Below, in pieces: positions 1-32,609 of a DNA stretch of 32,609 bases. Each line of letters starts with the position of its first letter. Within the stretch, counting starts at the first letter, position 1. The notes under the pieces are model-generated. The model had not been told where the DNA came from. It did not search any database and worked only from the letters and a program-made list of their open reading frames with translations. The stretch covers positions 1 through 32,609 of the forward strand of contig JAAWHK010000024.1 of the NCBI GenBank assembly GCA_022795805.1, written 5' to 3'. This DNA comes from Hungatella sp. (GTDB lineage Bacteria > Bacillota > Clostridia > Lachnospirales > Lachnospiraceae). Position numbers and translations under genes: made by a program.

Positions 1-461
1 AGGATGGTGGCCATCAGGTTGCCGCCGAATGCCGGACGGGTGTAGGCCACATTGCCCGACTCCTCGTCCACGTCCAGTTCCGTACAGTCGGCAGTGAGGC
101 CGGTGTGGATTCGTACAGCCACACGGGATCCCAAATCACGGCCGTTGTTGGTGGCGCCGATTAAGATGGCTGAGGGTTTATGCTTCTCGATGAGGGCCGT
201 CAGTATGTAGGCGTGGGTCTCGGCGCTGAAATTCTTATAGTTGGGATTCTCTACCACGTACACGAAATCCGCTCCGTGCTCCGCGGCAGCCTTGGCAGCC
301 TTCCCGCAGTCCGCTCCGATTACCACGGCGCCCACCTTTTCGCCCAGCTTTCCAGCCAGTTTCTTCGCCTGTCCCAAAAGCTCCAGGCCTACGTTCTTGG
401 GCTCATCATCAAAGGTCTCGATGAAGGACCAGACATTCTTATATTCTTTAAATTTTCCCAT
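1..461 (-). CDS. etfA: Electron transfer flavoprotein alpha subunit (EtfA/FixB), 3' part outside window
   Basis: Only the N-terminal ~153 codons are present. The ATG at 461 follows a GGGAGGG ribosome site and opens MGKFKEYKNVW. The visible part is the ETF alpha N-terminal domain (EHGADFVYVVENPNY, then ILIGATNNGRDLGSR, a typical EtfA turn). The FAD-binding C-terminal domain lies past the window edge. The gene follows etfB by 23 nt and is at least the tenth gene of the operon that starts at 10602. With EtfB it should form the FixAB heterodimer, which takes electrons from NADH and passes them to FixC/FixX or directly to an acyl-CoA dehydrogenase. Family assignment is firm. Whether it bifurcates cannot be judged from this half. 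Confidence 0.9.
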   Translation of the reverse strand, partial: MGKFKEYKNVWSFIETFDDEPKNVGLELLGQAKKLAGKLGEKVGAVVIGADCGKAAKAAAEHGADFVYVVENPNYKNFSAETHAYILTALIEKHKPSAILIGATNNGRDLGSRVAVRIHTGLTADCTELDVDEESGNVAYTRPAFGGNLMATI

Positions 462-484
462 GATTCTCTATGTCCCTCCCTTTT

Positions 485-1273
485 CTATATTAACGCCTTG
501 GCTTTCATATCGCCCAACAGCGCCTCCACGGCCTCGGCCGCACTCTTTCCTTCCACCTTCATGCCGGCTTTCTTCACGGAGGGCGTAAAGGTCTTCTTTA
601 CCCGGGTGGGGGATCCCTTAAGCCCCATCTTGGAGGTATCCATGTTACCGATATCCGCGGAGTTGATTACCTTGACGGTCATCTTCTTGGCCCGCATCTT
701 GCCCTTCATGGTGGCGGTTCTGGGCTCATTGATATCCTTGCCGACGGTGCACAGAACCGGAAGTTTGGCCTTCAGACTCATGATTCCCTCATCCACTTCC
801 CGGTCAACCAGGGCGTACTCCCCGTCCACATCGATCTTCACCGCAAATGTAAGCTGGGGGATGTTTAAGTGTTCGCTCATACTGGCTCCGGTCTGCCCCG
901 TATCGCCGTCGATGGCCTGCTTTCCGCAGATGATCATGTCATAGTCGCCAATGTAGCGGATGCCCTGGGACAGAATGTAGCTGGTGGCGTAGGTGTCGGA
1001 ACCGCCGAACTCACGGCCGGACATAAGCACGGCCTCGTCCGCTCCCATCTCCAGGCACTCTCTCAGCGCGTTCTCCGCTGCCGGCGGCCCCATGGACAGG
1101 ACCGTCACCTTTCCGCCGTAGGCTTCCTTCAACTGGAGAGCTGCCTCCACCGCGTTTTTGTCATACGGATTTACGATGCTGGGAACGCCGGCCCGGATCA
1201 GTGTGTTTGTCACCGGATCGATCTTGATCTCAGCAGTATCCGGTACCTGCTTAATACATACGATAATATTCAT
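485..1273 (-). CDS. etfB: Electron transfer flavoprotein beta subunit (EtfB/FixA)
   Basis: This 262-residue protein has the usual EtfB length and start (MNIIVCIKQVPDTAEIKI). It carries the nucleotide-binding stretch CGKQAIDGDTGQTG near residues 115-128, typical of EtfB, and an early segment IRAGVPSIVNPYDKNA as seen in FixA/bifurcating-type ETFs. The ATG at 1273 has GGAGG upstream. It sits between fixX and etfA with gaps of about 20 nt, so the order is fixC1-fixX-etfB-etfA. In the E. coli cai/fix system the equivalent genes supply electrons for crotonobetainyl-CoA reduction; here the likely acceptor is the CaiA-like dehydrogenase of the same operon. Bifurcation of NADH electrons is inferred from the presence of FixC and FixX. 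Confidence 0.95.
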   Translation of the reverse strand: MNIIVCIKQVPDTAEIKIDPVTNTLIRAGVPSIVNPYDKNAVEAALQLKEAYGGKVTVLSMGPPAAENALRECLEMGADEAVLMSGREFGGSDTYATSYILSQGIRYIGDYDMIICGKQAIDGDTGQTGASMSEHLNIPQLTFAVKIDVDGEYALVDREVDEGIMSLKAKLPVLCTVGKDINEPRTATMKGKMRAKKMTVKVINSADIGNMDTSKMGLKGSPTRVKKTFTPSVKKAGMKVEGKSAAEAVEALLGDMKAKALI

Positions 1274-1296
1274 GTTCTACCTCCATATTTTTTCCA

Positions 1297-1575
1297 TTAT
1301 CCCTGACGGAACGCAATTCCTTTTTCCCCGGCCGGGTAATTCCACTCCTTGATCACTTTGCCGCCGCTGAGAACCCGGCAGGTTCCGCACTCCAAGCAGC
1401 CCAGATGGTCGAACAGCAGATTTCCGTCGTCGTCCAGTGAGTAAAGGCCTGCGGGACAAACCCGGATCACCCTCTGAATCTCCTCCTTGTCCCCATAGGT
1501 CTTGTCCACCTGGATGTGGCTGTGCAGCTCATCCGTATTAAATTTGTCCACCCCAAGCTTATCCTGAATCGTCAT
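1297..1575 (-). CDS. fixX: FixX-like ferredoxin
   Basis: This 92-residue iron-sulfur protein has FixX architecture: an N-terminal segment (VDKFNTDELHSHI), then Cys40 in VCPAG, and Cys60, Cys63 and Cys66 in GCLECGTC. These four cysteines can hold one [4Fe-4S] cluster, as in E. coli FixX/YdiT. The C-terminal EWNYPAGEKGIAFRQG is also the FixX ending. The gene lies 20 nt after the shortened fixC1 and 23 nt before etfB. It should carry electrons in complex with a FixC flavoprotein. There is only one fixX but two fixC genes in the operon, so which FixC is its partner is open. Confidence 0.95.
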   Translation of the reverse strand: MTIQDKLGVDKFNTDELHSHIQVDKTYGDKEEIQRVIRVCPAGLYSLDDDGNLLFDHLGCLECGTCRVLSGGKVIKEWNYPAGEKGIAFRQG

Positions 1576-1595
1576 GATTATTCCTTCCTTTCCGC

Positions 1596-2714
1596 CTACT
1601 CTGAAAATACCTCGGCAACCTCTTCCAGATTCTTTATGTTCTCCTGCGCACCTGAGAGCACAGCGCTGTTTTTCACCGCCTCACCATAGGAGGCCAGTGT
1701 CCCGGCCGAATAATCGCCGGCTTCGTTGGCTGCCATGGCCGTCTCGGCTGCCAGAACGGCCGACTCCACAGCCAGATCCATGCCTCTCACCACGTATCCC
1801 CGGTTCACCACCATGGAAGCGGCATCGCCGATCACCATAACGCCGTCGCCGTAAAGCTTCGGTCTGGTCACCTCGCCGCCTTTGCCCAAAAGATGTGCCG
1901 AGTACTCAACCAGCTTTCCACCCTCCAGAAGAGGTTTCACCTCCGGATGCTCATGAAGCTTGTCCACCAGGCCTGCCACCGTCTCCTCGGAGCAGTCAAT
2001 ATCACCCACCGTGGTCAGAATCCCCAGAGAGACGCTGTCCTTATTGGTGTATAAGAATCCGTTTCCTTTATGCCCCAGCGTGGACACGCCCTCAAACATC
2101 CAGGATACGCCCTCGCCCGGTGCGACGCCGAACCGCTCCTCGATCACGGCGGCATCCAGCTTAATCACCTCTTTGGCTCCCACTTCCGCCTCACCGGGCC
2201 GGATCTCCTCCTTCATACCCAGCTTCTGAGCCAAAAGAGAGTTGACGCCGTCCGCCAGGATCACAAGCTCCGAAGTCATCTCCTCGTCGCCGGCGATAAC
2301 GCCCCGCACTTTGCCGTCCTCCACCAGCAGATCATCCACCCGGATTCCGGTTATGTACATGGCGCCCTCATTCTCGGCCTGATCGGCCACCCACTGGTCA
2401 AACCCCTTGCGCAGCACGGAGTAGGACTCCTCTCCCTGGCTTCCCAGATCCGCAGAAGGATACTCTACGGTCTTTCCCGCGTAGGTGAAGATGTCCTTCA
2501 CAATCTTTCTCTCCAGCGGCGCCTCCCCGGCGTACTCCGGGAAAACCTTTGCCAGTGTGTGGGTGTAGATGCGGCCGCCTGTCATGTTCTTGGAGCCGCA
2601 GGAGGTTCCCCTCTCGATTACCAGAACTCCCACTCCCGCCTTTGCCAGCTGATATGCGCACACGGAACCTGCAATTCCGCCTCCAACGATAATCACATCA
2701 AAATCGGCTTCCAT
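1596..2714 (-). CDS. fixC: FixC-like flavoprotein dehydrogenase, C-terminally short (copy 1)
   Basis: This 372-residue FAD protein of the FixC/ETF-QO family begins with a Rossmann motif (VGGGIAG, about residues 10-16). It has CGSKNMTGGRIY, the central LADGVNSLLAQKLGMK and the second FAD motif GDAAS. It is clearly paralogous to the FixC at 9313-10602 through most of its length. However, it stops about 50 residues earlier and lacks the helical tail that the other copy has. No hidden continuation fits, because fixX starts 20 nt after its stop. AAAGGAGG precedes the ATG at 2714. In the FixABCX complex FixC takes electrons from FixAB and passes them to quinone or an acyl-CoA reductase. Loss of the tail may change its partner or membrane contact (inference). 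Confidence 0.92.
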   Translation of the reverse strand: MEADFDVIIVGGGIAGSVCAYQLAKAGVGVLVIERGTSCGSKNMTGGRIYTHTLAKVFPEYAGEAPLERKIVKDIFTYAGKTVEYPSADLGSQGEESYSVLRKGFDQWVADQAENEGAMYITGIRVDDLLVEDGKVRGVIAGDEEMTSELVILADGVNSLLAQKLGMKEEIRPGEAEVGAKEVIKLDAAVIEERFGVAPGEGVSWMFEGVSTLGHKGNGFLYTNKDSVSLGILTTVGDIDCSEETVAGLVDKLHEHPEVKPLLEGGKLVEYSAHLLGKGGEVTRPKLYGDGVMVIGDAASMVVNRGYVVRGMDLAVESAVLAAETAMAANEAGDYSAGTLASYGEAVKNSAVLSGAQENIKNLEEVAEVFSE

Positions 2715-2739
2715 TTATGTTTTCCTCCTTTATGTTCCT

Positions 2740-3522
2740 CTAGCGGACCCTCTTTGCCTCCGGCGCCGGATCCGCCCATCCCGCGTAAGTCTGTACAATG
2801 GACGCGTACCGTCTGGCCTCGTCCCCCACAACCTCCAGGTCCGTATCCATCCAGTTTCTTCTGCGCACCGCCACGAGAGCCCACTCCTTGGCGGAACCTT
2901 TCACATAGTTGGCCGCCTCCGGATCTCCCTTGGCCCAGATCTGGCCTGACGGCAGCGTCAGTTCCAGGTACATGGGCGTGTCGGGAAGCTCCAGCCCGTT
3001 GATCCGGTAGATGTTGGGTCTGGCCTGCCAGGACAAAAACAGGGTGCTGGTGATCCGGTCTCTCACCACCACATCCATCCCCAGAGCGTCGTAGATGTCC
3101 ACGGAGTGAGCCCACAGCTCCATCAGCCTCGCGGAACACAGGCTTCTGGCCGACATGGGAAGGCCCGGCGCCCACGGAATCCGATCCTTGGGGTTCTTGT
3201 CCAAAAACTCCACCGCCAGGCGGGTTCTCACCTCTCTCCACCACACCAGCACCTCGGCGCCGCTCATGTGATGGAATGCCGTAGCCCGCACATACTCATC
3301 CTCACCGGCCTCGGCCTTTGAGATCTGCACCAGATCCTCCGCCTCACCGTGAATCAGCTTGATTGCCGCCTGATCAAAGAACGCCAGGTGAATGATGGCA
3401 TCCTTAATCACCCACTTTTCGCAGGCCTCCAGCGGCATCATCCACTGTTCTTCCGTCAGATCCGCCACCAGCACGTCCACCGCCGCCTGCTCGGCCAGGA
3501 AATCATTAACAATCGCTTTCAT
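2740..3522 (-). CDS. DinB/MDMPI-fold metalloprotein of the TIGR03084 type
   Basis: This 260-residue protein looks like the TIGR03084 family, which is related to mycothiol-dependent maleylpyruvate isomerase. A helical DinB-like N-terminal domain contains His45 (AIIHLAFFD) and E135-x3-H139 (LMELWAHSVD). This His / Glu-x3-His pattern matches the zinc ligands His52, Glu144 and His148 described for the Corynebacterium glutamicum isomerase. A C-terminal MDMPI-like domain follows from about residue 165. The ATG at 3522 has GGAGG upstream. It lies 27 nt after the acyl-CoA dehydrogenase gene and 25 nt before fixC1, so it belongs to the pathway. The reaction is unknown. Thiol-dependent isomerisation or hydrolysis of an acyl-CoA intermediate is a guess. 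The family is mostly seen in actinobacteria, which makes it odd here. Confidence 0.75.
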   Translation of the reverse strand: MKAIVNDFLAEQAAVDVLVADLTEEQWMMPLEACEKWVIKDAIIHLAFFDQAAIKLIHGEAEDLVQISKAEAGEDEYVRATAFHHMSGAEVLVWWREVRTRLAVEFLDKNPKDRIPWAPGLPMSARSLCSARLMELWAHSVDIYDALGMDVVVRDRITSTLFLSWQARPNIYRINGLELPDTPMYLELTLPSGQIWAKGDPEAANYVKGSAKEWALVAVRRRNWMDTDLEVVGDEARRYASIVQTYAGWADPAPEAKRVR

Positions 3523-3549
3523 TCTCTATCCTCCTATTTGTATTTTCCT

Positions 3550-4704
3550 TTATCTGTACTGCTTGAGAAGGGCACGTCCCGCGATGTGGATCATGATCTC
3601 GTCGGTTCCGCCTCCGATTCTCTGCACTCTGGAATCCAGCCACAGCCGTGAGATGCGGCAGTCCGTGGTGTATCCGATTCCGCCCATGATCTGAAGCGCG
3701 TCATCGATAATCTCGCACGCGGAGCGGCCGCAGTACAGCTTGGTCAGAGCCGAATCCACCTGCACGGACTCCTTGTTCTCGATCTTCCACGCGGTGCGGT
3801 AAACCATGTTCCGCATGTTCTCGATCTTCATCTTCATCAGCGTGATCTTCTCCTGGATCAGCTGTCTGTCGGCCAGAGGCTTTCCGAAGGTAACTCTCTG
3901 ATTGGCGTACCGGGCCGCATCCTCAAAGGCGCACTCCGCGTATCCCAGAAGCTCCGCGCCGATCAGAAGGCGCTCCACCTCAAAGTTCACCATGGCCTGC
4001 ATAAAGCCGTTGCCCTCCACGCCTACCAGATCCTTCTCCTCCAGCTCCACATCCTCCATGTACACCTCGCAGGTGTCCATAAAGTGCCAGCCTATCTTCT
4101 TCAGAGGCTCAATCTTCACTCCCGGGGCATCCATGGGCATCCACCACATGGAGAAGGCGCTCTTCTTGTTGGCCGCTCCGTCCTCCTCCTCGGCGTTCTT
4201 GGCCAGACACAGCATGTATTTGGCTCTCTTCGCGTTGCTCATAAAGGTCTTGTGGCCGTTGATATACACTTTTCCGTTCTTTCTGGTGTAGGTGGTGGCG
4301 ATGGCGCTGCTGTCCGAACCGGCCTGAGGCTCCGTGAAGCCCAGAACGAATCCCGGCTTGCCGGACTGAATCTGCTCCATGCACTGGCTGATCTGATCCG
4401 GGCTGCCGAACTCCAGCATATCGGCGATGGACAGCGCCTGGCCGAACACGGAGTGAGGGCCGCCGTGCTTGGTGATCTCCTCGGCCACCAGCATCATGGT
4501 GGTGATGTCCACAGGTGTTCCGCCGTACTCCTCAGGCACGCCCAGAAGCCCGAATCCGCTCTCCATCAGGGCGTCCACAAATTCCTGGGGATAACGCCCC
4601 TCCTCGTTGCACCGCTTCATGTACTCTTCCGTACAGTCCCTCTCAATCACCTCGTCCAGGGATTCCAACAAAAGTTCCTGCTCCTCTGTCAACCGAAAGT
4701 CCAT
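3550..4704 (-). CDS. CaiA-like acyl-CoA dehydrogenase/reductase
   Basis: This 384-residue acyl-CoA dehydrogenase has the full three-domain fold. By memory it aligns well with E. coli CaiA (crotonobetainyl-CoA reductase). Both begin MDF-x-L-x3-EQEL, both share CAFEDAARYANQRV-xFG, and both end in GRA-x-LKQYR. FAD-loop residues (GFTEPQAGSD) and DALQIMGGIGYT are present. At the position of the catalytic Glu376 of medium-chain dehydrogenase (usually YEGT) there is Gly365 (RIGGGTDE), and E. coli CaiA also has Gly there. I chose the second ATG (4704): AGGAG lies 7 nt before it but only 1 nt before the ATG at 4710. The likely role is reducing an alpha,beta-unsaturated acyl-CoA with electrons from FixABCX. 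The exact substrate is unknown. Confidence 0.92.
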   Translation of the reverse strand: MDFRLTEEQELLLESLDEVIERDCTEEYMKRCNEEGRYPQEFVDALMESGFGLLGVPEEYGGTPVDITTMMLVAEEITKHGGPHSVFGQALSIADMLEFGSPDQISQCMEQIQSGKPGFVLGFTEPQAGSDSSAIATTYTRKNGKVYINGHKTFMSNAKRAKYMLCLAKNAEEEDGAANKKSAFSMWWMPMDAPGVKIEPLKKIGWHFMDTCEVYMEDVELEEKDLVGVEGNGFMQAMVNFEVERLLIGAELLGYAECAFEDAARYANQRVTFGKPLADRQLIQEKITLMKMKIENMRNMVYRTAWKIENKESVQVDSALTKLYCGRSACEIIDDALQIMGGIGYTTDCRISRLWLDSRVQRIGGGTDEIMIHIAGRALLKQYR

Positions 4705-4719
4705 AATCATTCTCCTTTT

Positions 4720-6342
4720 TTACTCTTCTTCCACGCACGCCGGCGTTACTCCCACGGGAGTAAGCCCCTTTGCGGCGCGTTTCTCGTTTCTCAGTTTCAG
4801 CCGGTAGCGCTCCGCCACACGGCTTTTTCTTATTTTCCCCGCGTCGTCCATATCGAACCGGTCAATAAAGTCCAGATACCGGGGTTTTTTGTAGCTGGAA
4901 ATATAGTTTTTGCAGTGGTCCTGCAGCTCCTGCAGCGTCACCGTCTTTCCCGGACGCAGGGAGACCACGGCCATAACCGCCTCGCCCATGGTCCGCTCCG
5001 GCACCCCGAAAACAATACACTCCTGAACGGACGGGTGGCGCTTGATCACGCCCTCCACCTCCTGTGCAAACACGTTCTCTCCGCCGGACTTGATCATATC
5101 CTTCTTCCTGGACATGAGATACAGATACCCGTCCTCATCCTTCCACATCATGTCGCCTGTGCGGAGCCATCCGCCGTCCTCAAAGACCCTGGCCGTAAGC
5201 TCCGGCTGCCTGTAGTAGCCCTTCATCACCGCCGGACTCTTCACCAGACACTCTCCCACCTGGCCCGGCGGCAGTTCTCTGCCGTCCTCGTCCACCACCC
5301 TGGCCTCCAGAAACGGCATAGGCCGCCCCACGCTCTTAATTCTGGGGAGATTCTCTGCCGCCATCTGTCTGGTCATGACCATGCTGGTGCCCAGGCCGCT
5401 CTCTGTCTGCCCCCACCCGTAGTTCATGACGCAGTTGGGAAAGGCGCCGTAGATTTTCTCGACGATCTCCGGCGTGGTGCACCCGGCGGCGCTCTGTACC
5501 AGCTTCACGGAAGACAGATCGAAGCGTTCAACACCGGGACAGTCCAGCAGCCTGAGATAGGTGCTGGGCGGAAGCAGCATCAGGTAGGTCACCCGCTCCC
5601 CCTCTATGAGCCTCAGAATGGTCTCCGGATCAAACACGTCACAGATCACCAGAGTGGCTCCGCTGGCAAACACGGACATATACCAGCTGTGGCCCCCATG
5701 ATGCTCCAGAGGACACTGGACCAGCACCACATGGTCCGGATCCGCGCCCATCATGTTGGAGTTCATCACCCCTATGGTCTCGCAGATATCGGCGCTGTGG
5801 GTCCTCATGGCCCCCTTTGGAAGGCCGGTGCTGCCACCGGTAAACTGGATGCGGGACAGCGCCTCCCCGTCCGGCTCCAGAGCAGGCTCCAGATCGGAAC
5901 ACGCCTCTAAGCGATCCCCTATGGACGTTCCCCACTCCTTCGTCTCCCGTGAGCAGAGGAAGGCGACCCGCCCCCAAAGAGCCGGGGCGATCTCCCTCAC
6001 ATGACCCAGAAACTGCCCGTCAAACAGCAGTAGGGAAGCGTCGCTGGCCTCCAGAAGATACTGAATCTCCCTGGAAACCAGCCGGAAATTCAGGGGTACA
6101 ATCACCGCCCCAATCTTCTGCACGGCGTAGTAAATCTCCAGAAGCATGATCCCGTTGGGGAACATGGAGGCCACCTTATCCCCCGGCCTGACTCCCATCT
6201 CCAAAAGCATATGGGCCATCCGGTTGATCCGGCCGTTGAATTCTTTGTAGGTCAGGCGGATATCCCCGTGTACCACCGCCGCCTTCCCGGGATACCGGCG
6301 CACGTTCACCATCAGCAGCTGGCTTACATTCTCATAAAACAT
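4720..6342 (-). CDS. Acyl-CoA synthetase (ANL superfamily, CaiC-like role)
   Basis: This 540-residue AMP-forming acyl-CoA ligase has all core motifs in order: the phosphate loop TGGSTGLPKG (168-177), GWGQTESG (309-316), GWLRTGD (391-397), KSGGENV (418-424) and the C-terminal lysine motif AGKIRK with Lys503. It should adenylate a carboxylic acid and join it to CoA, starting the pathway from free acid and ATP. The ATG at 6342 follows GGGGAGAAG. It is placed directly after the crotonase gene (15-nt gap) and before the dehydrogenase. A ligase together with two CoA-transferases suggests priming by ATP followed by CoA recycling between substrate and product, as proposed for CaiC and CaiB. Substrate specificity cannot be read from the sequence. 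Confidence 0.93.
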   Translation of the reverse strand: MFYENVSQLLMVNVRRYPGKAAVVHGDIRLTYKEFNGRINRMAHMLLEMGVRPGDKVASMFPNGIMLLEIYYAVQKIGAVIVPLNFRLVSREIQYLLEASDASLLLFDGQFLGHVREIAPALWGRVAFLCSRETKEWGTSIGDRLEACSDLEPALEPDGEALSRIQFTGGSTGLPKGAMRTHSADICETIGVMNSNMMGADPDHVVLVQCPLEHHGGHSWYMSVFASGATLVICDVFDPETILRLIEGERVTYLMLLPPSTYLRLLDCPGVERFDLSSVKLVQSAAGCTTPEIVEKIYGAFPNCVMNYGWGQTESGLGTSMVMTRQMAAENLPRIKSVGRPMPFLEARVVDEDGRELPPGQVGECLVKSPAVMKGYYRQPELTARVFEDGGWLRTGDMMWKDEDGYLYLMSRKKDMIKSGGENVFAQEVEGVIKRHPSVQECIVFGVPERTMGEAVMAVVSLRPGKTVTLQELQDHCKNYISSYKKPRYLDFIDRFDMDDAGKIRKSRVAERYRLKLRNEKRAAKGLTPVGVTPACVEEE

Positions 6343-6357
6343 GGAATCTTCTCCCCG

Positions 6358-7122
6358 TTATTTTTTGGAAAATCTGGCTGCCATCTCTTTATATTCCCGA
6401 GTTCTGGTACAGAACGGAGATGCTGTGGACTCCGCCTCCATAACGGCGTTGAGCATGGGATCCGCGGCGCCGTTCATGATGCCCTTGACAATGCTGACAG
6501 AGTTGGCCGATATGGCAGACAGCCCTGCTGCGTACTCCAGAGCCTTCTCCTCCAGCTCCTCCCTGGACACCACCTGGTTGACGATGCCCATGTCGCAGCC
6601 TTCCTTCGCCCCGAACCGCCTGCCGAAGAACAGAATATCCTTTGCCCTCTGAGGCCCCACCAGCTGGGGAAGCATGGCCATAATCCCCATCTCCGGTATG
6701 ATGCCGATGGCACAGAAATTGGGGATAAAGACGGTCTTTTCCGAAGCAATCACCAGGTCACAGGCCAGCACCAGGCTTACCGCGCCGCCTACCACATACC
6801 CGTCGGTCACCGCGATCACCGGCCTGCCGATCTGCCGGATGGTCCTGACGGCGGCCACATACCGTTTCAGCAGATTCCGGCTGTCCTCAATGGTCATATC
6901 GGGACCGCCCTGGCTCAAATCTCCTCCCGTGGAAAAGTTCTCCCCGGCCCCCCGAAGAAGGATGACCCTGACATCCTTATCCCGGTCAAGCTCCGTCAGA
7001 AATCCGCTCAGCTTGTCCATCATCACCGCGCTGATGGCATTCTTCTTCCTGGGCTGATTCAGATAGATGACGGCGATGCCGTTATCCTTTCTCTCCAGAT
7101 ACACTACATCTTTTTCTTCCAT
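6358..7122 (-). CDS. Enoyl-CoA hydratase/isomerase family protein (crotonase fold, CaiD-like)
   Basis: This 254-residue crotonase-fold protein has the oxyanion-hole segments GAGENFSTGGDL (58-69) and YVVGGAVSLVLACDL (109-123). Family members act on acyl-CoA thioesters by hydration, dehydration or isomerisation. Of the two glutamates used by classical hydratase (rat Glu144 and Glu164), the first position is Asn135 (IPNFCAIG instead of PE) and the second is Asp162. It is therefore not a textbook hydratase and may catalyse another crotonase reaction such as isomerisation or elimination. The ATG at 7122 follows GGAAGGG. It is separated from the upstream reductase gene by a 77-nt gap holding a strong hairpin. 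It fills the CaiD position of a cai-like set. Confidence 0.88.
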   Translation of the reverse strand: MEEKDVVYLERKDNGIAVIYLNQPRKKNAISAVMMDKLSGFLTELDRDKDVRVILLRGAGENFSTGGDLSQGGPDMTIEDSRNLLKRYVAAVRTIRQIGRPVIAVTDGYVVGGAVSLVLACDLVIASEKTVFIPNFCAIGIIPEMGIMAMLPQLVGPQRAKDILFFGRRFGAKEGCDMGIVNQVVSREELEEKALEYAAGLSAISANSVSIVKGIMNGAADPMLNAVMEAESTASPFCTRTREYKEMAARFSKK

Positions 7123-7143
7123 ATGTCGTCCCTTCCTTCCGCT

Positions 7144-7183
7144 CTTTGGACGGCGCCCCCTGTGCCGGGCGGCGCCGCCAAAG
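7144..7183. other. Intra-operon GC-rich hairpin
   Basis: In the 77-nt gap between the reductase and crotonase genes, CTTTGG-A-CGGCGCC (7144-7157) pairs with GGCGCCGCCAAAG (7171-7183). This gives a 13-bp stem with one bulged A and a 13-nt loop. No T-run follows on either strand, so it is not a standard terminator. It could stabilise the 3' end of the upstream reductase mRNA or mark a processing site (inference). Confidence 0.6.
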
Positions 7184-7199
7184 ATTTCTCACCGGTTGA

Positions 7200-9281
7200 T
7201 CACAGATTTCTGGCCGCCAGATACCCTGCCTTGGTGGCATCCGCCATCCTGGCCGGATTAACGCAGTCTCCCACAACGGCGATCTCCTCCACCATTCCCT
7301 TTAACGAATTGGCCAGAGCCAGGTTCTTCTTGAATCCCAGTGTAACCGCCACCGTGTTGGCCGGCACAAAGAACTCGGTGCCGTCCTGGCGCACGGCCTT
7401 CACGCCCTTACCGGTGATCTCCGTTACCTTCGTCAAAGGCTCCAGCGTACAGTCCTCAGACTCCTTGAAGGCCGACGTAACGTGGAACCGGTCGCTTCCG
7501 CCCACGTCCCAGCCCACCTTCTTGCGCTCCTCGAAGATGGTCATTTTCCTCTTGTACTTTAAGAGGAGGGTTCCCAATTCGCATCCCGGAAGTCCGCCGC
7601 CGATGATGGCCACGTTCTTCCCGATGGGCCACGGGCTGACACCTGTCACCAGCCTGGCAAATGCCGGCGTGTAGTAGAATTTCAGGAAAATGGATCCGCA
7701 GGTCCACATTACCTTGTTGATAAGCCCCGGTTTTTTTGGCGCTTTCCCGTTGAGCATCTCCAAAAAGTCGTGGGACAGAACCACGTTCTTCCCGTCGGCT
7801 CCCGGCACGTCCAGCCCCACGGGCTCACCGCCTATGGCCACGATAACCGCATCCGGCCTCTCCCTGGCCACCAGTCTCTTGGTCACTTTGGTGTTCAGCT
7901 TCACCTTGATCTGCGGATGCTTCTTCAATTCGTGCTTATAGTGTACCAGGAGCCTCTCGTAGGTGGGGCTGAAGATGGAGCTCATAACCAGACAGCCTCC
8001 CACCCTCGGTCCTCTCTCGTACACGGTCACCTGATGGCCCTGTTCGCAGGCAGTCACCGCCGCGGACAGTCCCCCCGGGCCGCTTCCGATAACCATGACA
8101 CGCTTGCGGTCCTTGGTCTTCTCAAACCTGGGCCTGTCCAGCTCCTTGCCCAGCCGCGGGTTCACGCCGCAGTACTCCAGCACCTTTCCAGAGCTGACCA
8201 CGTCGTCCAGACAGCGGCAGCAGCAGATACACTTGTTTAAATCCTCCAGCCGGTCCTCCATCACCTTGTTGCCGAACTCCGGATCCGCGATGTTGTACCT
8301 GAGGCCCGCGATGATATCCGCCTTCTTCTCCTGGAGAATCTGCTCCATCACCAGGGGATCGGTGTTCCGGTAGGCGCAGGCCACCGGCTTCTTGGCCACG
8401 GTCTTGATCTTCTCGGACACCCAGGACCAGTAGCCGTCGGGAACGGTCTTGATGGTCAGCGGAATGCTGCTCTCGTGCCATCCGATGGCCAGATTGTGCA
8501 GGTCAACGCCTGCCTCCTCCAGAAGAGGCGCCACTTTCAGCGCGTTCTCGATGTCATTGCCCTCCCCCAGCTCCGAGCTTACGTACTCCACAGGGGACCA
8601 GCGGCAGGTGATAAGGTAGTCGGGGCCTACTTCGGCTCTCACCGCCCGGATCACCTCCAGGACTAGGCGCATCCGGTTCTCGAAGGAGCCTCCGTACTCG
8701 TCGGTCCGGTTGTTGGTGGCAGGGGACATGAACCGGTTCATGACACCGCCCACGCCGGCCATGATCTCCACGCCGTCCCAGCCGGCTTTCTTGATATACC
8801 GGGCCGTCATCACGTAGTGGTTGATAAACATGTCAATGTGCCTCTTCTCCATGGGAGTGAAGGGAGGCATACCCTTTAAGATCACCTGGGGAGTCGGGCC
8901 CCAGGGCTTTTCGTGCTCCTCGTCGTCCGGCTTCCAGGCGTGAACCGTCCATGGCTGTCCCACCAGAAGGCTGCCGTGCTTATGTACCACCTGAGCCATC
9001 TTCCTAAGCCCAGGAAGATGGTCGTCACTGAACGCTCCCGGCAGCGGATGTACGTGGAGGGCCGACTCGTCGGCAAACTCCCTGTGGAACGGGGATACGG
9101 TCTGGCAGATCAGCGCCGTTCCCCCGGCGGCACGCTCCTCCAGATAGTTATAGAAACGCTGAGTCGGAACCTCATTTATCACGTAACCATAACCTGGCGA
9201 CATGGAAGTTGTCATCAGGTGGTTTTTCATAACTACATTTCCAACCTTGATCGGTGATGCAAGAATATTACATCTGCCCAT
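7200..9281 (-). CDS. FadH/BaiCD-type NADH:flavin oxidoreductase (FMN, 4Fe-4S, FAD)
   Basis: This 693-residue enzyme combines an Old Yellow Enzyme-type FMN barrel (about 1-345, with NRTDEYGGSFENRMR at 191-205), a cysteine cluster (Cys351, Cys354, Cys357, Cys371), an FAD Rossmann motif (VIGSGPGG, 397-404) and an NAD(P)-binding motif (IIGGGLPGCELG, 559-570). This is the layout of 2,4-dienoyl-CoA reductase (FadH), bile-acid BaiCD/BaiH and trimethylamine dehydrogenase. The C-x2-C-x2-C spacing is nearer the last. Compared with E. coli FadH, His252 is kept (GWHE, His269), but catalytic Tyr166 is replaced by Gly179 (IMAGVGGVMN). AAGGAGG precedes the ATG at 9281. It probably reduces an unsaturated acyl-CoA or carbonyl-conjugated intermediate. 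The missing Tyr implies a different proton donor or substrate. Confidence 0.92.
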   Translation of the reverse strand: MGRCNILASPIKVGNVVMKNHLMTTSMSPGYGYVINEVPTQRFYNYLEERAAGGTALICQTVSPFHREFADESALHVHPLPGAFSDDHLPGLRKMAQVVHKHGSLLVGQPWTVHAWKPDDEEHEKPWGPTPQVILKGMPPFTPMEKRHIDMFINHYVMTARYIKKAGWDGVEIMAGVGGVMNRFMSPATNNRTDEYGGSFENRMRLVLEVIRAVRAEVGPDYLITCRWSPVEYVSSELGEGNDIENALKVAPLLEEAGVDLHNLAIGWHESSIPLTIKTVPDGYWSWVSEKIKTVAKKPVACAYRNTDPLVMEQILQEKKADIIAGLRYNIADPEFGNKVMEDRLEDLNKCICCCRCLDDVVSSGKVLEYCGVNPRLGKELDRPRFEKTKDRKRVMVIGSGPGGLSAAVTACEQGHQVTVYERGPRVGGCLVMSSIFSPTYERLLVHYKHELKKHPQIKVKLNTKVTKRLVARERPDAVIVAIGGEPVGLDVPGADGKNVVLSHDFLEMLNGKAPKKPGLINKVMWTCGSIFLKFYYTPAFARLVTGVSPWPIGKNVAIIGGGLPGCELGTLLLKYKRKMTIFEERKKVGWDVGGSDRFHVTSAFKESEDCTLEPLTKVTEITGKGVKAVRQDGTEFFVPANTVAVTLGFKKNLALANSLKGMVEEIAVVGDCVNPARMADATKAGYLAARNL

Positions 9282-9312
9282 ACTTTATTTCCTCCTTCAA
9301 CCATTTTATGGA

Positions 9313-10602
9313 TTACAGTGCACGGATTGCTTTCCAGAAATCTTCCGCAATGTGGAGCACGCCAACCCGGTTGGCCGCCCGCATGGCCATCTTCGCGATG
9401 CTCTCCGGCGGTCTTCCGTCCACCCTGAACAGATTGTCCATAATCTCGTCAATCATGGCCGGATATTCCCTGAACAGCCGTTTAATCTCCATAACCTGGG
9501 GGAATCTTCGGTAATGCTTCAGATCCCTCATGATGAAGTTTCTGTCCAGAGCCTTCTTGTAAATGGACAGGCTCTCCGCGGAGAAATCACCTTTCTTCCT
9601 GGCCCGCAGCACGGTCTCCGCCGCCAGCCGCCCGGACTCGATGGCAAAATCCATGCCTCTCACCATGAATCCCAGGTTCATCACAAAGCCGGCCGCGTCT
9701 CCTGTCACCAGGACGCCGTCTCCGACCAGCTCCGGCACCATTCGGTATCCCGCCTCCGGCACCAGGTGGGCGGAGTACTCCACAAGCTTTCCTCCGGCCA
9801 GGAGAGGCTTCACCACGGGATGCTCTTTCAGACGGTCAACCATCTCAACTACCGTCAGGCCGGAACCCTCGATATCGCTCACGGTGGCCACCACGCCTAC
9901 GGACACGCTGTCTTTGTTGGTGTACAGAAATCCGCCGCCGATGCTTCCCCCGGTGCAGTCGCCGTCAAACAGCCATCCTGTCCCCTCGTCGTCCGTCACC
10001 CCGAACCGATCGGAAACCGTCTTTGTGTCCAGCTTGATAACCTCTTTGGCGCCCACCGCCACCTGTGAGGGAAGAAGTTCTTTTTTCATCCCCAGCTTCT
10101 GAGCCAGCAGAGAATTCACTCCGTCAGCCAGAATCACCACATCCGCAAAGGCCTCCTCATCCCCGGATTTTACACCGACGACCTTTCCCCCTTTCACCAC
10201 CAGGTCGTCCACACGGACTCCGGTGATGATCATGGCGCCGGCCTTCTCCGCCTCGTCTGCCATCCACTTGTCAAACTTGCTGCGCAGCACCGTGTAGGAA
10301 GCGCAGGCAGGCAGGCCCAGCTTCTTGCTGGTGTAGTCCACGGTCATGGCGCCCCTGCGCGTGGTCATGGAAACCCTCTCCCTGGTAATCTTGCGCTCAA
10401 TGGGTGCTTTCTCTGCAAAGCCGGGCATCAGTTTCTCCAGGCTGTGCCCATAGAGACGTCCGCCGGTCATATTCTTGGACCCGCAGGTCTGCCCCCGCTC
10501 GATCAGACAGACATCAAGACCCGCTTTGGCCAGGCGATATGCCGCAGCAGTGCCGGCCAGACCGCCGCCGACTACGATCACGTCAAATCTCTCTTCACTC
10601 AT
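9313..10602 (-). CDS. fixC: FixC-like flavoprotein dehydrogenase, full length (copy 2)
   Basis: This 429-residue FixC family flavoprotein has the Rossmann motif VGGGLAG (11-17), CGSKNMTGGRLY, LADGVNSLLAQKLGMK, GDAAGFVMNLGFMVRGMD and the complete helical C-terminal tail. An in-frame ATG exists at 10737, but I chose 10602 (MSEERFDVIVV). It aligns with other FixC starts, has AGGTAGAAGGA just upstream, and the predicted sigma-54 start site (about 10636) lies after the longer start. It is the first gene of the long minus-strand operon, about 6.6 kb away from its paralog, fixX and etfBA. It may serve the FadH-like reductase next to it, or be the main FixC of the complex (inference). Confidence 0.93.
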   Translation of the reverse strand: MSEERFDVIVVGGGLAGTAAAYRLAKAGLDVCLIERGQTCGSKNMTGGRLYGHSLEKLMPGFAEKAPIERKITRERVSMTTRRGAMTVDYTSKKLGLPACASYTVLRSKFDKWMADEAEKAGAMIITGVRVDDLVVKGGKVVGVKSGDEEAFADVVILADGVNSLLAQKLGMKKELLPSQVAVGAKEVIKLDTKTVSDRFGVTDDEGTGWLFDGDCTGGSIGGGFLYTNKDSVSVGVVATVSDIEGSGLTVVEMVDRLKEHPVVKPLLAGGKLVEYSAHLVPEAGYRMVPELVGDGVLVTGDAAGFVMNLGFMVRGMDFAIESGRLAAETVLRARKKGDFSAESLSIYKKALDRNFIMRDLKHYRRFPQVMEIKRLFREYPAMIDEIMDNLFRVDGRPPESIAKMAMRAANRVGVLHIAEDFWKAIRAL

Positions 10603-10645
10603 TCCTTCTACCTTTTCCTTTCTCAAAATTTCTATTCCTTTCATT

Positions 10646-10661
10646 TGCAAATTTCGTGCCA
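10646..10661 (-). promoter_or_regulatory. Sigma-54 promoter of the fixC2...etfA operon
   Basis: On the minus strand the sequence reads TGGCACG-AAAT-TTGCA, with GG and GC exactly 10 nt apart. This is the textbook -24/-12 element of RpoN. The expected start is near 10636, about 34 nt before the fixC2 ATG. It is one of five such elements in the locus. Confidence 0.88.
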
Positions 10662-10720
10662 TACTCCTGTGTTTTTCCTGAAATTTTGGCCCGCTATATT
10701 TTTTCTCCATATCGGCAATC

Positions 10721-10736
10721 CGGCATATTTTTTGCA
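10721..10736 (+). promoter_or_regulatory. Sigma-54 promoter of the first CoA-transferase gene
   Basis: The sequence CGGCATATTTTTTGCA has GG (10722-10723) and GC (10734-10735) separated by exactly 10 nt. The expected start is near 10747, giving an unusually long leader of about 143 nt before the ATG at 10890. A TATAAT at 10740-10745 has no matching -35 element, so I prefer the RpoN reading. Confidence 0.78.
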
Positions 10737-10823
10737 TAATATAATGATAATTGGCCCTGGGGCAGAAGTTCTGGTCTGTTTCCTTTTCCCCGTGTCATTG
10801 CCTGATTACCTTTTCCACGGGGA

Positions 10824-10841
10824 GACAGGGAACAAACTGTC
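10824..10841. promoter_or_regulatory. Inverted repeat in the caiB-like leader, possible activator site
   Basis: GACAG-N8-CTGTC lies about 190 bp upstream of the predicted start of the divergent fixC2 operon and inside the leader of the CoA-transferase transcript. The position suits an upstream activating sequence for an RpoN enhancer-binding protein. The arms are only 5 bp, so this is weak. Confidence 0.3.
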
Positions 10842-10889
10842 CTTTTGTCCCACGGCAAATAATATGAAACCAAAAGGAGAAATACAGTT

Positions 10890-12107
10890 ATGAAACGTAG
10901 CGACATGCCGAAATTCGGAAACCTTCAGAACCTGAAGGTTCTCAACGCAGCATCCGTGGTGGCCGGCCCCTTCCTGTGCCAGCTTTTCGCCGAGCAGGGC
11001 GCCGATGTCATCGAGCTGGAGAGCACCCGCGTGCCGGATATGTACCGGATGTACCAGGAGGCCTGGTCCGTGGAGCGCCGCAACCAGAGAATGACTTCTC
11101 TGAATATCCCCACGCCGGAGGGCAAAGAGATCCTTCTCACCATGTGCAAGTGGGCCGACATCCTGGTGGAGTCCTCCAAGGGAGGAACCTGGGAGAAATG
11201 GGGTGTTACGGACGAGGTGCTGTGGGAGGCCAACCCGGCTCTGGTAATCGTCCATATCTCCGGCTTCGGACAGTTCGGTGATCCTTCCTATATTAACCGC
11301 GGTTCCTTCGACAGCATCGGACAGGCCTTCAGCGGCTACATGAGCATCAACGGAATGCCGGATCCCAATCCGCCCTACGTGGCAAAACCGTTTATGGGCG
11401 ACTACATGACTGGCCTTATGGGCGCATGGGCGGCTCTGGCAGCCTACATCCGCGCCAAGGAGACGGGCATCGGCGACAGCATCGACTGTGCACAGTTCGA
11501 GGCACTGGCAAGAGTCCAGGGTTCCTACTTATCCAACGGCTTAAACAGAGGCGAGCAGCCGCCCCGTATGGGCAACCTTGACACCGTAGGCGCCTGCAAG
11601 GGAACTCAGCAGTGCAAGGACGGCTGGATCTTTATCGCCGTTGGCGGCAGCGGCCCAATCCGCAAGATGATCGAGTTCTTCGGCCTGGCCGGCGACCCGG
11701 ATTTCGACGGCATCATCCAGTCCATCACCAGGGACAAACCGGAGCGGGCAAGGAAGTTCAACGAGAAGCTGGAAGGCTACTGCGCCGGCCACACGGTGGA
11801 GGAAGTGTTTGAGGTTATGTCCTCCATGTCCGTTCCCTGCAGCCCCATCATGACCTACCAGACCATGCAGGAGAACTCCCACTACAAGGCGCGCAAGGTG
11901 TTCGAGGAGTGGCATGACGAGATCACCGACAAGCCGGTAAAGGGCGTTACCATGATTCCCCGGTTCAAGAAACATCCCGGTCAGCTGGTTCGCGGCGGGG
12001 CCAAGTACGGCGCCGACACGGAGGATATCATGGAAGAGTTCGGCTACACCAGGGAGCAGCTGGAAGCGTTCTATGAGAAAGGGATCATCAACCGTCCCAA
12101 AGAGTGA
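10890..12107 (+). CDS. CaiB/BaiF-type family III CoA-transferase (copy 1)
   Basis: This 405-residue family III CoA-transferase resembles E. coli CaiB in its start (MPKFGNLQNLKVL), in EVLWEANPALVIVHISGFGQ-xG, and in the catalytic region PFMGDYMTG, where Asp171 matches CaiB Asp169. The enzyme moves CoA between an acyl-CoA product and a free-acid substrate through an Asp-CoA thioester, saving ATP. AAAGGAG precedes the ATG at 10890. It is transcribed divergently from the main operon, from its own sigma-54 promoter, and is followed by two stacked terminator hairpins. Compared with copy 2 it is the more divergent from CaiB. Two transferases may serve two substrates or two product exits of the same pathway. 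Confidence 0.93.
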   Translation: MKRSDMPKFGNLQNLKVLNAASVVAGPFLCQLFAEQGADVIELESTRVPDMYRMYQEAWSVERRNQRMTSLNIPTPEGKEILLTMCKWADILVESSKGGTWEKWGVTDEVLWEANPALVIVHISGFGQFGDPSYINRGSFDSIGQAFSGYMSINGMPDPNPPYVAKPFMGDYMTGLMGAWAALAAYIRAKETGIGDSIDCAQFEALARVQGSYLSNGLNRGEQPPRMGNLDTVGACKGTQQCKDGWIFIAVGGSGPIRKMIEFFGLAGDPDFDGIIQSITRDKPERARKFNEKLEGYCAGHTVEEVFEVMSSMSVPCSPIMTYQTMQENSHYKARKVFEEWHDEITDKPVKGVTMIPRFKKHPGQLVRGGAKYGADTEDIMEEFGYTREQLEAFYEKGIINRPKE

Positions 12108-12114
12108 TTACATA

Positions 12115-12138
12115 AGCCCCCTGTCTGGCAGGGGGCTT
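12115..12138 (+). terminator. Terminator hairpin after the first CoA-transferase
   Basis: AGCCCCCTG and CAGGGGGCT form a 9-bp stem with a 5-nt loop just after the stop, followed by a short TTTG. The T-run is short, so it probably works together with the next hairpin. Confidence 0.65.
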
Positions 12139-12152
12139 TGCCGCAAAACAAT

Positions 12153-12193
12153 GGCGGTCAGACAGCGAATACTCTGTCTGACCGCCACTTTTT
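12153..12193. terminator. Strong terminator between convergent genes
   Basis: A perfect 13-bp stem (GGCGGTCAGACAG with CTGTCTGACCGCC, loop 12166-12173) is followed by a T-run on the + strand. It lies between the convergent CoA-transferase and MFS genes and may stop transcription from both sides. Confidence 0.85.
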
Positions 12194-12232
12194 ATACTGA
12201 ATATCTTATCTGGCTAAGGGAAGGCAAATCAG

Positions 12233-13495
12233 TTATGCTGCTTTGGAACCCTTGCTGCTGGCCTTTACTACCGGAAGCAGAACAGCCTGGATCAGGAGCA
12301 GAACGATAACCATACCGATACATCCTGCGTAGGAGCCGGTGCGGTCATAAATCTGTGCGTAAATCATCGGTGACAGACCTGCAGCCACCATAACCGTGGT
12401 CGTTACCAGGGAGTAGATGTTGGAGTAATCCTTTGTGCCGAAAGCTTCTCTCGTGATCATGGGGTTGCCGATGGTCAGCGGAACAAAGCTCAAGGAGAAG
12501 AGGCCTACGCCCAGGTAGAAGATTCCGGTGCTGGTGCCGCCGGTGAGAAGGATGGCTGCCAGTCCGCCTGCCGCCAGAAGACAGCAGATGATGTTGGTTG
12601 TGATGCTGCCGATCTTATCGCACAGCCAGCCCACGATAGGCCCGCGGGGAAGTCCGGCGATGGACAGGATGGAAAGTGCCATAGCACCCGCTGCCGCCCC
12701 GATGGGAACCGTGGCGCTGTAGCTGGGAAGCTGCTGGTTAAGGCTTGGGCACAGGCAGGAAATAAACGCAACTACAAGTACCATGTAGAAAGCCGGAGTC
12801 TTAACGGCCTGGCTGCGGGTAAGTCCCTCTGCCGCGGCTGCGGGAGCCGCGGCCTTGGTATCCTTCTCTGCCGGAGCGTCGTCCGCACCGTAAGGCTTTG
12901 CACCCATCTTCTCCGGGAAGCTTCTTACAAACAGCACGCACAGGATCAGACATCCGATTACCGTAATCAGACCCACACGGAAGCGGGCAGCCTGCCAGCC
13001 GATGCTGGTGATCATCTTCTGAATCTGGGGATTCACGAAGTATCCGGTCACGCCTGTGATACAGCCCACAACAGAAAGTGCGAAAGCCGTTTTCTTCTTA
13101 AACCACCGGTTGATCAGAATCGGCTGAGGCAGATACATGAAGAAGCCTGCCGCAACGCCGTAGAGCACACCGAACAGATTCCACTGCCACAGCTGTGTAA
13201 AAGTGCTGCTCCAAAGATAGGCCGCTCCGAACATAACGATGATGCCGGACATGATCCAGCGGATATCGTACTTCTCATAGATCTTGCCGATAACCGGCTG
13301 AAGAGCCGCCGCGATCCAGGAATAGATGGTCAGATACAGGGATGCCTGCGTTCTGGACCATCCGAACTCCTCCATAACCGGAGTAAGAAACATGCCTGCG
13401 GTGTTACAGAGAATGGTAATCAGCATGGCACTGCAGCCCACACATCCCAGGACGATGAGCCAGGGATTAAAATTAGATTCTTTTTGTGTTCCCAT
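12233..13495 (-). CDS. MFS transporter, OFA (oxalate/formate antiporter)-like
   Basis: This 420-residue integral membrane protein has about 12 hydrophobic segments in two halves joined by a charged Ala/Lys-rich loop (around residues 195-220, with DDAPAEKDTKAA). The N-terminal region (NTAGMFLTPVMEEFGWSRTQ) and LPQPILINRWFKKK resemble the monocarboxylate/OFA branch of MFS carriers, which move small organic anions. I chose the ATG at 13495 because AAAGGAG sits just before it; the upstream in-frame ATG at 13555 has no such site. It has its own sigma-54 promoter at 13577-13592. The likely role is import of the acid used by the locus, or exchange of substrate and product. No CaiT-type carrier is present. 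Confidence 0.88.
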   Translation of the reverse strand: MGTQKESNFNPWLIVLGCVGCSAMLITILCNTAGMFLTPVMEEFGWSRTQASLYLTIYSWIAAALQPVIGKIYEKYDIRWIMSGIIVMFGAAYLWSSTFTQLWQWNLFGVLYGVAAGFFMYLPQPILINRWFKKKTAFALSVVGCITGVTGYFVNPQIQKMITSIGWQAARFRVGLITVIGCLILCVLFVRSFPEKMGAKPYGADDAPAEKDTKAAAPAAAAEGLTRSQAVKTPAFYMVLVVAFISCLCPSLNQQLPSYSATVPIGAAAGAMALSILSIAGLPRGPIVGWLCDKIGSITTNIICCLLAAGGLAAILLTGGTSTGIFYLGVGLFSLSFVPLTIGNPMITREAFGTKDYSNIYSLVTTTVMVAAGLSPMIYAQIYDRTGSYAGCIGMVIVLLLIQAVLLPVVKASSKGSKAA

Positions 13496-13576
13496 AAATT
13501 CTCTCCTTTTTTCGTTAGAATTCTGATTTTGCTTCCATCTTAGCCGTTTCAGCAACAGACAGCCGTCTATTATTTA

Positions 13577-13592
13577 TGCAAATTTAATACCA
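13577..13592 (-). promoter_or_regulatory. Sigma-54 promoter of the MFS transporter gene
   Basis: The minus strand reads TGGTATT-AAAT-TTGCA(T), with GG-N10-GC spacing. It deviates slightly from TGGCAC at the -24 part. The predicted start is near 13566, giving a leader of about 70 nt. Confidence 0.75.
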
Positions 13593-13716
13593 GATTACAA
13601 TTTTTTAAAAATTTTCTTACTTTTTTTATTTTTACCGCTGTCTTCGTGAATTTCCATCCATCTTTTTTAATAATTTCTCTTTTGCTGTCTTTTTACTTTT
13701 ATACAATTTCAACATT

Positions 13717-13730
13717 TTGTACCTGTACAA
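13717..13730. promoter_or_regulatory. Palindrome TTGTAC-CT-GTACAA, possible enhancer site
   Basis: This perfect 6-bp inverted repeat has a 2-nt centre and lies about 155 bp upstream of the predicted MFS start site. The distance is typical for an upstream activating sequence of a sigma-54 enhancer-binding protein. No second exact copy was found in the other promoter regions, so assignment is tentative. Confidence 0.4.
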
Positions 13731-13801
13731 AGTGTCACAGGTATCATTTTGTCACTTTTTTAACGTATTCTTTATATCACCCATACCCCCGAAGAGGAGG
13801 A

Positions 13802-15043
13802 TTACTCCGTGGTCTCAAAGTACTCCCTCTTTCCCAGTTTTCCCTCCCGGTACATTTTCTCTGCGGTCTCTTTACCGAATCCCAGCTCCTCCAGAATATC
13901 CTCGTTGTCCATCCCGATGCTGGGAGCGCCTCTCCACACCCGGCCCGGATAGTTCGCAAGTTTCGGCATTACATTGACGCCGGGAATGTCCGTCACGCCG
14001 TCGGCCGCCTTCCAGGCAGTAAACACCTCCCTTGCCACGTACTGAGGGTTGGTCCTGGCGGACTCATAGTCCATCAGCCGGGAACAGGGAACCCCCGCGT
14101 CCACGAAAGCTCTCTCCGCCTCCTCGGCCGTGTGGCTGGCCGTGAAATCCGCCATGGCCTTCTCCACCTTGGCAGCCGCGGGCGTGTCCACGGGAATCAG
14201 GGTACTTCCGTCGGGGAAGTCTTCGCTTCCGTATTCCAGCCCCAGCACCGAAAGTCCCCTGGCCACCGCCCCGGCACCGAGAAACAGCACGTAGATCTCC
14301 ATGCCGTCCCTGCACTCATAGGTGCCGTAACAGGCACAGATGCGGCTGTGGTTTCCTTCCTTTATATAGTCCAGGCCGTATCTTAAGTAATCCGTGGGAT
14401 AGTTGGCCTGCATTCTTATCATCAGCTCATACTGGGCAATGTCAATACTCTCCCCTTTCCCCGTCTCCTTCGCTTTTAAAAGCGCTGCCAGGGACATGCC
14501 GAAACCGTAGTAGGAAGCGGCGAAATCGCCCGGAAACGGCATGGCGGGAGCCGACGGCTGCCCAGGAAGCCCGTTCATCCGCATGACGCACCCAAATGCC
14601 TGGGCAATGGGATCGTAGCTGGCCCTCTTTATGTAGTCCGGGTCTCCGGTCTGGCCGAAACCGGATATGTGAACGATGACCAGCCTGGGGTTTTTCTCCC
14701 ACAAAACCTGATCCGACAGCCCCAGCTTCTCGTACCTTCCCCCCACGGAGGCCTCGATGAGCACATCCGCGGTCTCCAGAAGTTTCAGGAATACCTCCCG
14801 TCCCTCATCCTTCCTGTAATCCATGGCCAGGCTTCTCATATTTCTCCGGTCCTGCTGCCAGGAACCGCTTCTCCTGGCCACCCTGCAGGAATCCACCACC
14901 TTAGGATGCTCCACCCAGATCACGTCTGCGCCGTGCTCCGCGTAGAGCTCCCCCGCAAAGGGAGCCGCCACCGAAGCCCCCATCATCACCACCCTGTAGC
15001 CGCTCAGCAGCCCAAATTTCGGAATATCCGCGCTTTTTGCCAT
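13802..15043 (-). CDS. CaiB-type family III CoA-transferase (copy 2)
   Basis: This 413-residue family III CoA-transferase is closer to E. coli CaiB than copy 1. It has the start IPKFGLLSGYRVV, DEGREVFLKLLETADVLIEAS, VLWEKNPRLVIVHISGFGQ, GKGESIDIAQYE-x-MIRM and NPQYVAREVFTAW. The catalytic aspartate is Asp173 in FPGDFAASYYG. I chose the ATG at 15043, which has GGGAG 5 nt upstream, over the in-frame ATG at 15064, which has no site. It is divergent from the permease-SDR pair, with two back-to-back sigma-54 promoters in the 153-bp gap. It likely exchanges CoA between the pathway's acids. Its strong CaiB likeness is a main reason to call the locus cai-like. Confidence 0.94.
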   Translation of the reverse strand: MAKSADIPKFGLLSGYRVVMMGASVAAPFAGELYAEHGADVIWVEHPKVVDSCRVARRSGSWQQDRRNMRSLAMDYRKDEGREVFLKLLETADVLIEASVGGRYEKLGLSDQVLWEKNPRLVIVHISGFGQTGDPDYIKRASYDPIAQAFGCVMRMNGLPGQPSAPAMPFPGDFAASYYGFGMSLAALLKAKETGKGESIDIAQYELMIRMQANYPTDYLRYGLDYIKEGNHSRICACYGTYECRDGMEIYVLFLGAGAVARGLSVLGLEYGSEDFPDGSTLIPVDTPAAAKVEKAMADFTASHTAEEAERAFVDAGVPCSRLMDYESARTNPQYVAREVFTAWKAADGVTDIPGVNVMPKLANYPGRVWRGAPSIGMDNEDILEELGFGKETAEKMYREGKLGKREYFETTE

Positions 15044-15094
15044 ATTACTCCCGCCTTTCTTCACAGCATTGCTGTATTTTTACCATAAAATTAT

Positions 15095-15110
15095 TGCAAA
15101 AACCATGCCA
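15095..15110 (-). promoter_or_regulatory. Sigma-54 promoter of the second CoA-transferase gene
   Basis: The minus strand reads TGGCATG-GTTT-TTGCA with exact GG-N10-GC spacing. The predicted start is near 15084, about 41 nt before the ATG at 15043. Confidence 0.88.
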
Positions 15111-15143
15111 TATGTATTTTTAACACGAAACAATATGGTTTTC

Positions 15144-15159
15144 AGGCATGTTTTTTGCA
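15144..15159 (+). promoter_or_regulatory. Sigma-54 promoter of the permease-SDR operon
   Basis: The sequence AGGCATG-TTTT-TTGCA has GG (15145-15146) and GC (15157-15158) 10 nt apart. The predicted start is near 15170, 27 nt before the ATG. With the opposite promoter it forms a 20-nt inverted repeat (15090-15109 with 15145-15164, 19 of 20 matching). Confidence 0.85.
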
Positions 15160-15196
15160 ATAATATCTTAAAAACATTTTACAAAAGGAGATCTTC

Positions 15197-16330
15197 ATGG
15201 AAAAAAAGCAATCGTCATTCTTTGTGGCATTCCCTGTTTCTTCCGTGTATTTTGGCGCCCTGGTGGGCCCGTCCATGGTTTCCGGGGCCTTTGCCGCCGT
15301 GTACTTTGCTCCCTATGGGGCCTGGGGCCTTATCCTGCCTCTGGTAACCATGGGCCTGGCCGCTTTCATCGTGACCTGCGGAATGATCGGTATCCGCCGC
15401 TGGAAGGTGTATGACTACTCGTCCTACGCCAGGAAGCTGTACGGCCCCCTGTCCCCTGTCCTTTCGCCTCTTCTGGAGGTATTCCTGATACTGGCCATGA
15501 TCGTAGGCGGAAGTTCCGTCATCGCCATGGGCGGCACGTTCTTCAACAGCCTTTTCGGCATGCCCGTGTTCATAGGCGCCGTTCTCATGGCTGTCATCAG
15601 CTCCCTTCTGGTGCTGTGGGGCGCAGACCTGGTGCGAAAGTCCTCCACCTTCATGACCGTGGTCCTGGCGGCAGGATTCTTTCTTTTGGTGGTATTCGCC
15701 GCCGGCACCAAGTCGGAGCGGCTTTCCGCCATCATCACCAGCTGGGAGGTTCCCCATGGGGTCCGCTTTCTCACCGGTGTGGCGCCCGCTCTCTCACTGG
15801 GGCTCTCCCACGCCAGCAACGCCCTCACCCTGAGCAGCGTCAGCCAGAACATCCGCACCTTCAGGGACGCGTGCATGGTGGGTCTCATCAGCTTTGTGTT
15901 AAACAGCGCGGCCTTTATCGCCTGCACCGTTCTGATTCTGCCCTACTGCCCGGAGGCCCTGGCTGAAAGTGTACCCAACCTGTACATCATCAACACCTTC
16001 CTGGTGGAAAAGGTCCCCTGGCTTCCCGTGGTCTACTCCGTAGTCATGTTCTTCGGGCTGGCCTCCAGCGGCGCACCTCAGCTCCACGCCGTCGCCTCCC
16101 GGGTTCTCCCCCTGTATCCCGATTCATGGAGGGTCACGGACCTTACGAAAAATATTATTACCAGCTTTGTGTACATGGCCGTCTGCATCGCCATCTCGTT
16201 TTTGGGGCTCAGGACCATCATCAGTTCCGGCTACGGACTTTTGGGAAGCCTGGCCGTTCCCCTTATCGTGATCCCGCTGTGCGTCGTCATGCCTGTACGC
16301 CTCTACAGAGAAAGGAGTCTGAAAAAATGA
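15197..16330 (+). CDS. YkvI-like membrane transporter
   Basis: This 377-residue protein has about ten hydrophobic segments and almost no soluble part. It resembles the YkvI family of the amino-acid/sodium-symporter superfamily, including an early Gly/Ser-rich break in the first helix (GALVGPSMVSGAF). AAAAGGAGATC precedes the ATG at 15197. The stop codon overlaps the SDR start (ATGA), so the two are translationally coupled. It lies under a sigma-54 promoter facing the second CoA-transferase. It is a candidate importer for a zwitterionic or amino-acid-like substrate, taking the place CaiT has in the carnitine system; this is inference. Substrates of the family are poorly known. Confidence 0.75.
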   Translation: MEKKQSSFFVAFPVSSVYFGALVGPSMVSGAFAAVYFAPYGAWGLILPLVTMGLAAFIVTCGMIGIRRWKVYDYSSYARKLYGPLSPVLSPLLEVFLILAMIVGGSSVIAMGGTFFNSLFGMPVFIGAVLMAVISSLLVLWGADLVRKSSTFMTVVLAAGFFLLVVFAAGTKSERLSAIITSWEVPHGVRFLTGVAPALSLGLSHASNALTLSSVSQNIRTFRDACMVGLISFVLNSAAFIACTVLILPYCPEALAESVPNLYIINTFLVEKVPWLPVVYSVVMFFGLASSGAPQLHAVASRVLPLYPDSWRVTDLTKNIITSFVYMAVCIAISFLGLRTIISSGYGLLGSLAVPLIVIPLCVVMPVRLYRERSLKK

Positions 16331-17097
16331 CCAATTATTTCGATCTGACCGGACAGGTGGCGGTCGTCACCGGCGCCAGCGCCGGTTTGGGCGCCCAGTT
16401 TGCCAGGATTCTGGCCGAAAGCGGCGCGGACGTGGCCGTCCTGGCCCGCCGCACCGAGATGCTCAAATCTCTGGCCCAGGAGATTACCCGTGACACTGGA
16501 CGGCGCTGCCTTTACTACACCTGCGACGTAGGGCAGGAGGATTCCATCCGGGAGGCTGTGGACGCCATTCTCGCTGATTTCACCAAAATTGACATTCTGG
16601 TGAACAATGCCGGAATCGTCAAGTATTCCAGGGATTTCCCCTCCCACACAACGGAGAAGTGGAATATGGTTCTGGGGGTGGACTTAACGGGAGCCTTCCT
16701 CTTCAGCCGCTACACCGCCGAAAAATCCATGATTCCCAACGCCTACGGCCGGATCATCAATCTCACCAGCGTGGCGGCCATCCAGGGAGGCCTGGGCACT
16801 GCCAGCTACTCTGCCGCCAAGGGCGGCATCTTAAGCCTTACCAAGGCCATGGCCGCTGACCTGGCCTCCCACAACATCACCGTCAACGCCATCGGCCCCG
16901 GCAACGTGGAGTCGGAGATGAGCGCCAAAACCATGGACAACCCCTTTGTGAAGGAGATGATCGCCAAGACGCCCATGAAGCGCTTCGGGAAGGCCCGGGA
17001 GTTAAGCGCCATCCTTCTGGCCTTTGCCAGCCCTGTTTCGTCCTATACCACGGGACAGGTGGTTTATGTGGACGGGGGGATGACTTCGGTGCTGTAG
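16327..17097 (+). CDS. SDR-family oxidoreductase
   Basis: This 256-residue classical short-chain dehydrogenase has TGASAGLG (15-22), NNAG (93-96), catalytic Ser148, Tyr161 and Lys165 (YSAAK), and the C-terminal GQVVYVDGGM. Arg41-Arg42 after the second strand suggest NADP(H) rather than NAD(H). The start is the ATG overlapping the permease stop by 4 nt, preceded by AAAGGAG; longer upstream frames overlap the permease gene. It probably oxidises a hydroxy group or reduces a keto group of the pathway substrate or intermediate, for example a 3-hydroxy/3-oxo pair. It is the last gene of the sigma-54 locus on this side and is followed by a terminator. Confidence 0.9.
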   Translation: MTNYFDLTGQVAVVTGASAGLGAQFARILAESGADVAVLARRTEMLKSLAQEITRDTGRRCLYYTCDVGQEDSIREAVDAILADFTKIDILVNNAGIVKYSRDFPSHTTEKWNMVLGVDLTGAFLFSRYTAEKSMIPNAYGRIINLTSVAAIQGGLGTASYSAAKGGILSLTKAMAADLASHNITVNAIGPGNVESEMSAKTMDNPFVKEMIAKTPMKRFGKARELSAILLAFASPVSSYTTGQVVYVDGGMTSVL

Positions 17098-17123
17098 GGA
17101 CGCGATTTCCTTTTAAAGCAAAC

Positions 17124-17165
17124 AAAAAGAGTATCTCGAAACTTACGGTTCGAGGTACTCTTTTT
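17124..17165. terminator. Bidirectional terminator
   Basis: AAAAAGAGTAtCTCGAA and TTCGAGgTACTCTTTTT form a long stem around an 8-nt loop, with A-runs and T-runs on both sides. It serves the SDR operon (+) and the convergent acetyltransferase gene (-), and marks the end of the sigma-54 locus. Confidence 0.9.
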
Positions 17166-17186
17166 AGTCTGATTTTTCCTTCCGGC

Positions 17187-18263
17187 TTACACAACCTCAT
17201 CCAGAAAAACCCCGCTTAAGACATCCACCATCCCCATCCACGGCTCTGCCGCCGCCATACCTTCCCTCTGTCCGAACAGCCATCCCGTCAGCTCCCCTAT
17301 GGAAGTCTCCAGCCTTTCTGCCGCCTCCATCCCCCTCTCCCACGGCCGGATTCCGGACGTATCCCACCCGATACGCCAGAGAAACACCCCATCATTCCCC
17401 TCACACAGCCTGTCCTTAACCGTCAGACGCACGGTCAGCGGCTGCACCCCGTCTTTACACCCGGGGCGCAGCCTTATGGCTGACATGAACTTCTTCAGGC
17501 AGACGATTCTGGCCATGATCACCGGTGCATCCTCCTTGTCCGGCTGTGTCCACTCCTCCCTGGTCAGAAGCATCCTCTGCTCCTTTCTGCCGATTCCCCA
17601 CCAGCACCGCAGGCCCTCCACGGTCCTTTCCTCCTTTGCCCCCCAGCCGTCTTCCCTGCCCACAGTCAGAGCCTCCATCCAGCCCTCCTCACTCTCCAGC
17701 TCCTGTATGAGCCGCCTTACGTACGCCGGTGTCCTCACGGCAAAAACCCGGTATCTCTCCTCCAGCCATCGGTTCATCCAATGTGCCGCCCAGGCCGCAT
17801 CCGTCTTCTCCCCGGGGACCCTCTCCTTTTTCAGGCGACTCTCCGCCTCCGGCCTTAACCTGCAGGAAGGCTGCCGGCAGACGGTGACAAAATCAAAGGG
17901 TGCGTAGATCCTCACATCTGCTGGCATGAGGAAACAAAATCCCATTTCCTCCCGGTACATGTCCGCCAGCGCCCGCATCAGAAGACTTCGCATCAGCCCC
18001 CGGCGCCTTCTGTCCTTCGCCGTGGCAACTGCCACAATATAGTCCGCGTCCCACACCTGCTCCCCCGCCCGGACCGTGTAAGGATTCCGGTGGACCATGG
18101 CCTCGATCCTCTTTTCCTCCCCGTTCACCGCCGCCAGGATCCGGTTGTCCTCCGTCTTCTCCCTGTAATAGTACTTCAGAAAGCTCTCCGAATCCTCAGG
18201 AAACGCCTCCCGCCACAGACGTATGGTACTCCCTTTTTCCTCCTGCCTCAGATACCGTATCAT
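17187..18263 (-). CDS. GNAT acetyltransferase, Eis-like
   Basis: This 358-residue protein has an N-terminal GNAT domain with the acetyl-CoA-binding stretch RRRRGLMRSLLMRAL preceded by VAVATAKD, and GFCFLMPADVRIYAPFDF. A longer C-terminal region ends like the sterol-carrier-type domain of Eis proteins (RLTVKDRLCEGNDGVFLW). It should transfer an acetyl group to an amine, but the substrate is unknown. Its ATG overlaps the stop of the DUF2156 gene by 4 nt, so the two are coupled. The pair is an independent unit between two terminators, with no evident link to the flanking pathways. Confidence 0.85.
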   Translation of the reverse strand: MIRYLRQEEKGSTIRLWREAFPEDSESFLKYYYREKTEDNRILAAVNGEEKRIEAMVHRNPYTVRAGEQVWDADYIVAVATAKDRRRRGLMRSLLMRALADMYREEMGFCFLMPADVRIYAPFDFVTVCRQPSCRLRPEAESRLKKERVPGEKTDAAWAAHWMNRWLEERYRVFAVRTPAYVRRLIQELESEEGWMEALTVGREDGWGAKEERTVEGLRCWWGIGRKEQRMLLTREEWTQPDKEDAPVIMARIVCLKKFMSAIRLRPGCKDGVQPLTVRLTVKDRLCEGNDGVFLWRIGWDTSGIRPWERGMEAAERLETSIGELTGWLFGQREGMAAAEPWMGMVDVLSGVFLDEVV

Positions 18264-19195
18264 ATGACCCCCATCTTTCTCTGCCTCACAGAATACTTCC
18301 TGGCAAATCCCACGGGGCAGTAGCTCATTTTCGCCCGTCTAAGGCCCTCCAGCCCCAGATCATCCTCCCGGTTCACCAGCGCCGCGTCCGGAAATTCATG
18401 GATCAGAAACTGCTGGTTGATAAACTGGTACAGCCCCCGCATTCCGTTGTTGGCCTTCTCAATATGGATAATCGCCATTTTCTCATAGGGATTGCAGCTT
18501 CCTATGGTGAATGCCTCCAGCTTTCCCTCTATATACACGCCGCTCATCCTGACGCCCAGGATTGAACAGTTGTTCAGAATCTCGTGGATGCCCTCGATCT
18601 CATAATCCAGGTGCTCCTCCACGTCCTCACCCTTGCCTTCCCTCCACCGGTCCAGAAAATCCCACACATCCTGCCGGTCCGAGCAGCACAGCCTCCTGTA
18701 CTCCGCCCGATCCCCGTACTCCTTTAGAAATGCGTTGAGATTATTCTTCTTTTTGTGAAGCTTTTTCCCCGCCAGGGTCCGCATGGCTTCCCCGTCGTAG
18801 AGGTAGTCCTTCATATCCTCATTCTCCGCAACCTCATACTTCTCCGGGTCCAGCCCCAGGGCCAGCACCGCCTCCTCATCCGCCAGGAGGATCTCATAGG
18901 GCCGGCGCAGCTTCTCGTTGAAAAAGCGGACCATCTCATAAAAACAGTCCTTCACATCCTCCTCCCGGCAGGCAGGCATGGCCCCCACCTCCTTCCCGTT
19001 CACGCTCATAAGCCACTGGACGGCTCCATGACTGCTTATGGCAAACCGAAGTTCACTGTATTTTCTCCACAGGAAGCTGTCCAGAAATACGCTCTCGCAT
19101 GTTTTGTTTGGCCGAAGGCAAAAATACGGCTCCAGTATCTCGATACTCTCCGCCTTTACAGGCCGAAAGTGCAGTTCTTTGTCTGATCCTGTCAT
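18260..19195 (-). CDS. DUF2156 (phosphatidylglycerol lysyltransferase C-terminal-like) protein
   Basis: This 311-residue protein resembles the DUF2156/LPG-synthase C-terminal family, which has a double GNAT-like fold. Typical traits are FDSFLW-type aromatic residues near the start (VFLDSFLWRKYSEL), LHKKKNNLNAFLKEYGD in the middle, and the ending LGLEGLRRAKMSYCPVGFARKY. No membrane domain is fused, so it is a soluble stand-alone form as is common in Clostridia. It might transfer an aminoacyl or acyl group; the true substrate is unknown. It is the first gene of a two-gene unit with the Eis-like acetyltransferase. GAGAGGAAAA precedes the ATG at 19195. Confidence 0.85.
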   Translation of the reverse strand: MTGSDKELHFRPVKAESIEILEPYFCLRPNKTCESVFLDSFLWRKYSELRFAISSHGAVQWLMSVNGKEVGAMPACREEDVKDCFYEMVRFFNEKLRRPYEILLADEEAVLALGLDPEKYEVAENEDMKDYLYDGEAMRTLAGKKLHKKKNNLNAFLKEYGDRAEYRRLCCSDRQDVWDFLDRWREGKGEDVEEHLDYEIEGIHEILNNCSILGVRMSGVYIEGKLEAFTIGSCNPYEKMAIIHIEKANNGMRGLYQFINQQFLIHEFPDAALVNREDDLGLEGLRRAKMSYCPVGFARKYSVRQRKMGVI

Positions 19196-19308
19196 ATCTT
19201 TTTTCCTCTCTCAATCTGTCGCTCATACTGCGGACATGTCAGGATAGAATGTCCACCCTACATAATTACCATACTTTCACCCGTTTTACAAGGCCCTTAA
19301 CAGGAAAC

Positions 19309-19339
19309 AAAAAAAGGAGCCGCCCACATGACAGCCCCT
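19309..19339 (-). terminator. Terminator of the opp-dipeptidase operon
   Basis: On the minus strand AGGGGCTGTC pairs with GGCGGCTCCT around ATGTG, giving 10 bp including three G-U pairs. Seven T follow at once. It lies about 85 nt after the dipeptidase stop. Confidence 0.75.
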
Positions 19340-19424
19340 TGTTCTCCTGCTCCCTATTCTCTGTTTCCTGTATTCGCCCCACAGCCCTTGAGGCAGCCCA
19401 AAACGGCCGCCTCTCCTGTCTCTC

Positions 19425-20813
19425 TCAAAGCCTGTCAACTTCCTCAAGCGCCTGAATGTAAATATGCAGTGCATCCTCCAGCACCTTTAACTGTACGCAC
19501 TCGTCGGGCTGATGGCCGCCTCCGTGGCCGTCAGGCCCCGGTTTCTTCTGGCCGCGTATCCCCGGTCCGAAGGCCACAGCCCCGGGAATCTTCCTGGCAT
19601 ACGTCCCTCCGCCCATGGTGTAGGGCACAAAAGACGGCCCCAGCCTGTTCGTGCAGGCCCTGCACAGAGTCCGCACAAAGGGGCTGTCGGGGGAGACATA
19701 GGATGGGGGATCGTTTTTCACCCAGCTCATGCGCCAGCCGCAGCTGTTGGCCGCCTGTTTAAGGGCGGCTTCCATCTGCCCGGCGTCCGCACATGCCGGA
19801 TAGCGGATGTTGATGTTCTGTCTCAGCCTGCCCTCTCCTGTCTCGGTCATCCCGGCGATAACCGTAAGCTTTCCGAGTTCTTCATCCTCATGGGCGATTC
19901 CCAGGCCGGAGCCGTAGTAGTCTTTCAGACTGTCTCCGATGAAGAACAGGATTTTCCCGGCCTCCTCGCTTACCAGGTTTCTCCTGCAGATGTAATCCGC
20001 CAGCATAACCGCCGCGTTCTCAGAGCCCTCCGGAAACGCCGCGTGAGCTGATTTCCCGGCGGCCTCCACCCTCAGAAAATCGCCCTCTCTCTTTACGGAT
20101 ATACCCGGCCAAATCTCACACGCCTCTGTTTCCCGTTTTGCCTCCGTTCTCAGCAGCGCGAAGGCGCTGGCCGCCACCGAATTGGATGCGGCTCCCGCAG
20201 AAAACCGGACGATCTCCCCGGGAAGGGGCGCCTCAAACTCAGCCTCCATAATCCCCTTCTCCGAGTAGCACACGGAAAACGCCCCGTCTGGCGTGAAGGA
20301 AAAATCAGGTGCCGGATAATGCTTCAGGTACCAGACAATATCCCCCATCCCCTTCTCCTCACTGCATCCCAGAAAGAGCCTTATGGTCCGCCGGGGCTTA
20401 AATCCCATCTCCCGCAGAAACAGCATGGCGTACAGCGCCGTCACCGCAGGCCCTTTGTTGTCGCAGCTTCCCCGCCCGTAGAGCCACCCGTCCTCAATAT
20501 AGGGGCTGCAGGGTGGATTCTTCCATCCGTCCCCGGGCGGAACCACATCCAGGTGGGCGAACATGCCCACCTCGCCTTTCTCCGTACCGGGCATAAGGAT
20601 GCTGCCGCAGCGGTACTCATGGTTCTCCGCTTCAAATCCCATCCGCTCCCCCATGGCCAGCGCCGCATCCAGCACCCGGGCGCACCCCTCGCCGAAGGGA
20701 TACCTCCCGCCACCGGGTGTATTGACGCTGGGAATGCGGACCAGGGTCATGATATCCTCTAAAAATTTCTCCCGATGTTCCTGAAAAAACCGGGCAATCA
20801 CACGTTCGTCCAT
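19425..20813 (-). CDS. M20 family dipeptidase (PepV/Sapep-like)
   Basis: This 462-residue metallopeptidase has the PepV-type motifs HLDVVPPGDGW (His87, Asp89), GRGSCDNKG (Asp118) and GCSEEKG (Glu152/Glu153). Near the end is GHQPDECV with the last His ligand, where PepV has a similar sequence. The length fits PepV/Sapep enzymes, which cut dipeptides and some tripeptides in the cytoplasm using two metal ions. I chose the ATG at 20813 because GAGGTG precedes it; an in-frame ATG at 20837 lies within the upstream oppF gene without a site. As last gene of the opp operon it probably digests the peptides that the transporter brings in. Confidence 0.9.
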   Translation of the reverse strand: MDERVIARFFQEHREKFLEDIMTLVRIPSVNTPGGGRYPFGEGCARVLDAALAMGERMGFEAENHEYRCGSILMPGTEKGEVGMFAHLDVVPPGDGWKNPPCSPYIEDGWLYGRGSCDNKGPAVTALYAMLFLREMGFKPRRTIRLFLGCSEEKGMGDIVWYLKHYPAPDFSFTPDGAFSVCYSEKGIMEAEFEAPLPGEIVRFSAGAASNSVAASAFALLRTEAKRETEACEIWPGISVKREGDFLRVEAAGKSAHAAFPEGSENAAVMLADYICRRNLVSEEAGKILFFIGDSLKDYYGSGLGIAHEDEELGKLTVIAGMTETGEGRLRQNINIRYPACADAGQMEAALKQAANSCGWRMSWVKNDPPSYVSPDSPFVRTLCRACTNRLGPSFVPYTMGGGTYARKIPGAVAFGPGIRGQKKPGPDGHGGGHQPDECVQLKVLEDALHIYIQALEEVDRL

Positions 20814-20824
20814 GTCACAGCACC

Positions 20825-21802
20825 TCAGTCTCTGCACAGATGGCAGGCTGCCATGTGACCGCCTCCCATGTCCTTAAGTTCCGGTTCCAGCTCCCTGCAC
20901 TCAGGCCTGGCATAGGTGCACCGGGTGTGAAACCGGCACCCCTTTGGCGGGTTAAACGGGCTGGGCACATCGCCGGTCAGGCGGATGCGCTTTGGGGCCG
21001 CATCCACATCCGGGATGGGGATGGAGGAAAGCAGGGCCTGGGTGTAGGGATGTTTCGCGTCGGAGTACAGCTCATCCTTTGAGGCGATCTCCACAGGCTT
21101 TCCCAGGTACATGACCATGATGCGGTCGCAGAGATACCGGACCACGCTCAGATCGTGAGAGATAAACAGGTACGTCAGGGAAAGCTCCTGCTGCAGATCC
21201 CGCATCAAATTCAGCACCTGGGCACGGACCGACACATCCAGCGCGGACACCGGCTCATCGCACACCACAAAGTCCGGCTTCAGCACGAGAGCCCTGGCGA
21301 TCATGATCCTCTGTCTCTGGCCTCCCGAGAACTCATGGGGATACCGGTTTAAATATTCCAGAGGAAGGCCCACCTTCTCCATCATATCAAGCACCTGTTG
21401 GATGCGCTCCTCCTTCGTCCCTATGCCGAACACATCCAGAGACGCGCAGATCAGCTCCTTGACCGTCATCCGCGGATTCAGGGACGCATAGGGGTCCTGG
21501 AATATAATCTGCAGCTTCTGCCTGTACTCCCGCATCTGCCTGTTATCCAGGGACAGCAGGTCAATCCCGTTGTACATAACAGAACCGCTGTCCGGCTCAT
21601 GGAGGCGGAGGATGGCGCGGCCCAGAGTGGACTTGCCGCAGCCGGACTCTCCCACCACCCCCAATATCCCGCCCCTGGGGATCTCAAAGGTGACGTCGTC
21701 CACCGCTTTCACTGTCTTCACAGGACCGCCCAGAAACTGCTTTCGGGAGGAAAAATACTTTTTCAGATGTTCAACTCTAAGCAGCGGCTCAGCCTTGTTC
21801 AT
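20825..21802 (-). CDS. oppF: Oligopeptide/dipeptide ABC transporter ATP-binding protein (OppF/DppF)
   Basis: This 325-residue ATPase has Walker [10 protein letters not shown], signature LSGGQRQRI (as FSGGQRQRI), and Walker B VVCDEPVSALDV. It has the C-terminal Opp extension with a cysteine group (GCRFHTRCTYARPEC), thought to bind iron-sulfur in this family. The in-frame track upstream reaches 21913, but the true start is the ATG at 21802, which has GGAGGTG at a good distance and overlaps the oppD stop by 14 nt. It pairs with OppD to energise the OppBC channel. Gene order and coupling show they are made together. Confidence 0.93.
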   Translation of the reverse strand: MNKAEPLLRVEHLKKYFSSRKQFLGGPVKTVKAVDDVTFEIPRGGILGVVGESGCGKSTLGRAILRLHEPDSGSVMYNGIDLLSLDNRQMREYRQKLQIIFQDPYASLNPRMTVKELICASLDVFGIGTKEERIQQVLDMMEKVGLPLEYLNRYPHEFSGGQRQRIMIARALVLKPDFVVCDEPVSALDVSVRAQVLNLMRDLQQELSLTYLFISHDLSVVRYLCDRIMVMYLGKPVEIASKDELYSDAKHPYTQALLSSIPIPDVDAAPKRIRLTGDVPSPFNPPKGCRFHTRCTYARPECRELEPELKDMGGGHMAACHLCRD

Positions 21803-22799
21803 ATTCCACCTCCTTAAATCGGTCCCTGTACTTCCAGCACCTGACCTGCCGTCCGTCGGGCGCTTCGAACACCGGCGGACACGTTTCGCCGCAGATATCC
21901 ATGGCACAGTCACACCGCACGCAGAAACGGCAGCCCTCCTGCAGGGCGCTCAGGCTGGGAACCGTGCCCTCTATGGCGTACAGGCGCTCCGTGTCCTTAT
22001 CCAGCCGGGGGATGGAGGACAAAAGCCCCCTGGTGTAAGGGTGCAGCGGCTCGCCAAAGATCTGGCGGGCCGTGCCGTACTCCACGATCTGCCCCGCATA
22101 CATGACCATGATGGAGTCCGCCATCTCCGCCACCACTCCCATATCGTGGGTGATCAGCATAATGGCCGCGTCGATCTTGTCTTTCAGCTCCACCATAAGA
22201 TCAATAATCTGCGCCTGGATAGTCACATCCAGAGCCGTGGTGGGCTCGTCCGCGATCAGCAGGGACGGGCTGCAGGACAGCGCCATGGCGATCATCACCC
22301 GCTGGCGCATGCCGCCGCTGAGCTGATGGGGAAATTCCTTCAGCCTCTGTTCAGGCGCCGATACGCCTACCTTGGTCAGAATATCCAGGGCCTGCTTTCG
22401 AATCTCACTTCTGGGCGCCTTCATGTGCACGGCAATGGTTTCCTCCAGCTGGTATCCCACGGTGAGAACCGGATTTAAGGATGTCATGGAATCCTGAAAG
22501 ATCATGGCAATATCCTTGCCCCGGATGCGGCTCAGCTCTCGGCTGCTCTTCTTCACCAGATCTTCCCCCTTAAAGAGTATCTGTCCCTGGGCGATCCTGC
22601 CGATGCCGCCCGGAAGCAGCCGCAGAATCGACAGTGAGGTTACACTTTTTCCGCATCCGGATTCGCCCACGATGCCCAGGGTCTCTCCTTTGTGCACCGT
22701 GAAGCTGACTTTGTCCACTGCGGTGATATATCCATTTTTTGTGCGGAACTGCGTTACCAGCTGCTGCACCTGCAAAATTGGCTGCGCTTGCTGTGTCAT
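21789..22799 (-). CDS. oppD: Oligopeptide/dipeptide ABC transporter ATP-binding protein (OppD/DppD)
   Basis: This 336-residue ATPase has Walker [10 protein letters not shown], signature LSGGMRQRV and Walker [14 protein letters not shown]. The Opp/Dpp-type C-terminal cysteine group is [15 protein letters not shown]. It overlaps oppF by 14 nt and follows the binding-protein gene after 74 nt. The site before its ATG (ATGGGGTAG) is weaker than others in the operon, so it may be made at a lower level than the binding protein. With OppF it forms the ATP-hydrolysing heterodimer of a peptide importer. Nickel or other ligands are possible for the family, but the neighbouring dipeptidase favours peptides. 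Confidence 0.93.
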
Positions 22800-22873
22800 A
22801 ATATCTACCCCATTTATCTTAATCTACCGGAATCTGATTTGCTTTAAAAGTCCGCTGCCAGGCACGGAAAGGA

Positions 22874-24577
22874 TTACTTTGCAATCTTCCACTGCCATAC
22901 CATGCGGTTGAGGAGGCTGTAATCCTCAAAATGCACGTTGGAGATGCGGTTGTTATATGCCACAAGGTCGTTCTGGAAATACAGCCAGCTAAAGGGCACC
23001 TGATCCCTGAGCATCATCTGGTACTCCTTATAGATAGGAAGACGCTCCTCGTATGTGAACACCTGGAAGCCTTCCACCATTCCCTTTTCGTACAGGGACG
23101 GATCGGCGTTCTGGGAGAAGTTGTTCACATGGCCGGGACGGACATTGACGACACTCTCCGCCGGGTCCGGGCTTCCGCCGGAGCCGATCAGCGCAAAGTC
23201 GTACTCACCTTTCCGGCATTCAGCCAGGTGGGTGGGATGGTCCGTGGTGACGATCTCAACGTTGATTCCGATTTTGGCCAGATCCTGCTGGATAAGGGGA
23301 GCCGTCTTTTCCCTCACCTCGTTGCCCTGGGAAACCCGCAGGACATAGGTCTTGCCCGTATCAAATCCGGAATCCTTCACCATCTGCGCCGCCTTGTCCA
23401 CGTCGTAGGGAATGGGCAGCAGCTCCTCGTTGAAGTAGGGATGATTCTGGCGCAGCGGCCCTGCGGCAGCCTCGCCCTCTCCCCGCATCAGGTTGTTTAC
23501 GATGGCGTCCCGGTTGACGGCCATATTCACGGCCTGGCGCACTTCCTTGGGAATGTTGTTCACATTGATGGAAAGATACTGATACCCCAGAGACTTCACG
23601 GACTCCGTGGTCAGGTTTGCCTGCTGCTTGGCCATATCCCAGTCGTTCATGGGGATGTTGCCCAGGCCCGCGCCCGCGGTGATGTCGATCTCCCCGCTCA
23701 TAAGCCCGGAGAGAAGGTTGCTGGCCGGAACGATGCGGACCACGAACCGGTCAAACTCTGGAGCGCCCAGATAGTAATCCTTGTTGGCCTCAAACTCGAT
23801 TCTCTCACCGGAAACACTGCTCTCATAGATACAGGGACCGGAGCCCACGGGATGCTGCCAGAATTCGTCCGACATAATGCTCTCCGTCGGGATATCCGCC
23901 AGCAGATGCTTCGGAAGTACATAGAAATCACGGAAGGTCTGGCTCAGCATATAGCTGATGGGCGACGGATTTTTCAGAGTAAACTGAACCGTGTGCTCAT
24001 CCAGAGCCTCAACGCCGAACTCTTCGTCCTGAATCCGGACGCCGCCGTCGTCAGTCCCCGTGAAGAAAGCCACCTTGCTGCGCCGCGGATGGGTGATGGC
24101 TTCATTGGCCATCAGCTCGCAGGTAAAGACAACGTCGTCTGCCGTCACAGGCTCCCCGTCGTGCCATTTGGCATTCTGGTTCAGCTTGAACGTAAGGATC
24201 TTTCCGGTCTCGGAATCCTGCTCCCACGTGTCTGCCAGACGGGGCTCATGCTCTCCGTTGGCCTTCACCACGATCAGTTTGTCGTACATAAGCTCCAAAA
24301 CAGCGTCGGTGTTGCCGTTGGTGGTGTTAAAGGGGATAAAGGTATCCCACGGGGCGGTCATGGCCATGGTTATGGTGACCGGTCCGCCGGCTGCGGGGGT
24401 CTCCGTGTCTGCCGCGGCCGTGGTCTCGCCGTCTGTCTGGCTCTCCTGGGCAGCCTGTGTCGTCGCGGCGGCCGCCGGCTGGGTCCCCTCCTGCGGAGCT
24501 GCCGGAGCGGAGCACGCGGACAGCACCATCACGGCGGCAAGGGCCAAAGCGGTCATCTTGGAAAATGAGTGTTTCAT
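22874..24577 (-). CDS. oppA: Extracellular solute-binding lipoprotein, family 5 (OppA/DppA-like)
   Basis: This 567-residue substrate-binding protein has a lipoprotein signal: a positive N-terminus, a hydrophobic core (LALAAVMV) and lipobox LSAC with Cys22. A low-complexity Ala/Thr/Glu linker follows (about residues 23-65), then the SBP_bac_5 domain (YDKLIVVKANGEHEPRLADTW; LNQNAKWHDGEPVTADDVVF). It is anchored outside the membrane and delivers peptides to OppBC. GAGGAGGAGA precedes the ATG at 24577. Its place between oppC and oppD is a common arrangement. The pocket residues do not allow me to name the peptide, so dipeptide or oligopeptide is inferred from the operon. Confidence 0.93.
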   Translation of the reverse strand: MKHSFSKMTALALAAVMVLSACSAPAAPQEGTQPAAAATTQAAQESQTDGETTAAADTETPAAGGPVTITMAMTAPWDTFIPFNTTNGNTDAVLELMYDKLIVVKANGEHEPRLADTWEQDSETGKILTFKLNQNAKWHDGEPVTADDVVFTCELMANEAITHPRRSKVAFFTGTDDGGVRIQDEEFGVEALDEHTVQFTLKNPSPISYMLSQTFRDFYVLPKHLLADIPTESIMSDEFWQHPVGSGPCIYESSVSGERIEFEANKDYYLGAPEFDRFVVRIVPASNLLSGLMSGEIDITAGAGLGNIPMNDWDMAKQQANLTTESVKSLGYQYLSINVNNIPKEVRQAVNMAVNRDAIVNNLMRGEGEAAAGPLRQNHPYFNEELLPIPYDVDKAAQMVKDSGFDTGKTYVLRVSQGNEVREKTAPLIQQDLAKIGINVEIVTTDHPTHLAECRKGEYDFALIGSGGSPDPAESVVNVRPGHVNNFSQNADPSLYEKGMVEGFQVFTYEERLPIYKEYQMMLRDQVPFSWLYFQNDLVAYNNRISNVHFEDYSLLNRMVWQWKIAK

Positions 24578-24628
24578 AAAGTCTCCTCCTCTTTCTTTTT
24601 TATCTCAACTCAGGGTCATCACCCGAGA

Positions 24629-25522
24629 TCAGATCACCATTTTCGTATCCAGCGCATCACGGATACCGTCTCCCAAAAAGTTGATGCACAGAATCGTAAT
24701 CAACAGCGCAATCCCCGGCGGCATCCACAGCCACGGCCTGGTGGCCAGCACGCTGATGGACTGTGCCTGATACAGAATGTTGCCCCAGGAGGCCATAGGC
24801 GCCTGGACACCCATTCCCAGAAAGCTCAGGGAAGATTCCGTGATAATGGCCTGGGCCGCCCGGAACGTAAAGGCGATCAGCACCGGAGCGAAGGTGTTGG
24901 GCAGGATGTATTTAGTCATCACCGCGCCGTCCTTCGTCCCGATGGCCTTGGCCGCCTCCACATACTCGCTCTCCCTGGCGGAAAGAACGTTGCCGTAGAT
25001 GGTCCTGGCAAACCGGGGCCATCCCAGAATTCCGATGACCACCGTGACCGTGGCCACGGAGGGGCCCAGCACGGACACAAGCACCAATATCAGTACCATG
25101 GACGGAAAGGACATGAAGATGTCCGCCAGCCTCATGATAATCGTCTCGATGATCCCCCTGTAATATCCCGCCACCAGCCCCAGGGGCACGCCCACCGCCA
25201 GGCTGATGACCGCTGAAATAATGCCCACCTGCAGAGACACCCTGCCGCCGTAGAGGAATCTGGCAAAATTATCCCTCCCGATATCGTCGGTCCCCAGCCA
25301 GTGCAGTGCCGAGGGCCCGGCCCCGAAATACGTATCATAGTCCGACGTATAGGGGTCCAGCTTCAGAATAACCGGAAGTCCTGCCACCAGAAATATCTCC
25401 ACTGCCAGCACCACCAGACTGATAATAGCCAGTTTATGTTTGGAAAACCGCCTGATCACATCCCTCATGTAAGAGTTGGCGGCAATCTCCTTTCCGTTTC
25501 TGGAAACCGTTGCGTTCGCCAC
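24629..25522 (-). CDS. oppC: Oligopeptide/dipeptide ABC transporter permease (OppC/DppC)
   Basis: This membrane permease of 297 residues has an OppC-type N-terminal extra helix (HKLAIISLVVLAVEIFL), the segment LGTDDIGRDNFARFLYG found in OppC/DppC, six predicted helices, and the EAA loop around EYVEAAKAIGTKDG. The start is not simple. A GTG at 25531 sits only one base from AGGAGG, while the GTG at 25522 is ten bases away, so I prefer 25522. A reader using 25531 would get 300 residues. It lies a few bases after oppB, showing tight coupling, and forms the channel with OppB. Confidence 0.9.
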   Translation of the reverse strand: MANATVSRNGKEIAANSYMRDVIRRFSKHKLAIISLVVLAVEIFLVAGLPVILKLDPYTSDYDTYFGAGPSALHWLGTDDIGRDNFARFLYGGRVSLQVGIISAVISLAVGVPLGLVAGYYRGIIETIIMRLADIFMSFPSMVLILVLVSVLGPSVATVTVVIGILGWPRFARTIYGNVLSARESEYVEAAKAIGTKDGAVMTKYILPNTFAPVLIAFTFRAAQAIITESSLSFLGMGVQAPMASWGNILYQAQSISVLATRPWLWMPPGIALLITILCINFLGDGIRDALDTKMVI

Positions 25523-25535
25523 AGCTGTCACCTCC

Positions 25536-26492
25536 TTAATAACGAATCCTGGGATCCAGCAGATTGTACATCAGATCCACCACCAGATTGCCCACCAGGA
25601 CGACAATCGCAATTACAACCGTGATTCCCATGATCGCCGGGTAATCCCGGGCATTGATGGACTGCACCATCAGACTTCCCAGCCCCGGCCACCCGAAGAT
25701 CTGTTCCGTCACCACCGCTCCTCCGATGAGAAAGGGAATCTGCATCCCGAACCAGGAAACCAGAGGAATCCACGCGTTCCGCAGCGCATGGCGGATCAGA
25801 ACCGGCGGCTCCAAAAGCCCTTTTGCCCGGGCCGTGCGCACGTAATCGCTCTGCAGCACCTCCATCATGGATCCCCGGCACTGGCGTATCAAACTTCCGA
25901 TAAGCTGTATGGCCAGCACGCCGGACGGAAGAACCAGGTGGTGAAAAAACATGCCCCAGGTCCTCACGCCAGAGGAGTCGTACATTCCCGATGAGGGAAA
26001 CAGCCCCGTCTTTACATTGAAAATGTAAATAAACACCAGAGCCGCGAAGAAATTAGGCATAGCCGCACCCACAAAGGAAATCCCCGATGAAATGTAATCC
26101 CAGCCGGAGTAGGGCTTGTAGGCCGCCATAATCCCCAACGGCAGTGAGATCACAATGGTAATCGCCATAGCCGACCCGGTCAAAATCAACGTGGGCCCTA
26201 TGCGCTCCGCGATCATGCCTGCCACCGGAAGCCCCGTGCGGTAGGACGTTCCCAGGTTGCCCGCCAGAAGACTCCTCACCCACCTGAGATACTGGACATA
26301 TACCGGCTGGTCCAGCCCCAGCGCCTTCTCCATGGCGGCCATCTGCTCCCTGGTGGCCATGGGATCGTTAAACAGGATCTCCAGCGGAGAGCTGGGCGTC
26401 AGAGAAGACAAAAAATAAACCAGAATCGTGATGCCCAAAAACGTCGGTATGGCGATCAATAATCGTTTGATAATGTAACGGAATCGATTCAT
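25536..26492 (-). CDS. oppB: Oligopeptide/dipeptide ABC transporter permease (OppB/DppB)
   Basis: This 318-residue inner-membrane permease has the OppB pattern: a first helix with IPTFLGITILVYFLSSL, then QPVYVQYLRWVRSLLAGNLG-like family sequence (here with LGLDQPVYVQYL), five more helices, and the EAA loop near VRTARAKGL. It is the first gene of the opp operon. A moderate site (GCGAGGGTAG) precedes the ATG at 26492. A sigma-70 type promoter with an overlapping inverted repeat lies upstream, facing the divergent GntR regulator gene, which suggests ligand-controlled repression of peptide import. Confidence 0.93.
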   Translation of the reverse strand: MNRFRYIIKRLLIAIPTFLGITILVYFLSSLTPSSPLEILFNDPMATREQMAAMEKALGLDQPVYVQYLRWVRSLLAGNLGTSYRTGLPVAGMIAERIGPTLILTGSAMAITIVISLPLGIMAAYKPYSGWDYISSGISFVGAAMPNFFAALVFIYIFNVKTGLFPSSGMYDSSGVRTWGMFFHHLVLPSGVLAIQLIGSLIRQCRGSMMEVLQSDYVRTARAKGLLEPPVLIRHALRNAWIPLVSWFGMQIPFLIGGAVVTEQIFGWPGLGSLMVQSINARDYPAIMGITVVIAIVVLVGNLVVDLMYNLLDPRIRY

Positions 26493-26530
26493 ATTCTACC
26501 CTCGCCTTTACTGTATTAAAATCATCTAAC

Positions 26531-26553
26531 TGATATTATTAGTAAGCATATCA
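26531..26553. promoter_or_regulatory. Inverted repeat at the opp promoter, likely GntR operator
   Basis: TGATAT-N11-ATATCA overlaps the -10 and start region of the opp promoter. Its core ATTATTAGTAA (26535-26545) matches 10 of 11 bases of the core of the palindrome at 28506-28523. A shared regulator is inferred. Confidence 0.55.
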
Positions 26554-26573
26554 TATTATCCTCAAAAAAGCAA
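26545..26573 (-). promoter_or_regulatory. Sigma-70-type promoter of the opp operon
   Basis: The minus strand has TTGCTT (26573-26568), a 17-nt spacer and TATGCT (26550-26545). The match is moderate (4 of 6 in each box), but the spacing is ideal and it lies about 53 nt before the oppB ATG. Confidence 0.5.
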
Positions 26574-26667
26574 CTTTTTTTGTATGTTTTTACTATATTT
26601 TATTTTTGTTCACAACGTCTTTTAGACGTTTTATCAGAATAACCGAAAGAATATTGTTTTCAGTCTC

Positions 26668-26696
26668 TTGACAGAAGCTAAAAATATTGTTACTAT
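26668..26696 (+). promoter_or_regulatory. Sigma-70-type promoter of the GntR regulator gene
   Basis: TTGACA (26668-26673) is followed after exactly 17 nt by TACTAT (26691-26696). The expected start is near 26703, 25 nt before the GTG. The -10 region contains TTACTA, part of the proposed operator core, so self-control is possible. Confidence 0.7.
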
Positions 26697-26727
26697 CAAA
26701 CAAGTTCAATAAAAGGAGAATCATCCA

Positions 26728-27393
26728 GTGACGAACAACAACAATAAACCAACATTGAAAGACACGGTCTACCGTCAGATCATCGAGATGATCTGCAATG
26801 GCCAGCTTCAAAGCAACGAAATCATCACAGAGAAGCAGCTCACCTCCCACTTCGGCATAAGCAAATCGCCGGTGCGGGAGGCGCTGATCCAGCTGTGCCA
26901 CGACCACGTTCTCATCAGCATCCCCCGCTGCGGATATCAGGTGGTCCAGATCAACGGCAAAGATGTCCACGACATGACGGAGATCCGGCTCCTTCTGGAG
27001 GTGGGAAGCCTCCCCAGGATCCTGGAAAAGGCCGCCCCGGAACACATTGAGCACTTAAAGGAACTGAACCGGGAGCGGGAGAAACCTGCCAGGGAAAAAG
27101 ATGTATGGAGCAGCTGGTACCGCAATATTGAGTTTCATACATATCTTCTCGAAATCGCCAACAACGAATATGTGCTGGACACGGTGCGCCGCATCCTCTC
27201 ATCCTGCACACGAGCCTACGCTCAGCTGTACTCCCTCCAGAGGGAAACCGTGGTCCTTCCCAACGATAAGACCCACGCCCACCCCCTGATCACGAAAGCC
27301 ATCGAGGATCAGGACCTGGAGACGGCCCAGTCACTACTCCGCGCCGATATTCTGCGCATGGAATCCCAGCTTATGTCCATGAAACTTCTCTGA
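26728..27393 (+). CDS. GntR-family transcriptional regulator, FCD (FadR-like) subgroup
   Basis: This 221-residue regulator has an N-terminal winged helix-turn-helix (about 10-75, with LTSHFGISKSPVREALIQL, the GntR recognition region). An all-helical FCD ligand domain follows (about 90-215), with His in EFHTYLLEIANN and HAHPLI that can be metal ligands in this subgroup. The start is GTG at 26728 with AAAAGGAG nine bases upstream; no ATG fits as well. It is divergent from the opp operon and just upstream of the convergent URO-D-like gene. It most likely represses opp and, through the related palindrome, the URO-D gene. The inducer is unknown. Confidence 0.9.
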   Translation: MTNNNNKPTLKDTVYRQIIEMICNGQLQSNEIITEKQLTSHFGISKSPVREALIQLCHDHVLISIPRCGYQVVQINGKDVHDMTEIRLLLEVGSLPRILEKAAPEHIEHLKELNREREKPAREKDVWSSWYRNIEFHTYLLEIANNEYVLDTVRRILSSCTRAYAQLYSLQRETVVLPNDKTHAHPLITKAIEDQDLETAQSLLRADILRMESQLMSMKLL

Positions 27394-27428
27394 TCGCTCT
27401 AATTGCAGCGGTATGCCGCTGCTGCAGC

Positions 27429-27456
27429 AGCCGGCCGCAGGGAATCCCGTCCGGCT
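27429..27456. terminator. Weak hairpin between convergent genes
   Basis: AGCCGG (27429-27434) pairs with CCGGCT (27451-27456) in the 64-nt gap between the regulator and the URO-D gene. A second small hairpin lies at 27407-27420 (AGCGG/CCGCT). No T-run follows, so termination is uncertain. Confidence 0.3.
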
Positions 27457-27457
27457 G

Positions 27458-28420
27458 TCACAGGCAGGCCGCCTTCACGGCGTTTGTCACGCACCGTATG
27501 CGGTCCGTGGATATCTCTGTAGGCAGCGTGCAGTCGGAGCCCACGATAAAGGGCCTTCCCTCCATCTCTCTTAAGATCTTATCTGTGTGGGCCTCGATCT
27601 CCTCCTTTGTCCCGTCCACCAGCACGCCGCTGCGGTCCTGGAATCCCCCCAGTATCACGCTGTCGGGAAACAGCTTCGCCCCCTCTGTCAGGCTTACATT
27701 GTTGTGGTAGATGCTCCAGTTGACCACCGCAGGTTTCAGCGCCGTGAACCTTTCAAAATCAATGTCCGACTTGCAGATGTGCAGCACGTTGAATTTCGTC
27801 TTCTCCCTGATATGGCTGTACAGCCTCTGCTCATGGACGGCGACCTGTTCCATATACTCGTCATGGGAGAACCAGCTGCGCTCCCCTCCCAGTGCGGCGT
27901 AAAAGATGCCGTCAGCCCCCGCTTCCAGAGAACAGTCCACCAGTTCCATCAGCGTGTCCGTGTACATCTCGAACACCCGCTGCATCTCCCCGGGCTTCTC
28001 CCTGCAGAATACGGAGAGCCCGTAGCCCATCCCCGTATAGTTTCCGCTGAAACCCGTCCCGTGGAACACGGACGCGATCAGCCCGTGGATCGTGGCCAGG
28101 ATCGGGTATCTCCCCTGGGTCTGATCGCTGATGCGCTTGATAATATCCATCTGATCCGTAAAAAGCCTATCTTTCCTCGAGTAGCGCCGGAATCTGCCGA
28201 TATCCGCGGTGCTCTTAATTTTGCTCTCCCCGTCGTACAAAAGGTTCTCGTTCATCACCTTCAGAATATCGGTCCCCGTCTGCCGCATAAACTCCAGATG
28301 CGCTTTAATCGCCGCGTCCCCGTGGTGCATGTCCTCCGGAAAATGCAGCCAGAACCCGGTGGGGATTCTGTCCGCCTCTCTTCCTTCCAGGATACTGTAT
28401 ATCCGCTCTCTCTCATTCAT
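27458..28420 (-). CDS. Uroporphyrinogen decarboxylase-family protein (MtaA/MtbA-like)
   Basis: This 320-residue protein has the URO-D fold pattern (MNERERIYSILEGREADRIP at the start; VILGGFQDRSG near 256-265; VGSDCTLPTEIS near 293-304). It carries His214-x-Cys216 and Cys297, the HXC...C zinc motif of methyltransferases such as MtaA, which move methyl groups between a corrinoid protein and a thiol. True heme-pathway decarboxylases lack this motif, so a methyl transfer role is more likely. I chose the ATG at 28420 because AAGGAG precedes it; a longer in-frame ATG at 28468 lacks one. No corrinoid protein gene is nearby. Its promoter is overlapped by a perfect palindrome. Confidence 0.82.
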   Translation of the reverse strand: MNERERIYSILEGREADRIPTGFWLHFPEDMHHGDAAIKAHLEFMRQTGTDILKVMNENLLYDGESKIKSTADIGRFRRYSRKDRLFTDQMDIIKRISDQTQGRYPILATIHGLIASVFHGTGFSGNYTGMGYGLSVFCREKPGEMQRVFEMYTDTLMELVDCSLEAGADGIFYAALGGERSWFSHDEYMEQVAVHEQRLYSHIREKTKFNVLHICKSDIDFERFTALKPAVVNWSIYHNNVSLTEGAKLFPDSVILGGFQDRSGVLVDGTKEEIEAHTDKILREMEGRPFIVGSDCTLPTEISTDRIRCVTNAVKAACL

Positions 28421-28500
28421 TGCTGCCCTGCTCCTTTCCTCTCGCCAACATAATGATTTTCGATTCACATTTTTTATTGTGTTTTTCTCTGATATGATTT

Positions 28501-28529
28501 ATAATAACATTACTAGTAATGTTTGTCAA
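28501..28529 (-). promoter_or_regulatory. Sigma-70-type promoter of the URO-D-like gene
   Basis: The minus strand has perfect TTGACA (28529-28524), a 17-nt spacer and TATTAT (28506-28501). The expected start is near 28494, giving a leader of about 74 nt. Confidence 0.8.
28506..28523. promoter_or_regulatory. 18-bp perfect palindrome, probable operator
   Basis: AACATTACTAGTAATGTT is its own reverse complement and fills the spacer between -35 and -10 of the URO-D gene promoter. This is a typical repressor position. It also lies upstream of the divergent peptidase gene, so both could respond. Confidence 0.75.
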
Positions 28530-28651
28530 TACATCCAAAAAAATTTGAAATTACACTTTTTTTTGGGTAAATATAACAATGCACTATCAAAGTCTCTCTG
28601 TACCTAGTGTGGGATGATTTTTGTCAGATGTGCATAAACGGAGGAATTTCT

Positions 28652-29740
28652 ATGACTGTCTTTGAAAAACGCCTGAAAAATCTTCTGGCCGCCATGGAGG
28701 ACGCCGGAATCGGCGCCGCCGTGTTCTCACCGTCCACAGATTACTTCTACCTGACCGGAAGCGCCAGGCAGCCCGCACAGCGGGAAGCCGCGCTGCTTGT
28801 CTCCCCGGAGAGGACGGCTCTCCTGCTCCCGGGGTTTGAGGCGGAAAACGAGCCGGAACTTTCCCGCCGTCTGGAACGGATTCCCTATTCGGATCTGGAG
28901 GACCCAGCCGCCCTCCTGTCCGCTCTTCTCCCAAAAAGCGGGCGTATCGCCGTGGGAAGCGAGATGCGGGCCAAATTTCTCATGGCCCTGCAGCAGGCGG
29001 GCAGCCGTCTCTCCTGGTGCTGCGCCGATGCCCTGACAGGCCCTCTCCGCCGCAAGAAGGACCGCGAAGAGATACGGCTCATAGAGACGGCTCAGCATAT
29101 GGCCGAACGCGCGCTCTCCCGATTGCTCAAGGAACCGGTTGCAGGAAAATCCGAGAGGGAACTGGCCTCCCGTCTGATGGAACTGAGACTTGAAGAGGGT
29201 TTTGATTCTGTGGGAAGCGGCATCGCGGCTTCCGGTCCCAACACGGCCCTCCCCCACCATATCAACGGGGACCGGCGGGTTGAAAAGGGCGATATTCTGA
29301 TGTTTGACATCGGAGGGCTGTACCGCGGCTATCGCGCCGATTTCACCAGGACTTTCGCAGTGGGCGCGGTGCCGGAGGAGTTTGACCGTATCTACCAGAT
29401 CGTGCTGGAGGCCCACCTGGCCGGCAAAAGAACCGCCCGCCCAGGCGTCCCCGCCTCCCAAGTCGACCGGGCTGCAAGGCAGGTCATCCAGGAGGCCGGT
29501 TTTGGCCCCTTCTTCACCCACCGCCTGGGCCACGGCATCGGCCTGGACGTCCACGAACCGCCCTTCATCGTAAACACCAGCCCCCTGCCTCTGGAAACCG
29601 GCAGCGTCTTCTCCTGCGAACCCGGCATCTACCTGCCCGGACGTTTCGGCGTTCGGATAGAGGATCTTCTTGTGCTGGAGGAAGGCGGGGCGCGCAGCCT
29701 GAATACCCTGAGCAAAAAACTCCAGGTGATTCCCGTCTGA
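28652..29740 (+). CDS. M24 family aminopeptidase (Xaa-Pro peptidase-like)
   Basis: This 362-residue protein has a creatinase-type N-terminal domain (about 1-125) and a pita-bread metallopeptidase domain. All five metal ligands can be seen: Asp219 (FDIGG), Asp230 (RADFTR), His294 (GHGIGLDVHE), Glu323 (CEPGIYLPG) and Glu337 (RIEDL). It should remove N-terminal residues before proline, or cut Xaa-Pro dipeptides. I chose the ATG at 28652 after CGGAGGAA; the frame extends to an ATG at 28607 without such a site. It is divergent from the URO-D gene, with the palindrome between them, and complements the PepV-like dipeptidase in peptide use. Confidence 0.92.
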   Translation: MTVFEKRLKNLLAAMEDAGIGAAVFSPSTDYFYLTGSARQPAQREAALLVSPERTALLLPGFEAENEPELSRRLERIPYSDLEDPAALLSALLPKSGRIAVGSEMRAKFLMALQQAGSRLSWCCADALTGPLRRKKDREEIRLIETAQHMAERALSRLLKEPVAGKSERELASRLMELRLEEGFDSVGSGIAASGPNTALPHHINGDRRVEKGDILMFDIGGLYRGYRADFTRTFAVGAVPEEFDRIYQIVLEAHLAGKRTARPGVPASQVDRAARQVIQEAGFGPFFTHRLGHGIGLDVHEPPFIVNTSPLPLETGSVFSCEPGIYLPGRFGVRIEDLLVLEEGGARSLNTLSKKLQVIPV

Positions 29741-29844
29741 CAGGGATTATTCCCCAATGCGTTCCGTGGTTTTCGCGGCGGTAAAAAGTCAAAAGCCGGA
29801 TAGCCTTGTGATTCATTCCGGTACGCTAAATACATATTCTCCTT

Positions 29845-29871
29845 TTGGAATTATACAAACTATGGTATAAT
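29845..29871 (+). promoter_or_regulatory. Possible sigma-70-type promoter
   Basis: TTGGAA (29845-29850) and a perfect TATAAT (29866-29871) are separated by 15 nt, a short spacing. It would drive the HEAT-repeat fragment. The rest of the 29741-29920 gap shows no gene and no clear terminator. Confidence 0.45.
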
Positions 29872-29920
29872 TATATACAGATCAAAATTTATCCCTCTTG
29901 CGAAGAACAGAAAATCTGTA

Positions 29921-30342
29921 TTGGAGGATATGGAGAGAGATAAAGTCAGCCGGCATGACAGCCGGAAAGTACAGGAAATCTTAGCTATAGCTTTTGATAA
30001 TCATTGTAAAATTATTGGGTATGAAGCAGCTCTGCCTTTAATTAAAGAATGGTTAAACGACGATTGCGCGAATGTTCGCAGAGCTGTTTCAGAGGGATTA
30101 AGAGTATGGACAAGTCGTCCTTACTTTAAGGATAATCCTCAAATAGCCATACAATTTTTATCTGCCCATAGAGAAGATACAAGTGAATATGTTCGAAAAT
30201 CAGTGGGAAATGCTTTAAGGGATATCAGCAAAAAACATCCTGAATTGATTATGGTGGAATTAAATCAAAGGATCTATCATCTAAAGAAATCAGACAGGTA
30301 TATAAACTGGCGGGTAAATTTTTAGGTCTTAATGAAAAATAA
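29921..30342 (+). pseudogene. HEAT-repeat / DNA alkylation repair (AlkD-like) fragment, frameshifted
   Basis: The open frame from 29921 (TTG; in-frame ATG at 29930) gives helical HEAT-like repeats: ALPLIKEWLNDDCANVRRAVSEGL, split here as ALPLIKEWL and NVRRAVSEGL, then SEYVRKSVGNALRDISKKHP. It ends at 30325 with an ill-fitting tail. From about 30268 a second frame continues the family-like ending (KDLSSKEIRQVYKLAGKFLG) to a stop at 30342, so a single base was probably lost near 30265-30271. The protein is also short at the N-terminus compared with AlkD-like proteins. Base composition is more AT-rich than in neighbouring genes. I read it as a decayed fragment, possibly acquired. A sequencing error could explain the shift but not the short start. 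Confidence 0.65.
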
Positions 30343-30406
30343 ACTCCGGTTTGTAAGGCCCATTTGCAAATTGCTCTGATAGTGAGGACAGATAAACGAA
30401 TACATG

Positions 30407-30450
30407 AAAAGCCCACCTGCTTGTTTTGTATATAGCAGGTGGGCTTTTTT
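30407..30450. terminator. Bidirectional terminator
   Basis: AAAAGCCCACCTGC (30407-30420) pairs with GCAGGTGGGCTTTT (30435-30448), with T-runs on both strands. It serves the HEAT fragment (+) and the cotH-like gene (-). Confidence 0.9.
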
Positions 30451-30683
30451 GCCTTCCTTTTCCCTCAAACGTCAGAGTTTTATTCCCCTGTAAAGCGTTT
30501 CGGTATCCTCCTGTAATGCATGGCCAGAACAAGTGCGGCCGCTGACAGAAACAGACAGATCCCACAGACAGCCAGATTCTTCATGACAACCTCCATGCTG
30601 CCGCCTCCGGGCCCTCCCGGCATGGCAGGCCCCTCATTGAATGCTTCCCGTGCCGGGTCTGCCTCTGTCTGTCGGTTCTTGCC

Positions 30684-30815
30684 GCCCGGCATCACATCCG
30701 CCTGTTGGCCCTCGCCGCCCGGCATCGCCTCCGCCTGTTGGCCCTCACCGCCCGGCATCGCCTCCGCCTGTTGGCCCTCACCGCCCGGCATCACATCCGC
30801 CTGTTGGCCCTCGCC
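30684..30815 (-). repeat. 33-bp tandem repeat, four full units
   Basis: Units start at 30684, 30717, 30750 and 30783, with degenerate units on both sides. They encode PGGEGQQA(E/D)(A/V)M repeats near the C-terminus of the cotH-like protein. Units 2 and 3 are nearly identical, and units 1 and 4 also match each other. Copy number is likely to vary between strains. Confidence 0.9.
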
Positions 30816-32000
30816 GCCCGGCTCCGCCTCCGTCCTCTGGCTGTCCCCGGCCCGCTCCCTGCCGCCTTTTTGTCCCGCCTCTCCATCACGACCGAAATTC
30901 CGGTTTCCTCCCATGGTACCCATTATTTCAATATCTATAGATGATGCATCGATCAGGTGTGAGGAATCCGCCTTCTGTCCCTCGTCCGTAGAGGGTATGG
31001 CTCCCACCAGCTGTCCCAGTATGCTCTCCGCCCGAAGAAGCACCGTGTCATAGAGCATTGCCGACGCCGCTTCATACTCCTCCGGCGAATAAAATGCCGT
31101 AGGGTCTGTCTCCGTCAGCTCGTCGATCTGGCTGTAAACGCGGTTACAGAATTCCTCAAACCTTCCCCCAAAGACATACGTCTCTGCCAGCTGCCTCAGA
31201 TATTCGTGATACCTGGCCAGATACCGTTCATCTTCCAGAAGGCCGTCGAAAAATTCCGTGGCGTCAAAGGGTGTGTCAATGGCATCATTGACGGTTCCCG
31301 AGGCGCCGCTGTTCCTCCCCATTCCCATGCCCCCGAAGGAAAGATTGTAATCCCATGGCAGAATGTTCAGCTGCCCGTTCTCCTCATACAGGTAGTAGTT
31401 GTGGGCCATTGTCCCGGAAAGACTGTCCAGGTTAACCGAAAAGACATGTACCGCCATGTATTTCAGTATATTGTCCACATCCATATACCGCTCCAGATCA
31501 TTGCCTTCGCTTATGTTTTTCAGGGCAGTCACGACCCTGCGGTGATCCTTCTTTCCGGTGTTGTTCACCTCCCCCTCCCATATGGTAGAGTAGCTGTCCA
31601 GATCATCGTCCGTGTAATTCAAATCCGCTCCGCTGCCGCCCATGAACGGTCCCCGCCCGGGCATGCCTTCCCGGTCAGGCCATCCTGCTTTTCCGTTTTT
31701 CGCTCCGGCATCGGTTCGGCCTTCGGCTTCCTCCTCCGGCTGAGATTCAGCCTCTTTCACCGGCTGCCCTTCGGCCTCCTCCGGCTGCGGTTTCTCCTCC
31801 CCTTTGACCATGTTTATCTGCTCTCCATCACCCCATTCATCCCGCATGTCTCCCGGCGGCATCCCCGACCTCCCGGGGCCTCCTCCTTCCCCGCCGCGGC
31901 CGCCTTCCATGCCCATACTCTCCGGCTTATACAGATTGCCCTTCGCCGTTCCGTAATTTCTCAGCTGAAAGCTGTCCTCCACAGCCTCCAGGGCCAGATA

Positions 32001-32007
32001 CCCCCCC
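32001..32007 (-). repeat. G7 homopolymer run at the cotH frameshift
   Basis: Seven C on the + strand (G on the coding strand) lie exactly where the cotH reading frame changes. One more base restores a full-length protein. Confidence 0.85.
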
Positions 32008-32560
32008 AGTACTCCCCGTTCACCGATATCCTGGCATAGTTATACAGAGACGCGTCCACATCCAGATACCGGTACATATCGTACACAAGAGCCTCCTTCA
32101 TGTTGGTGGCGTCCGCGTAATTATTATTCAAAACCAGCTTATCCAGCCCGAAACACGTCTGGCCGTCCACATAGCGGTCAAATTCCATCTTAAAGCTGAA
32201 CCGGTCCGTGTCCGGGTCCATAACTATGGACGACAAACTGGTATTTCCCTTGGGCCGGATTCCCACATTGTATATGGTCTCCTGATTGATCACCACGTCA
32301 CAGGAGTAGTACTCCTCCTCCGCAGCATGGGCAAGCATATCCGCCCACTGCTCCTCATCCATCTGAATGTCAATCTCTATAATCCGGCTGGTGTCAAAGA
32401 GCTCCGTCTCATACTGAATGGCCACGCCGCCTCCGCCGAAGGTCTCCGTCACCCGCTCAGGGAACATCAAAGCCAGCACGCACACCAGAACCGCGGCTGC
32501 CACGATCACGCTGATAATCTTCGTAATATGTTTGTAGGCAACCATGACAGACCTCCTCTC

Positions 32561-32609
32561 TCAGGACATATACTCCCCGTTGTAGCTCACAAGGGTAACT
32601 TCGTTCACA
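32561..32609 (-). CDS. C-terminal end of an upstream gene (partial)
   Basis: The minus strand reads VNEVTLVSYNGEYMS and then TGA at 32561-32563, 15 nt before the cotH-like ATG. Only 15 residues are visible, so the product cannot be named with confidence. In Clostridia, cotH-like genes are often next to DUF4956 membrane protein and VTC-domain genes. The short tail would suit a DUF4956 protein, but this is a guess. The close spacing suggests one operon with the cotH-like gene. Confidence 0.5.
   Translation of the reverse strand, partial: VNEVTLVSYNGEYMS

What the first reader, a model, noticed from the sequence alone, without database searches (positions are those of the whole stretch)
10646..15159. 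Five sigma-54 promoters control every transcription unit of the acyl-CoA locus
Elements with GG-N10-GC spacing and TGGCAYG-N4-TTGCA-like sequence are found at 10646-10661 (-), 10721-10736 (+), 13577-13592 (-), 15095-15110 (-) and 15144-15159 (+). Each lies before the first gene of a unit: fixC2 operon, CoA-transferase 1, MFS carrier, CoA-transferase 2, permease-SDR. Sigma-54 with an enhancer-binding protein is known to control Stickland-type catabolism in Clostridia (for example PrdR and proline reductase). A substrate-sensing activator, probably encoded just outside the window, would make this a dedicated inducible pathway. No sigma-54 element was seen in front of the opp, GntR or URO-D genes.
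Basis: partly seen in the sequence, partly recalled or inferred. Interest (0 to 1): 0.82.

Follow-up and report, generated by a model that had tools for sequence, protein, structure and literature searches.

The report
Gene cluster with its own sigma-54 switch
A gut bacterium related to Hungatella appears to control one acyl-CoA metabolism gene cluster with a sigma-54 factor and activator encoded beside the cluster, so a regulator best known as genome-wide seems here to serve mainly one pathway.

Summary
The five sigma-54 (-24/-12) elements are real. All lie intergenically before the five transcription units, with predicted leaders of 27-143 nt. Shuffles of the three intergenic stretches reached five hits in 0 of 2000. 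In a sister species, G005, 94 of 96 site positions (the five sites plus a sixth) are identical, against 498 of 708 in surrounding intergenic DNA. A pattern fitted to the sites matches six places in the 2.55-Mb assembly, all in this locus, with no reversed-control match. The assembly shows no rpoN, which looked like refutation. It is best explained by a gap: G005's contig is collinear with the window and with contig C25, and the 2.5 kb between holds the end of etfA, a complete rpoN and the start of a GAFTGA activator. C25 begins inside that activator, followed by a sixth sigma-54 site before etfB2-etfA2. Best reading: a self-contained sigma-54 cassette (sigma factor, one activator, about six promoters) dedicated to one Cai/Ydi/Fix-like acyl-CoA pathway. 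rpoN is patchy in the genus. The Stickland/PrdR analogy is not supported. New variant of a known kind; substrate and transcription untested.

The parts
10646..10661 (-). sigma-54 promoter P1 (TGGCACGAAATTTGCA) of the fixC2...etfBA operon; predicted start ~10635, 33-nt leader
   Evidence: 15 of 16 positions identical in G005
10721..10736 (+). sigma-54 promoter P2 (CGGCATATTTTTTGCA) of CoA-transferase 1; predicted start ~10747, 143-nt leader
   Evidence: 15 of 16 positions identical in G005
13577..13592 (-). sigma-54 promoter P3 (TGGTATTAAATTTGCA) of the MFS carrier; weakest by matrix
   Evidence: 16 of 16 identical in G005
15095..15110 (-). sigma-54 promoter P4 (TGGCATGGTTTTTGCA) of CoA-transferase 2
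   Evidence: identical in G005
15144..15159 (+). sigma-54 promoter P5 (AGGCATGTTTTTTGCA) of permease-SDR
   Evidence: identical in G005
13716..13749 (.). candidate activator-binding sites upstream of P3: palindrome TTTGTACCTGTACAAA (13716-13731) and a related site (13732-13749)
   Evidence: block 13712-13754 identical at 41 of 43 positions in G005; no match with under 5 mismatches at the other promoters in the stretches scanned; only match in the window at up to 3 mismatches
1..461 (-). etfA, N-terminal 153 codons, cut by the contig end
   Evidence: collinear with G005 C90, where etfA is followed by rpoN
485..1273 (-). etfB
   Evidence: Pfam ETF
1297..1575 (-). FixX-like ferredoxin
   Evidence: best NCBIfam hit FixX, below cut-off
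1596..2714 (-). FixC-like FAD oxidoreductase
   Evidence: NF007450 and FixC models below cut-off
2740..3522 (-). TIGR03084 family metal-binding protein
   Evidence: over cut-off
3550..4710 (-). acyl-CoA dehydrogenase of the NF008997 (PRK12341) model
   Evidence: 651.2 bits, cut-off 537; the name YdiO for this model is recalled
4720..6342 (-). acyl-CoA ligase
   Evidence: AMP-binding
6358..7122 (-). enoyl-CoA hydratase family
   Evidence: ECH_1
7200..9281 (-). old-yellow-enzyme/2-enoate reductase-like flavoenzyme
   Evidence: 96% (best segment) to the Hungatella sp. record
9313..10602 (-). fixC2, FixC/YdiS-like FAD oxidoreductase; start placed at 10602, since the longer ORF contains P1
   Evidence: NF007450 545.3 bits, cut-off 466
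10890..12107 (+). CoA-transferase 1 (family III, CaiB-like)
12233..13495 (-). MFS carrier
13802..15043 (-). CoA-transferase 2 (family III, CaiB-like)
15197..16330 (+). membrane permease (my reading) with no Pfam or NCBIfam match at E<=0.001
16327..17097 (+). short-chain dehydrogenase

Best explanation
The locus is a self-contained sigma-54 cassette. rpoN and one AAA+/Fis-type activator are encoded directly after etfA as a coupled pair whose stop and start codons overlap. In the sister species they have a strong sigma-70-like promoter of their own, so the switch can be made in advance. When the activator binds its ligand, probably the pathway substrate or its CoA ester, it remodels sigma-54 polymerase waiting at five promoters in the window and a sixth before etfB2-etfA2, turning on two CoA-transferases, carriers, ligase, dehydrogenase, hydratase, flavoenzymes and two ETF systems together. 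Shown: the sites, their conservation, the gene order in G005, the truncated activator in the own assembly. Inferred: rpoN in the own genome (gap), promoter activity, ligand, exclusivity.
For: Sites. Conservation with G005: 94 of 96 site positions (six sites) against 498 of 708 other intergenic positions. Concentration: GGCAYRNNNNTTGCW matches 7 places in the own 2.55 Mb, 5 in this locus; the 2 others lie inside ORFs. The fitted pattern GGYAYDNWWTTTGCW matches 6 places, all in the locus, control 0. rpoN and activator: G005 C90 carries etfA - rpoN (AID, CBD, DBD; RRTVAKYR box) - activator (GAFTGA, HTH_8) - sigma-54 site - etfB2-etfA2. C67:1-19195 and C25 from base 100 align collinearly on either side of a 2.5-kb gap holding rpoN. 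One activator match at E<=1e-30 in each of G000 and G005. Natural control: the consensus exceeds its reversed control in the nine genus genomes with an rpoN match (125 vs 50) but not in 16 without (96 vs 116) (counts, rpoN, test). TTGACA-N16-TAAAAT with TG before rpoN.
Against: No rpoN letters exist in the window's own assembly, and the first 99 bases of C25 do not match G005, so the junction is inferred. Both genomes are incomplete (78% and 73%), so a second rpoN or more activators could be missing. A candidate activator-binding site was found at only one of the promoters. GAF is over its Pfam cut-off only in the C25 copy and PAS is below cut-off there; neither is reported for the G005 copy at E<=0.001, so ligand sensing is inferred. 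In G005 nine of 14 matches to the first pattern are off the locus: three are copies of one repeat, one stands before coaD, one 109 nt before another ORF, four lie in ORFs of 80 or more aa. One rpoN-positive genome (G024) shows no excess (7 vs 11). No transcript data.
Confidence: 0.85

Rival explanations
1. The five elements are sigma-54 promoters, but they are served by a general, genome-wide RpoN that the incomplete assembly lacks; the cluster-side rpoN is redundant or absent in this species.
For: Own genome 78% complete; rpoN differs widely in place and lineage across the genus and family, and one genus member (G003) has two rpoN matches.
Against: Collinear contigs on both sides of a gap of the right size; G005 has one rpoN match and one strong activator match; off-locus sites in the own assembly are two intragenic matches for one pattern and none for the other.
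Confidence: 0.1
2. The elements are repeated operator sites of another DNA-binding regulator, for instance the GntR-type protein at 26728-27393, and not promoters.
Against: Sites are oriented with transcription, with leaders of 27-143 nt, keep GG-N10-GC, and resemble -24/-12 rather than a palindrome; rpoN and an activator are linked in G005; in the genus the pattern is enriched, summed over genomes, only where rpoN is found.
Confidence: 0.04
3. Chance AT-rich resemblance in intergenic DNA.
For: Whole-window shuffles give about 4 hits at score 11 or more.
Against: 0 of 2000 intergenic shuffles reach five; site conservation far above surroundings; 6 of 6 matches of the fitted pattern at one locus.
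Confidence: 0.01

Closest known systems
Firmicutes rpoN linked to mannose PTS, with LevR/CelR-like activators (Lactobacillus plantarum, Pediococcus; passages of PMC3162934)
   Same: Sigma factor gene linked directly to a target operon; a likely example with a LevR-like activator is L161 (my reading).
   Different: There the pathway is PTS sugar uptake; here it is CoA-ester redox chemistry, with an AAA+/Fis-type activator and no PTS gene among the proteins scanned.
Clostridial activator regulons of butyrate/acyl-CoA operons (CrbR, XcgR, YctR: crt/caiB/bcd/etfAB; PMC6615313)
   Same: Sigma-54 and a dedicated activator are predicted to control acyl-CoA/ETF operons in Clostridia.
   Different: That study reports a single sigL in each of 57 genomes; in the sections read it does not describe rpoN encoded within the target cluster. 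In C. beijerinckii 26 operons are assigned to sigma-54; here essentially one locus.
Escherichia coli cai-fix and ydi operons (recalled)
   Same: Family III CoA-transferases, PRK12341-type dehydrogenase, ligase, hydratase, EtfAB, FixC, FixX.
   Different: Regulation in E. coli is not by a linked rpoN (recalled); no CaiT seen; carnitine-specific models not reached; adds an OYE-like flavoenzyme, TIGR03084 protein, SDR and a permease without a family.
PrdR-proline reductase system of Clostridioides/Clostridium
   Same: GAFTGA activator; NCBIfam PrdR is the best model hit (AAA+ and C-terminal part).
   Different: 359.8 bits against a cut-off of 795; no proline reductase family among the ten cluster proteins scanned.

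Membership tests
sigma-54 (-24/-12) promoter | GG at -24 and GC at -12 with 10 bases between (16-bp element) | tested here: met
   5 of 5 in the window, sixth on C25
sigma-54 (-24/-12) promoter | placed before a unit, in its direction, and conserved between species | tested here: met
   leaders 27-143 nt; 94 of 96 positions identical over six sites
sigma-54 (-24/-12) promoter | transcription starts 11-13 nt after GC and needs RpoN | not testable with these tools
   no expression data
sigma-54 factor (RpoN) | AID, core-binding and DNA-binding domains and RpoN box in the locus-linked gene | tested here: met
   G005 L014:12798-14219: PF00309, PF04963, PF04552; TIGR02395 360.7 bits, cut-off 277.35; RRTVAKYR aligned to a solved sigma-54 chain
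sigma-54 factor (RpoN) | present in the window's own genome | tested here: inconclusive
   0 matches, but its syntenic place is an assembly gap
sigma-54 enhancer-binding protein | AAA+ with GAFTGA loop and Fis-type HTH | tested here: met
   own C25 copy is truncated at the N-terminus
sigma-54 enhancer-binding protein | N-terminal sensory domain | tested here: inconclusive
   GAF over cut-off (26 vs 22.4) and PAS below (20.1 vs 22.6) in the C25 copy; neither listed for the G005 copy
PrdR | NCBIfam NF041552 curated cut-off 795 bits | tested here: not met
   359.8 and 361.3 bits
cai (carnitine) operon | L-carnitine CoA-transferase and crotonobetainyl-CoA dehydrogenase models over cut-off | tested here: not met
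   363.1 and 386.5 vs 413; 416.9 vs 540
bai (bile acid) operon | BaiCD model over cut-off | tested here: not met
   305.3 vs 825
NF008997 (PRK12341; ydi-type) acyl-CoA dehydrogenase | NF008997 over cut-off | tested here: met
   651.2 vs 537

The most novel reading that the evidence does not exclude
Sigma-54 here is not a global regulator but a portable, pathway-private switch: a divergent rpoN, a single activator and nearly all of its promoters travel with one catabolic locus, and in this genus different rpoN lineages have been acquired separately with different loci.
Probability: 0.5. Interest if true: 0.65.

Novelty: new variant of a known kind. Interest (0 to 1): 0.52.

Why it matters
Sigma-54 is usually described as one chromosomal factor shared by many activators; PMC6615313 reports a single copy in each of 57 Clostridiales genomes. 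A locus carrying its own sigma-54, one activator and nearly all matching promoters would be a minimal natural sigma-54 circuit, useful for testing how sigma factors become pathway-private, how several divergent sigma-54s come to be in one genus, and as an inducible expression cassette. It also gives a handle on an uncharacterised gut acyl-CoA pathway: the activator's ligand should name the substrate.

Tried and rejected
Chance: rejected. Genome lacks rpoN: first result pointed that way; explained by synteny, not directly disproved. PrdR/Stickland: model cut-off not met. Carnitine (cai) and bile acid (bai) identity: cut-offs not met; substrate left open. A shared activator-binding site for all promoters: the palindrome upstream of the MFS promoter has no copy at the others with fewer than 5 mismatches in the stretches scanned. 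'rpoN always sits beside its activator in the family': rejected; 24 of 76 rpoN loci have an activator within 5 kb, 17 of 51 where 5 kb of flank exists on both sides. The 76 are all 65 places listed, ten places in nine other genomes of the genus, and one from another family of the order; the activator profile was built from three sequences, so distant LevR types may be missed. Wider distribution of the exact cluster: the OYE-like protein at E<=1e-150 was found only in the own genome among 397 family genomes, a sample that evidently did not include G005, and in one record of genome contigs (a scan that finds close relatives only and may leave out the own genome). The grouping of the G005 rpoN with L161 in the tree carries the program's own long-branch warning and is not used. 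A quinone link was only noticed.

Papers: searches with no hit were. Searches gave listings; only PMC6615313, PMC3162934 and PMC12316311 were opened. 'Not found in print' rests on the searches alone: no title or abstract start listed there describes rpoN inside an acyl-CoA cluster with its activator.

The pattern was fitted to the sites seen, so only its off-locus count is independent evidence; the pattern was also chosen after seeing the sites.

Full report
OBSERVATION. The best, TGGCACGAAATTTGCA at 10646-10661 (-), matches the -24/-12 consensus as I recall it; the weakest, TGGTATTAAATTTGCA at 13577-13592 (-), departs at two positions. A whole-window scan with a recalled matrix is only moderately enriched (11 hits at score >=11 against 4.2 in 15 dinucleotide shuffles; 4 at >=14, one of them intragenic, against 0.47). 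The decisive facts are placement and conservation. The only five intergenic hits at >=11 in the window are these five; the other six lie inside genes. In 2000 shuffles of the three intergenic stretches the mean was 0.04 hits, and none reached five. Taking the start 12 nt after the GC, leaders are 33, 143, 71, 41 and 27 nt, each with a purine-rich, Shine-Dalgarno-like stretch before ATG. The fixC2 start is placed at 10602, because the longer ORF listed contains its own promoter.

CONSERVATION. The window is a whole contig (C67, 32609 bases) of a 78.5%-complete assembly, G000. Same-genus genome G005 (73% complete) has a 42,407-base contig, C90, collinear with window 1-19195 at 84-89% identity in the four main blocks. 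A contig of the same length in the named collection, JAAWLV010000003.1, is titled 'MAG: Hungatella sp. isolate ABMPRH_202_3' and carries the OYE-like protein at 96%; I take it to be the same record. In alignments of the intergenic stretches the sites stand out as islands: over six sites (five here, one on C25) 94 of 96 positions are identical, against 498 of 708 in the rest of the intergenic DNA (Fisher p 1.6e-11). Both changes are at positions the consensus leaves free or allows.

GENOME-WIDE. The pattern GGCAYRNNNNTTGCW occurs 7 times in the own 2.55 Mb: four in the window, one at C25:1896, two elsewhere; those two lie inside ORFs. The fitted pattern GGYAYDNWWTTTGCW occurs 6 times, all in the locus (five in the window, one on C25), with no match to the reversed control; in G005 it occurs 8 times, six in the locus. 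Of the two others in G005, one lies inside a MATE-transporter-like ORF and one ends 56 nt before a predicted coaD start, giving a leader of about 46 nt ('coaD' is my reading of the protein). With the first pattern G005 has 14 matches, five in the locus and nine elsewhere. Of the nine, four lie within ORFs of 80 aa or more (one of them a short, doubtful ORF), one is the coaD site, three are near-identical copies of one repeat, and one lies 109 nt before a 477-aa ORF. So exclusivity is clean in the own assembly and nearly so in G005. Across the genus the first pattern exceeds its reversed control in the nine genomes with an rpoN match (125 vs 50) and not in 16 without one (96 vs 116); G000 was left out of both groups (Fisher p 1.6e-7; per-genome rank test p 0.0006, counts). 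One rpoN-positive genome, G024, runs the other way (7 vs 11). G004, counted as without, has a sub-threshold DNA-binding-domain match.

WHERE IS RPON? The own assembly has no match to the sigma-54 DNA-binding or core-binding domain. But in G005 the order after etfB-etfA is rpoN (L014:12798-14219), activator (L014:14219-16276), a sigma-54 site, etfB2, etfA2. rpoN has all three Pfam domains, passes TIGR02395 and aligns through the RpoN box with a solved sigma-54 chain. The rpoN stop and activator start overlap (TAATG). The window's left end lies in etfA and maps to C90:21957; contig C25 of the own assembly maps from its base 100 to C90:24476, with 74-84% identity in its five blocks. The missing 2.5 kb corresponds to the end of etfA, rpoN and the start of the activator. 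C25 encodes the rest of the activator, with GAFTGA, then TGGCATGATTTTTGCA at C25:1895-1910 and etfB2-etfA2. The first 99 bases of C25 do not match G005, perhaps a misassembled contig end. So rpoN in this species is a strong inference, not an observation. Five weaker matches to the activator domain in the own genome (E 1e-7, over the Pfam cut-off) also occur as a class in control genomes of all kinds at that level, and are taken as other AAA+ proteins; at E<=1e-30 only one remains.

HOW IT MOST LIKELY WORKS. The activator has the AAA+ sigma-54 domain, lid and Fis-type HTH in both species; the C25 copy also matches GAF over its cut-off and PAS below it, while the G005 copy shows neither at E<=0.001. 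No receiver domain was listed. A one-component, ligand-sensing activator is the natural reading (inference). In G005 the 0.3 kb between etfA and rpoN holds a TTGACA-N16-TAAAAT element with a preceding TG, 11 of 12 consensus positions (the scan found 7 promoter-like sites in 5 kb where shuffles give 3.5, but this is the best of them), so the sigma factor and activator could be made by the housekeeping polymerase and the rest switched on by ligand. Read-through from the fixC2 operon could add positive feedback (inference). Upstream of the MFS promoter a conserved block (41 of 43 positions, 13712-13754) holds the palindrome TTTGTACCTGTACAAA and a related site, about 125-155 bases beyond the -24 end, a fitting distance for activator binding. 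No copy was found at the other promoters, whose divergent pairs leave only 59 and 33 bases between their -24 ends; their activator sites, if any, must lie beyond the opposite promoter or in genes. This is the weakest point of the model.

WHAT IS CONTROLLED. Two family III CoA-transferases (closest to the L-carnitine CoA-transferase model but below cut-off), an NF008997/PRK12341 acyl-CoA dehydrogenase and a PRK10015-type FixC2 (both over cut-off), ligase, hydratase, OYE-like flavoenzyme, TIGR03084 protein, SDR, MFS carrier, a permease of no family, EtfAB, FixC-like and FixX-like proteins. This looks like the Cai/Ydi/Fix type of CoA-ester redox module; carnitine and bile-acid models are not reached. 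Nothing in these scans points to an amino-acid reductase, so 'Stickland-type' is not supported.

SIGMA-54 IN THE GENUS AND FAMILY. rpoN is patchy: 12 of 61 relatives (own included) over the Pfam cut-off, 9 of 26 genus genomes by protein, 61 of 397 family genomes at E<=1e-20. The G005 rpoN is at most 35% identical to any other found. In a quick tree of 75 rpoN proteins (no bootstrap; SH-aLRT only) the ten genus members need four changes of the label, all forced by supported branches. Several separate acquisitions are the simplest reading; several old copies with differential loss would fit too. Seven genus proteins form one clade; three of these (L015, L016, L018) lie near what I read as a cysteine-desulfidase-like gene with -24/-12 sites close by; a peptide of it also occurs in an L019 ORF, and not in L157, L158 or L159. 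Linkage of rpoN to an activator is common, not universal: 24 of 76 loci within 5 kb. L161 shows what I read as a mannose-PTS version: rpoN overlapping a LevR-like activator, with two TGGCACGATAATTGCA sites.

AGAINST WHAT IS KNOWN. PMC6615313 (abstract, sections 5 and 7, and term passages read) reconstructs clostridial sigma-54 regulons including acyl-CoA/ETF operons and reports one sigL per genome. PMC3162934 (term passages read) reports that Firmicutes sigma-54 genes associate with glycolysis genes and, in some lactobacilli, directly with mannose PTS. PMC12316311 (term passages read) reports multiple rpoN copies in about 5% of organisms. So the parts are known, and a sigma factor linked to its target is known in the PTS form; what differs here is the complete private cassette around an acyl-CoA locus. 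I call it a new variant of a known kind.

LIMITS. Two incomplete metagenome assemblies carry the argument; no expression data; substrate unknown; exclusivity is shown only at the stringency of two patterns.

Noticed in passing
L011:3655-6342 (own contig C25); G005 C90 from 28102: After etfB2-etfA2 in the own genome lie MenA-like (below cut-offs), MenG/UbiE (TIGR01934 over cut-off) and HepT-like (below cut-off) genes; the MenA-like protein matches in only 3 of 26 genus genomes and no MenD match in the own genome reaches the cut-off. Suggests a quinone made from a scavenged precursor and linked to the ETF/FixC system.
   Followed up: partly
L183:1501-1516 (G005 C154, minus strand): Near-perfect sigma-54 site TGGCACGTATTTTGCA ending 56 nt before a predicted coaD (CoA biosynthesis, my reading) start, off the main locus; no counterpart matched in the own assembly.
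   Followed up: partly
window 13712-13754: Conserved palindromic block upstream of the MFS promoter, candidate activator site.
   Followed up: partly
L015, L016, L018: A second sigma-54 locus type in the genus: rpoN near a cysteine-desulfidase-like ORF with -24/-12 sites; L015 and L018 also hold a ~700-aa activator, and aminotransferase-like and RidA-like ORFs; names are my reading.
   Followed up: partly
L157, L158, L159 (G003, G010, G006): RpoN-like ORFs of 387-426 aa whose DNA-binding-domain match stops at position 99-118 of 160, so the RpoN box may be missing; G010 and G006 also have no activator match at E<=1e-30. Possibly decaying or altered sigma-54.
   Followed up: no
G023: Two strong sigma-54 activator matches but no rpoN found, in an 88%-complete assembly.
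   Followed up: no
L011:1-99: The first 99 bases of own contig C25 do not match the sister species and read in frame as an unrelated peptide, by recall like a solute-binding protein; likely a chimeric contig end.
   Followed up: partly
G005 C5:199-213, C5:13731-13745, C180:19287-19301: Three near-identical repeat copies that happen to match the sigma-54 pattern; near contig ends, so a repeat that breaks the assembly.
   Followed up: partly
window 30480-32545 (-): Two overlapping same-strand ORFs in different frames (30480-31982 and 31961-32545) that may be one gene broken by a frameshift; the longer one carries short repeated peptides.
   Followed up: no
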